Positions 1-64,000 of a DNA stretch of 64,000 nt are shown piece after piece; the first letter of the stretch is position 1; every line of letters begins with the position of its first letter. The position numbers and the translations under genes were made by a program. The stretch spans positions 117,501-181,500 of the forward strand of contig JASPKZ010007538.1 in assembly GCA_030220185.1 (NCBI GenBank), written 5' to 3'. The stretch is from Diploptera punctata (Eukaryota; Arthropoda; Insecta; Blattodea; Blaberidae). Below the pieces are notes generated by a model. That model saw only the letters and a list, made by a program, of their open reading frames with translations. It was not told where the DNA came from and made no database searches.

Positions 1-370
1 TTCATTATTATATTCCAAGGGTGAAAGAGGGATATTTAAAAGTCTGTGAATGTAACCATTAAAGGCTGAGTATATGGGTGAAGAGAAGAACTAATGGATA
101 GTGGTATCAGTATGAGATGGTTTGTGAAAGATACCAAACTCAAACTTATTGTCAATGTGTTTTATTGATAAAACACATAATAGTATAGATTTCTTGGATT
201 TATCAATAAAACACATGGATAATAAGTTTGAGTTTGGTATCTTTCACAAACCATCTCATACTGATACCACTATCCATTAGTTCTTCTCTTCACCCATATA
301 CTCAGCCTTTAATGGTTACATTCACAGACTTTTAAATATCCCTCTTTCGCCCTTGGAATATAATAATGAA
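1..370. repeat. Long inverted repeat of a Penelope-like element (150-bp arms)
   Basis: Bases 1-150 are the reverse complement of 221-370 with almost no differences (one is T/C inside the run near 25/345). The 70-bp spacer contains a further small inverted match (156-169 against 201-215). The right arm reads, on the plus strand, into the PLE reverse-transcriptase tail that follows, so the left arm is an inverted copy of the same PLE segment. The truncated 5' ends face each other. The left arm begins at the window edge and probably continues upstream. Confidence 0.9.
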
Positions 371-975
371 TTGAATATTATTAAACAATTAGCTATTAAT
401 AATAACTACGACCCTAAAATTATAGAATATTTAATTAAGAAAATTCATTACAAAAAAGCAATTAACAAAGTTTTTCCTCTACCCAAGGAAAACATAAAGA
501 AATATGTCGTAATGTCATACATAGGCCCACTTTCCAATAAAATATCTAAACACTTTAAAAAGTTGAACATTAATGTGGCATTAAAACTAATAAAACTTTA
601 CAAAATATAATAAAAAACAATAAAACCAAAATAAAAAAAGAAAAATTATCAGGTGTATATAAATTGAAGTGTGGCACATGTGACAATATTTATATAGGAC
701 AAACTGGTAGACCTTTTATCTCTCGTATAAAGGAACACATGAGAGCTTATAACAGAAATTTAGAATATTCAATATATGCTGACCACCTATTCCAATTCAA
801 TCATTGTTTCGATCCAAATTTTGAAATTTTACATGTTTGTGATAAGGGTAAGAAGTTGGACCATTTGGAGGCTGAGAAATAAATAAATTGAAAAGTAGTA
901 ATAAATTGTTAAATTCTCAACTTGATTTGAATGAATCACCTTTGCTAAATTTAATTTTTTTAAATAAATTATTGT
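191..975 (+). mobile_element. Penelope-like element: RT C-terminus, linker and GIY-YIG endonuclease (decayed)
   Basis: The plus strand encodes the end of a PLE polyprotein in pieces. Frame 2 from 191 gives FLDLSIKH then KFEFGIFHKPSHTDTT, a stop near 278, and then the helical region with RLLNIPLSP and NIIKQLAINN up to about 600. After a frameshift, 620-880 gives the GIY-YIG domain: KLKCGTCDNIYIGQTGR followed by the R..EH helix (SRIKEHMRAY). In PLEs this domain supplies the endonuclease for target-primed insertion. Stops and a frameshift make the copy inactive. The PLE assignment rests on the RT-tail plus GIY-YIG order; the exact family is not identifiable by eye. Confidence 0.85.
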
Positions 976-979
976 TGTA

Positions 980-1603
980 TTGTTGCTTAGATCAGTTGAT
1001 ATGATTCGTGACCATCAGGTATTTTCTTGTTCCGAATGGAGAGAAGCGATTAAAATGCAAGCCAATGTATCGGCGGTGCGTTCTTTGCCGGGCAGGTCTA
1101 GGGACGATACCCTCTGTAGACGTCGCAGAGAGCACGAAACCCTTGCACACGTCCTTGGGACCTGTCCATTTGGAGAATCACTGAGAAATATTCGGCACCA
1201 CACTATTCGAAATATGATGGCAGAAGCCTTGCGAGATTTTGGATACACAGTTTATGAGGAAGTACATGATGTGGCCACTAATGGGAGTAACAGACGAATA
1301 GATATTATTGCATTTAGACCATCCTCTAAAATTGGTATGATATTAGATCCCACAATTCGTTTTGAGACTCATAGTGGCCAACCTGAGGAAGTTGACTCTG
1401 AAAAGAATGCCATATATGAGCCAACAATTGACTATTACAAAGATAAATACCAACTAGATAGTATAACTGTCACAGGATTGATGATCGGGGCAAGAGGTAC
1501 TACACCAGGATTCTTAGCCAAATTTTTGAATTCCTTAGATTTGAACAGGGTGTATCTTTCTAGAATGCCATCGCTGCCATTAGAGGATCAATTTCAATTT
1601 TAA
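980..1603 (+). pseudogene. R2-type non-LTR retrotransposon, C-terminal zinc knuckle plus restriction-like endonuclease (5'-truncated)
   Basis: The open frame of about 207 codons corresponds to the C-terminal end of an R2-superfamily LINE protein. Residues 45-62 carry a CRRRREHETLAHVLGTC run, a C..C..H..C-like knuckle with the first spacing altered. Residues 90-135 hold a restriction-like-endonuclease-like core with RRIDIIAF and ILDPTIRFE, and IGARGTTPGF follows near residue 168. In this family the endonuclease nicks the target DNA for reverse transcription. There is no upstream RT, so the initial Met is arbitrary and the copy is a 5' truncation. The 3' region runs on to about 1690. The family is judged from motif order only. 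Confidence 0.75.
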
Positions 1604-1769
1604 GAAACCATATTTACAAAATTACTTTATAGTATGTATACTTCAATTACAAAATACAAAATGTATTTCATCAATTACAAAAATTAATTGCCTGTATCAC
1701 TTTGTCCTCGAGGCAATCCTCTAATGAGGAAAGTTTTATATAATAAAAAAATAACACAATTCATAATTT

Positions 1770-1845
1770 GTTAACATGTCTGAAGAAGGTACAGTGTACC
1801 GAAACAGCTGTCACTGAATTATATCTTAATAAATATGAAAATCAT
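1770..1845 (+). other. CTGAAGA-hairpin-GAAAC tail motif
   Basis: The sequence CTGAAGA, then a hairpin GGTAC-AGT-GTACC, then GAAACAGCTGTC lies downstream of the R2-like ORF. The same arrangement occurs in PLE 3' ends elsewhere in the window, and a close copy lies in reverse at 13470-13556. It resembles a hammerhead ribozyme core but has one extra base between CTGAAGA and the stem, so catalysis is doubtful. Confidence 0.5.
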
Positions 1846-1849
1846 ATTT

Positions 1850-1925
1850 GTTGGTAGAGTGGTGGACTGTAGTGGCATATAATTTCGGTAATCCATAGGT
1901 CGCTGATTCAAATCCGGCCCGGAGG
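1850..1925 (+). repeat. tRNA-like sequence (SINE head or tRNA relic)
   Basis: A TTGGTAGAGTGG A-box-like run is followed about 45 bases later by a GATTCAAATCC B-box-like run and a pyrimidine-rich downstream stretch. The anticodon arm is not clean, so it is treated as tRNA-derived rather than a working tRNA gene. Confidence 0.45.
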
Positions 1926-2427
1926 ATTTTTTAGAAGAATATTACTTTAGCTCATGCTACAATAGTATCGAAGTTAAATATATTTATATTTTTATCTTAT
2001 TCTGTAAAATATATTAATGACAATTTTGTAAACTAACCACATTGTAATTTATCAAAAAAATATGAGAAGTATACGATTAACTGTAACTATTTATCTATAT
2101 TAAAATATTCAAAAATATTATAATAATGTAGATAGATAGATTATCGGTTGATTAATGTCTGTGACATCGTCCGATTCCTAATAGCCAATTTTGTCGGTCC
2201 ATCCAATCTTTTGGTTGTAGATGTTTCTCCTTCATATATAAACTTATTCCCTGACTCCAGGAGGTTTTAGGTCTTACTCTGCTTCGTCTTCCCTTATAAT
2301 AATGTTAGATAATAATTTTAAAAATTTATAATTATATTCGTGCCTAGACACTAAAAATATCGTAAGCAATTAAATGTTCATGGGATTCCGGTTTATGACA
2401 ATCAATTAAACTTAAAAATAAAAAAAT

Positions 2428-2965
2428 AAATAATGGTTTAAAAAACTAAAACAGCTCACTTCACTAGAAAACCAAACTAAAATTAAAAAAATACATAAGA
2501 GTTTAAAAAACTTATACAACACGCTTTATTAGAAAACCGAACTAAAAAATGAAAATTCATTTTAATTTCCAACACGCTTGGGATAAAATTAAAGTTGTCA
2601 ATAAAAAAATCAACTCCAGCACATCTAGAATAAAACTAGAGTTATCTACAAAAAAAATCATTTTAATATCAAAAGCGTGGGGCGCTTTTTATGGTTTTTA
2701 CGTACTTTCTTCTTAGAGATTTTACTTTAACCAATATCTGTTTATTATCAAATATATTAATTGATAAAGAGCACTCCACGCTTTTGATGGTAAAATTATT
2801 TTTTTTTTAGATAACTAGTTTCATTCTAGATGTGTTGGAGATGATTTTTTTGTTGACCACTTTAATTTATCCCAAGAGTGTTTGAAATTAAAATTATTTC
2901 TCATTTTTTAGTTCGGTTTTCTAATAAAGCGTGTTGTTTTAGTTTTTTAAAACTATTATTTAGCA
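2428..2965. repeat. Fold-back element, arms of about 190 bp
   Basis: The left arm of about 2500-2690 is the imperfect reverse complement of about 2771-2965. Shared blocks include CTTTATTAGAAAACCGAAC, CATCTAGAATAAAACTAG and AAAAGCGTGG. The left side also contains a partial tandem duplication (about 2428-2500) of the outer arm. The 80-bp centre shows no coding potential. It may be a MITE or fold-back transposon; no TSD was identified. Confidence 0.75.
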
Positions 2966-3379
2966 TTGTGTGTGTTTGTGTGTTGGTGGTTGTTGGTGGT
3001 TGTTTTCTAATGCCACACCCACTGCCGGCTTTACATGTTTCGGATTCCACGCTGGACAGATATGCCTATATGGTGTTAATGTGGTATATTTTCAATTTAC
3101 CTATCACTTCGGCAGACCACTTTACGAAGCAGATACATTCTTGTATTGTATAGTGGAATCAGTATTTTAGTTTACAGGTGGCTTGTTTTGTGGTTAAGTA
3201 GGTATATTTTGCAAGGATAGCAAATTAAGCGGCGTTGTCACGTTTTATTCACTGGCACTAACATATTATATTATAATAATATTGCAAAAGTCAAAAGTTA
3301 CAAAGCCATTAAGGTAATAATTATTATATCCACGTGGAGTTGACATAGAAACGTCATTTTATACATCAATTATAATGCG
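2966..3379 (+). other. Interval with no recognised gene
   Basis: A GTGTGTTTGTG-type low-complexity stretch is followed by a somewhat GC-richer part (3005-3170) with two overlapping open frames of 66 and 91 codons. Neither resembles a known family, and no splice or promoter signals stand out. Confidence 0.4.
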
Positions 3380-3394
3380 AAGACATTATTGGCA

Positions 3395-5983
3395 ACTGAT
3401 ATATATAAAGAATGGGAGGCTATAAGAGATACTATTAAATTTCAGCATCAGAAAGCATTGGTTACTTAAAAAAGAGACAAAACAAGAAATGGTTTGACGA
3501 GGAATGTACCGACATTGTAAAGAAAAGAAAGCTAGCAAAATGAAATGATTACACGAACCAAATAAGGTAAATTCAGAGCAATTGGGCAGTATAAGACGGG
3601 AAACCACCAGGTTACTAAAGAGTAAATAGAGGGAATATTTGAAAGAGAAGATTAATGAACTTGAAATGAATGCAAAAAATAGGAACATTAGAGAATTATA
3701 TCAGGGAATTAGGATAGAGAAGAAAGAATTTCAGACTAGAACAAACATAATTCGGAATGAAAATGGGGATATGATTGCAGACTCCAGGAGTATATTAAAT
3801 AGGTGAAAAAGTTACTTTAATCAGCTATTAAATGTACATACAGAACAGGATATTGAGGAGGATAATTTACAGGCAGCAGAAATGCTAGTGGCAGAACCAA
3901 GTGCATTAGAGGTTGAAATGGCGATAGAAAAATTGAAGATGTATAAAGCATCAGGTACAGATAAGATTCCAGCAGAACTGATAAAATCAGGGGAAGAAAA
4001 ATTGATGGATAAGATATGCTGGTTTCTTATTACGATTAGGGAAAAAGAAGCTCTTCCAGATGAATGGAAAGAGTCAATTATCGTACCTATTTATAAGAAA
4101 GGGGATAAAACTGATTGCAGCAACTAGAGGGGCATCTCGTTACTCTCAACTTCGTACAAAATTCTAACAAATATATTAGTAAGCAGACTTACTCCCTACG
4201 TTGATGACATTCTAGGAGAATTCCTAAAAAGTCAGTTAGACTTATACGAATATGTCTAAATGACACAAAGAGTAGGGTGCGTGTAGGCAAACAGTTTTCG
4301 GACACTTTTGAAATCTACAATGGGTTGAAGCCAGGAGATGCACTATCTCCTCTACTATTTAATTTTGTATTAGAGCATGCCATTAAATCTTTAGAGAATG
4401 AGGAAGGCTTACAACTGAATGGTATTAATAAGCTGTTAGTTTATGCTGATGATGTAGTACTACTGGCCGATAGCGAGGAGATACTAAAGGACAATACGCA
4501 CACACTACTGAGTAACACTAAGAAATTGGGAATGGAAGTAAATATCAATAAAACTAAATATATGGTCACATATAGAAATACATTATATAATGGAAATGGA
4601 CAGCTAATGATAAATGAGGGAGATTTTGAGGAAGTTGCTGAATTCAAATACCTAGGAACAATAATCATAAGTAATGCCACGAGTGATTTCCAAATTATCG
4701 ATAAATTCACGACTCACGAAGTGAGGAGTGAATTTATCTAGAGAATTTGGAAATCAAGAGTGGCATTTGTTAGGACTATTTAACGAATAAAATTAAGCTG
4801 TTTACTCACAAATCATTATTTAACTGTAGTTATTTCAAAATATTTATATATTTAATGCAAACGGCGATGTTTGAAAACAAATGAGAAACGATAGATACGC
4901 TTCTACTGCTTCTTTTGTTTATCACTGCAACCAGATCTTACTATTTATTGCCAAAGGAACGCAATATTGTAAGAATGCTCTCTAGTGGAGAAAAAATGAA
5001 ACACATCAATCTGTATATTAATTCATTTCTGATGTCGTATGATGTAAATATTACAATTATATTTTTCTGGATTATTACCTGGGAAAAAATACATTTAAGA
5101 AAGTGCAAACAGTGGTTTCTGTTTTTTGGTGGTATAATAAATTGCTACAAATGTTGACATGTATGCACTATTATATACAATCTGGTAGCCGTATTTCTTA
5201 TAGGCTCAGTCACTGCAAAATAACGGTCAGACCTGTTCAGAATATTAAAAAGGAGGAGCTTTGTTTAATATATGGTAATTATAACACTGATAAATATTTC
5301 GTGAAACACGACTCTGATTGGTTGTAAAACAGGAATCATTGAAACGTGATTGGTCATTGACTCCCATTTGGGGCATGAGTTAAATAGTCACAAACAGGAA
5401 TGAGATGCACAAGGAAATTAAACATAGGCTCAATTCTGGAAATGCGTGCAATTATGCATTACAGAGACTCATGACTTCCCAACTCCTTTCAAAAAAGTTA
5501 AACTGAAAATATATAAAACTATTATTCTACCAGTTATATTATATGGGTGCGAAACATGGACTCTTACTTTAAGGGAGGAAAGGAGATTATGAGTAGTTGA
5601 GAATAAAGTACATAAGAAAATTTTTGGACCAAAGAGAGATAAACATATGTGAATGCAGAAGACTACATAACAATGAACTACATGGTCTTTATAGGAAGCC
5701 AGATATAATGAGAACAGTTAAGTCTCGTAGACTGCGATGGGCAGGACACGTTGCACGTATGGGGAATGAAAGACGTACATGCAAGCTTCTTGTAGGAAAG
5801 CCAGAGGGAAAACGCCCAGTTGGTAGACCAAGAATGAGGTGGGAGAATAACATTAACTATGATTTGAGGGAAGTAGGTTATACAGGGAATGATTGGAAAG
5901 CATTAGCTCTGGATTGGGATGTATGGAGAGCTTATGTCCGCCCGGCCATGAACCTACGGGTTCAATAGTGTCAGTAAGTAAGT
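3395..5983 (+). mobile_element. LINE A, RTE-like non-LTR retrotransposon with 14-15 bp TSD
   Basis: Reading frames give a pre-RT region (about 3400-3800), RT fingers (IPAELIKSGEEKL, DEWKESIIVPIYKKGDKT) at 3882-4127, RT palm (LKPGDALSPLLFNFVLEHA, VYADDVVLLAD) at 4277-4680, and the characteristic C-terminal tail (RLRWAGHVARMGNERR, GRPRMRWENN, WRAYVRPAMNL) at 5597-5968. The copy ends in a short GTAA-rich tail. The sequence AAGACATTATTGGCA occurs at 3380-3394 and again at 5984-5998, a clear target-site duplication. RT domain 4 is internally deleted near 4215-4275 and stops are present, so the copy is dead. The RTE/BovB assignment follows the tail architecture and is moderately certain. Confidence 0.85.
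4676..5397 (+). mobile_element. Unclassified ~720-bp insertion with a terminal hairpin, inside LINE A
   Basis: LINE A coding sequence breaks off after GTIIISN and resumes at NEMHKEIKHRLNSGNA about 720 bp later. The inserted DNA begins with an ~85-nt imperfect hairpin (GATTTCCAAAT pairing with ATTTGGAAATC, and GATAAATTCA pairing with TGAATTTATC). A related copy in reverse at 16090-16341 shows that it is a family. The two small ORFs inside (4915-5157, 5103-5327) have no recognisable similarity. The TSD is at most about 3 bp (AAT) and uncertain. Confidence 0.6.
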
Positions 5984-5998
5984 AAGACATTATTGGCA

Positions 5999-6483
5999 GA
6001 GAACTGTTTCCAGTTTTTAGTGATGGAGCGGCGTCTTAGAAGCCTCTAACAACTCCCCGCAATGTATTTTTTTTAAACCAGAGGGAAACTGTTACCTATG
6101 ATGCCGCCTAGAAACTAAAATACCGAGTCCACTATATATAGAGAGGAGTGTGGGATGTGTTTGTAAAGTGTGTTGTATGAGACATAATGATAATGAGAAC
6201 GGAGAAGATGAAATCCGGTGCCAGTACTCGCCTACTCCTGTTGAAAAACACCAGGCTTAATGTCCCCATCCAACGGACGAACAGCACCACACGCTTTCTC
6301 AACACATGTATTGTGCAGAGGTTTAACATTTAATACAGAAATCTGGTGCACAATCTAGTGATTAAAAATTGTACACCACCACCTCTCCTGGTCTCGAAAT
6401 TGAAAATTTTGCAATTAAAATTCACGCAAGAAATGAGCCATGGATCGAAACAGATGTTAATCTGAAGGTGCAAGTTCAGTATA
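5999..6483. other. Interval with no recognised gene
   Basis: This is the target sequence of LINE A and its downstream flank. Open frames (for example 6132-6329 minus) are short and resemble nothing known. No convincing splice signals are seen. Confidence 0.4.
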
Positions 6484-6485
6484 TA

Positions 6486-7040
6486 CAGGGTGATTCACAA
6501 TCAGTATTACATACTTCTAGGAATTGTAGAGAGGACTTAGTACCGATAGATACAGTTTTGATAAGGAACCCATGTCCGAAAACGTGTCATTTTGATGTAA
6601 AATAGGTTTGAAGATCGGAACATAAAGGGCTATATCGCGTGTCTTGTGTTTCAGAATAAGTATTAGACTTTTAGGGGATGTACTACAAGTGTGGTTCCAC
6701 GTGGCGACCCTGTTATTCGTTGCACAAACTTTACCTGCGACGCATGTTTTCATACACACGCGCCAAAGGAACTGGTGTATGCTCAATGATTTCAGCTGCT
6801 GCCAGAATTCTTGCAAGAAGATCTTCCTTTGACTCGATAGGTGTACTACAATCCCTAGAAGTCTGTAATACTTATTCTGAAACACAAGACACACGATATC
6901 AGCCCATTGTGTTCTGATCTTCAAACCTATTTACATCGAAATGGTAGGCCTACCTTTCCGGACATGGGTTCTTTATCAAAACTTTATCTAGTAAGTCTAT
7001 AACCCTTAGAAGTCTGTAAAACTTATTGTGAATCTTCCTG
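6486..7040 (-). mobile_element. Tc1/mariner-derived MITE (TA TSD), copy 1
   Basis: The terminal inverted repeats begin CAGGGTGATTCACAAT and end ATTGTGAATCTTCCTG, flanked by TA at 6484-6485 and 7041-7042. The termini stay related for about 100 bp inward. The minus strand of the interior keeps a scrap of transposase C-terminus (EDLLARILAAAEIIEHTP, then MRRR and GRHVEPHL). This resembles the end of insect Tc1-like transposases, so the element is a deletion derivative of an autonomous parent. Confidence 0.8.
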
Positions 7041-7042
7041 TA

Positions 7043-7324
7043 TACTATGTGTGGCAGCAGTTCGATTCCTCCAAATTTCTGATTTTTTTGTCACGGTGGT
7101 TCGTGCAGAATGGGGTCCGATCACGTTTGAACCCGCGACCCTCAAAATAACATGAACTCGTTTACAGTTATTACGAATAAAAATCCGTGTCGACTGCACA
7201 AACTCCCAGTGATCACACCTTCAAATTACCAGCCAGACACACATTACACTAAAAACCAACATTACCTATCGACAACCTAATACAAAAGAGTTCCATGGAC
7301 CTCCGAGTTCTATGGGACCAGTGA
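7043..7324. other. Interval with a tRNA B-box-like remnant
   Basis: The only recognisable piece is near 7120-7145, where the minus strand reads GGGTTCAAACGTG, resembling the B box of a decayed tRNA-derived SINE. The rest shows no coding or repeat structure that can be supported. Confidence 0.35.
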
Positions 7325-8440
7325 GCTAGTTAGCTACTTACCACTAATAATTCGTACTATCGAACCCATAGGGCGCGCGGACATAAGCTCTCCATTCATC
7401 CCTAATCTGAGCTAAAGTTTTCCAATCATCCGCTATATAATCTACTTCCCTCAAATCATGGTTAATGTTATTCTCCCATCTTATTCTGGGTCTACCAACT
7501 GGACGTTTTCATTCTGGTTTTCCTACAAGGAGCTTCCATGCCCTATATAATTCCCCATTCGTGTCACATGTCCTGCCCATCGCAGTCTACGTAATTTAAC
7601 TCTTCTTATTGTATCTGGTTTCCTACGGAGTGATTCACAATAAATATTACAGACTTCTAGGGGTTGTAGAGAGGACTTAGTAGATAAAGTTTTGATAAGG
7701 AATCCATGTCCGGAAACATACCATTTAGATGTAAAATAAGTTATACTACACCTGTCGAGTCGGAGGAAGATCTTCTTGCACGAATTCTGGCGGCAGCAGC
7801 AATTATTGTGCACACACCACGGTCTGTGTGGCGTGTGTGTTAAAACATGCGTCGCATGTACACTTTGTGCAGCGAACAGGGTCGCTACATGGAGCCACAC
7901 TTGTAGTACAGCCCCCAGAAGTCTGTAAGTTAATACTTGTTCTGAAACACAAGACACGCGATTGTGTTTTGATCTTCAAACTTAGGCCTATTTTACATCG
8001 AAATGGTACTTTTCGGCCATGAGTTCCTTATCAAAACTTTATCTACTAACTCCCCTCTACAACCCCTACAAGTCTGTAATATTTATTGTGAATCACCCTG
8101 TATGAAGATCATGTAGCTCACTGTTATGTGGTCCTCTCCATTCGCCTGACTCTTCGTCTCTCTGTGGTCCAAAAATGTTTCTAAGAACTGTATTCTCAAA
8201 TACTCGTAATACTTTCTCATCCCTTGAAGTAAGAGTCCATGTTTCACATCCATATAATATATCCGGGAGAATAACTTTTAAATATTTTCAGTTTAACGTT
8301 TTTGGAGGAGTTGGGACGGCAAGAGTCCCTGAATGCATAATACCATGCAGTTCCAGAATTAAGGCCTATGGTTCATTTCTTTTTTCATCTCAATCCTTTT
8401 ATAATTATTTTTTCCTAGGTCTATGAATTCACCCACATTA
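7325..8440 (-). mobile_element. LINE A 3' half, minus strand, interrupted by a MITE
   Basis: The minus strand encodes the same C-terminal tail as the 3.4-6.0 kb copy (RLRWAGHVTRMGN, GRP.RRWENN). The copy starts at its 3' tail near 7330, and the RT-proximal part reaches about 8440. It is split at 7624/8101 by a TA-flanked MITE; removing the MITE and one TA rejoins the GLYRKPD coding stretch. Confidence 0.8.
7626..8100 (-). mobile_element. Tc1/mariner-derived MITE (TA TSD), copy 2, nested in LINE A
   Basis: The ends are GGAGTGATTCACAATAAA and TTTATTGTGAATCACCCTG with TA at 7624-7625 and 8101-8102. The ends and interior match the 6486-7040 element. The interior minus strand again shows EDLLARILAAAAIIVHTP and GRYMEPHL. 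The interrupted LINE sequence gives a clean empty site, so the insertion postdates LINE A. Confidence 0.85.
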
Positions 8441-9096
8441 GTTAGTTACTTCCGATAATAAAAAAAGGTGTTTCACTCCTTGTGAGAAAAGATTAGCATC
8501 TGATTATGAATTCCAGAGTTAATTTAATTTTATCGATAATTTGCATACTCCTTAACAGTCGTGTATTTGTGATGCAAATTAGTTAATAAATCCGACAAAA
8601 GATTAGCTGGGGGCTTTGTTTCCGTGCGTGGCCATCGTGATAACCCGTGACAGCTTGGAGAACGTGCACTTTCTGAAAATTACTCGGCTATTTCTGGAAA
8701 TTGTACGATCAGACATTCATGTTATCAAGCATGCCAACTTACACAAATTTCAGAGCGTTATATTTGTGTAAAAGTCCATTTAGATAAAGATTAGAGTGGC
8801 ATAAATCCCTTGGACACATGACTTGGTTGAATACCTTCCAAGTTTTCTTTAGTTCTGAAGGCTTTGCTTCATAACTGAGCGATTTAAGGCTATGATACCT
8901 TGCTCCAGAGGTACGTATCTTGCGCCGGTTCGAGTCCCGTTGGGATAAACTTCCGTTAAGGGAGCAAATAAAAACAACTTTATGAAAATATGAAAAGGAA
9001 TGCGAAGAAAGGAAATTCATCTAATGCACCAGCCATTTTAATTTCTGCTAACAAAGAGTTATAAGGTTTAACTGCTTCGAAGATTTATATAAACTC
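8441..9096. other. Interval with a tRNA-like SINE scrap at about 8871-8946
   Basis: Near 8930 there is a B box (GCCGGTTCGAGTCCC) preceded by an A-box-like TGAGCGATTTAAGG. The flanks on both sides show no recognisable gene. The 93-codon minus-strand frame at 8739-9020 runs through the tRNA-like part and is not considered real. Confidence 0.4.
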
Positions 9097-9107
9097 TATT
9101 TAATTTA

Positions 9108-9447
9108 GTCCCGCGCCGTAGTCGAATGGTTAAGGCAAGAAGCTTTGGCGCAGAGCTATGGGACTTGCGCTGGTTCGAGTCCCCACGGGGGAAGAAATTT
9201 TCTCATGAAATTTCGGCCAGTATGGAACCGGTGCCTACCCAGCATCGTGAGACATTTGGGTAGCTACAATAAGTAGAGGCTACAGGTTGAGAAGACCAGC
9301 TATAACGGCTGGGGGACCCGACATGCTGACCACATGTCACTCTTACACTGGCTAGACAATCGCCTACCTCTGTGATTAACAAATTTGGATGTGGGGCCAG
9401 CAGCCGGCTGATAGGCCAAGTGCCTTCTAGGTCTGTCGCGCTTGGAG
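9108..9447 (+). mobile_element. SINE1, tRNA-derived SINE with 11-bp TSD
   Basis: The head matches a class II tRNA pattern: A box TAGTCGAATGGTTAAGG and B box GCTGGTTCGAGTCCC. It is followed by a family-specific body (GACCACATGTCACTC, CAGCAGCCGGCTG). TATTTAATTTA at 9097-9107 repeats at 9448-9458. Other copies are at 19025-19363, about 22985-23258, 29283-29440 and 58659-59004. Confidence 0.9.
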
Positions 9448-9458
9448 TATTTAATTTA

Positions 9459-9974
9459 TTCACACAGTGAGAAGGTCGACATAATCCCGAAACGTCCAGT
9501 AGTCGTAATTCTTTAAATATTGTCCCCTGCCCACCCTTCAAAACTTGCTGGTAAACAAGTGAGTTTCACTGGTGAAACAGATTATAGGTAGCCAGGTAGA
9601 TCCCGATGGCTTCTCTACACAATCCCTGCGGTACATGAGAGCACATGTAAGGTTTATAGAGGAAGGCTATAAGTCCTTCATTCAGCGATGTACATTTTAA
9701 TGTATGCACTTGTACTAGCATACTGGTTCGCTCTTGATCCGCTTGGGGGCCATAATAGTGGAGTAAGGATTAATGACGTCATTTGGTTGTCATGGTGACG
9801 GGGGATGGTTGTGAATTTGTTACGTGGTAGTGCATACCGCCAAGTTGAATTATTCTATATTTATGTAGCTAAAACCGTTAATGGAAAATTAACCAACTTT
9901 TTTAGTCACCGCTAGACTCTGGAACTGCCTGCCCTAGAAATTATCTGCTGCTGGTCATTAGCCTTTCTTAAATT

Positions 9975-9982
<8 letters not shown>
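9459..9982 (+). other. Interval ending in a degraded LINE C-terminus
   Basis: Most of this interval is unrecognised. At about 9905-9982 the plus strand reads ARLWNCLP-like residues followed by FLN, which resembles the final residues of CR1/Jockey-type LINE proteins. A (TA)n run at 9983-10018 could be its tail. Confidence 0.35.
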
Positions 9983-10020
<38 letters not shown>

Positions 10021-10024
10021 TAAT

Positions 10025-10568
10025 TGATCTTTCTTATATAATGAAAATGGACAGCTAATGACAAATTAGGGAAATTTTGAAGAAGTGGTTGAATTCAAAT
10101 ACATAGGAACAATAATTACAAATAATAATGAGATGCACAAAGGAATTAAACATAGGCTCAATTCTGGAAATGCAATATGTTATGCATTACAGGGACTCTT
10201 GTCATCCCAACTTCTCTCAAGAAACATTAAACTAAAAATATATATATACTATTATTCTCCCAATTATATTATATGAATGCGAAACATGGGGTCATATTTT
10301 AATGGAGGAGAAAAGATTATGAGTATTTGAGAAAAAATTCTGTGGCACAAATGGATAATGAAAGAGGGACATAGAAACTTATTGTAGGAAAATCAGATGG
10401 AAAACATCCAATTGGTTTATCAAGAATGAGGTGGAAGAATAACATTAACCATAATTTGATGGAAGTAGATTATACAGAGAGTGATTAGAAAACATTAGCT
10501 CAGGATATGTTTGGAGAGCTTGTGTCCGCGCGTCCATGATCCTCTGGGTTCAATATGCCAGTGAGTTA
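10025..10568 (+). mobile_element. LINE A 3' fragment
   Basis: The plus strand reads FEEVVEFKYIGTIITNNNEM then HKGIKHRLNSGNA, followed by decayed tail motifs and a GTGAGTTAGTTA end. It is collinear with LINE A at 4600-5983 minus the 720-bp insertion, which makes this copy an uninterrupted reference for that site. Several frameshifts are present. Confidence 0.8.
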
Positions 10569-10571
10569 GTT

Positions 10572-11285
10572 ATACCGGGTGTACATAAAAGAATGTGGCG
10601 ATTTTAAAGGTGTTGAATTATACTTTAACTAACTATGACAAAAACAAAACTCATGTTAAATGAAAGAGTAGCATCTCCAGTTTACATTGTAAGTTTATAA
10701 GTGTTCAATGTGAGCCCTGTTTGTTACATGGCACACGTCCAACCTGTAGACTAATCCTTCCCATATATTAATAAGCAAGCATGCCTGGATTGATGGCAGC
10801 AATAGCTTCTTGAATCCTGTCTCTCAACTCGGGCAAGTTAGCTGGCAATGGAGGCATGGGGTGAGATCCGGCGATCTAGGAGGCCACTGGAGATAAGCCC
10901 TGTCATCTGGACCATCCTGTGATGCTAGTGTGGAAGGTCTTACGAAAACGCTTACATATGCGTCCCTACCGTTTACAATTAAGGCTCCAAATCCTACTGA
11001 TTACGCTGACTTTGCGCTTGAAATGTTGCAGCAGCAACGTTCTCCTCAGACACTCTTGGTCATCCCACACTTTTTGCCTTTACACAGACAACCGGTCGTT
11101 GCGAACTGATTATACCATCGACGGATGTTGTTGGCATTGGGGGGATCACGATTAAACTGTCTACGAAACGCACGTTGAACTGTCACGACTGATTTACAAC
11201 TCTCAAACTTCAAAACACAAAACGCTTTCTGTTGAGGAGTTGTCATCTTTGTTATTATTGTTGCCATAAAAACAAAAAAGAAAGT
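10572..11285 (-). mobile_element. Tc1-like transposon remnant with an internally inverted segment
   Basis: Minus strand 11257-11046 encodes the N-terminal HTH region (MTTPQQKAFCVLKFESCK, then NNIRRWYNQFATTGCLCKGK). Minus strand 10905-10700 encodes the C-terminal part (WPPRSPDLTPC, RLDVCHVTNRAHIEHL in pieces). Between them, 10920-11035 encodes the middle segment (VWKVLRKRLHMRPYRLQL) on the plus strand, so that piece is inverted relative to its neighbours. Most of the catalytic domain is missing. The family is the common insect Tc1-like group with a DUF4817-type N-terminus. Confidence 0.75.
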
Positions 11286-11891
11286 ATCCGCTCACTCACA
11301 CAACTAAAACTATCATCTTTCCTGTTTTATTTCAGTCTACACGCAACTTTCTACGCCTCATCTGAGTGTTATTATTACTTGAAGCTACCGTATTCTTCGA
11401 ATGCTTGCCGTAGGGTCGGTTTTTATATTGTTTCCGCGTAATAAAACAACAGATGATGTTCACAATAACTTTATTTAATTCTATAAACTCTTCCTGACAT
11501 TTCATTCACAAATTGCTGCAATAATAATCTTGTTTTAAAGTTTATCACGACAATTATCGTCAGTCTCTAACGAATCCACTTGCCACAGTTTCTCCTCGTT
11601 CATTGGTCACTGTATCGCTGTCATAACACAAATGACTTGCTCTTGACCCCAGTAACAGATTATACAGACAGGAAGGAAATTTCTCGATCACCGATCGAGA
11701 CTTTTCCAATATGGAAGTTTTTGGCATTGAAACTTCGCGACAGCGAGGATCGACAGTATAGACACATCGATGATCTACGCGGCTCTTTCGACTCGCGAGT
11801 CGGCGATTCATTAATCTATTTCTACCAATGCGAGACAACTATTGAAGCAATCGTCCGCGAAATTGAAACGTCGTTATTACCATGGGTCACA

Positions 11892-11930
<39 letters not shown>

Positions 11931-12050
11931 TTTGGCCATGGTTTATTTTCTGAGTCTAGTAAATAGCATTGGTAGGGCTTATAAAAATGTTTAAAATATA
12001 TTTCCATGAAAACAAAACCCCAGCAGGTTCATTTCTTCGGAATTCCTTAA
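11286..12050. other. Interval with no recognised gene, (TA)n at 11897-11926
   Basis: The stretch 11560-11890 is GC-richer and open on both strands (105 codons plus, 92 codons minus), with CGATC and TCGCGA-rich composition unlike its surroundings. No family is recognised. A pure TA run follows. Confidence 0.35.
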
Positions 12051-12052
12051 TA

Positions 12053-12476
12053 TAGGGTCTTTCATATATTACGCAATTTTTAAAAATTCAATAATTCCGT
12101 AAAAATTGCATCAAAATAATTTTATTTTCATCCACATACACTCCAATTTAAGTGCAGAAAATTATATCAGGCATGTGTCCACCTCCTCTGTCTCGGCAGG
12201 CAGTTACTCGGTCTATGAAGTTCGTGATGACCCTTTCACAGACATCTCTGTTGATGTCGTTGATGACACGTTGCATTTCTTCCTTAAGTTGGAGAACTGT
12301 TTGTGGTTTGTTTACGTATACTTTGGACTTCATAAAAAGAAGTCACACGGAATAAGGTCACAATATCTGGGAGGCCATTCCAAGTAGCAACGAATTGATA
12401 TCACAGACTTTATTTCAATGCATTTTTGACTTAATTCTTGCATTTTTAAAAATTGCATAATATATGAAAGACCCGT
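12053..12476 (-). mobile_element. Tc1-like MITE with transposase C-terminal remnant
   Basis: The inverted ends share GGGTCTTTCATATATTA, flanked by TA (12051-12052 and 12477-12478). The minus strand interior reads WPPRYCDLIPCDFFL, then KSKVYVNKPQTVLQLKEEMQ and ERVITNFIDRVTACRD, the C-terminus of an insect Tc1-like transposase in two frames. It is a deletion derivative. Confidence 0.8.
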
Positions 12477-13010
12477 TATAAACCAGTGGAGGGTCTTAAG
12501 GAATGCAGAATTGGGGCCCCTTAACCTGTACAAAGAGAGTTTGTGTTTAATAACGAAGCCGGTACGTGGTATTGCCGTTACATAATTTATCGGATGCCAG
12601 AACACATGAAGGAGAATATTTCGCAACTGCTAAATCCCTTTGAAAGCTTCTCTATTGACGATATCGACAGCTCCAGCAAGCAAAGTGTTTGGTGCTGTCA
12701 ATTGTTCGTCAATCTGCCTTTCATGTTTCCCAGAAATTTTCAATTCTATCATAAAATCAATGTTGCACCAATCGAGAAAAAAATTGCATTCTGCACTACA
12801 TCGTTTTACATTAATAGCACGTTTTTAGTCTTAATTAACGAATATCCGGCGTGCGCTCCTACGTCTACGTGAGTGAAATATGTGATTTTATTTCCAGCTG
12901 AATAAGTAAAAAGAAAATTAAGGGCTACTTAAATTTGTGGGCCTACAGTATACGCTGAAACGAACCAAACATGGCGGTTGCTAGAGTCAATTTTAATTTC
13001 GAATTTCAGT
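12477..13010 (+). other. Unrecognised 110-codon open frame (12543-12872)
   Basis: The frame begins FNNEAGTWYCRYIIYRMPEH and ends EYPACAPTST. Its composition looks protein-like and it does not fall in an obvious repeat, but no family is recognised and no splice structure could be supported. It may be a captured gene fragment or chance. Confidence 0.25.
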
Positions 13011-13394
13011 TAAACCTCCACTTCTAATCGTCGGATCTCGTTCATTTTTGGACTATTCCTACCTCGGTTTATTTTAATGGCATATAGGCCTACTGAGTTT
13101 CGTTCTGAAACATGGAAATTGCGACCGCTAGAGCTATTTTTAAATGTTCGTTTAGGTGAAATCTTCTATCTAATGGTTTAAGGTGAAATCTTCTATCTAA
13201 TGGTTTAAGGTGAAATCTTCTATCTAATGGTTTAAGAACATAAATAGTTAGCGGCTAAACACTCGCGGTACCTAAAAACCTGTGTATACAAATTTTCATT
13301 AAGAATTTAAACCATTGAGGTTGTTTCATGGAATATTTATGAAATATTTTTACAAAACCGCACCTATCCTACTTAGTAGACACAGAAAATGACG

Positions 13395-13452
<58 letters not shown>
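13010..13452 (+). repeat. Dispersed repeat ending in (TA)n; related copy at 39533-39846
   Basis: Shared blocks such as AAACCTCCACTTCTAAT and CTCGTTCATTTTTGGA recur at 39533. At that copy the 3' part reads AAAATCGGTCCAGTCATTT before a TA tail, which is typical of insect LINE 3' UTRs. Within this copy a 27-bp unit is tandemly triplicated (13154-13235). Confidence 0.65.
13154..13235. repeat. 27-bp tandem repeat, 3 copies
   Basis: The unit GTGAAATCTTCTATCTAATG plus GTTTAAG repeats three times without mismatches, which indicates a recent local duplication. Confidence 0.95.
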
Positions 13453-13455
<3 letters not shown>

Positions 13456-13459
13456 TTAA

Positions 13460-13556
13460 ATAAAAATAAACTTGAAAGTTTTATGTGATTTCATATTTAT
13501 TAAAATATAAATTAGTTACAGCTGTTTCGGTACTTTGTACCTTCTTCAGATATTAC
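13460..13556 (-). repeat. Copy of the CTGAAGA-hairpin-GAAAC tail
   Basis: On the minus strand CTGAAGA, hairpin GGTAC-AAA-GTACC and GAAACAGCTGTAAC are followed by an AT-rich stretch collinear with 1800-1850. It is a second copy of the 3' tail seen at 1770. Confidence 0.7.
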
Positions 13557-13574
13557 AAAAAAATGATATATATA

Positions 13575-14640
13575 TATAACTCACTGACCCTATCGAACCC
13601 ATAGGATCATGGCCGCGCGGACATAACTCTCCATACATCCCCAAACTGAGCTAATGTTTCACAATTATTCCCAGTAATAATTTACTGCCCTCAAATCAGG
13701 GTTAATTTTATTCTCCCACCTCATTCTTGATCTGCCTACTGGACTTTTCCTACAGGAAATTTCCCTGCCCCTCTTTCATTTCCCATTCATGCCACACGTC
13801 CTGCCCATCGCAATCTACAAGCCTTAAATGTTATCAAATCTAGTTTCCCATAAATGTCACGTAGCTCACTTCTCCATTTGCCTGTCTGTTCGTCTCTTTG
13901 TCCAAAAAATGTTCCTAAGAACTTTATTCTCAAATATTCATATTTTCTCCTCCCTTAAGTAAGAATCCATGTTTCACATCCATATAATATAACTGGGAGA
14001 ATAACAGTTTTATATATTTTCAGTTTGTTTTTTTGAGAGAAGTTGGTTTGACAAGAGTCCCTGTAATGTACAATAACATGCATTTCCAGAATTGTGCCTA
14101 TGTTCTATTTTTTTTTCTATTATCTCATTCTTCTTCTTACAAGAATTAATCTTTATTGGTTCATTCCAGCTCCAAGTATCATAGCTGTTGTGTCCATCTC
14201 TTTTGTGGGCATCCCCTATCTCTTTTTTTCCCTTTCTCGGTTGATAGTTCAGACTTTTCCAAGGCAATCTATTGGTATCCATTCTGCAGACATGTTCATA
14301 CCATTTTCTCCTACACTCTTCTATTTTATCTGTCAGACTGAATATTTATAGTTCTTTACAAATATCTTCACTTCATTTTTTATCCATTAAAGTATATCCT
14401 GCCACAAATTGTAAATATTTCATTTCTGCGGCTTCTATTCTTTTTATTTGTAATTATTGGTCCTAGGTATTTGAATTCAGCCACTTCTTAAAACATTATC
14501 TCATTTGTCATTAACAGTCCATTTCCAGTATAATAATGTATTTCTATGTGTGATCATATATTTTGTTTTATTAATATTTATTTCCAGCCCCAGTTTCTTA
14601 GTGTTACTCAATAGAATAATTGTTAGGTTAAGTGAGGGAA
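13575..14640 (-). mobile_element. LINE A, minus strand, with a second LINE tail nested at ~14130-14455
   Basis: 13575-14110 encodes the LINE A tail (minus) as far as HRHNSGNACY, and 14460-14640 continues with FKYLG and NGNGL-type residues upstream in the same ORF. The intervening ~320 bp on the minus strand reads MDTNRLPWKSLNYQPRKGKK and RRKWYEHVCR, the C-terminal tail of a different RTE-like LINE. It is therefore an insertion into LINE A. Confidence 0.75.
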
Positions 14641-14689
14641 AGTGTGAATGGGTGAAAACCATAATTGTATAAGTTATATTTATATTACC

Positions 14690-14832
14690 CAAACAAATGT
14701 TAAGATATCAACCTGCAGGAAGAAGAAGACCAGGACGTCCACTCAAAAGACTTCTGGATGGTGTTTCTCTTGAGGCCGAAACAGGTCAACAAATGGCCTA
14801 AATTCGTGAATGTACTATGATGATGATGATAT
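14690..14832 (+). mobile_element. RTE-like LINE 3' tail fragment
   Basis: The plus strand reads PAGRRRPGRPLKRLLDGV then EAETGQQMA, the GRP-motif C-terminus of a LINE, ending in a TGATGATGATGAT tail. Confidence 0.7.
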
Positions 14833-15320
14833 TTATATAAAATGAATTTAAACATTTGTTGTAATTATCAACCCAATGAAAACAGTTGTATCATCCATCA
14901 CCAGATAGCAGTAGTTGACAACATACACTTGCATCTTTCTGCCATTAAAAAGTAGGACCTAATAACTATACTTCACTCAATTTCACAAAAATGTCACTTA
15001 TCCCATTTTGGTTTTTATCCATTCAATCGTATCAATAAAAATCACATAAAAACAAGGTATTAATATTTTTATTACCTGGTAATTTCTAAATATAATTTGT
15101 TTGTTATTTTACAATAAACACAGTCATAAATATCATTTATAAAATAATAATATATTATGCAATAACAGATCTAAATTGAATGAAATGGTTGCTATCTATG
15201 GCTAGCAAACAATTGTAAGAACTGTGACATAATTAGTGTAACACAATCCCTCAACTTTAGGTTCATTTTCTCATTCTTTTGTCTATGAGGCAGAATGGAC
15301 CTTATACTCCAAGCAAAATT
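14833..15320. other. AT-rich interval with no recognised feature
   Basis: No ORF, repeat family or splice signal can be supported here. Confidence 0.4.
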
Positions 15321-15321
15321 T

Positions 15322-15408
15322 GAACAGTATAGCTAGAACAGTATAGCTAGAACAGTGTAGCTAGAACAGTGTAGCTAGAACAGTGTAGCTAGAACAGTGT
15401 AGCTAGAA
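15322..15408. repeat. 14-bp tandem repeat, ~6 copies
   Basis: The unit GAACAGTGTAGCTA repeats six times; the first copies carry GTATAG in place of GTGTAG. Confidence 0.95.
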
Positions 15409-15699
15409 ATTAATAAAATGGCTACACTAATTATATTACTTATTATATTTGTTTTCCTACTTAACAAAAATAATTGATAATCTCCTTGAAAAAGGATGTA
15501 ATCATCAATTTTTCTGAAGGTGATTTTAAGATGTTAAAATGAATACATTCACTGTTATTTATGTAAACTTCTCCAACTTACAGAGTAAGTATCATATGGG
15601 ACTCAACTTTGCGTCCTGAGAATGATGAGACACAATAAAGTGGGGACCAGGTCAACATACACCGCCGACTTGAGATCAATTTCATAGAATCACGATTAC

Positions 15700-15925
15700 A
15701 TAAAATACAATACACAGCGTTAACAAATATGTATATTACCATGAGTTAAGATATTGACAGTTATAGGCCAATTAATAATAATAATAATAATGAACACATA
15801 TATTACATGAGGTAGATATTGACTCAAATAATATCACATTGTTAAGAACACATATATTACTATGAGTTAGGATATTACCTGAAACAAGCCTATTACATAA
15901 TACTAGATTGTTAATGAACATGTAT
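15700..15925. repeat. Degenerate ~70-bp tandem repeat
   Basis: Blocks of the form AACA(C)ATATATTAC-ATGAGTTAGATATTGAC recur about four times with substitutions and an (AAT)n expansion at 15770-15790. Confidence 0.6.
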
Positions 15926-16089
15926 ATTAACACGAGTTGTGTGTTCAATAATTGTGTTTTAAATAATGATTTTACTGAGTTGTTTACTAAAAAATAAATT
16001 AATAATCTATAATGTTGGTTATAATATACATTTTGATGTGATTCTTACAATATTGTGAACCTATTTGACAATAAATAATATGATCAAGT

Positions 16090-16341
16090 TGCAATGGAAA
16101 CAGATGAAACATAACCACATATTTCTGATTTGTTTTCAAACATCATTGTTTACATTAAATATATAAATATTTTAAAATAACATATTTAATTAATGATTTT
16201 TGAGTAAACACCTTAATTTTATTCGTTAAATAGTCCTAACAAATGACACTCTTGATTTCCAAATCCTCTAGATAAATTCATGAGTCACGAAGTGTCTCGT
16301 GAATTTATCGATGATTTGGAAATCACTCATGACATTACTTA
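16090..16341 (-). mobile_element. Copy of the hairpin-ended element family (cf. 4676-5397)
   Basis: Read on the minus strand from 16341 it matches 4676-4900, including both hairpin stems, TTTGTTAGGACTATTTAACG and GATGTTTGAAAACAAAT. It confirms a dispersed family with this terminus. The far end is not identifiable. Confidence 0.7.
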
Positions 16342-16603
16342 TACATACATTATTGTGAGTCAATGTTAGTAGTACATACCCATTTTGATTGTGTATAAAT
16401 AAAGGAATTACATGAAATAGCTTAGGAGTGGACTGGAGGGGGTAAGTTTCTCCTTGCATGCTCTATAGGACCGTAAAGCTGAACCCCTTATAATAGTTAG
16501 TATACTCTACTATGTGTCATCATTTATCAGTCATTTGAGTTCAGTTCCATCTAAAACAAATGTTACAATAAATTGTTGCTTATATATTTATACAAGGAAG
16601 GCC

Positions 16604-17440
16604 TCCAATTGAATAGTTGCCCCGAAAAGAGATCTAACCAACAAACATTAAAAAATTGAGTTTTCAGTGGGTTAGTGACCTAATCAGAGAATATCACAAC
16701 ATGGAGGATGTAAAACTATCCCTACTCTCTTCCAGATTGGTTTTATTTACTTTTAAAAGTTGGCTTTCAAGCAAATGGTGATCTACCTGTAACAAAATGG
16801 CAGAAGTAGTTAGTCAAGTCATGAGTAGCAGTGCAGAAAAACAATTATTGCACTTGTGCAGATTCATTCCATCACAGTATCGTGAATTCTTTAAGAATCT
16901 TCGAGAAACTGAGTGAAAATAAAAAAAGACAAAGAATTTAACAAAATAACATTAAATGGAAAATAAACTGGATTTTGATAGGAAAACATCACTATGAGGT
17001 TTAAGTCAAATCTAAAAATAAATATTCAACACTAGTTCAGTTATAAATTTTTCTAACTGAATCAGTATTCAATATGTATCTTCTAATTAATAATTAATGT
17101 TACTTCCTATTCTATTTATAAAAAAATGTATCTTCTAGTTCTTATTGTAGCATTATTAGTTAAATATGGGTTAGACAATTTAGTATACTAAATTTAGTAG
17201 TATAAAGATAAGACTACTTTTCCACTCAATTTTGTATTAAATTGTTAATATTTAGTTATTAGCATGTTATTTTGTATTCAAATTGGCTGTATATGTTTCC
17301 AATAGGATAAGAGATTAAAATGTATATGGTATACTAAAGGTAATAGCCTCAAAATTAACATAATGTGTTTTTTTTTTTATTTTCTCAACAATTTGTAGTT
17401 TATGGGTTAGATTTGTTTTTGGGGCAACTATTCAATTAGA
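16604..17440 (+). mobile_element. 837-bp TIR element of unknown class
   Basis: 16604-16622 is TCCAATTGAATAGTTGCCCC-like and 17421-17440 is its reverse complement. The match continues inward (GATCTAACC against GGTTAGATT). No TSD is evident. Inside, 16800-16920 reads AEKQLLHLCRFIPSQYREFF on the plus strand, a short protein-like stretch with no recognised family. It is probably a non-autonomous DNA transposon. Confidence 0.6.
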
Positions 17441-17947
17441 TGAATGTAAAAATAGCACAAAATATTTGATAAAATATTTGTATATACATAATAAGCTAAA
17501 GAGATCTCAATAACCTAGGTCCATGTAATCCTCTATGTGGAAGAATTATATCATTAAGTTTTATGCAGTAAATCATTTAGTCATTTTTGTTTTTAAGTAC
17601 AAAGTCAACAAACCAGATTTATCAAGTTTTCCAGGTCAAACAATTAAAAAAAATATCAGAAATGTTTGAATCACCATCATCAACATTATTATCCTGTAGC
17701 TCCATTTAGGAGCATAGGGATCAATAAGAACTTTCCACCGGACATAATTACTGACAATAGCCTTCACTTCTCGTAGCATGACCAATTGGGAGTGGGATTT
17801 TAACCCATCAGCGTGGATATTTAAACATGGCGTTCCCTTCCCAGATGCAGAAGGATGTGTTAGAATGCCAGGACTTTTAAATATCCAAATGCATATGCCG
17901 TGCGAACATGCGGGGTACATCTATGATTTCCAAAGCCTATAACTAGC
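17441..17947 (-). other. Repeat-like interval, unidentified
   Basis: The minus strand of 17636-17920 is open for 94 codons and has the look of a recurrent insect repeat translation (LKSHSQLVMLREVKAIVSNY), but no class can be assigned. Confidence 0.3.
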
Positions 17948-19024
17948 TTGTTTTACATGTTGGAGAACTTGTTTTTTGTCACCATGTTAAGGAAAGATTC
18001 CCCTTCATGTTACGACATAATTTATGACAGGGCAAGTGGAGTGAGGTGGCTACTTGTTAGTGAAAGGCATTTTTTTTTTCAGCTAGAGCCTTATTTTTGC
18101 CGAAAAAGAATAAAATCTGTAAAGTGTCTCATTATGTGGTCTCAAACTTTTCTTTTTAAACAATTATCGCCCCATAATGGCATTGTTCTGGCTATTTTCA
18201 TGCTAATGAGAATTGTACAGAAACCCACAATTAGATCTTACTATTCTAAAAATCGTTTGATTTTTACACCATTTTTTAATGAGACAATTCCTTTGGAAAG
18301 GCTTGAATTGATAATGAAATTTATTCATTTCAATGACAACACAAAACAAGGGGATTTGCAAGGCCCTTCAAAACTATTCAAAATTTTCCCTATCATTGAA
18401 TATTTAAATAATAAATTCCAATCTCTCTACCTTCCAAATCAAGATATTGTAATAGATAAATCACTATGTTTATGGAAGGGGCATTTATCTTTCAAACAAT
18501 TCCTTCCACTTAAATCTGTCAAATTTGGTATTAAAACATATGAACTGTGTGAGTCTAGAACTGGATATGTATGGTCATGCATTGTTTACACTGGCCGGGG
18601 AATGGAACTTGACACTTTGTATGTAAATAAAAATACAAACAAAACAGCTGCAATAGTAATACAATTGGCAGAGAACCTTCTGGGTCGTGGATATACTATT
18701 TGGATGGACAATTTTTATAATTCCCTTGAACTCGCCAGATTTCTAAAATCAAAAAACACTGACTGTGTCGGCGCTCTCAGAGACAATAGAAAATTCGTTC
18801 CAACATTAGTAAGGGGGAAAAATTAAAAAAGGGAGAACATTTTGCCCAACATTCCAGTGACGTTACCGTATTGGCATGGAAAGATAAGAAACGGGTGACA
18901 ATGATCTCAACATTCCACAGCCAAGAAATGTATCAGACCACAAACAAGAAGAAATCCGTGGAAATTAAGTCAGCTGTAGTGTGTGATTATAATATAAATA
19001 TGGGTGGGGTTGACCTTAAGGATG

Positions 19025-19363
19025 TCCCGCGCCGTAGCCGAGTGGTTAAGGCAGGAAGCCTTGGCGCAGAGCTACGGGACTCGAGTCTCCATAGGGGAAG
19101 AAATTTTCTCATGGCATTTCGGCCAGTATGGGACCGGTGCCCACCCAGCAACGTGATACATTTGGGTAACTACAATAAGTAGCGGCTCCAGGTTGAAAAA
19201 CCAGCTATAACAGCTGGGGGACTCGACATGCTGACCACATGTCACCCCTACACTGGCTGATTATCATCTACTTCTGTGATTGACACATGTGGATGTGAGG
19301 CCAGCAGCCGGCTGGTAGGCTAAGGGCCTTGTAGGCCTGTCGTGCCAGGAGTTTTTTTTTTTT
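19025..19363 (+). mobile_element. SINE1 copy inside the piggyBac ORF
   Basis: Full head (CGCCGTAGCCGAGTGGTTAA) and body of SINE1 ending in a T run. ACCTTAAGGAT on the left and ACCTCAAGCAT on the right form a diverged TSD. Removing it restores the VDLKDQ-type piggyBac motif. Confidence 0.9.
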
Positions 19364-19519
19364 ACCTCAAGCATCAAATACTTCAACCCTACTTATTAGA
19401 AAGAAAAAGATGTACAAAATGGTACGTAAAATTTTTCAAAAGACTTTTAAATGTAGCAATTCACAATGCATTTATCATCTATAAATAAAAAAAAAGAAAA
19501 TATGAAATTGGACTCCCTT

Positions 19520-21069
19520 AAATTTAGACTGCTGCTTATCCTTATCAATCCGGCTTTAGATATGGTCATAGCACAACCACAGCTTTGCTAAAAATTACTG
19601 AAGATATTCGTGAAGCCGTGGACAGACGTCAATTGACTCCTTTAACCTTACTTGACTTCAGCAATGCTTTTGACACAGTAGACCACGACTTACTTATGAT
19701 AAAGCTCAAGCACCTACACTTGTCTGACAGCGCTGTATCCTGGTTCGACTCATACCTGCACGGTCGTCAACAATACATTTCATTAAACTCTAGATCTTCG
19801 TCTTGGCGCAACGTGCCGGCTGGAGTCCCCCAGGGCAGTGTTCTCGGACCTCTTCTTTTCTCAATCTACATAAATGACTTGCCAACTGTACTAACGCACT
19901 GCCGTTATCACCTCTACACTGATGATCTCCAAATTTACCTACATTCACCTCCTCATTCTCTCTATAACAGCTTGACAAAAATGAATGACGATCTCATATC
20001 CATCTTTAACTGGTCTTCAAGTATCGGTCTAAATCTAAATCCTAACAAGTCACAAGTAATTCTAATGGGACAACAAAGACTGCTTACAACCTTTGACATA
20101 TCTACACTACCAAACATTACTATAAATAATATAATTATCCCTTATTCTTCTTCAGTAATAGATCTTGGACTACATCTAGACGCAAATTTAACCTGGCAAA
20201 CACAAGTGAAACACATATGTAAAAGACTTTCTCCATCTTACATTATCTTAGACGTTTAAAGAATTTTCTCCCAGTTTCGTTAAAACAAATCCTTGTGCAG
20301 AATCTTGTGTTACCACACTTCGATTATTGTGACATTATATATAATGATCTAAACTATGACTTGTCGCAGAGACTGCAGCGTGTTCATAATGCTTGCGTTC
20401 GATTCATTTTCAATGTCCGCCGTTATGACCATATTTCCGAACACTTTAATAACCTCTCTTGGCTCCGTCTTACTGACAGACGTAAATTGCACTCTCTTTC
20501 ACTACTTTTCAAGCTTCTGAATTCCTACATCCCTACTTACCTGCGTCTAGATTTGAGAAGTTATCCTCTTACCACAATATTGACACTAGATCACAAGATA
20601 GCAGTCTGCTAACAATTCCTCTTCATAGCACTTCCTCCTATTCTACTTCCTTCACAGTAGCCTCTGCCCGCTCCTGGAATCTCCTTCCTCAAGATATCAG
20701 GGGTTGCCGCACACTTGGTACCTTTAAGTCACGCTTATACAGTTACCTGTTGTCTAATAATTAATTTTTCTCTATTTATTTAATTTTATACTATGTCATT
20801 AATCTTTTCCTGTTTTTTTATATATATATTGTACATATATATTTAATTCGTTAAATTTAGAGTAAATCAAAATACATTATAAATATTAATTGTATTGTAT
20901 TCATAACTTGTAATCGTTTATATTTATATATATATATATTGTAATTTAGATTTAAGACTATTTTTTGTTTGTATTTTTTTTAAACCTGGTTGAGTGGTAG
21001 ACAAGGCCTTAAGGCCTTAACTCTGCCAGGTAAAATAAAGCTATTATTATTATTATTATTATTATTATT
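19520..21069 (+). mobile_element. CR1/Jockey-like LINE D (RT domain to 3' end) inside piggyBac
   Basis: The plus strand encodes RT motifs QSGFRYGHSTTTALLKITED, LDFSNAFDTVDHDLL, PAGVPQGSVLGPLLFSIYIN and YHLYTDDLQIYLHS (YADD-type box, here YTDD), then a thumb and C-terminal region (HFDYCDIIYND, RVHNACVRFIFNVRRYDH). Frameshifts occur near 20250 and 20590. It ends with SWNLLPQDIRGCRTLGTFKS, the tail CTTAACTCTGCCAGGTAAAA, and (ATT)n. The copy is 5'-truncated at the RT. A sister copy lies at 62218-63330. Confidence 0.85.
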
Positions 21070-21452
21070 CAAGGACTTGTGGAGCAGCTATCCCACAACC
21101 TGTCAACACAGCCACCCCTCCCCCCCCAAAGACTGATAGGGTGTCATTTCCCAGAGAGGATTCCTGCAACGGGAAAGAAAGCAAAACTACAGAAACGGTG
21201 TGTTGTTTGTGCCAAAAAAAGGTAAAAGAAAAGAATCGATATATTGGTGCAGTGCATGTGAGGCTGGACTGTGTGTGGATGGCTGTTTCAAGACGTACCA
21301 CACACTTCTGGATTTCTAAGGACGATACGAGACTTTCCGTGAACAAAGGATATTTATAACCAAGGTAAGATTAGAAATATAATGCAACTAAATATAATTT
21401 ATTCAGAATTTAATATATATCTAAAATAAGCTCTACATAACAGTGAACTAAA

Positions 21453-21640
21453 TGTCCACCGCTGTGGTCTCGAGGTAGCGTGCTGCCTTGTCACGCAGCG
21501 GGCCCGGGTTCAATCACCGGTCGGGGCAGTTTTTCTGGTGAGGTTTTTATCGGGGTTTTTCCTGACCTGTAAGACAAATGTCAGGAAAACTTTAAGGCCT
21601 AAACGGTCCCCGAAATCATATGGCCATCATTATCATCCTT
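21453..21640 (+). mobile_element. SINE4, tRNA-derived
   Basis: A tRNA-like head has GTGGTCTCGAGGTAGCG and a B box CCCGGGTTCAATCACC. It is followed by the body TCAGGAAAACTTTAAGGCC and an ATCATTATCATC end. Fragments recur on the minus strand at 22665-22840 and about 53395-53520. Confidence 0.75.
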
Positions 21641-21759
21641 CACCAGTGTAGAAAGCAACAGAAAGCTACCACACCTACAATTCCCTAGTAAAGCTGCAAG
21701 CATAGCATGAAAATGCTATGATTGCAGTGAAGGACCTGCCTTCAGGCAGAATTACTATG

Positions 21760-22062
21760 CATGAATGGACATGGTCTTTATAGGAAGCCAGATATAATGA
21801 GAACAATTAAGTCTCGTAGACTGCAATGGTCAGGACATGTGGCACAAATGGGAAATGAAAGACATGCATGGAAGCTTCTTGTAGGAAAATGCCCAGTTGG
21901 TAGACCAAGAATGAATGGGAGAATAACATTAAATATGAATTGAGGGAAGTAGATTATACAGGGGATGATTGGAAAACATTAGCTCAGGATAGGGATGTAT
22001 GAAGAGCTTATGTCCATGTTGCCATGAACTATGGGTTCGATAGTGCCAGTGAGTTAGTTAGT
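21760..22062 (+). mobile_element. LINE A 3' tail fragment
   Basis: It encodes GLYRKPDIMRTIKSRRLQWS and GHVAQMGNERHAWKLLVGK in the LINE A order, followed by decayed GRPRM-type sequence and a GTTAGTTAGTTA end. Confidence 0.85.
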
Positions 22063-22320
22063 TATCTAAAATAAGTTACTGAGTGAGTAGAGTTTAAAAA
22101 TACTACCGCACGGGGGGACTGCGTGGACTTTTAAATGACCATACAGAAGGGAAGAAACAGGTCACGTTTAAGTACGTCAAACCGCGCTCAGGGGTTAACT
22201 ATGGTTCACACACATGCTTTTGACCACACAAGGACATGGAGGGCCACCTTGAGTAAGTGATCAGCTCAATGTCAGGACCTCCTCCAAGAGAACACAATAT
22301 TAAGACGAAACACACCATTC
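22063..22320. other. Interval with no recognised feature
   Basis: The sequence is moderately GC-rich around CCGCACGGGGGG. No ORF, repeat or splice pattern could be supported. Confidence 0.35.
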
Positions 22321-22324
22321 ATAC

Positions 22325-22640
22325 TCAACATCATCATCCATGCAACTATTAGGCCATGTGGCCTGTTACGGTTTCAAAGAGGAATTTTCCATCCAGCACT
22401 TTTTTGGACGTCCCAGCGATCTTCTGCCTTAGGGATAGTAGTAAAGCATAATTTTATGAGATGGCATTCGTTGAAGATGCGTTTTCCAGTTATTCTGGTA
22501 GTTTTATATGTGATGTAGAATGGGTTCTGCCACTCAACTCTTCAATAATTTCCTCATTTTCCACTTTGTATAGACTGCTGTACGGTGCATAAATCACATC
22601 TCTTTTACTGTTATTTGGCATTCATCTTTTCTTCGTATCA
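22325..22640 (-). mobile_element. RTE-like LINE 3' end, minus strand
   Basis: The minus strand shares CGTAACAGGCCACATGGCC-type and GACGTCCAAAAAAGTGCTGG-type sequence with the LINE end at 63877-64000, and starts with a CATCATCATCC tail. Coding is too decayed to define domains. Confidence 0.6.
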
Positions 22641-22664
22641 TTTACATTACACATGGCCAGTATG

Positions 22665-22840
22665 ATAATGATGATTATGATGGCCACATGATGTTCAGGG
22701 ACCGTTTGGGCCTTAAAGTTTCCTGACATTTGTCTTATAGGTGAGGAAAAAAACCCTCAGAAACATATCAGCCAGGAAACTTGTTCTAAGCGGGGATAAA
22801 ATCCAGTGAAGCTATCCCCCAAGACCACAGAGGTGGTTTT
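22665..22840 (-). mobile_element. SINE4 fragment, minus strand
   Basis: GGACCGTTTGGGCCTTAAAG and CCTGACATTTGTCTTATAG are the reverse complement of the SINE4 body at 21550-21640. The head is decayed. Confidence 0.7.
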
Positions 22841-22984
22841 CTTATTATATGTGTAGAAAATTAATTGGCAGAAGAAATTGAAAACAAACCACTGAAATAT
22901 ATTATTTATTTGAATCCTAATGTAAGATTTTATGAGTAAAATTCACCATATGAACAAGAGCATTAAATGTCCCACACAATACCC

Positions 22985-23258
22985 AAGTGATGATGCCTTA
23001 GTACAGAGCTATGGGACTTACATTGTTGAGTCCCAATGGTGGAACGTATTTTCTTATGGTATTTTGGCAAGTTGAGATCAGTGTCCATCCAGCATCATGA
23101 GGAATTTGGGTAGCTACAATAAATAACACCTCCAGATAAAAAGAAACAGCTATAATGTCTGTGGGACCCAACATGTCACTCTTATACTGGCTGAATGATC
23201 TTCCCCTTCTGTGAATAACACATGTGGATGTGAAGCCAGCAGCCAGCTGGTACACAAT
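22985..23258 (+). mobile_element. SINE1, diverged copy lacking the 5' head
   Basis: CTTAGTACAGAGCTATGGGA, TTTGGGTAGCTACAATAA and CAGCAGCCAGCTGGTA follow the SINE1 order with about 20 percent divergence. The A box is gone. Confidence 0.8.
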
Positions 23259-23284
23259 TTTATAAAACTAGTTAAACTAGGCAT

Positions 23285-23298
23285 AATATAAAATAAAT

Positions 23299-23329
<31 letters not shown>

Positions 23330-24070
23330 CTTCCAAGTATTAGGCCAAGGCCTGTTACGATCCTATAGAAAATTTTCCCTCCAGCGTTTCATAGGACGGC
23401 CCAGAGATCTTCGTCCCCTTGGTATATAATTATAAACAGCTTTGGGGATCCAATTTGAACTCATTCTTTGAAGATGGTGTTTCCAATTTAGTTGGTACTG
23501 TTCAAAATATTCCAAAATTGGCATAGTCTTCAATTCTTTTAAGATATTGGTGTTCCTTTTCCAATCCCATCTGGTGTAACCCACTGTTCTGCACATGAAT
23601 CTCATTTCACAAGCTCTTATTCTGCTTTCATGTTGTCTTTTTTAGTGTCCATGCTTCACTACCATAGGTCAACACTGGTCTAGCCAAAGTGTTATATAAA
23701 CGTAAGCTGGTGTTTTTTTGTACAAGGGATGGTTTCATAAGTTGATTAATAATTCCCAAACTTTTATTATAACTAGTAATTTTCTCAGGGATATCCTTTT
23801 CATCCCAGATAGAGAGATAATATCCAAGATATTTAAATTGATTAGATCTCTCTAAAATTTTATTCTGGAGACAGATTTTACTTTGTATGGGGTCCTTCCC
23901 ACGAAATGCCATAATTTTAGTTTTGTTAATTGATATTTCCATATTAAATTTGGCACCTATTTTTTGTAAATTATAAATTGATCGTAGCAAATCATTTTTG
24001 GAAAGTGCCAGAAGAGCTAAATTGTCTGAAAGAAGAATAGCTTCGAGTTTGAGGTTCCTATTGATGGGTA
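23285..24070 (-). mobile_element. LINE B (RTE-like), minus strand, RT thumb to 3' end
   Basis: The minus strand from 23990 encodes FNMEISINKTKIMAFRGKDP, SNQFKYLGYYLSIWDEKD and LARPVLTYGSEAWTLKKTT. A second frame from 23605 encodes MRFMCRTVGYTRWDWKRNTN and GRRSLGRPMKRWRENFL. The 3' end reads CAGGCCTTGGCCTAATACTT and then (GAA)n. This 3' end is the family hallmark reused in the satellite at 44.4-50.9 kb. Confidence 0.85.
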
Positions 24071-24295
24071 TATATCCTCCATTCGTTTATTAATTTAAAT
24101 AAATTTACTATTTGAATTAACTTAATTAATACATTTGTATCAAGGACCACAGGTTGATAAACACTGGTTTGAATTAGATTTATAAAAGACCAGACATACC
24201 ATTACTTAAAATTAAAAATAAATTCTTAATTATAAAATTACAATAGGAAGTATTATGAAGTAAGATGAAAACAGATCTCAACTTGTTTATTAAAT

Positions 24296-24960
24296 TTTTT
24301 ATCATCTCACCTCATATCCTGTCTTCTAATTAGACTGGTTTCAGAACCTTATCAATTACATCCTCAGTAATTCCACAACCACTCTTCTGCCATCTAGGAG
24401 CATTGCTTCTTACTCCATCTCTTTGGTGGACCAATGAACCTCCAAATCAAATCAACTTCCCGAGAATTTCAAAATTAATTAATTTTTCTTTCTTGTGTTT
24501 TGAATATGGATTTTTTCTCAAACTGTAAGCTCTTTAGGTTATTATAATATTGTTTCTTTCAATTTGATGTTTTTCTGACCAAGCATGAGCAGCTACTGCA
24601 GCTTTTTCATTTTCTCATGCTTGGTCAGAAAAACATTGAATTCAAAGAAAGGTTAAGTTAATGAAACAATTATAAAAAATCTAAAAGTATACAGATACGC
24701 TATAAATTTTATAAACTTATGCACTAAACTAAGGGAATATTCATAAATTGCCACATTAAAAAAAAAAAACAAGAAAGAAAAATTAATAAATTTTTAAAAT
24801 TCCCAGGGAAGTTGATTTGGTTGTTCATCGGTCCACCAACAGATGGAGACAGAAGCAGTGCTTCTAGACAACAGAACAGTGATCGTGGAATTACTGAAGA
24901 TGAAAACAATTTTGAAACCGGTCTAATTAGAAGACAGTATATGAGGTGAGGTGATAAGGA
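24296..24960. mobile_element. PLE tail pair, head-to-head inverted
   Basis: The left copy (minus, 24296-24560) and right copy (plus, 24640-24960) carry the same PLE 3' sequence: an FPGKLIWLF then GPPTDGDR-type C-terminus, CTGAAGATGAAAACAATTTT and GAAACCGGTC, then TATGAGGTGAGGTGA. The centre (24568-24632) is a short palindrome with TTTTTCTGACCAAGCATGAG. Divergence between the arms is substantial. Confidence 0.7.
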
Positions 24961-25099
24961 ACTTTTTATAAATTTTTTAAAAAATATACCTCATAGTGAT
25001 ATTTCCTAAATAGTTCTTCCTACTATAAAATGACTTATAGCTAAACTCCAGAATAGGGGTCAAGAACCTAATATGATCTAATTTAGTAAAAAGCAGTGT

Positions 25100-25640
25100 A
25101 AGCAGGTTGTGTTCTGCATATCTAGAGAAAAAACCTACATCCACAAGAACAAGGAGAGAATCACGAATTTTAAAATTCCCAGGAAGAGAGATTTAATATG
25201 CAAGTTCTTTGGAATAAAAATTAAATTAATCATGAATTCTTCTTACCTCATACATCTATGTTTTTAACACAGAACTGCAGTATTGGGAAACATATCATTC
25301 CCATCTTCAGCTGTTTTCACGATACTGCAGTTCTGTGTTAAAAAACATAGATGTATGAGGTAAGAAGAATTCACAATTTATTTGATTCTTATTAAGAAAA
25401 CCTCATAATGTAAAAATTCCCAAATTTATATTATATTAAGTTCTTTGGACCTCAAAAAAGTGGGAACAGGAATCGAGATCTAGAGTGACAACAGTCTGTC
25501 AAGCTGAAGATAGAGCAAAGATGCTCTGAAACATGTCCTACAAGAAACAACAAATATGAGATAAGATGACACCAGACTCAACTTGTTTATTAAGTAGAAC
25601 CTCATATTACTTCCTACTGTATTTTCATAGGATTTATTAA
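25100..25640 (+). mobile_element. PLE 3' tail interrupted by a palindromic insertion
   Basis: The plus strand has ITNFKIPRKRDLICKFFG (C-terminal PLE residues), a small palindrome (25243-25377), then CTGAAGAT, stem AGAGCA-AAGA-TGCTCT, GAAACATGTCC and the ACCTCATATTACTTCCTAC tail. The hairpin stem is perfect. The copy contains only the last part of the PLE. Confidence 0.65.
25243..25377. repeat. 135-bp palindrome with 48-bp arms
   Basis: AATTCTTCTTACCTCATACA on the left is matched in reverse at the right end, and the arms are nearly identical through CACAGAACTGCAGTA. The loop includes a diverged CTGAAGATGGG motif, so this is a miniature version of the PLE tail pair. Confidence 0.9.
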
Positions 25641-25969
25641 GTTTTGTTATGAAACTTAAAAAGTTGGGACCTCTAGAGCAATATTTAAATTTTTGCTTCA
25701 CGTGAACTCCTACAATTAATGGTTCGATTTTGCTAGATAACAAACTTGATTTACTTTTTCAATTGATTGCTATATGTCAAGTTTGGATACTACTAAATTC
25801 AGCATTTTGAAGAAAAAAAAGTGCAATTTTAGAAACTGATATGGGGGGGAGGACATTAAAACTTCATGAATACAAAAAAGAGATTTTTTTTTAAAAAAAG
25901 GGAGTTAGAACAACCTTATTCTAAGCAAGTGATATGTTGAGTCCCTCTATTCTGGAGTTGCTTCAAAAT

Positions 25970-26535
25970 TTACTCCATATCAAGCTCACATTGAAGCGTT
26001 CTGAACGTATCTTCAATAAATTCTGTGAGGCATCGTATGGCTTGGAAGAAAGCTGCGACGAGCAATGACAAAGAAAGAGATAAAAGTTTGCTAGGAACTA
26101 GTTCACTTGTCTGTTGATTACCGGAGCCACGAGATGGCGACAAACTTCTCACACTCGATGGAGATGATGAAGTGGAAGCAATTATCACAACGGAATGAGG
26201 CAACTGTTCATTATCATCACGATCACTAGCACCAGCCTGAGGTTCACTATCAGATCCTAACACTTTGTCTTCTTCATTCACAGATCTATCAAACGAGTCT
26301 GTCTCGAAGCTATAATCACAACAGAATGCTGATTAGTGGAGTCTTCGTTCCACTGACCACCAGTACGTGAATTGACTGCACTATGATTGGCTCTAATCTT
26401 CAATCAGGTAATAATACTGCTTCCTTCTTGTCTGACTAGAACATCAACTTCATCCGTAGCAGTTGAACGTGTTACTATAGGTGATGTCTCGCTGTTTCTA
26501 TTGGTTACTCCTTGTCTTTCAACCATTAGTACAAC
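25970..26535 (-). pseudogene. Possible host exon (unrecognised), ends in TAA at 25972
   Basis: On the minus strand, a pyrimidine-rich TTTTTTCAG precedes a frame VVLMVERQGVTNRNSETSP of about 44 codons, closed by TGA. A second frame runs from about 26325 (SFETDSFDRSVNEEDKVLGS) to a stop after TLQCELDME. Its end has a hydrophobic stretch (LLSLSLSLLVAAFFQAI) like a C-terminal membrane anchor. The segment HSVVIIAS occurs twice, once in each frame, which suggests an internal duplication. A short GT-AG intron or a frameshift is needed to join the frames. It is not assigned to any known family. Confidence 0.35.
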
Positions 26536-26579
26536 CTGAAAAATTCAATATCTTAAAAATAAACAAAACTCTTCAAGAG

Positions 26580-26860
26580 TGAATTTCCCATTCCATTCCA
26601 TTAACGCAGTTTAACCTATCACCATTACAGGTACTTTTACGTGCCACACGCAACCCGGACCTTACAGTGGCACAACCTGTCGGGAGAGGCATTTTAACTA
26701 TGGACACATACATTAAAAATTATACACTATTCCCTCTTGGCCCCATTTCAATTAATTAAATTAATTTTACAATTAAAATTTTCAATGCTATCAGGTATTG
26801 AACACAGGTCTGCTAAGTAAGGAAGTAGGAATGCTACTATCTGAGCCAGCATGGTGGACT
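26580..26860 (-). repeat. tRNA-derived SINE-like copy, minus strand
   Basis: The minus strand reads TGGCTCAGATAGTAGCATTC (A-box-like) and GTGTTCAATACC (B-box-like) about 50 bases apart, followed by an AT-rich part and a body with GGTCCGGGTTGCGTGTGG. Family membership is uncertain. Confidence 0.45.
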
Positions 26861-27342
26861 TGACTCATTAAGTTTCTACCAGAATTTGTGTTTCATGCGT
26901 TTCAAGAGACACGGAAACTGATTAATTCTCCCCTCTCTTCTTTTACAAGCCAACAAATTAATTCCGTGATGTTTTTATTTTTATAAATTTAACATTTTGT
27001 ATTTCTAAGTACAATGAAACTCTGAAAGCCTAGAATATATAATATTAGGCTTTACTAGTTCCGAATTAAGTTCCAGTTGTACTGTAAACAAACTTCCATA
27101 AGGTATTAATCTGCCAACTCTGTCTATTGGGGAACTGTGGTGCTACTTTTACCCATCACATGACTGAATTGTGTACGGAACTGTCATCGATAGAAACATT
27201 GTTCTTAGGTAACATCATATTTTACGGGAAATAAGACTAAATATAAGATAAGATGGTACCAATAACTAGGAACTTCCTCCATTTCTTATTTATTTATGAC
27301 AAAAAAATATATAGAGTCTATATAATCATATGTTGACGCTTT
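26861..27342. other. Interval with no recognised feature
   Basis: AT-rich sequence with no supportable coding, repeat or splice structure. Confidence 0.35.
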
Positions 27343-27450
27343 TCTTGTTATTGAGTAGCTCAGATGGTAGAGCACTTGGACTAGAAAACCAAGGGTCCCG
27401 GGTTCAAGTCCCGGTCTGAGCGTATAATTTTTCTCTTCAAATATGATCGA
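27343..27450 (+). mobile_element. SINE5, short tRNA-derived SINE
   Basis: GTAGCTCAGATGGTAGAGC, an anticodon-arm-like region and CCGGGTTCAAGTCCCGG form a tRNA-like head. It continues into GCGTATAATTTTTCTCTTC. The same continuation follows the head on the minus strand at 43117-43020, so both belong to a SINE family rather than being tRNA genes. The 5' acceptor strand does not pair with the 3' strand. Confidence 0.7.
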
Positions 27451-27724
27451 TAGATATCCTTTATTTAAAATTTTCACCATGTCCTCAATGGCTAATTGGG
27501 ATATTTTCCACTAAACTGTTTGAAAACATTCAAAATTATTTGTTTCTCTTCGCTTTTCAAATGCTTTCCTTTCTGATGATTAGAAATTCTACAGAAGTGG
27601 CCATTTTGAAACAACTGAAATTCCAATGTAATCTGCATTACACAAGTGTAAGAATAAAGCTATGTTTATTTATTTTTTTATTTAGGAATATTCCACAATA
27701 CAGTGTTTCTGCTTCAACCCAAAG

Positions 27725-28010
27725 TGATTTGTCACCAGAGGTTCCTGTCTAAAGTATCTTCCCTCAAATCTCTAGCTTCCATACTTCTCTTCACTCCATC
27801 CATCCATCGTTCTCTAGGCCTGTCTCTTCCACTTCTTCCAGTAGCTTTCCAATTAAGGATCTTCTCTGGTATTCTCTCTTTTTCCATTCTTATGAGGTGT
27901 CCATACCATTTCAAACTTTTTCTCCTATTTTTCCTAATATGTTTTTTTCAATTTGCATATGTTCCCTTATTGTGCTGTTTCTGACCTTATCCCATCTTGA
28001 AATTTTTATT
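27725..28010 (-). mobile_element. RTE-like LINE 3' tail, minus strand
   Basis: The minus strand encodes EKSLKWYGHLIRMEKERIPE then GRSGRDRPRERWMDGVKRSM and LDRNLWR, matching the C-terminal architecture of RTE-like LINE proteins. RT is absent. Confidence 0.8.
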
Positions 28011-28598
28011 TAATGTATTAAAATTGTAATTATATATTTTAAGATTCTCCTGTATAACTTGTATAGACATGTGCTAGATAATATATATTTTAATTCCTTT
28101 ATTTTGAGTGTTAGAGAACAAACTACATTTTGTTATACGCTCAAAAGTAAAATCATTATTTGACCAATGAAAATGCAGTCATACATCTTGTTTGTTTACA
28201 TTACAACTGGAGCTTGGAATTAGTATAGTGTACATTTTGGTAAAGCTGCATCTTACTTCAGCAGAAGTGTTGCCCTTTCTTCAATGATGTTTAAAAGCAG
28301 GATAAGAAGGATTGTGTTTTATTTGCTTGGAGTACAAAACAGAGATGGTGAGTCCAAGCTATGTCCTGGAACTGAGGTCCTCAAAACCATATAGCATGTC
28401 AGCTGTTACAATATTAATATTCTCACCTGAGGTTCCTCAATGGATACTGTACGAAACTCCTGAACAAAAGATAATATATATACACAGAATGACGTATCGA
28501 CTATCCCCTCTGAAACTGTACTGGGACTACGTGCATCTCCCAGCCTCCGTCTTCAGGATACCACTTGCGAGGGTCATCCCCTGCAATAACAACACAAT
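28011..28598. other. Interval with no recognised feature
   Basis: The 133-codon plus frame at 28312-28713 overlaps the antisense of a PLE tail and is not considered a gene. The rest is AT-rich with nothing recognisable. Confidence 0.35.
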
Positions 28599-28599
28599 T

Positions 28600-29070
28600 T
28601 TAAATTTAAAAAAAATGTATCACCTCTCCTCATACTCTATCTTCTATTTAGACCAGTTTCGGAACAACATTCATTCCATCTTCAGTATTTTCACAACCAT
28701 TGCTCTATCATAATGATGCATGCTTCTTCCTCCATCTGTTGGTGAACTGATGAGCCTCCAAAACAAATCACTCTCTGGGAATTTCAAAATTCATTAATTT
28801 CTCCTTTTTGTTTTTTTGAATATATATATATATATTTTTCCCCCCAAACTTTAAGCTCTTTAAGTTTATCTACTTTTATTAATTTAGCCTTTCTTCTGAC
28901 CTAGTGTGAGCAGGTAATGGAGATAACAGTCTTAAAAATACTGAAGATGAAATTAATGTTGTCCTGAAACCAGTCTTAGTAGCTAAATAGAAGACACAAT
29001 ATGAGATGAGATGATACAACTTTTTAAAATTTAATATATACCTCATAGTGTTACTTCCTACATACATCAA
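28600..29070. mobile_element. PLE tail pair, head-to-head inverted (diverged)
   Basis: The minus copy at 28610-28700 reads CTGAAGATGGAATGAATG and TTCCGAAACTGGTC. The plus copy at 28930-29060 reads CTGAAGATGAAAT, GAAACCAGTC, GATGAGATGATAC and ACCTCATAGTGTTACTTCC. The space between includes an AT run at 28817-28831. Confidence 0.6.
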
Positions 29071-29107
29071 ACATACATAATTACTAATTAATATAACAAT
29101 AATATAT

Positions 29108-29998
29108 CCATATTTTATGGACTATAAGATGCAGCTTTTTCTTCGAAAAATTGCCGACAAAATTCAGGTGTGTCTTATTCTTGAAATTAATATAAAAATG
29201 TCCAGTGTTTGATTTAAAATTCCACCAGTCTTAAAAATGGCCATATATTTGATGCCGTGGGAATTATTTCTATCTGGCAATATTGGATATAACGGCTGGG
29301 TGATCCAACATGCTGACCACATGTCACTCCTACACTGGCTTCCCACCGATTGTCTACCTCTGTGATTAACACATGTGGATGTGAGGACAGCAGCTGGCTG
29401 GTCAGCCAAGGGCCTTCTACGCCGTCGTGCTTGGAGGTTTTTTTTAATATTGGATTCAACTGCCAGCAGCAGTGCACAAATGCGACAAACATGAGTTGCA
29501 GGAATTCACAAGCTGGCTAACACTGTCTCCCTCCCACACCACCATCACAAACCCAGAACACTGTCTAGCCTATGATGCGTCATTGCAGTCTACGATGCCA
29601 ATGAACTTGGATAAATGGATGATGGATGAAACCCAACATGATTTCACGCCGAACGAAGCTTTAAAACGACATACAATCAAACAAGTGTGTCAGTGGATAA
29701 AACAGTCGTGGTCTAGAGTGAGAGAAGACATATTATTGTTAAATCTTTCAAGAAGTGTGGCATAAGTAACGCTCTCGATGGCAGTGAAGACTATCTTATA
29801 CATGAAGAGGATGACGAAAAAGAAGAAGAAGAAAGTTCAGATGATGATTTTCAGGGATTTTAAAGATAAGAACAATTTTATAAACTAAGAACTTTTTTTA
29901 GTCTGGCTTTCCAATCTAATAATAAAAATGGTAAAAAATGTCATTTTTTTTAAATTGCTTAAAAATTAAGGTGTGTCTTATAGTCCGTAAAATATGGT
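29108..29998 (+). mobile_element. pogo-like DNA transposon remnant with nested SINE1 piece
   Basis: The ends are inverted: CCATATTTTATGGACTATAA near 29108 and TTATAGTCCGTAAAATATGG at 29998. The plus-strand interior at 29472-29862 encodes the C-terminal part of a pogo/jerky-type DDE transposase (KQVCQWIKQSW, then SFKKCGISNALDG and an acidic tail EEEESSDDDF). The catalytic core is missing. A SINE1 fragment (CTGACCACATGTCACTCC, CAGCAGCTGGCTGG) occupies 29283-29440. Confidence 0.75.
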
Positions 29999-29999
29999 A

Positions 30000-30600
30000 A
30001 TTAATATAATATATTAATTAAAATAAACTTAATAGTGTATCTTCCTTTAAATATTAAATAAACATAATTACTACTCATTCAATGTATGTGCATTTGACTT
30101 AGGGAGGGGTTCAGGAACATAGCATCTTCTCCCTAACAATCATTTACTGAATTAATTTATTCCAAATTCTTTCTTATTATTCTACTCATTTCTTATTAAA
30201 TTTATATCTAAAAATGATATTTGTCTGTTGATTTCAGTTTCCATTGTAAATTGATTTTTTTAGACATTAACACTATCAGGTATATTTTAAGAAAAATTAT
30301 ATCATCTCCACACCTCATATTCTTCTTCTTATTAATAAAAAATAAGGATATGAGGTGAGGTGAAACAATTTTTCTCAAATTCCAGTGTAAACTTTATTTT
30401 CAACAATTTTAAAGCATGCTCTACATTTTTTATGTTAAAATGTAATTATAACTTCAAAATAATAAGCCTTACTAACTATAATAGATTGCGTAAATTCTCC
30501 TTTGTGTCTACTTGAACTAGAAGCCATCCAATCGCACAGCTGGCTGCTTCAGATGTGTAGGATAATATATAAATAAAGGAAAACTGATGTTCATGCCAGA
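30000..30600. other. Mostly unrecognised, small palindrome at 30315-30365
   Basis: CACCTCATATTCTT and its reverse complement around 30320-30362 resemble the outermost ends of a PLE tail pair. Nothing else could be supported. Confidence 0.35.
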
Positions 30601-30604
30601 AGCC

Positions 30605-30680
30605 TGGATTAGTGTAATGGATAACAGGATACAAAGCTGGAGATTTAGGTTCAAATCCCAATTCAGGTATTAATTTTTTT
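30605..30680 (+). repeat. tRNA-like SINE head
   Basis: GGATTAGTGTAATGGATAAC (A-box-like) and TTAGGTTCAAATCCC (B box) are followed by a T-rich run. It is probably a SINE head. Confidence 0.5.
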
Positions 30681-30851
30681 TTACAAATTAATGATTCACC
30701 ATCTACATGTTTGTGATTCACCATCTACATGTTTGTGATTCGCAACAGCAATTATATCAACAACATTATCTACATCAAAATTAGAAAATTAAATACTGTG
30801 CATCACCACTACAGAACAAGAGTTGTCAAAATACTGAAGATGAAGTATTTA

Positions 30852-32179
30852 CGAGGTGTGATCAATAAGTTTCCGGAATGGCTTCAAAACAATTATGCCA
30901 TTGAGGAGTTTTTAATTTTCACCCAGGCTGTACACTCAGAATTTCCTTGTGATGAATTTGAGGGGTCGCGCGACCTTCTCTGACCTTGCAGTATGCTGGT
31001 AGAAGCTCTGAAATGAAGACGTGTTTTGTGCATGCGGCGATTTCTCTGTGTAGCAACAATGCGGGATTACGAGGAACGAAGAACATGCATCAAATTTTAA
31101 TTTAAACTTGGTAAAACTGCAACAGAAACATATCAAATGTTAAGAACAGCTTATGGGGAGGAAGCAATGGGTAAATCTCAAGCATTTGAGTGTTTTTCGA
31201 AATTTAAAAGGGGCGTGACATGGGTCAAGGATGAAAATCGTCTGGGATGACCAACTTCCAGCAAAACCAATAAAAATATCGATCGAGTGAGGGAAATGGT
31301 ATTAAATGATACGCACATTACAATACGAGAACTGTCTGATGCACTAGCACTCTCGTTTGGAAGTGTTCAAAGCATTTTGAAAGACGATTTGAACATGCGA
31401 AGAATTGCTGCGAAGTTCGTGCCCCGCCTCCTTTCAAATGACCAAAAGGAAAGTCGTGTGATTGCCTGCACAGATCTTAAAGAACAGCTTAAAAATGACC
31501 CACGGTTCATGGAAAAGGTTATTACTGGTGATGAAACATGGATTTATGGCTACGATCCAGAAACTAAACAACAGTCTTCGCAATGGAAGAGTCCTGCATC
31601 TCCACGCCCCAAGAAAGCCAGACAAGTTCGATTGAATGTGAAGTCAATGATAATTGTTTTTTTTGACATTAATGGAATTGTGCATAAGGAATTTGTACCA
31701 CAGGGTCAAACAGTGAATCAAGTGTACTACAAACAAGTGTTGCAAAGATTGAGGGAGAATGTGCGACGCAAACGGCCAGAGAAATGAGGACTGGTGACTG
31801 GTTCCTGCATCACGACAATGCGCCCGCGCATAAAGCAATTTCTGTCTGCCAGTTTTTGGACAAAAATAGGATGAGTACTGTTCCCCATCCAGCCTATTCT
31901 CCAGATCTGGCTCCAGCAGACTTTTTCCTGCTCCCACGGCTAAAAATTCGGCTCCGAGGACATCGTTTTGAGGACATTGATGTCATCCAGCGCGAATTGC
32001 AGAAGGCATTGGACACATTTAAAGAAGACGACTTCCAGAAGTGCTTCCAGCATTGGCAGAAGCGCTGGGACAAGTGTATCAACTCCCAAGGTGACTACTT
32101 TGAGGGTGACAGTGCTGAATAGAAACTTTGAAGTGTTGTGTTTATGGCCTCATTCCGGAAACTTATTGATCACACCTCG
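30852..32179 (+). mobile_element. mariner-family transposon, 1,328 bp, TA TSD
   Basis: The terminal inverted repeats are CGAGGTGTGATCAATAAGTT and its reverse complement ending CACACCTCG. TA occurs at 30850-30851 and 32180-32181. The size and single transposase ORF fit the mariner family. Confidence 0.95.
31059..32122 (+). pseudogene. mariner transposase (DD34D), broken by two stops and a frameshift
   Basis: It starts at ATG (MRDYEERRTCIKF) and encodes an N-terminal HTH (GKTATETYQMLRTAYGEEA), a second HTH (IRELSDALALSFGSVQSIL) and the catalytic triad. The first Asp is in TGDETWIYGYDPET, the second in WFLHHDNAPAH and the third in YSPDLAPADFFLLPRLK. Second-to-third spacing is 34 residues, as in mariner. 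Stops lie near codons 14 and 68, and a frameshift near 31785 separates the first Asp from the second. The total of about 350 codons is the usual mariner length. The copy cannot encode active transposase. Confidence 0.9.
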
Positions 32180-32279
32180 TATACTCTGAAACTGGTTCAA
32201 TTAAGACAACAAATTATAAGGTAAGGTGATTTTAAATTTAATACCTCACAGTGTCACTTCCTACTAAGTTTAAAAAAAA

Positions 32280-32520
32280 TCTTTTAACCTTTCATACAGT
32301 AACCTCAACAGTGACTCTTGACTTAAAAATATTGATAACTAACTGACTCTGTTACTTATACACTAATGCATAGGTGCATGCACTAAGGTCTTTCGCTAGT
32401 CGGACAAATACATGAAATTCATATCTCTAACATTCATTCCCTAACATCCATCTGAATATTATTATCCCATCTATGCCTACACTTTCCTATTGGACTTCTC
32501 CACAAGATTTCATTACTGTA
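32280..32520. other. Interval with no clear feature
   Basis: Possibly a decayed LINE A scrap near 32440-32510. Nothing firm could be supported. Confidence 0.3.
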
Positions 32521-32521
32521 C

Positions 32522-33175
32522 AGTCATCATCATCATCCTCTTATCATGACCTCCTTTCAGAAGGTCGATTCCAAATATGCCTCCAACCATCTCTATCTTC
32601 CCATGCTTTCCTTCTTTTTAGTTCTTCTCAGTTGTATCCTCTTTCTCGTAAACTTTTCTTCACTTGGGTAATCCATCTTTCTTGTGGTGGTTTTCTTGTA
32701 TCTTGAGATTTAACAATCTTTGTGGTAGTCTTTCCTTTTCCATTATTTTTTAAATGTCCAAACCATTTTAGTCTATTTTTTTATGTCTCTTGTTAATTTT
32801 TCTACATTTAATGTCTCCCTGAATTTGTCATTCCTTATTCTATCTCTCCTTGTTTTGTGTACCATTCCACTTAAAAATTTCATTTCTGTAGCTTGGATTC
32901 TGCTCAAGTCCTTCTTTGTATATGCCCAAGCCTCAGCAGCATGTTAGAACTGGTTTGAAATAAGTTTTATACATTGCCATTTTACTCTTGGTGGGTATAT
33001 CTTTATTCCACATTAATTGTTTAGTTAAATTATAGACTTTTAAACTTTTCTCTATTCTTTTACTGATTTCAGTCTGAAATTTCTCATTTGCATTTATCAC
33101 TGTCCCTAAATATGTAAATTTTTCCACTTTTTTTATAGATTTATGCCTGATTACTTAATATTCAAATCATTGTTC
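32522..33175 (-). mobile_element. RTE-like LINE 3' half, minus strand
   Basis: The minus strand encodes MEKFTYLGTVINANEKFQTE and KSKMAMYKTYFKPVLTC (RT thumb), then decayed tail residues, and ends in a (CATCAT)n tail at about 32525. It lies immediately 3' of DRAM-like exon 4. Confidence 0.75.
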
Positions 33176-33228
33176 TGGTTTCTACATATTTTCATGACAG
33201 TAATAGTACTTAAATAAAATGTACATAC

Positions 33229-33367
33229 CATGGAACTGAAGGTGTGAGATGACACCAGTTATGCTCAGAAGAATGAAGAACACCGTGCAGATCATAGCTA
33301 AACAAATTCTCATGTGTGCCATGAAGATGCTGTTCGCTAACGGATGTAAGTAATATGAGCAAATCGC
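33229..33367 (-). CDS. DRAM-like exon 4
   Basis: Acceptor TTTTGTGTGTTTCAG and donor GTATGT bound 139 bases. The exon encodes AICSYYLHPLANSIFMAHMR then ICLAMICTVFFILLSITGVI, one membrane segment, and ends in phase 1 (HLQFHG). The following exon was not found. Confidence 0.88.
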
Positions 33368-36300
33368 CTGAAACACACAAAACATATTCACATGAATTTT
33401 AAAAACTGGATATGACAGTTAGTTCTGAATCTCAAGATGTGAGAGGAAATTTAATGATACAATAAGCCATGCCGACTTCCTAACTAACATAACAAACCTT
33501 GTCGGAGATGCAAGTTTTGGAGCTGAGGTTAATAGCTGAGGAAATGCATGGTATTTGTAATCTTTAATAGATGGCAGCAAAATCATCTTGGAGTCACACA
33601 AATTTAACAGCACGCAGACAATACATTTGCTTATCAGATAATGCAAAAATTCAGATTTTGCTCTTGAATAGAGTTGTTATACAGTTTCTGTGTTGCAGAG
33701 TTTTTTTTTTTTTTTTTTGAACTACTAACCAAGGAATGAGTGAATATAAACATGCAATTCTCAACAGCTTCATATATAGATTATTAAATGTTCCACTAAA
33801 TAAACAAGATTTTAAGAAAGAATACAATCACATTTTGAACATAGCTAATTTAAATGGTTTTGGAAAGGAAATAATTATAAATAAATTAAAGAAATTCAGG
33901 TAACAAAAAAAAATTAAAAGAATACACCACCCTGCAATCTGATTCAAAGAAAAGAAAACAATTCAAGAAAATTGCTTATCATCCTAAAATATATAACAAA
34001 TTAAAAAAAAATTCAAGAAATTCAACATCCCAGATAGTAAAAAATCTGCAATTTATCAAATTAGTTGTAAAGACTGCAATAAAGTATACATAGGAAAAAC
34101 AAAAAGGAATTTGGACACTCGCACAAAGGAACACTTTAGAAATATTAAAAGTGGTGAAATTGAAAAATCAGCTATTCCAGCACATAGTTTGTTGGAGAGT
34201 CATAAAATTTTAAAGAGGCTAAACTTTTAAAACATTTGGGAAAAAAACTTTAGAATTGACAGTTTGGGAGAAGATGTATATTCAGAACAAATTTAGATCC
34301 ATGAATTTCGAAATTCCTGATGAACAGGACTTGTTCTCAAAGTTCACCAAATCAATATGAGATGGCAATGTTATAGATGGAAATTCCAATGAAAATCCGG
34401 TAGTCATAATATCGGATGAAAATTGGAGGGATGTTCCTCTTGAAAACTGCAGTTCCTGTGTTTAAGAAAACATAAACTATGTGGTAAGATAAGAAATTAC
34501 TCATTCATTCATTGTACATAAACTCACCTGAATCCAAATGTAAACAGTTCCAAGGCCGAAACACAGGAAGGCACCAGTGAGGTGAACTATAATAACATTA
34601 GTCTCCTGGAAGTTGGCAACGAGACTCAATCCAAAGCAGGATATAAAACCAATCCACATGGCAATTTTGTTATGCTTCATTATAGTTGCAGGCAGAGCAT
34701 AACTTTTACAATATTCGTCGATCTGCCTGTATCTAATGTAGATCACTAAAACCACTGAAACAAACAATATCCACACATTCAACTATTGTATCATTTATTT
34801 ATTTTTATTATCGTAACAGGCCTTGGCCTAATACTTGGAAGGAAGAAGAAGATTTATTTTTATTTAAAAAAATGGGATCCCGAAATCCAGAAATTGGTAA
34901 GAGATAAAAAGGAGGCCTACTTAAAATACTTAAACAACAAGAATGACCAAAACAGAATAGAATATAATAGAACAAGAGCATTAGTAAAAAAAAAAAAAAA
35001 TTAAATAGAGAACAATGGGATAGATACATAGCAGAAATGGAACACAATTTACACGGAAGACAAGACAAAGTATATCAATTTATAAGAAGCCTTAATTCTG
35101 AAGTAAAAGACAAAACAAATTTCTTAACTATACAAGATATAGAACTTAAAAAATTATTATAAAGAACTGTGGACGGACAAATAAAATAAAGAAGAAATAA
35201 CACACCTAGAAACAAACGAACAATATGCAGAACTAGATGAATTAGAGATGCAAGAAATTATAGAAATATTAAAGAAATGTAAAAATAATAAAGCATACGG
35301 GATAGTCAATATAAACATAGAATTGATAAAAAAAGTCCCAAAGAATTTTCAAGAAAGATTATTAAAATTCTATAACAAGTGCTGGAAACAAAATACAATA
35401 CCAGAAGAATGGAAAAATAATCTATCTATCTATCTATCTTTGGGTTTTTACAGCTGCTGCCGTCTTCCCGTGCCAAACCTCCAAAGCCTACGGTCTTGGG
35501 CATCTTCGATGCTTAGCCCTCTAGCTTGCATTACTGTCTTCATTTTTCCTTCCATGTTAACTTTGGTCTCCCTCTTTTCTTCTTTCTGTTCGGATGCCAT
35601 TCATATAGTTGCTTCGGGCATCGCTCATCTTCCATTCTTAAAACATGCCCTAACCACTTTAATTCCTTCTCCTCAATTTTTTCAATTGTGCTTTCTTCTG
35701 CTTCCATTATGTTTCTAATTTCCTTATTTGTGACATGTTCTAATTTAGACTTTTCTGGCACTTCTGCATAAATAATCCATTTCTAGAGCTATTAGAATAT
35801 TCTTGTAGTACTTATTGATTGTTCATACCTCACTTCCAAACACATTGTAATAGATTCCACCAATGTTTTACCAATATTTTTTTTGTGTCTAATCTCAATA
35901 TTTAAAAAAGGTGATAAAACAAAGCCAGAAAACTATAGAGGCATAAGCTTACTATGTGCAGCATATAAAATATATGCAAAAATGATCAACCAAAGATTAA
36001 CAACCATAGTAGACGCAATAATATCAGAAGAGCAGACAGGTTTTAGGAAAGGAAGAAGCTGCACAGACAACGTATTCACTTCAAAACAAATAATAGAGAA
36101 ACGAAGAGAATTCAACTTAGAGACGCACATCCTCTTTATAGATTATAAGATGGCCTTTGATAAAGTGTCTAGACCAAAATTATGGAACATATTAAGTGAA
36201 AAAGGAATTCCACTACATTTGATATCAGTAATTAAGAAAATGTATAAGAAAATAAAAATAAATCAAAGGGAACCAATACATATGAGGAGCATCATTTCAA

Positions 36301-39300
36301 ACCATATTATGTCCAAAATTTAAAATTTTACAGAAAATGCAAAAAACACAGTACTCTTAAACTATGAATGTTATATAAAAACTGACAAGTCTAAAATTTG
36401 TCATTAAATATACAGAACTGATGTATGTAAGGAATTAAATCACTTCAAAATATTGCTGATGATTTTAGGGTGGTTGTAATGGACATAATACGGTTTGTTA
36501 CAACCACAATAGAAAAATAAATATTTAAGAACTTTTTATTGTATATTTTGGCCTGTATTTAGATGAGAGTTTAATATAGCACAAAAATATAACTTTCTAG
36601 AGTGTTATTAACTTCTTATAGAATAGAAAAACATAATATAGTAAGATTATTGGCTGTATTTAGTGAATATTCTGGGTAATTAATGTGTGTTGTATAAAGG
36701 AATAGTGCAAAGAGCATAGCAACTCAAATGGATACCACATACCCTTCTTTTAAACAGTCACACAGAGTGTTATTGTTGTCAGTGGGATCTTCACTGGGAG
36801 CAGGTTCTGATTCCAGAACACTATTGTAGAATTGTAAAATATTTTCGTCTCTCCAGTCTTCCCCAAATCTCCTCCTCAGCAAGTTCTCAACATCACTCTG
36901 CTTTGCCTCAGTAACCTTGCTGATAGGTGGTACAGCCGACAGTTCCCGTATGAAGTGTCTTCCTGCCATCGTTTCAAAATAGGATTGACTAATTTAGAAG
37001 GATCATCAATCCTATAAGTTGGCTCCATTTTAAGAGATACTGTGCCTTTCCCATCTTTTGTTGTTTTTCTGAGCATTATTCTCTTCACTTCCCTGATTCC
37101 CTCACATTTCTTATAATGTTCGCTCAAATCCTAATTCTTCACTACTCAGTCTTTTCCTAGAACATGAACTGAACCATCTGTCTGATAAATTTCCTGATAA
37201 TCATCTGGTGGTCAAAATTTCCGAATTCCTTCTTAATTTCTTCTCAATTATTCCAAAAATTCTGTCAGCTGGCAGAAATGAATGTCCCCTTACAGGGATA
37301 AAAAGTGTGACATTCTTCAAATGATGGGGACCATTGTTGAGGAGATAGAACGCCATAACATGTACAACATGCATGTTCCTGTTCTGACCCATCAGCAAAA
37401 AGCCTTAAACTCTCAGTTGCTGGGGAAACTCTAATGTTTCTACAAAATCGAATAGAGCTGATGAGATCTCAAGTGAGACCCTGCCTGCTTGATTCTCTGT
37501 CCAGACATACAAATAAGGGCTCTTATTGCTTATATCAGTGATGCAGAAAGCACCAATACCTTAACTGGCGGGAATAATAAGCTTCATTTATAGACAGTTT
37601 GGGAAGAGATTGAACCTGCTGTAAATCAAAACAAAAGGAAATAGAATTCACAGGGAGATGAACATTCAGTCATGCCTGGGCCTTTGTCACGGTTCCTAAT
37701 TAGAAAATAAAAATAAATGGTACCGACAAAATTTATTAAATAATTTATTATATTTGTAGCCTATAGTACTGTATCAGCAAATGATGTAATAGATACATTA
37801 AATTACAGAATGTTACCTGCTGATAGGCTATTTTAAGAAAATTGGATTATTATACATAATTTTCCTCAGATTGAAGCAGCCGCATTGTTTGTCTTCGTTT
37901 TTGCTTCCTGCGACTGCCTCTTGAATTATCCCCCATATTAACACATTCATCCATCTCACAGCAGAAAAGTAGCACGTTTATTCACTAACAATGCATAAGC
38001 CTACTGTCGCGGCAAAACTAATATCATATGATCAGTATATCCTACAGAAAAAAATAAAATTTTAGGGCAGACAACATGGAAAATAGCGACGTGGACAAAA
38101 TGCGATTTGCACCAACTGTGAATGAGGACATAATACGGTTTGAAACAACCACTTGTTTTCAAGCTTCATTTACGCAAGGAAAAAATGCGATTTGACACGA
38201 TTTGAGCATACAGCTCGAAAGAGTGTATAAGAAACATAACAAAATGATATCAAACTCAATTTTGTCCAGGAGTGGACATAATATGGTTTGAAACGACGCT
38301 CCTCATATAACAGGAGGAGTTAGACAAGGTTGTCCACTATCAACCACTCTTTTTAACATTTATTTTAATGACATAAGATCATGGAAGCAAATGACGACTG
38401 GGGCAATTAACTTAGGAAATATAGTAATAAAAACAGTAGCCTTTGCAGATGATCAGATTTTAATAGCAAAAACAGAGGACGAACTACAAAGAATGCTATA
38501 TAAACTAAATGAAATATCAAAAAAATACAATATGGAAATATCATCAGAAAAATCAAAAACAATGGCCTTCAAGGGCACTCATCCAGTTTGGACAAAGATA
38601 ATATTAAAAAATAAACCAAAAGAACAAGTGGTAAGATATAACTTCCTAGGTTGCAAAATATCATACACAGCAGAAACAGATATAATTACAAACTAAATAA
38701 GTTTAATTATATAACAGGAACACTAAAAAGAACTTTGAAAAATAAAGCCAGGAAAGACTCTATAATAAAAATTATACAAGACAATGGCAGTGCTTATTAT
38801 TACTTATTGATCTGAAACATGGAAAGTGACAACACAACAACCTGCCGGAATGCAAGCTGCTGAAATGAAATTCCTCAGACCAATAGCAGGATATCAAAGA
38901 ACAGACAAAAAACATAACACAGAAATAAGACAACAACTATAAGTAGAGGAATTAAACACCAACAATAGAGAAATACAGAACAAACTGGAAAGAACACTTG
39001 GCAAGGATGACTGAGAATAGAATACCAAAAGCAGCATACAGCTATTCACCATGAGGAAGAAGAAGTTTGGGAAGACCAAAGAAAAGATGGAAACAGCAGC
39101 AATTTGGAGCCGGAACAGGCTAGTAAATAAGCCTAAATCGTGATGAAGAAGAAGAAGATTTATTTCCTGTAATTCCTAAATGGAACATAGGACAGCAGTA
39201 AAGTTCCTCCAGCGTACTCTGCTTCCAGCCAACCATTTCACTTGTTTCCAACCACTCTTTCCTTTGCTTCCCCCTCTACTGATTGCTTCCAAGTTTTCCT

Positions 39301-39812
39301 AGGTCATCCCCTCTTTCTTACTCCTTGCAGATCTAATCTAGTGCAGTCTTCTCAATGGCTTGGTCTTGTTTTCTCAATGAGTGGCCTATCCAATTCCACC
39401 AATTCCACTTTATTTGTTTTATTTGGTTACATATTGGAGATTGGTTGGTTTTTCTCCACAGTTCTTCATTTCATATTATTTCCAGCCATCTTATATTTAA
39501 AATACATCTCAGACATCTGTTTATATTTCAAGTAAACCTCCACTTCTAATTGTCTGATTTCGCTCATTTTTGGATAATACCAACCTCGGTTCATTTTAAT
39601 AGGATATATTGAGTTCTCATTGCAAAATATCAAAAATTTGACCGCTAGAGCGATTTTTAAATTTTTGCTTGAAGTGAAATCCTACACCTAGGGTTTTAGA
39701 GGGTCTAATTATGAATCTAAATCATTGAGGGACCCAATCAGACATACACAAAAAATTTCATCAAAATCGGTCCAGTCATTTAGGAGTAGAGTGACAAACA
39801 CACATACAGAAG

Positions 39813-39850
<38 letters not shown>

Positions 39851-42800
39851 ATTATGTGAAATGTTAAACTGATCCAGAAATGCATTGTTAGGAATAAGTT
39901 GACTTACATAAAACGGTGCCGCTATTCATGAGTTGTCCAAACACACAGCTCTCTGGTGAATGTGTGGCCGCATCGCTGATGTACGGGAAGTCAGGTTCCA
40001 CATGTCCTAACAATACAGCAGCTATGTATCTGTTAAGTAAAATCATAATCCTTATTTTAAACTTAGTACAAGTAAAACTATGAGGTTAATCTAATATATA
40101 AAAATCAATGTTTGTTTGTTTGTTTGTTTGTTCGTATTCTATGTGCAGCCATACCGTTAATCCAATTTTTATGGGTTTTTTGCAAAATGTTCAGGAGATT
40201 CCCGGGATGAACATAGGCTATATCAGAGTTGTGATACTCAACCCATTCACCCCTAAAAATCACCCTTTTTAGTGAAAAACGCGAAATAAAGTCCCTATTT
40301 TGATGCTTAAATGGCTTACGCTACCTAATCCGTAACAAATACACCAAATTCATGTACACAGAATTGAATATCTCAAAAAACTCTACAAAAAAGTTTATGA
40401 CAGCATATGTTTATCTTTTACGGATAACTCACAATAACCATTTTTGTCTTTCATTGATGCCAAGAAGATCGGGATAAGTAGATTCCCAGGCAAGCATGTT
40501 CTGCCATACTGTTCATCCGATTGAGATGGGGCTTTTGAAAAATGTTCAGGAGATTCCGGGGATGAACATAGGCTATACGAGAGATGTAATACTCACCCCT
40601 TCACCACTAAAAATCACCCTTTGTAGTGAAAAACGTGAAATAAAGTCCCTATTTTGACACTTAGCACGCCGTGGCATAGTGGTTATTGTACTGAGTTACA
40701 AGCCGGAGGGTCGAGGGTTCAAGTCCCGTTAGGGTCAGGATTTTTAAACTGACCCAAACCCTCTGGCGGCACTATGGCCCTGGGGTCGATTCAGCCTCTA
40801 ACGGAAATGAGTACCAGATGCTTGTTCTGGGGTAAAGGTGGCCGTCATGCAGGGCTGACAACCTGGCTGACATAAAGTGCTGATTGTCTAGAAAAAGTGA
40901 AAAAGTGGGAGCCTTAACCTCCTACTACCCCAAGGGCCTCCGGGCCTGTTGTGGGATCACTTTATTTTGACACTTAAATGGCTTACACTGCCTAAACCAT
41001 AACAAATACACCAAATTAATGTACACAGAATTGAATATCACAAAAAAGTCTGTGACAGCATATGGATAACTCACAATAACGATAAGAAGATTGGAATAAG
41101 CAGATTCCTGGGCAAGCATAACAGCGCACGGCTGGTGGCAAAAACACATTAACATTTATTTAGGAGTAGCAGCACACGCCAGGTATTAGCTAGTTATTAA
41201 TAAATATCATCTCACTTCATGTTTTATTTTCTTTTTAGAGCAGTTACTCCACCTTCAGTATTTTCTCTACCGTTGTTTTGTTGTCATTACAGTGGGTTAC
41301 ATGATCTTTATAGGAAACCAGATATAATAAGAACAGTTAAGTCTTATAGACTGCAATTGGCAGGACATGTGGCACAAATGGGGAATGAAAGAGAAGCATG
41401 GTAGTTTCTTGTAAGAAAACCAGAAGGAAAACAGCTAGATCAATAATGAGGTGGGAGAATAACATTAATCATGAATGAGAGAAATAGATTATACAGGGGA
41501 TGAATGGAAAATAATAGCTCAGGACAGGGATGAGCCTATGGGTTCAATAGTGTCAGTCAGTTAGTTTTGTTGTGGTGATGCACAGTTTCTTCCTCCATCT
41601 GTTGATAGACCGATGAACCTCCAAATCAAATCATTGGAAATTTCAGGGGAATGTGATTTGATTTGATGGTTTCCAACAGATGGAAGAAGAAATTGTGCAT
41701 CACCAAGACAAAATAATGTTGGGAAAAGAGTGAAGATGGAGTATTTGCTCCAAAACCAGATGAAAAAAAAAATTAAGTGAGGTGATATTTAAATATTGTT
41801 TATTTTCTTTCTTCACTCACCTCATACTTCTTAACTCCCACACATACTCAAGTTTCGTCACTTCATTTGTGACATTCTCAATGCTGTATTATGTTCACAA
41901 CTGATGTCACAAATGAATATAATACAGCATTGAGAATGTCACAAATGAAGTGACGAAACTCGAGTATGCGGTAGGAGTTAAGAAGTATGAGGTGAGTGAA
42001 GAAAGAATAAACAATATTAAAATAAACCTCATAGTGTTATTTCCTATCTGCATAACTTAAGAGGTGATATTTATTGATATTATTTTTTTTTAAATCATGA
42101 TCAATAATGTACTTAATTAATTAATTAAACAATTTTAATGTCTCTTTGTAATTATGATCTGACATATTTTGTGGTTATTTTGTTACATATTTATAAGACA
42201 ATTCTACATAAAAACCCAGCCTCTACTTATCATTGACTTCAGGTTTGGAACATTTTAGTCCTCATTTCTATCTTCATAATTGTATTTTCGTAATGTTACA
42301 AAGCATCTATTAAAACAAATACAGGATGTCTCTATAGTCACTATTCATTTCCATGAAAACACTACTACTTTTTTTCTTTACTTTGCATACACTATTAGCT
42401 TAGTGCAACATGTTTTGCAAGGAAGAACGGGTTGCAATTACAACCAACAAACCAATTAATTCAATTTCTAAACTATTCTTTATGCAACCAAAATAATAAT
42501 TTCATCTTCCAAAATTCAATGTTTGTACACATGGGTACACAGATTGTCAAAATGAAGTTGCCAGAATTGAATTTACCCATAAATTCCGAAAACCAGCCTC
42601 AACAAAGGCACGTATTCGTCTGCTTGTAAACAAATTTAAGCGTACAAGTAGTGTGTGTGATGAGGCATGACCATGTGTACCAGCAGAAACTGTGCAGCAG
42701 GTTAAAATTGCCAGTGATAGTCCGAAAGCATCAATTTGACACCTCAGTAGGGAGTTGAATGCACATTGCAAGTGTAGAAAATTCTACATTTTCAATCTAC

Positions 42801-45800
42801 AAAAAATGCCTTTATCATGTATGTTTGATTTACAGAATTGTATCACAGAAGCAGCTGGTTTTATTACAGTTTAAATGTTAAGGTCTACATTTCGTTTCAC
42901 AGCTGAAAGATGGAGGAGTATGTGTTTTCACCTAGATGGCAGTCATGTAGAAAGACAGTAAAATATATGTAAAACTTCACAATAATATTGATTTTTCAAT
43001 CATTGCATTCCTTATATTTGAAGAGAAAAATTATATGCTCAAACTGGGGTTTGAACCAGAACCTTTCGTACTCTAGGTGAATGCTCTACCAAGTGAGCTA
43101 TATGAGAAATTCCAATCTAAACACAAATTTTCCTCTTATATACGCTGTTAATTCCCATGCACCAAATACTACGAAGCCTTTGCTGTGTGATCTAGCAAAT
43201 GGAGGCTTCTTTATTAACACATTCAGTACCAGGCACTGAGCAGGGCATTTAAACCCACAGGCCAGCTATTTAAATACCCCAGCTACCCTTTTCGTGGCAC
43301 TTCAGAAAATAGACCATTATTCACAAACTATTAGTCCTAGAAAATTCAAATTTTGTACATACCTAAAGGAGATATCCTAGTAGGATTTGATGGTAAGATA
43401 ACTTGGGTGATTGACATCACATAGTATCGGTGTATCAATTTCAGGAAGTGGAAGTTCATCTTCACTTTCAACCTTGTGAATCTTCTTATTCATGAATCAG
43501 TTGTTTGTCGCCTGAATCATCATTATACAAAATATTCACTAATTCTTCTTCAGTGAGACATTTTTCTTTCGCCATGGTTTCACTCACGCACAAAGAACAG
43601 CGCGATAAGGAGAAACAAATACGACTGCATTGGAGACTGGAGACAAGTTTGGGTGAACGAATTCCATGTGTTGTTTGTTTAAAAAATAAAAGGGGATTCA
43701 TCAAGGTTAAACGTGTCAAACGGGAATAGAAAATGTACATTTACATGCCATCTATGATCTCCAAGACATACTAAGCCAACACAATATTTAGGCGCTGAAT
43801 ATAAATGCGGTTTGTTCACGCCCGCTCTAAAGCAATTTATCTGACCGACGGCCGCATACACAATAGTCTCTAAACGCCTTAACTGGTTTACGATACTGAA
43901 TGTGTTAAGAAGACCTTAAACTGGGAATTTTAAATTACATTATAAAGCCAATACGGCTTTTTTTATGTTTTTATTATTCATTTGTTTATTGAAATGGATA
44001 GTGGGAAATAGTAAATTCATTTATCTACCTTGGATATACAATAACATATCTGGATGAAGTAGACATAGCAAATAAAATTATTAATTTTAATAAAACCATG
44101 AGAATAATAAATTCAGTAATGAAACCTTCGCTAGTCCAGAGAGATACCATAATACGTATACAAAACCTTAGCAAGACCTGAACTTTGCTACGGCAGTGAG
44201 GCATGGACTATGAGGAAAGGAGAAGAGAGCAGGATAACTTCTAGTGAAATGAGATTCATGAGATACACAGCAGGATATACCAAATGGGATCACAAACGCA
44301 ATTATGTTATCTTGAAGGAACTACGTTTAGAACTGGTCATTGAATACATAGATACCAGAACAACTGGATGAATCATTTGTGATGAATGAGTTCAGAAAGA
44401 GTTCCCAAGGCCATGCTTCTTCATTGTCCAATAGGGAAGAGATCTCTGGGCCATCCAAGGAAACGCTGAATACAAAATTGATCAGTGAGATCATAACAGG
44501 CCTAAGACTTGGTTGTATGAAGATGAAGAAATGGATAGTGACTTTAGAGACATCCTGTATTTATTTAATAAGTAGCCTTATTATATACTTACGTTCAATA
44601 GGGAAGAGATCTCTGGGCCATCCAAGGAAACGCTGAATACAAAATTGATCAGTGAGATAATAACAGGCCTAAGACTTGGTTGTATGAAGATGAAGAAAGA
44701 ATGGATAGTGACTTTAGAGACATCCTGTATTTATTTAATAAGTAGCCTTATTATATACTTACGTCCAATAGGGAAGAGATCTCTGGGCCATCCAAGGAAA
44801 CGCTGAATACAAAATTGATCAGTGAGATAATAACAGGCCTAAGACTTGGTTGTATGAAGATGAAGAAAATGGATAGTGACTTTAGAGACATCCTGTATTT
44901 ATTTAATAAGTAGCCTTATTATATACTTACGTCCAATAGGGAAGAGATCTCTGGGCCATCCAAGGAAACGCTGAATACAAAATTGATCAGTGAGTAGATA
45001 ATAACAGGCCTAAGACTTGGTTGTATGAAGATGAAGAAATGGATAGTGACTTTAGAGACATCCTGTATTTATTTAATAAGTAGCCTTATTATATACTTAC
45101 GTCCAAAAGGGAAGAGATCTCTGGGCCATCCAAGGAAACGCTGAATACAAAATTGATCAGTGAGATAATAACAGGCCTAAGACTTGGTTGTATGAAGATG
45201 AAGAAATGGATAGTGACTTTAGAGACATCCTGTATTTATTTAATAAGTAGCCTTATTATATACTTACGTCCAATAGGGAAGAGATCTCTGGGCCATCCAA
45301 GGAAACGCTGAATACAAAATTGATCAGTGAGATAATAACAGGCCTAAGACTTGGTTGTATGAAGATGAAGAAATGGATAGTGACTTTAGAGACATCCTGT
45401 ATTTATTTAATAAGTAGCCTTATTATATACTTACGTCCAATAGGGAAGAGATCTCTGGGCATCCAAGGAAACGCTGAATACAAAATTGATCAGTGAGATA
45501 ATAACAGGCCTAAGACTTGGTTGTATGAAGATGAAGAAATGGATAGTGACTTTAGAGACATCCTGTATTTATTTAATAAGTAGCCTTATTATATACTTAC
45601 GTCCAATAGGGAAGAGATCTCTGGGCCATCCAGGAAACGCTGAATACAAAATTGATCAGGAGATAATAACAGGCCTAAGACTTGGTTGTATGAAGATGAA
45701 GAAATGGATAGTGACTTTAGAGACATCCTGTATTTTTTAATAAGTAGCCTTATTATATACTTACGTCCAATAGGGAAGAGATCTCTGGGCCATCCAAGGA

Positions 45801-48800
45801 AACGCTGAATACAAAATTGATCAGTGAGATAATAACAGGCCTAAGACTTGGTTGTATGAAGATGAAGAAATGGATAGTGACTTTAGAGACATCCTGTATT
45901 TATTTAATAAGTAGCCTTATTATATACTTACGTCCAATAGGGAAGAGATCTCTGGGCCATCCAAGGAAACGCTGAATACAAAATTGATCAGTGAGATAAT
46001 AACAGGCCTAAGACTTGGTTGTATGAAGATGAAGAAAGAAATGGATAGTGACTTTAGAGACATCCTGTATTTATTAATAAGTAGCCTTATATATACTTAC
46101 GTCCAATAGGGAAGAGATCTCTGGGCCATCCAAGGAAACGCTGAATACAAAATTGATCAGTGAGATAATAACAGGCCTAAGACTTGGTTGTATGAAGATG
46201 AAGAAATGGATAGTGACTTTAGAGACATCCTGTATTTATTTAATAAGTAGCCTTATTATATACTTACGTCCAATAGGGAAGAGATCTCTGGGCCATCCAA
46301 GGAAACGCTGAATACAAAATTGATCAGTGAGATAATAACAGGCCTAAGACTTGGTTGTATGAAGATGAAGAAATGGATAGTGACTTTAGAGACATCCTGT
46401 ATTTATTTAATAAGTAGCCTTATTATATACTTACGTCCAATAGGGAAGAGATCTCTGGGCCATCCAAGGAAACGCTGAATACAAAATTGATCAGTGAGAT
46501 AATAACAGGCCTAAGACTTGGTTGTATGAAGATGAAGAAATGGATAGTGACTTTAGAGACATCCTGTATTTATTTAATAAGTAGCCTTATTATATACTTA
46601 CGTCCAATAGGGAAGAGATCTCTGGGCCATCCAAGGAAACGCTGAATACAAATTGATCAGTGAGATAATAACAGGCCTAAGACTTGGTTGTATGAAGATG
46701 AAGAAATGGATAGTGACTTTAGAGACATCCTGTATTTATTTAATAAGTAGCCTTATTATATACTTACGTCCAATAGGGAAGAGATCTCTGGGCCATCCAA
46801 GGAAACGCTGAATACAAAATTGATCAGTGAGATAATAACAGGCCTAAGACTTGGTTGTATGAAGATGAAGAAATGGATAGTGACTTTAGAGACATCCTGT
46901 ATTTATTTAATAAGTAGCCTTATTATATACTTACGTCCAATAGGGAAGAGATCTCTGGGCCATCCAAGGAAACGCTGAATACAAAATTGATCAGTGAGAT
47001 AATAACAGGCCTAAGACTTGGTTGTATGAAGATGAAGAAATGGATAGTGACTTTAGAGACATCCTGTATTTATTTAATAAGTAGCCTTATTATATACTTA
47101 CGTTCCAATAGGGAAGAGATCTCTGGGCCATCCAAGGAAACGCTGAATACAAAATTGATCAGTGAGATAATAACAGGCCTAAGACTTGGTTGTATGAAGA
47201 TGAAGAAATGGATAGTGACTTTAGAGACATCCTGTATTTATTTAATAAGTAGCCTTATTATATACTTACGTCCAATAGGGAAGAGATCTCTGGGCCATCC
47301 AAGGAAACGCTGAATACAAAATTGATCAGTGAGATAATAACAGGCCTAAGACTTGGTTGTATGAAGATGAAGAAATGGATAGTGACTTTAGAGACATCCT
47401 GTATTTATTTAATAAGTAGCCTTATTATATACTTACGTCCAATAGGGAAGAGATCTCTGGGCCATCCAAGGAAACGCTGAATACAAAATTGATCAGTGAG
47501 ATAATAACAGGCCTAAGACTTGGTTGTATGAAGATGAAGAAATGGATAGTGACTTTAGAGACATCCTGTATTTATTTAATAAGTAGCCTTATTATATACT
47601 TACGTCCAATAGGGAAGAGATCTCTGGGCCATCCAAGGAAACGCTGAATACAAAATGATCAGTGAGATAATAACAGGCCTAAGACTTGGTTGTGAAGATG
47701 AAAGAAAATGGATAGTGACTTTAGAGACATCCTGTATTTATTTAATAAGTAGCCTTATTATATACTTACGTCCAATAGGGAAGAGATCTCTGGGCCATCC
47801 AAGGAAACGCTGAATACAAAATTGATCAGTGAGATAATAACAGGCCTAAGACTTGGTTGTATGAAGATGAAGAAATGGATAGTGACTTTAGAGACATCCT
47901 GTATTTATTTAATAAGTAGCCTTATTATATACTTACGTCCAATAGGGAAGAGATCTCTGGGCCATCCAAGGAAACGCTGAATACAAAATTGATCAGTGAG
48001 ATAATAACAGGCCTAAGACTTGGTTGTATGAAGATGAAGAAATGGATAGTGACTTTAGAGACATCCTGTATTTATTAATAAGTAGCCTTATTATATACTT
48101 ACGTCCAATAGGGAAGAGATCTCTGGGCCATCCAAGGAAACGCTGAATACAAAATTGATCAGTGAGATAATAACAGGCCTAAGACTTGGTTGTATGAAGA
48201 TGAAGAAATGGATAGTGACTTTAGAGACATCCTGTATTTATTTAATAAGTAGCCTTATTATATACTTACGTCCAATAGGGAAGAGATCTCTGGGCCATCC
48301 AAGGAAACGCTGAATACAAAATTGATCAGTGAGATAATAACAGGCCTAAGATTGGTTGTATGAAGATGAGAAGAAATGGATAGTGACTTAGAGACATCCT
48401 GTATTTATTTAATAAGTAGCCTTATTATATACTTACGTCCAATAGGGAAGAGATCTCTGGGCCATCCAAGGAAACGCTGAATACAAAATTGATCAGTGAG
48501 ATAATAACAGGCCTAAGACTTGGTTGTATGAAGATGAAGAAATGGATAGTGACTTTAGAGACATCCTGTATTTATTTAATAAGTAGCCTTATTATATACT
48601 TACGTCCAATAGGGAAGAGATCTCTGGGCCATCCAAGGAAACGCTGAATACAAAATTGATCAGTGAGATAATAACAGGCCTAAGACTTGGTTGTATGAAG
48701 ATGAAGAAATGGATAGTGACTTTAGAGACATCCTGTATTTATTTAATAAGTAGCCTTATTATATACTTACGTCCAATAGGGAAAGAGATCTCTGGGCCAT

Positions 48801-51016
48801 CCAAGGAAACGCTGAATACAAAATTGATCAGTGAGATAATAACAGGCCTAAGACTTGGTTGTATGAAGATGAAAGAAATGGATAGTGACTTTAGAGACAT
48901 CCTGTATTTATTTAATAAGTAGCCTTATTATATACTTACGTCCAATAGGGAAGAGATCTCTGGGCCATCCAAGGAAACGCTGAATACAAAATTGATCAGT
49001 GAGATAATAACAGGCTAAGACTTGGTTGTATGAAGATGAAGAAATGGATAGTGACTTTAGAGACATCCTGTATTTATTTAATAAGTAGCCTTATTATATA
49101 CTTACGTCCAATAGGGAAGAGATCTCTGGGCCATCCAAGGAAACGCTGAATACAAAATTGATCAGTGAGATAATAACAGGCCTAAGACTTGGTTGTATGA
49201 AGATGAAGAAATGGATAGTGACTTTAGAGACATCCTGTATTTATTTAATAAGTAGCCTTATTATATACTTACGTCCAATAGGGAAGAGATCTCTGGGCCA
49301 TCCAAGGAAACGCTGAATACAAAATTGATCAGTGAGATAATAACAGGCCTAAGACTTGGTTGTATGAAGATGAAGAAATGGATAGTGACTTTAGAGACAT
49401 CCTGTATTTATTTAATAAGTAGCCTTATTATATACTTACGTCCAATAGGGAAGAGATCTCGGGCCATCCAAGGAAACGCTGAATACAAAATTGATCAGTG
49501 AGATAATAACAGGCCTAAGACTTGGTTGTATGAAGATGAAGAAATGGATAGTGACTTTAGAGACATCCTGTATTTATTTAATAAGTAGCCTTATTATATA
49601 CTTACGTCCAATAGGGAAGAGATCTCTGGGCCATCCAAGGAAACGCTGAATACAAAATTGATCAGTGAGATAATAACAGGCCTAAGACTTGGTTGTATGA
49701 AGATGAAGAAATGGATAGTGACTTTAGAGACATCCTGTATTTATTTAATAAGTAGCCTTATTATATACTTACGTCCAATAGGGAAGAGATCTCTGGGCCA
49801 TCCAAGGAAACGCTGAATACAAAATTGATCAGTGAGATAATAACAGGCCTAAGACTTGGTTGTATGAAGATGAAGAAATGGATAGTGACTTTAGAGACAT
49901 CCTGTATTTATTTAATAAGTAGCCTTATTATATACTTACGTCCAATAGGGAAGAGATCTCTGGGCCATCCAAGGAAACGCTGAATACAAAATTGATCAGT
50001 GAGATAATAACAGGCCTAAGACTTGGTTGTATGAAGATGAAGAAATGGATAGTGACTTTAGAGACATCCTGTATTTATTTAATAAGTAGCCTTATTATAT
50101 ACTTACGTCCAATAGGGAAGAGATCTCTGGGCCATCCAAGGAAACGCTGAATACAAAATTGATCAGTGAGATAATAACAGGCCTAAGACTTGGTTGTATG
50201 AAGATGAAGAAATGGATAGTGACTTTAGAGACATCCTGTATTTATTTAATAAGTAGCCTTATTATATACTTACGTCCAATAGGGAAGAGATCTCTGGGCC
50301 ATCCAAGGAAACGCTGAATACAAAATTGATCAGTGAGATAATAACAGGCCTAAGACTTGGTGTATGAAGATGAAGAAATGGATAGTGACTTTAGAGACAT
50401 CCTGTATTTATTTAATAAGTAGCCTTATTATATACTTACGTCCAATAGGGAAGAGATCTCTGGGCCATCCAAGGAAACGCTGAATACAAAATTGATCAGT
50501 GAGATAATAACAGGCCTAAGACTTGGTTGTATGAAGATGAAGAAATGGATAGTGACTTTAGAGACATCCTGTATTTATTTAATAAGTAGCCTTATTATAT
50601 ACTTACGTCCAATAGGGAAGAGATCTCTGGGCCATCCAAGGAAACGCTGAATACAAAATTGATCAGTGAGATAATAACAGGCCTAAGACTTGGTTGTATG
50701 AAGATGAAGAAATGGATAGTGACTTTAGAGACATCCTGTATTTATTTAATAAGTAGCCTTATTATATACTTACGTCCAATAGGGAAGAGATCTCTGGGCC
50801 ATCCAAGGAAACGCTGAATACAAAATTGATCAGTGAGATAATAACAGGCCTAAGACTTGGTTGTATGAAGATGAAGAAATGGATAGTGACTTTAGAGACA
50901 TCCTGTATTTATTTAATAAGTAGCCTTATTATATACTTACGTTCCTAAAAATGTGCAAGGGAATATCACAAATATAGCTAGTGGTAAGAGATGTACTCTT
51001 TCATAGGCCATTATTC
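33229..51016 (-). CDS. DRAM-like autophagy modulator membrane protein gene (4 exons seen, 3' end missing)
   Basis: Exons 51016-50941, 40029-39908, 34754-34528 and 33367-33229 join in phase through GT-AG introns to give about 186 residues. The protein starts MAYERVHLLPLAIFVIFPC (signal-anchor-like first membrane segment) and continues with HVEPDFPYISDAATHSPESC, IYIRYRQ, CFGLSLVANFQET and GTVYIWIQ. The PYISD, PE.C(L/V)FG and G.S.VANFQ signatures, with a further 2-3 membrane segments, match the DRAM/TMEM150/Frag1 family. DRAM proteins are six-pass lysosomal membrane proteins of about 240-270 residues, so 60-80 C-terminal residues are still missing. No convincing last exon was found below 33229; it may lie outside the window or be hidden. 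No host-gene neighbour is evident. Confidence 0.85.
33700..34490 (+). mobile_element. PLE (RT end plus GIY-YIG) in DRAM-like intron 3
   Basis: The plus strand encodes SFIYRLLNVPLNKQDFKKEY, then AIYQISCKDCNKVYIGKTKR and RTKEHFRNIKSGEIEKSAIP, with frameshifts. This is the same RT-tail plus GIY-YIG order as other PLEs here. It is a single, non-dimeric copy preceded by an oligo-T run and lies antisense to the gene. Confidence 0.8.
34528..34754 (-). CDS. DRAM-like exon 3
   Basis: Acceptor ATATTGTTTGTTTCAG and donor GTGAGT bound 227 bases. The exon encodes VLVIYIRYRQIDEYCKSY, then KIAMWIGFISCFGLSLVANF and HLTGAFLCFGLGTVYIWIQ, covering two membrane segments. The G.S.VANFQ motif is the strongest family match. 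It ends in phase 0. Confidence 0.92.
35424..35889 (-). mobile_element. RTE-like LINE tail nested in LINE B
   Basis: The minus strand encodes SKLEHVTNKEIRNIMEAEES, KWLGHVLRMEDERCPKQLYE and KRGRPKLTWKEKM, with a (GATA)n 3' tail at 35424-35441. TAATCT on each side is a probable TSD. Removing it rejoins the LINE B PEEWKNN and FKKGDK segments. Confidence 0.85.
36284..38304 (-). mobile_element. 2,021-bp TIR transposon carrying a DUF7869-type gene, ATAT TSD
   Basis: The termini are GAGGAGCATCATTTCAAACC at 36284 and, in reverse, GAGGAGCGTCGTTTCAAACC at 38304. The inverted match extends to about 31 bp through ATATTATGTCC with two mismatches. ATAT flanks both sides (36280-36283, 38305-38308). Removing the element and one ATAT restores the LINE B reading P-I-H-I-T-G-G-V-R-Q-G-C-P, so the ends are exact. 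The internal motif GGACATAATACGGTTTG recurs at 36481 and 38126, echoing the terminal repeat, as transposase-binding subterminal repeats do. Confidence 0.9.
36727..37954 (-). pseudogene. DUF7869-type transposon protein, internally deleted and frameshifted
   Basis: It begins at ATG 37954 with a basic N-terminus (MDECVNMGDNSRGSRRKQKR). The part from about 37640 down gives LQQVQSLPKLSINEAYYSRQ, then GQNRNMHVVHVMAFYLLNNG and LFIPVRGHSFLPADRIFGII, which match the hallmark GQN(R/K)N and (G)HSF(L/I)P.D..FG..E motifs of DUF7869 proteins. A C-terminal piece (FIRELSAVPPISKVTEAKQS, LLRRRFGEDWRDENILQFYN) ends at 36727. Proteins with this domain are common in arthropod repeats and suspected to be transposases. 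The frame is broken at least three times and the N-terminal half is largely missing. Confidence 0.7.
39175..39530 (-). mobile_element. LINE C-terminal fragment, minus strand
   Basis: The minus strand gives WNWWNWIGHSLRK-like and LGKLGSNQ-like residues, in the order of a LINE tail with a GH.LRK signature. It is decayed. Confidence 0.55.
39533..39846 (+). repeat. Dispersed repeat, LINE 3'-UTR-like with (TA)n tail
   Basis: It contains AAACCTCCACTTCTAATTGT, TCATCAAAATCGGTCCAGTC and AGTGACAAACACACATACAG before a TA run. It is the same family as 13010-13452 and ends about 60 bp from DRAM-like exon 2. Confidence 0.7.
39908..40029 (-). CDS. DRAM-like exon 2
   Basis: Acceptor TTACTTAACAG and donor GTAAGT bound 122 bases. 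The exon completes the split Thr codon from exon 1 and encodes YIAAVLLGHVEPDFPYISDA then ATHSPESCVFGQLMNSGTVL, the first lumenal loop with the family PYISD and PESC signatures. It ends in phase 1. Confidence 0.9.
40090..41193 (+). mobile_element. Non-autonomous Helitron with internal duplication
   Basis: It begins TCTAATATATAAAAATCAAT and ends TATTAGCTAG. The bases are A before and T after, the standard Helitron insertion context. A (GTTT)n run follows the start. A ~360-bp segment with TTCAGGAGATTCC(C/G)GGGATG is present twice in tandem (about 40135-40495 and 40500-41110). No Rep/helicase ORF is present. A SINE is nested in the second repeat. Confidence 0.8.
40664..40962 (+). mobile_element. 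SINE2, tRNA-derived, 14-bp TSD, inside the Helitron
   Basis: A box CGTGGCATAGTGG and B box GAGGGTTCAAGTCCC are followed by the body TCTGGCGGCACTATGGCCC. TATTTTGACACTTA occurs at 40650-40663 and 40963-40976. A diverged relative lies at about 54020-54190. Confidence 0.9.
41210..41795. mobile_element. PLE tail pair with a LINE A fragment inserted in one arm
   Basis: The left (minus) arm, 41213-41285 plus 41571-41640, and the right (plus) arm, 41645-41795, share GATGCACAGTTTCTTCCTCC and its reverse, CATCTGTTG, and ATCATCTCACTT outer ends. The LINE A 3' fragment (about 41295-41570) encodes DIIRTVKSYRLQLAGHVAQM and ends GTCAGTTAGTT. Confidence 0.7.
41805..42012. repeat. ~208-bp palindrome, 90-bp arms
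   Basis: The arms carry CACCTCATACTTCTTAACTC, TTTCGTCACTTCATTTGTGA and ATTCTCAATGCTGTATTAT and their reverse complements, with an ~25-bp loop. The outer ends match the PLE tail, so it is probably a miniature PLE dimer. Confidence 0.85.
43020..43117 (-). mobile_element. SINE5 copy, minus strand
   Basis: The minus strand reads TAGCTCACTTGGTAGAGCAT, a B box CTGGTTCAAACCCC and GAGCATATAATTTTTCTCTT, collinear with 27343-27450. Confidence 0.7.
43218..43904 (-). mobile_element. piggyBac-like deletion derivative, 687 bp, TTAA TSD
   Basis: TTAA at 43214-43217 and 43905-43908 flank inverted ends CACATTCAGTACC and GATACTGAATGTG. The minus strand has an ATG at 43575 starting MAKEKCLTEEELVNILYNDD then SGDKQLIHE, resembling the acidic N-terminus of piggyBac-like transposases. 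The catalytic core is absent. Confidence 0.85.
44004..44527 (+). mobile_element. LINE B 3' end inserted in the Tc1-like right terminal repeat, 13-bp TSD
   Basis: The plus strand gives YLGYTITYLDEVDIANKIIN, INSVMKPSLVQRDTIIR, YGSEAWTMRKGEESR, MRFMRYTAGYTKWDHKRNYV and CPIGKRSLGHPRKR, then AACAGGCCTAAGACTTGG and GAAGATGAA. GAAATGGATAGTG at 43991-44003 repeats at 44528-44540. Its 3' terminal ~100 bp is the first part of the satellite unit. Confidence 0.9.
44426..50940. repeat. 167-bp satellite, ~39 tandem copies, in DRAM-like intron 1
   Basis: The unit starts GTCCAATAGGGAAGAGATCT and ends TTATTATATACTTAC. Spacing measured at several junctions (46268, 46435, 46602) is exactly 167, and 6,515 bp gives about 39 units. 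Units are nearly identical, with scattered 1-4 bp indels. The unit is (a) LINE B 3' tail, (b) the remainder of a Tc1-like terminal repeat including the 13-bp TSD, and (c) the first ~35 bases of DRAM-like intron 1 with its GTAAGT donor (seen as ACTTAC on plus). The last unit joins exon 1 directly. Open frames inside the array are repeat artefacts. Confidence 0.97.
50941..51016 (-). CDS. DRAM-like exon 1 (start codon at 51011)
   Basis: The minus strand has TTTTAATTTTCAG then GAATA and ATG at 51011-51009. The frame MAYERVHLLPLAIFVIFPCT continues to GGA-AC followed by donor GTAAGT (50940-50935). There are 71 coding bases, leaving phase 2. The upstream AG suggests a separate 5'-UTR exon. The donor abuts the 167-bp satellite directly. 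Confidence 0.85.
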
Positions 51017-51066
51017 CTGAAAATTAAAATATACATTATTCATAGTATAAACTCTAAACAGAATAT

Positions 51067-52187
51067 TGATCCTAGTAAAATTCATTATAAGTTTCTGTTG
51101 AGGTGTTAATTCACAGTAATATAATGTGTGATTAAAAACTATAAAATAGTCAACTTGTAAGTATGTCTCCTCAACTTAAGTTGTTTTAAAACTCTGTAGG
51201 CCTTTCGGGACTAGTCCCATCATCAGCAGAATGCATTAGGTCTGTTCTTGTTGACCCTTGTTGAAGCACTGACTTGGTTGTGAATATTTTGAATAGAGGA
51301 TTGTGTGGACTGGGTATGTTGTCATTAAGAATCAGGTTGTTGTCGTTTTCTCTTAGGATTGCGATTTCCTCCAGTATATTTATTCTCGTTGGAATGTTTT
51401 CTCTCCGTAATATTGTGGGGTGTTATTGACGTTATGCATATGGTGTCCAGCCTGAATTACATGTTTTGCATAACTTGATTTTCCTCCATTATAAAAAAAT
51501 CTCTAAAATGTTCTTTGAATCTAATGTTGAAGTTTCTGTTAGTTTTCCCAATGTAGAATTTATTGCAGTCTGTACATGTTAATTTGTATATGCCTTTATT
51601 GTTGAAATCATTTTTTTCTTTGATATTATTATTTATTAAATTGTGTAATTTATTATCATAGCATACAGAACTGATAATAAAATACACAATTCAACAATAA
51701 AGGCATATACAAATTAACATGTACAGACTGCAATAAATTCTACATTGGGAAAACTAACAGAAACTTCAACATTAGGTTCAAAGAACATTTTAGAGATTTT
51801 GTTTATAATGGAGGAAAATCAAGTTACACAAAACATGTAATTCAGGCTGGACACCATATACATAACATCGATAATACCCTCACAATATTACATAGAGAAA
51901 ACATTCTAACGAGGATAAATATACTGGAGGAAATCCTAATCCTTAAGAGAAATCGACAACAACCTCATTCTTAATGAGAACATACCCAGTCCACACAATC
52001 CTCTATTCAAAATATTCACAACCAAATCAGTGCTTCAACAAGGGTCAACAAAAACGGACCTAATGCATTCTGCTGATGATGGGACTAGTCCCGAAAGGCC
52101 TACAGAGTTTTAAAACAACTTAAATTGAGGAGACGGACGTACAAGGTGACTATTTTATAGTTTTTAATCATACATTATATTACTGTA
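51067..52187. mobile_element. PLE head-to-head dimer (palindrome) with 11-bp TSD
   Basis: The left arm (51113-51665, minus) and right arm (51672-52187, plus) are inverted copies of a PLE 3' part. Both encode KLTCTDCNKFYIGKTNRNFN then IRFKEHFRDF (GIY-YIG). The right arm continues GHHIHNIDNTLTILHRENIL. The 3' ends carry CTGATGATGGGACTAGTCCC then GAAAGGCC. The right arm lacks ~30 bp present on the left. AAACAGAATAT at 51056-51066 and 52188-52198 is a probable TSD. The element lies 50 bp upstream of the DRAM-like ATG exon. Confidence 0.85.
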
Positions 52188-52198
52188 AAACAGAATAT

Positions 52199-52404
52199 AT
52201 TCATTAGAAATGGAATCTCTCTGCCCTCTCTTTCTTTTACATGCCTCACACCTCCTGGAACATAATCTGTCAGTTACATACTTACTTCCTTATGACACAA
52301 TGGTATGGAGGATCTCCCCAGCTGAATTCAATGCCACAGCCACCTCTGAGACAACATGGACATGTAGGACAAAACTCAGCACTCACTTATACATTCACAC
52401 TAAC
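52199..52404 (+). other. Unidentified protein-like stretch
   Basis: The plus strand 52280-52390 reads MTQWYGGSPQLNSMPQPPLR then QHGHVGQNSALTYTFTL, with a composition unlike the transposons around it. It could be a trapped exon fragment, but no splice pair could be confirmed. Confidence 0.2.
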
Positions 52405-53385
52405 TCCTGGCACTATCGAACCTGTAAGTTTATGGCTGTATGGACATCAGCTCTCCATACATCACTATTCTGAGCTAATGTTTTCCGATCATCCTCTATA
52501 TAATCAACTTCCCTCAAATCATAGTTAAAGTTATTCTCCACCTCATTCTTGGTCTACCTACTGGGTGTTATCCCTCTGGTTTTTCCTACAAGAAGTTTAC
52601 AAGCCACACTTTCATTCTCCACGAGTGCCACATGTCTTGCCTGTTGCAGTTTATAAGACTTAGCTGTTCTTATTATATCTGGTTTCCCATAAATATTATG
52701 TATGTAGCTCGGTATTAAGCAGGCTCCTCCATTTGCCTGTCTGTTCATCTCTCTTTGGTCAAAAATTTTTCCTAAGAACTTTAATACTCATAATATTTTC
52801 TCCATCCTTAAAACCATTTGCTTCAGTTTTAAATGTTCAATGCATTTCCCCAAAAACTGGATTTAAGCTACTGTAAATTTCATCGACTATTTTCAGACAT
52901 TCAAAACAAACAAAAGATGACTGTACTTGAGATCACAATAGAAGTGAAGGCTAAAACACTATTCACATGCCAAGGGATGTACTAAATATTGCAAAATATA
53001 TAACAGCAGAGTTAAGCTAGTGTACCTCGTCTTCTGAGTTGAGTCAGCGAGTCTACCTTGTATTTTGAGGCAAATGGGTTAAAGTTACATGTTTTGCATA
53101 AAAATAACTGGGAAAATAACAGTTTTATATATTTGCAGTTTAATGTTTTGTTTTTTTTGGAGAGTTGGGACAACGAGAGTCCCTTTAATGCATAATAGCA
53201 TGCATTTTCAGAATTGAGCTTATGTTTAATATCTTTCTGCATCTCATTGCTGTTTGTAGTTATTGTTCCTGGGTATTTGAACTCAGCTACTTCTTCAAAA
53301 TTTCCCTCATTTGTCATCAACTGCCCATTTCCATTATATAATGAGATTCTAAGTGTGACCACAGTAAACAAAACAAATATTATTT
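52405..53385 (-). mobile_element. LINE A, minus strand, with a ~280-bp unexplained insertion
   Basis: 53095-53371 (minus) encodes LYNGNGQLMTNEGNFEEVAE and the KHKLNSENACYYALKG stretch. 52405-52812 encodes the decayed LINE A tail (GKPDIIRTAKSYKLQQARHV, ALVENES). The 52813-53094 segment does not match LINE A and interrupts it. Confidence 0.75.
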
Positions 53386-53394
53386 ACATGATTA

Positions 53395-53520
53395 TGAAGG
53401 CCAGATGGAATTTAAAGATTATTTAAGCCTCAAAGTTTCCCGTTATTTATCTTAGAGATGCGAAAATCCTTGAAGAAAACGTTACCCAGGAAACTTCTCT
53501 TGGTTGGGGACAGAACCAAT
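53395..53520 (-). mobile_element. SINE4 fragment, decayed
   Basis: TAAGCCTCAAAGTTTCCCG and AACCAATCTTATTTGCT follow the order of SINE4 in reverse. Only weak identity remains. Confidence 0.4.
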
Positions 53521-53574
53521 CTTATTTGCTATGCTATATGGAAATCATAAAATATTACTTGTATTGGCCATAGA

Positions 53575-53998
53575 TTAATTCTTCTTGTTCCTTTGGCTCT
53601 ACAGTCTAGCTTTCTGTCTCCATCTTTTCACCTTCAGTTGTCTTAAGTCTTCCTCAACCTTATCTAACCATCTTGGATTCAGTCTTCCAACCTTTCTTTG
53701 TTTCCTCTGGTTTTCCTTCTAAAATCTTTCTTGCTCCTTCTGCAACACATGTCCTACCCATTCCAGTCTCTTTCTTCTAATATCTCCTACCAGATCTAAA
53801 TCCCTAAATAATTCTCTCAATTTCTGGTTTGTTCTAATTCTCCAAATATCTAGTTCCTGTACTGCTCCATATATCTTCCTTTGTATTTTTCTTTCCCATG
53901 TATTTTACATGTACTTAACTTTTTCTGATAATGTCCATGTTTCGCTTCCAAACATAACTATTGGTTTCAGTATTGTTTTATATGTCTTAATTTGTGCT
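53575..53998 (-). mobile_element. RTE-like LINE 3' half, minus strand
   Basis: The minus strand reads KTYKTILKPIVMFGSETWTL, RKRLEWVGHVLQKEQERF and PRWLDKVEEDLRQLKVKRWR, which is RT thumb and C-terminal tail order. Confidence 0.8.
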
Positions 53999-54019
53999 AT
54001 CCTACTTAGCCATAACTAA

Positions 54020-54190
54020 TCCGATATACTATAAGCTGGAAAATCGCAGGTTCGATTCCTGATGAGATTAGGATTTTTAAACTGACTTAATCTCTCTGAT
54101 GGCACCATGATTTTGGGGTCAACTCACTTGTCAGCCTCTAAGAGACATATGCTCTGGGATATCACTCAGATGTTCAATGTTGCATTTGTA
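54020..54190 (+). mobile_element. SINE2, diverged copy
   Basis: GCAGGTTCGATTCCTGATGA (B box), GGATTTTTAAACTGACTTAA and GATGGCACCATGATTTTGGG follow the SINE2 order at 40664-40962. Confidence 0.75.
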
Positions 54191-54224
54191 ATTGGTTATC
54201 TCCAGTCAACTTAATCCAGTTCCT

Positions 54225-54310
54225 TCAAGATCCATCACAATATTATCCTCCCACCTATACCTAGGTCTTCCAAATGGTCTTTCTCCAAGTGTTCCTCAAT
54301 TCCATTCACA
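54225..54310 (-). mobile_element. RTE-like LINE scrap
   Basis: The minus strand reads ERPFGRPRYRWEDNIVMDLE, a GRP..RWE(D/N)NI motif of RTE-like LINE tails. Confidence 0.6.
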
Positions 54311-54409
54311 CAACTGATTCATAGATTCAAACCAAGCTAGGGTCAATTGCTTTCTTCAGAAGGGAAGTATATGACTCCAGTGTTTTATGGTATGTAAAAG
54401 AACCTCAAG

Positions 54410-54811
54410 ACTCGGCCGCGGTGGACCAGTGGTTGTGCTCCTTGCCTCTGGTCTCGAGGGTCGCGGGTTCAAACCCAGCCGGGGCCGATGGATTTTTTTA
54501 GGATGGAAAAACTCAAGGAGCAAGTCCTCTGGGAGGGACTTCAAGCTGTGGGTCCTCAGTCTGAAGATTTTTAGGCTCCTAAATGATCCTTAAGCCTGAA
54601 TGAAAAGGCCTCTGAGCAAAATTTACCAAATTTTCCTGTCCTAGTACTACCTTGGTTTCCTAGATGTCAGTATGAGGCAGAATGCTGACCACGGACCACT
54701 CAAATGACATCTATACAAAAACAAGTGTAAGTAAATTAGTATGGTTCAAATTCTTCCCTGTAGGGGGAGAGCGCCTAAATCTGTGTTAAGGGAAAATGGG
54801 CTTACAAGAAG
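54410..54811 (+). mobile_element. SINE3, tRNA-derived, 402 bp, 14-bp TSD
   Basis: The head CGCGGTGGACCAGTGGTTG and B box GGTCGCGGGTTCAAACCC are followed by the body CTCCTAAATGATCCTTAAGC and GGAAAATGGGCTTACAAGAA at the end. AAAAGAACCTCAAG occurs at 54396-54409 and 54812-54825. It is the only copy in the window. Confidence 0.85.
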
Positions 54812-54825
54812 AAAAGAACCTCAAG

Positions 54826-56876
54826 TCTGAAATAAGGTTCATCTCTGAGCTAAATTTGTCATCCCTTTCAAGACCAGATTTAAATTATGGTGCTAATGGC
54901 ATTAGCCATAATATAGTGTCATTAAATAAAATAGAAAGAAGGGCTCAACAGTACATTACCTTTCCCTTCATTTTCGATAGCATATTCTTGTGATGCTGTT
55001 ACTTTACATACTTCTTTTGTCTTTACTAACATTTTGTATTATTTTAAACATTTTTCAACGTTACTTATAACATTTTGTTACAATTTTTAGGCATTTATTT
55101 ACAAGAAACACGAGAACATATTGTGAAACTCACTAGCTATTTTCCCTCCTCTTCCAATGTTGCCACCACTAACAACCGAAGTACACTATTTTTGTTAGTT
55201 TAGATAGTGTATATCAGATTAGTGTACACTTCAGTAAATAATATGCATATAATTTATTTTGCTAGGTTAGGAAGTGAGAAGTTAGTGTAAATCCATTTCT
55301 AATAAATGTTTTGGAATTTATTTCAAAGAATGGTCATACTGCATGTGCTGCCATCTAGCAACAGCTTTATAAACTTTCTGCAGGACTTCAAAGATATGCC
55401 GTTCCATCTAGTGACAGCTCTATAAACTCTTGTGCACGTGCACTGTTATTCTGTAGGACTTAGAAAATATATTGGAAAAGGTAAAATACTGAAAGAAGTC
55501 ATAATGAAAATTTTGAAAGCATTATAACTGTCATTATTTGAGCTATATGACCAATCTCCTAGCCTTAAACCCCATACAATATTAGGACAACAATATAAAT
55601 AGTTATTCTATGCCAAGGTGCCATCTGTGATTATTCCAACAGAGAACAAGTGACTGCTAGCATCATGATGACAATGTGTTAACACATGTACCTGCTAGAG
55701 CCAACTGCCAACATGTTTACTCACATATAAGGGGATTCTATCCCAGGAATCTACCTAGTGGGCAGATTAGGATGAAAAAACGGGCAAGTTACTGTTAGTA
55801 TGGGCAAGTTAGGGTAAGCAAGTTGGCAAGTTAGTGTACAACAGATTAGTTTAACATTCGCCTTTTTCTTTAGATAAGTTGGCTACACTGTCAGAGCAAT
55901 GACATTGTAAATATGGTGATTTTAGATTATTTTCAGCTCAACTTCTCATTACATTTCAATGCATTTTTTTGGAAAAAAATATCAAAGCATATATTTCTTT
56001 CAGGTAATTATTCACATACTGCAACAATAAATTGTGTTTATCTTTTTTTCTTTTTAATTTAAGTAAGTGGCACAGTGGCATGGAATTTTCATATGGACTA
56101 TTAGGTTCTACAATATATAGTTCTGCTCACTGTCATCATTTATGAGGGTGAATATTTATTATAGGATCCTATTCTCGAATACTTAGATTATTTTCTTCTC
56201 TTAATGTGACAATTTGTCACGCCCACACAGGCAAGGTTATCGTTTTATAAATTTAAATTCGTATTTCCTGCTTTGTAACGGTTTTTAATTTAATTCGTAT
56301 TATAATGAACTGTTAAAATAATGCTTTACTACAATTAAATATTAGCTAAACGTAAATAGTAATTAAATAGCCAAACATCTAATAAATTATTAAAAAGAAA
56401 CAATTTTCCTTTGAACAGTTTATACTACAAATATGTGTTTGTTTACAAACAAATAAATAGATGACATTATGTAAATATAGCATATTTGTCAATTAAACAT
56501 GAGAAAATAAATAAAGTAAGGTTATGTTAGTACTTATGCAATTCAAAATATAACACTATTTCGTAACAGATTGACTTATATTCCTATAGGATATAATTTC
56601 CTTACCAAGAAATTGACACTAAGTGGGAAATATAGATTACAAATTAAATTCTCATCACGTATCAAAATATTGCCAGCATATTTCCTCTTTCTACTTTCCT
56701 CTATACGCCATTGCAGTCATAGAGATTGCAGTGATGGTCGAAGCGCAATAACCAGGGTAGCCATATGTAAGAATTGTTCGCCGCACAAAAATTCCCCAGA
56801 ATTCTGCTAACTTTATTACGTACTCTACTTCCATGGGTTTCAATAGAATTTATTTGAATCTAATATCACTTTAAAG
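54826..56876. other. 2-kb interval with no recognised gene
   Basis: AT-rich. Short direct repeats of GGGCAAGTTAG type lie at 55780-55850. A segment around 55170-55440 (GTGTACACTTCAG, CTGCCATCTAG) resembles 61830-61990, so both are probably parts of an unclassified dispersed repeat. The 79-codon frame at 56571-56810 is unrecognised. Confidence 0.4.
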
Positions 56877-57000
56877 CTGTGGTTTATCTACGACGCAACA
56901 CGCCAGTGCAAAACTTGCTCCCGTGTTTTTGAATGGATTAGGTTTGTCTACAACGCGATGCGGTGGCGCGAAAAATTTTACGCTGACATGTCGTGTTGTG
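56877..57000 (+). repeat. Subterminal repeat pair of an unclassified DNA element (left side)
   Basis: CTGTGGTTTATCTACGACGC, CACGCCAGTGCAAAA and TTGCTCCC are followed ~65 bp later by a second diverged copy (GGTTTGTCTACAACGCGATG, GCGCGAAAAATTTTACGCTG, ACATGTCG). The same double unit is present in reverse at 63735-63874. Confidence 0.75.
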
Positions 57001-57724
57001 TATGGGACAATCCATATCAAATCGGACAGCAAAAAATCTTTCAATTTATTTTTTTAATTTTATGTATCCCTAAATATAGGGAATACATTTATAAACGTAT
57101 TAATACAGAAATTTAATTTTTATCATTTATAGGTTCGTAGTTATGATGATCTAAAATTATCGTAAATATGATAAACTAAAACGTTTACTAACTGATAGTT
57201 CTGAAACAGTAAACAGCAAAAATGTGTTTCAAACATATTTATATAGGTAATATGTAGTTTAAGGGCGTTATTTTTATAATTAGGATATTTTTATTTTCGG
57301 TGTCAATTTTCTGTTTTATGGCAGTTTACTGCAGTACATATCAAAAAATGAAAACGGAAAAAATACAGGATACTACTCACGTGATAAGGATTAATTTCCA
57401 GCAATTACCTTTTTGGAGAGTTGAATAGTTCACACAATATAAATGTTTTTTATTCTATTTTCGTAAAAAAAACGCGCTGGTCCACGGCGCAGGAGATTCA
57501 TTTCACGACCAAGGTCGCGCGCGTACTTTATTGAAAGAGCTTCATCAGTGACTTTTTTAACTGTCATTAAATCGAATAGATTATTATATGTTCTGCTTAA
57601 TGGAACAGTACCGTAAATTTATAAAAATGGCGATATTTTAATTCTTACGCAGTAGATATTTATTTATCAAATTTTACTGCTCTGTTACTTACGTTTACTG
57701 TGAATTATTAAACGAATTATTTAT
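57001..57724. other. Interval with no recognised gene
   Basis: AT-rich sequence, possibly interior of the subterminal-repeat element. Nothing coding can be supported. Confidence 0.35.
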
Positions 57725-58140
57725 AACTAACTCACTCACTGGCTCTGTGGAACCTGTAGGTTCATTGCAGCGCGGACATAAGCTCTCCATACATCCCATC
57801 TCGAGCTAACGTTTTCCAATTATCCCCTGTATAATCTACTTCCCTCAAATTATGTATAATGTTATTCTCCCACCTCATTCTTAGTCTTCCAACTGGGCGT
57901 TTTCCTACCAGAAATTTCCATGCACCTCTTTCATCCTCTATACGTGCCACATTTCCTGCCCACCGCAGCCTACGAAACTTAACTGTTTTTATTATATCTG
58001 GCTTCCTATACAGATCATGTAGCTCACTATTAAGTAGTTTTCTCCATTCACCTGTCTGTTCATCTCTTTTTGATCCAAAAATGTTCCTAAGAACTTTATT
58101 CTCAAATACTCGTAATTTTCTGCCCTTCTTTAAAACAAAT
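57725..58140 (-). mobile_element. LINE A 3' fragment, minus strand
   Basis: The minus strand reads ARIEDERGAWKFLVGKRPVG, RLRMRWENNIIHNLREVDYT and GDNWKTLARD, with the (ACTC)n-like 3' end at about 57730. Confidence 0.85.
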
Positions 58141-58643
58141 TATTTATTTTGTTACAAATTTTTCATTACAGTTTAAATGTAATATTATATAATAACTATT
58201 TCGTCATTAATTGAATAAAATTTTTATTATGTTATAATTACTAATTTCAGTCTTAAAATAACTTTTTATTCAGTGTATTGTATTGTACCCTGATAACTTT
58301 GACGAAATAGTATTGTTATAAGATATCACTTCCAAATAAAACCGAATGTTTTAATACTCGAACCACTTCCTACCAAAGGATAATAATGCAATGTCAGCAA
58401 GTCTTCCTTGAACATCTGTTTTACATAAACAATTCTCAAGTTCAGATTACATACTAGACAGTTGATTTACATCAGTGTGTTTGTTTAATGCATCTCGTCA
58501 TTTTAAGTGTCACAGTGAAATTAAAAATATCTTATTGTTTTTAACTAACAAGTTTGCAGATCTACAAAGACTGAATAGTGAGTTAGAAGTTAAATATAAT
58601 TTTAATAATGCATATATTAGTATACAATAGTTATTAACAGTAT
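58141..58643. other. Interval with no recognised feature
   Basis: AT-rich flank of a SINE1 insertion. Nothing supportable. Confidence 0.35.
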
Positions 58644-58658
58644 TATGTGTTAATATAT

Positions 58659-59004
58659 TCCGATTGAGGGTCTTTCCACTTTTCAGCGGTTGCCCTTTTA
58701 CCAGCCGGCTGCTGGCCCTTCACATCCACATGTGTCAATCACAGAGGTAGATGATCAACAGCCAGTGTAGGGGTGACATGTGGTTAGCATGTCGAGTCCC
58801 CCAGCCGTTATAGCTGGTTCCTCAACCTGGAGCCGCTACTTATTGTAGCTACCCAATTGCCTCACGATGCTGGGTGGGCACCGGTCCCATACTGGCCCAA
58901 ATACCTTGAGAAAATTTCTTCCCCCATGGAGACTCGAACCAGCGCAAGTCCCGTAGCTCTGCGCCAAGGCTTCCTACCTTAACCGCTCGGCTACGGCGCG
59001 GGGC
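58659..59004 (-). mobile_element. SINE1, full-length, minus strand, 14-bp TSD
   Basis: The head is at the right end (minus: CCGCGCCGTAGCCGAGCGGT, B box GCTGGTTCGAGTC) and the body is the consensus form. ATGTGTTAATATAT occurs at 58645-58658 and 59005-59018. It is the cleanest SINE1 copy in the window. Confidence 0.92.
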
Positions 59005-59018
59005 ATGTGTTAATATAT

Positions 59019-59655
59019 AATTTTACAATTTCTTAAATGTTTCTGGAATGAGAGAATAATCGTAGAGGTATACATTTTGTGTTATAAAAGGAGAATAATG
59101 AGAAGTTTAGACATTAAATTAAATACTATAATAATAATTTAGCTTATAATAAAAGCTAATATTATCGTGCATTTTAATATCTTAGATATGTCATGAGAGG
59201 GGATGCAAGATCAAGTGATACCAAGCCAATAAAATACTGTATAATTATACCTCTTAAATATTACTTGTAACAGCATGAAAATTGTTATAAATTATTATCG
59301 ATAGCTTAACATTACTTGCAATATTCAACATCAGACATTGGTGTAGGGCACAAGTACAAAATATTACAACACATTACAAAACTACTCTCTAGAAAATATT
59401 TGTTTAATAGGCCTACCAGCTTGAATGCGTAGGTGCTTAGTAATTTAAATTAAACTATACATTAGCCAAACTCAGCACAAAATTAACCACCTACTGAACA
59501 TATAAATAAAGAATGTTAAATTTAATGACGTTTATTATGTAGCAATTTATTTCAAGCGCGAGGTTCTCCTACGTACCATAAATTTACGACACGGGACTCA
59601 CGGATTTCCTTCCTTCTGGAGAAAGCTACATTCAGAATTGTTACGCCTTTAAAAT
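59019..59655. other. Interval with no recognised feature
   Basis: AT-rich. No ORF or repeat class can be supported. Confidence 0.35.
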
Positions 59656-59800
59656 GTCATTGATTCCTATCGAGTTTGAACCCGCGAACCTCGGAATCAG
59701 AGGTGTGCAGAGTAACCACTTGTCCACGATGATGATGATGATGATGTAATAATTGTAATAATGATAATAAAAATAATGTAATGATGATAATAACAATAAA
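59656..59800 (-). repeat. tRNA-like SINE head plus (GAT)n
   Basis: The minus strand reads CGTGGACAAGTGGTTACTCT and GGTTCGCGGGTTCAAACTCG, A- and B-box-like, next to a GATGATGATGATGATG microsatellite at 59728-59746. Confidence 0.55.
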
Positions 59801-60381
59801 AAATATTCGTAAGTGCGCAAAGGACTATTACCAAGTAGCTCCGTCATTTTTTGTACGAGCGAGCGATCTCCACTCACGCGAAAGGTATTGCGGGCAGTCT
59901 ACACATAGGGGATTTTAGGAAAAATAATTATTTTTGGTAGTTTCCTTTCAAGACTCCACTTTAATACTAATTACAAAAAATTAACTGGTGTTCAGGTAAT
60001 AATGTGGCACTTTTTGATTTTATAAAATTTTTGGTGAGGAAGGTCAATTGCATATTAATTGCATTTACGCCATTCAGAAAAACGTAAATATTAACATACT
60101 AATTTTCAAGCGATAGAGCATAAAATCATCTATAATGTGACTATCTTTTCAAGTTGAGGGAATAGCCATACTTCGAGAAATGTATTTTATAAAAGAGACT
60201 ATTTAAAACAATACGATAAATTGACAGCTCTATTACTCTTTAATTACACCAAGCGAAGTCTTGAAATTCGGTTCAGATATTCAGTATATCATAAAGTTTC
60301 AGTGTAAAAAAAATGGTAAACTTTTAAAGATGTGAGTTCAATTTTCACAATTTTTTTGCCGATTTCGTATGGAATGCCCCG
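59801..60381. other. Interval with no recognised feature
   Basis: AT-rich. Nothing coding or repetitive can be supported. Confidence 0.35.
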
Positions 60382-60640
60382 TATTTGAATCACTTGAATT
60401 CCGGACGCAATTTGCCGGCGCAAACAAAGCATATAGAAGCTATTATCCGTACACATTTGATGTAATTGCTAAAAACAAACGAAGATTTTATGACAAAATG
60501 TCGAAAAACAGCCCTTGTTTTGTAACTCAACAATTTTAACGACGAAAGTTTGATAGTTTTGTTTCAAATCATCGAGTTCTGTACAATATGAGCATGAAGG
60601 AGTACAGACATGTACAAAATAAAGTTAGTGTGGCTTGAAC
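60382..60640 (+). repeat. Inverted partner of 63490-63727
   Basis: GACGCAATTTGCCGGCGCAA, ATTGCTAAAAACAAACGAAG and AATATGAGCATGAAGGAGTA recur in reverse at 63727-63490. In the right copy this segment is directly joined to the subterminal repeats, so both are parts of one DNA-element family. The short peptide encoded (GANKAYRSYYPYTFDVIAKN) is unrecognised. Confidence 0.7.
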
Positions 60641-60926
60641 TTAGTCAAGAAATAAATCATCATCATCATCGTCCTTTCAAGTCTTATGCTACGGTTTATT
60701 ATACAGCGTGTCGCGCCCGACGTGACGCGAATTCGCGTTTCGCTCGGCGTGATGCTGGTTCCACATGGAGCGCATACGCTACAGCGCATATGTTTATGGA
60801 ATTGTCGCCAGATGGCACCACATATATGGAAAATCAAAATGACCAACGTTCATAATAAATTTCCAAATGTGTTTACAAAATCTAATGTATACAAACCTGT
60901 TCCTGCATAACCTAATAAAATAAATT
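60641..60926. other. Interval with no recognised gene
   Basis: It contains a CATCATCATCATCG microsatellite and a GC-richer stretch (60710-60800) with CGCGAATTCGCG, open in several frames. No family was identified. Confidence 0.3.
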
Positions 60927-60938
60927 ACTTACATACTA

Positions 60939-61796
60939 ATATTTAATTTTAGGAAGTTATATTTTGAGGTTATCTTAATTATATTATTTTTGGTCTGGAC
61001 ATCTTACCTCAATATTAATGTTGATTTGTTCTTGGACATGTTTCAAAACAATTCTCTGTTTTATCTTCAGCTTTCCCCAGACTGGTTTTATTTATGTTGC
61101 ATTATGTTGCACCACCTGGATGTCGATGTCAGCTCCATCCTGTGGTTGGCCAAAGAACCTCCAAACAAGGTCACCCTCCATCGGAATATCAAAATTCATA
61201 ACTCTGTTTCTGTTCTTCTGAATATAAATTTTTTCCCAAATAGTCAGCTCGTTTGTATTTTCTAACTGTTTTAATAATTTAGTGTCTGAATTTATATTAT
61301 GTTTTTCAGACCAAACATGAGCAGCAACTGCAGATTTTTCAATTTCTCCATTTTTAATATTTCTTATGTGTTCTTTGGTTCTAATAAAAATTAGAACCAA
61401 AGAACACATAAGAAATATTAAAAATGGAGAAATTGAAAAATCTGCAGTTGCTGCTCATGTTTGGTCTGAAAAACATAATATAAATTCAGACACTAAATTA
61501 TTAAAACAGTTAGAAAATACAAACGAGCTGACTATTTGGGAAAAAATTTATATTCAGAAGAACAGAAACAGAGTTATGAATTTTGATATTCCGATGGAGG
61601 GTGACCTTGTTTGGAGGTTCTTTGGCCAACCACAGGATGGAGCTGACATCGACATCCAGGTGGTGCAACATAATGCAACATAAATAAAACCAGTCTGGGA
61701 AAGCTGAAGATAAAACAGAGAATTGTTTTGAAACATGTCCAAGAACAAATCAACATTAATATTGAGGTAAGATGTCCAGACCAAAAATAATATAAT
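60939..61796. mobile_element. PLE head-to-head dimer: 818-bp near-perfect palindrome with 12-bp TSD
   Basis: 60979-61385 is the reverse complement of 61390-61796 with a 4-bp centre. Both arms encode the same ~100 residues outward: RTKEHIRNIKNGEIEKSAVA, NELTIWEKIYIQKNRNRVMN and FDIPMEGDLVWRFFGQP, the GIY-YIG C-terminal helix and tail of a PLE, starting in the middle of that domain. Each arm ends with CTGAAGATAAAACA, TGTTTTGAAACATG and a GAGGTAAGATG tail. ACTTACATACTA at 60927-60938 and 61797-61808 is the TSD. Arms differ by only a few changes. Confidence 0.93.
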
Positions 61797-61808
61797 ACTT
61801 ACATACTA

Positions 61809-62217
61809 TTTCGTAAACTGTAAACTAATCTGATGTACACTAAACTGACCCATCGGAATCTAACAAAATGAAGTGATTGAATATTTATTTCTTAAAATAT
61901 GGTTTGGAATTAAATGCAAATGGTAATTCACACATATGTCCTGCCATCTGGTGGATTTAATTTTATGAGCGATCACGTATGCCAACTTCAATTCTAATAA
62001 AGAACTTTGAAAATAAATTGAGAGGAAAAGTCATAATTTGTGTACATTGATAAACATATTAAAATTCTTCATAAAAAAGTTTCAAATGTCGTCGCAAAAC
62101 GATTAAAATAGTTCGAAATATTAGTAAAGACAGAAAAAGTACCTAGAGCAACAGCATCATATGAATGTTGTATGGGAAATCATAGAATAAATTATTCTTT
62201 AGTTCTTAAATAAACAA
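61809..62217. other. Interval with no recognised gene
   Basis: The part 61830-61990 shares GTACACTAAACTGA-type and TGCCATCTGGTGG-type sequence with 55170-55440. Nothing coding can be supported. Confidence 0.35.
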
Positions 62218-63287
62218 AACACTGACCTCAGGCATATATCTTTATGGTCCAGACAATATGGGCTGAAACTAAATGTAAACAAAACGCAAGCAATAATTAT
62301 CGGACATCCAAGGCTATTACACCTCATAAACAATGGCAATATGCCGGCTGTCATATTAGATAATGAACAAATTCCTTATACCGACGTCGTTAAAAACTTG
62401 GGATTTTACTTAGATTCTAATTTAAAATGGCATGAGCAAGTAAAACAAACATCTAAAAGGATCTTCTCCATAATGCATTCCCTAAAGCGACTTAAACATT
62501 TTCTTCCTACAACTCTTAAAAGAATTTTAATCCAAACTTTAGTGATGCCGCATTTTGACTACTGTGACGTTCTACTAACTGACATAAGTGACGGATTGTC
62601 GGACAAACTGCAGCGTGTCCATAATATGTGTATCAGATTCATATTTAATGTTCGAAAATACGATCACATTTCTCCATTATTCCACGAATTGTCATGGCTA
62701 CATCTAAAAGAGAGAAGAAAATCGCACTGTCTAATTCTCCTATTTAAGATCCTACATACCTCGATTCCCAATTATTTATCATCCCGTTTCCAGTATCTAT
62801 CCTCAAACCATAACTTAAACACAAGATCACAACATAGTCTCTTACTTAATATACCGCAACATAGGACATCACATCACTCCATGTCATATACCATCTCCAC
62901 TTCTCGCAACTGGAATTCCCTACCACAAGAAATAAGGGGCTGCCGGACATTGGCATCTTTTAAAAGAAATCTAAATTTATATTTGCTCTAAACTCGACTT
63001 CATTATTATCCAGTGTAAGATATATATATTAATTGGTGTTTCCCGTATAATGTATCATATATTATTATTATATTATTATTATTACTATTATTATTATTAT
63101 CGTATCATTATTGTTATTACCCTATGAAATGTTGTTTGTACATGACATTTACATTGCTACATTTATTGTATCTTTAACTGTTTATAATTAGTATAGTGTA
63201 TATCTATATTTGTCGAATATTTATTTGTATTTGTGCTGGTTGAGTGGAAGAGAGGGCCTTATGGCCTTAACTCTGCCAGAATAAATA

Positions 63288-63329
<42 letters not shown>

Positions 63330-63330
63330 G
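62218..63330 (+). mobile_element. LINE D (CR1/Jockey-like) C-terminal half
   Basis: 216 codons (62341-62991), open upstream as WSRQYGLKLNVNKTQAIIIG, encode the RT thumb and C-terminal region: KNLGFYLDSNLKWHEQVKQT, MPHFDYCDVLLTDIS, RVHNMCIRFIFNVRKYDHIS and NWNSLPQEIRGCRTLASFKR. They end in a stop and the family 3' end TTAACTCTGCCAGAATAAAT plus (ATT)n. It is collinear with 20040-21069 at lower decay. The frame is intact over its whole length, unlike most LINEs here. Confidence 0.85.
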
Positions 63331-63489
63331 GTTGATGAATATACCAAATTTTAGAATACTTCAGATTTTCGCCTGAGCAGTTTTATCAGGTTTTGAATTT
63401 AATAGAAGACGAAATTTATGCACATCCATAATATCCCCGAGATACAATATTTACAGCTTTTATTTATCTCTTGATTAAGTTCAAGCCAC

Positions 63490-63874
63490 AATAACTTTTT
63501 TCTGTACATCTCTGTACTCCTTCATGCTCATATTGTAAAAAACATGTATAGATCTCGATGATTTGCAACAAAACTGTCTAACTTTCGTCGTTTAAAATTG
63601 GAAAGTTATAAAACAAGTACTGTATTTCCGACATTTTGTTAACAAATCTTAGTTTGTTTTTAGCAATTACACCAATGAGTATGGGTAATATCTTCTATAT
63701 TCTTTGTTTGCGCTGGCAAATTGCGTCCTGGATTCAAGAGATTCCAAAACACGACGCGACATGTCAGCGCAAATTTTTTTGCGCCAGCAATTTGCGTTGT
63801 AGATAAACCACATCCATTTGAATATATGGGGAGCAATTTTTGCGCTGGCGCGTTGCGTCGTAGATAAACCACAG
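63490..63874 (-). mobile_element. Terminus of an unclassified DNA element (right side)
   Basis: The minus strand from 63874 reads GTGGTTTATCTACGACGCAA, CGCGCCAGCGCAAAAATTGC, then a second copy (GTGGTTTATCTACAACGCAA, TTGCTGGCGCAAAAAAATTT), GCGCTGACATGTCGCG and the segment shared with 60382-60640. No transposase ORF is identified. Confidence 0.7.
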
Positions 63875-63876
63875 CA

Positions 63877-64000
63877 TTAGGCCCAGTGGCCCGTTACGGT
63901 CTCCCGTCATCTCCGAAAAGGTCGACCCACAGATCTTCTGCCTCGAGGAATGTAGTGAAGAATTTGTTTTGGTATTCTGTGACGATCCATGCGCTGAATA
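63877..64000 (-). mobile_element. RTE-like LINE 3' end, runs off the window
   Basis: CCGTAACGGGCCACTGGGCC-type sequence on the minus strand and GAGGCAGAAGATCTGTGGGT match the order of 22325-22640. The rest lies outside the window. Confidence 0.6.

Follow-up and report, generated by a model that had tools for sequence, protein, structure and literature searches.

The window analysed here is a 64,000-nucleotide stretch of Diploptera punctata DNA. On its minus strand lies a DRAM-like gene, whose six coding exons were located by comparison with homologs (51011 to about 26407), and the intron between the first two coding exons carries a tandem array. The features of the gene and the array are as follows.

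50941..51016, minus strand: first coding exon, assigned by homology, ending in AGGAAC (CDS 51011-50941)
50933..50940, minus strand: authentic 5' splice site GTAAGTAT, at the end of unit 39
40030..50940, minus strand: intron between the first two coding exons, 10,911 bp, 60% of it array
44426..50940, no strand: tandem array of 39 units
39908..40029, minus strand: second coding exon
26407..34754, minus strand: range of the remaining DRAM coding exons (34754-34528, 33367-33229, 28581-28427 with a disrupted frame, and about 26535-26407)

The DRAM-like gene and its intronic array

The first coding exon translates to MAYERVHLLPLAIFVIFPCTFLGT and joins in frame to the exon at 40029-39908. The product of exons 1-4 (186 codons, 187 aa as submitted) matched the Pfam family Frag1/DRAM/Sfk1 (E 3e-40). 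It was 90% identical to a DRAM2-like protein of Periplaneta americana over 100% of the query, with the exon 1/2 junction included, and 88% identical to the Zootermopsis homolog; the N-terminus differs in one termite model (P0092, Coptotermes). The in-frame join, the Pfam match and the homologs spanning the junction support the initial annotation in assigning 50941-51016 to a DRAM-like gene. Its description as exon 1 of the mRNA is less secure, because a 3'-splice-site-like sequence, TTTTAATTTTCAG, identified by sequence match only, ends at 51017, directly above the exon. The exon may thus be the first coding exon and not mRNA exon 1.

In exon 5 (28581-28427) the frame is disrupted, and W211 and A214, which are common to the four compared homologs, are both changed. 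Relatives carry intact homologs. Either an assembly error or decay of the gene may lie behind the disruption. Over the columns in which four homologs have the same residue, changes private to one protein numbered 3/140 for this gene, 2/139 for P. americana and 8/145 for Zootermopsis. Unique changes over the whole protein (3/140) show no clear excess, and decay of the DRAM gene is not supported.

Just upstream of the DRAM coding exon lies a palindrome (51110-52189, arms 91% alike) with a GIY-YIG ORF (E 7e-5), which we take to be perhaps a Penelope-like element. The sequence CTGATGATGGGACTAGTCCCGAAAGGC occurs at 52073 on the plus strand and at 51200 on the minus strand, and it resembles the core of a hammerhead ribozyme. 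An Rfam search beside the exon at a relaxed threshold reported no hammerhead; it gave 11 miRNA-family matches on a palindrome, each below its gathering score. Palindromes were also seen at 60978-61796, where the near-perfect structure (arms 99.3% identical) is an inverted duplication of very recent date or else an artefact of long reads, and at 41778-42031, which is shorter (arms 88% alike).

The array at 44426-50940 consists of 39 head-to-tail units of about 167 bp (lengths 164-170 bp, 25/39 exactly 167). TRF reported a period of 167, 39.0 copies and 98% matches over 44426-50942, which confirms the array of about 39 units that had been placed at 44426..50941, in its coordinates as well. As also claimed, every unit ends in the gene's own donor: GTAAGTAT is kept at the minus-strand end of 39/39 units, and the last unit is fused to the exon, unit 39 running into the DRAM coding exon. 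The GTAAGTAT of unit 39 is the donor of this exon and the 38 others are extra. The statement that the intron carries about 39 donor copies therefore holds for the repetition itself, and is better worded as 38 extra donors and one authentic donor, with the whole unit repeated. The longer sequence CCTTATTATATACTTAC has 38 mismatch-free occurrences versus 0.03 expected from shuffles; the end of unit 10 has lost one base within it.

The units are highly uniform. Identical copies make up 22 of the 39, and there are 18 distinct sequences overall. Across all units, 28 departures from the consensus were counted, 3 substitutions and 25 small indels, after 10 of the 13 substitutions in the raw alignment had been traced to one misaligned stretch of unit 20 and re-read as indels. 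Five indels are 2-4 bases long, and three of these are slippage-like insertions in or beside a GAA tract. The unit alignment contained no variants common to blocks of units, as a higher-order repeat would have, and the few shared ones are at slippage-prone places. Variants are rarer toward the exon and commoner at the LINE side, a weak trend (rho -0.36, one-sided permutation p 0.013; 0.014 with hand counts). The donor is no better conserved than the remaining unit, with 0 events observed over 312 bp where 1.34 were expected (P 0.26), so selection on the donor is not shown.

So few differences between units allow two readings: the expansion took place very recently, or the array is uniform and the indels come from sequencing error. 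Judged from the units themselves, the array is most likely young. It is unlikely that the array is real at low copy number only and owes its length and uniformity to long-read assembly. Such an artefact would explain why 25 of the 28 differences are small, mostly private indels, like residual long-read error; the frame disruption in DRAM exon 5 and the 99.3% palindrome at 60978-61796, which could itself be a read artefact, would agree with it. However, the five indels of 2-4 bases, three of them at the GAA tract, look like slippage, and a very young real array would likewise have uniform units.

Composition of the unit and origin of the array

The 167-bp unit is a chimera of about 102 bp of LINE 3' end, about 32 bp of inverted repeat and at most 33 bp of intron start. 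The corresponding features in the last unit and beyond the array are listed below.

50774..50875, plus strand: LINE 3' end in the last unit (ORF end, 3' UTR and GAAGATGAA tail)
44004..44425, plus strand: what is left in single copy of the 5'-truncated LINE, its frame continuing into unit 1
43991..44003, plus strand: left target-site duplication of the LINE, GAAATGGATAGTG
50876..50907, minus strand: 32-bp inverted repeat of a DNA-transposon-like element, in the last unit, with the LINE target-site copy at 50876-50888
42320..42351, plus strand: inverted-repeat partner tacaggatgtctctatagtcactattcatttc, of the element hit by the LINE insertion
50908..50940, minus strand: intron start in the last unit, up to 33 bp, the border being our reading

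By our reading of the boundaries, about 134 of the 167 bp are transposable-element sequence, and the donor stands at one end of the duplicated segment. The initial view of a satellite built around the donor is therefore not upheld.

The LINE, followed from 44014 to unit position 105, matched a copy at 23843-23315 (65% over 533 bp, E 1e-53), and further matches were found at 38636-39156 (57%, E 5e-12) and 22637-22308 (59%, E 2e-12). The unit alone matched the 3' end of the first copy (23417-23315; 72% over 104 bp, E 9e-12). The end of the LINE ORF, ..PKAMLLHCPIGKRSLGHPRKR*, spans 44425/44426 in frame and resembles the ..PRGRRSLGRPMKRW of the other copy. RVT_1 was detected in ORFs overlapping or adjoining two LINE copies, at 38292-38693 (E 4e-16) and at 23628-24083 (E 9e-5, under the Pfam cut-off). 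Pfam searches with two pieces of the LINE remainder gave no reverse-transcriptase match and none above the cut-off, with one chance-level viral match (E 0.05). The 13-bp target-site duplication GAAATGGATAGTG is present at 43991-44003 and at unit positions 103-115, and it is the longest word common to 43931-44050 and the unit.

Immediately upstream of the donor, 36 units read TTGGAC, and the hexamers TGGAAC, TTGAAC and AGGAAC (the exon) occur once each. A prefix of TTGGAC or TTGGAAC had been described as resembling the exon end. TTGGAC holds for the 36 units, but the prefix is LINE sequence in which only GGAC is like GGAAC, and a copied exon end is ruled out.

Unit positions 103-161 aligned with 42351-42293 as an inverted repeat (80% over 59 bp, E 1e-9), with 30/32 bases equal in the core. 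The alignment reaches within 6 bp of the donor, and because it runs almost to the donor, the border between element and intron is our own reading. Pfam had no match for an 87-aa read-through translation taken from inside the inverted-repeat element, so the element is called DNA-transposon-like only and its superfamily is left unnamed. When the LINE and the array were removed in silico, the match across the empty site scored 42.5 versus at most 27 in 300 shuffles. This score is partly an A+T-rich extension, because only about 8 bases of the match lie beyond the insertion point and its outer flank happens to continue into exon sequence.

Other mobile-element traces were seen in the window. A transposase fragment at 17927-18823 (Pfam DDE_Tnp_1_7, E 2e-51) is presumably piggyBac-like. 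Rfam tRNA matches were obtained at 43036-43107 on the minus strand and 27358-27422 on the plus strand; the similarity between them (80% over 89 bp) makes tRNA-derived SINEs a possibility.

Unit 1 passes without a break into the LINE remainder, as does unit 39 into the exon. Because the outer units run on in this way, the single-copy ancestor is readable and the array should have grown in place. Recent in-place tandem amplification, giving an array that is mostly a tolerated passenger, is probably the best overall explanation. Three layers are visible in the sequence itself. An inverted-repeat pair of a DNA-transposon-like element lies in the DRAM intron, one repeat starting about 33 bp past the donor; a 5'-truncated LINE sits in that repeat with a 13-bp target-site duplication; and the terminal 167 bp, which begin within the LINE 3' end and stop at the first intron base, occur in 39 head-to-tail copies. 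The nesting of the elements suggests the order of element into intron, LINE into element, 167-bp duplication and expansion. The starting event may have been an illegitimate duplication by template switch or end joining, and the array would have expanded very recently by recombination or a replication burst. The duplication junction has 2 bp of exact microhomology, which 18% of random breakpoint pairs equal or exceed. Because this is at chance level, the mechanism of the duplication is not established, and the microhomology was rejected as proof of it.

In-place amplification leaves one coincidence unexplained, namely that the breakpoint lies within 2 bp of the exon-intron border. An RNA-templated origin, in which a reverse-transcribed intron lariat or circle seeded the array, would fit this border, since one end of the unit is the exon-intron border within the 2-bp ambiguity and the unit starts at intron +1. 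The other border (CTATTGGAC then AATGAAG), judged by eye only, is not branch-site-like, and we regard this origin as very improbable. It is also hardly to be expected that a library satellite from elsewhere in the genome was inserted in the intron, because at one end of the array the LINE remainder leads unbroken and in frame into unit 1, and at the other end unit 39 leads straight into the exon. Outside the array, the matches to the unit in the window were two LINE copies and the partner of the inverted repeat, all three diverged, and a single 28-bp match at chance level.

Splicing and polyadenylation signals in the units

The initial annotation had suggested that the repeated donors could act as a U1 snRNP sink, could slow or reroute splicing, or could be neutral. 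Base pairing to the 5' end of U1 is predicted at -7.6 kcal/mol in all 39 cases, true donor and copies alike; of 6021 GT sites outside the array, counted on both strands, 98 scored as well or better. At position -3 the true donor has A, and 36/38 decoys have G. By donor statistics, A at -3 gives a slight advantage, which favours the true donor. If the exon is read beyond the true donor, the frame closes immediately with a TAA, and the extended exon codes for 24 residues. Heavy decoy use should thus be harmful.

The units also offer potential acceptors. The consensus unit contains the acceptor-like TTTTGTATTCAG 40 nt before the next donor. Two YAG sites with a pyrimidine content of 0.65 are present per unit (40 and 20 nt before the next donor), with a background of 0.42 per 167 bp. 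The true acceptors have a pyrimidine content of 0.53-0.65 (exon 5 scored one base off), and the YAG sites of the unit are at or above these values. Among the 9 AG sites per unit, 6 lead to frame-breaking pseudo-exons, 2 of the other 3 have a stop, and the last gives only 18 nt. Because most AG sites give frame breaks or stops, heavy use of pseudo-exons should be harmful too.

When identical 5' splice sites compete in minigenes, exon definition gives preference to the exon-proximal site (Carranza et al. 2022, accessible part of PMC9225289), and intron definition to the opposite one (Reed & Maniatis, cited in the same part of PMC9225289). The decoys in the array could probably bind U1, and exon definition should favour the true donor, as it lies closest to the 3' splice site upstream. 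Two features speak for this outcome, the length of the intron (10.9 kb) and the 3'-splice-site-like sequence that precedes the exon.

It is possible, although doubtful, that the decoys are used as in the human IFI6 gene, with the exon ending at a downstream copy or with 40-nt (or 76-nt) pseudo-exons included, which would give truncated, decay-prone mRNAs and a DRAM output that falls proportionally with copy number. The predicted U1 pairing of all decoys, equal to that of the true donor, and the two YAG sites per unit, with pyrimidine content at or above the true acceptors, would allow such use, and in IFI6 isoforms two downstream repeat units do serve as donors, according to the accessible part of PMC4526556. 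Against it, exon definition predicts the exon-proximal site (PMC9225289, same part), read-through stops immediately, and the AG sites of the unit break the frame, hold a stop or give 18 nt. Some leakage to decoys or 40-nt pseudo-exons is plausible, and the array is probably, for the most part, a tolerated passenger.

The intron copy in the units also contains a putative polyadenylation signal. AATAAA starts 25-27 nt after the donor's G in 38/39 units; at the frequency found on the remainder of the strand, 6.5 kb would contain about 11 copies, versus the 38 in the array. The 39 donors are spaced 164-170 nt apart. For Drosophila, the accessible part of PMC4889658 gives a median reach of about 500 nt for the protection of downstream polyadenylation sites by U1 bound at a donor. 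The array could on this basis be a U1 depot, in which U1 loaded every 167 nt, within that range, would protect the polyadenylation signals of the intron by telescripting; a shortage of U1 would turn the AATAAA copies into premature ends, and expression would depend on U1 dose. The spacing and the regular pairing of donor and AATAAA agree with this proposal, but one event co-amplified both signals, so their pairing needs no function, and one locus could presumably not sequester U1 cell-wide. We consider a depot quite improbable. A broader proposal, that host donor and polyadenylation signal make this transposon-derived satellite a copy-number-variable regulator, array length setting the U1 load and hence early ends, decoy skipping or correct splicing of DRAM transcripts, is conceivable from the sequence and still a long shot.

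Comparison with known systems

If the origin proposed above is right, the array is a satellite near its birth whose ancestry is legible, from the element to the LINE insertion with target-site duplication to the tandem duplication, and host splice signals can be swept into satellites. It would also be a natural extreme of donor choice, among dozens of equal donors in a row. The work with two donors found opposite preferences under intron and exon definition (PMC9225289, accessible part), and the exon-proximal prediction is testable here on one endogenous transcript.

The nearest precedent is in the human gene IFI6 (6-16). Its minisatellite, described by Turri, Cuin & Porter in 1995, reportedly consists of some 26 repeats of 12 bp, each hardly longer than a donor, that start near the exon end. 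As in IFI6, a tandem repeat offers multiple splice donors in one transcript: the donor match is present in every repeat (39/39), and by homology the array lies at a real exon-intron border, where unit 39 joins the DRAM coding exon. In contrast to the IFI6 units, which are said to be about 12 bp and donor-only, and which are used as donors, the Diploptera array has 39 units of 167 bp with predicted donors, about 134 bp of each unit being transposon-derived. The initial annotation knew of no described satellite around a host splice donor. For repeated donors IFI6 is a precedent; a transposon-derived satellite with a captured host donor was not found among the matches listed in the literature search, nor was any satellite with a splice donor besides IFI6, a weak negative as subscription papers were mostly outside its coverage.

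The array also resembles the constructs of Reed & Maniatis and of Carranza et al. 2022, in which like donors compete in cis; these have two engineered donors, whereas the array has 39 natural ones (accessible part of PMC9225289).

In its composition the array is closest to satellites that arose from LINE 3' ends, such as the common cetacean satellite (L1 3' end) and chicken HinfI (CR1), as reported in the accessible part of PMC9659126. The unit has homology to a non-LTR retrotransposon 3' end, and as in these satellites a segment from a LINE 3' end was amplified head to tail. While the cetacean and HinfI units are described there as transposon-derived (PMC9659126, same part), the Diploptera unit includes a host splice donor, sits in a gene, and has an ancestor that is still readable.
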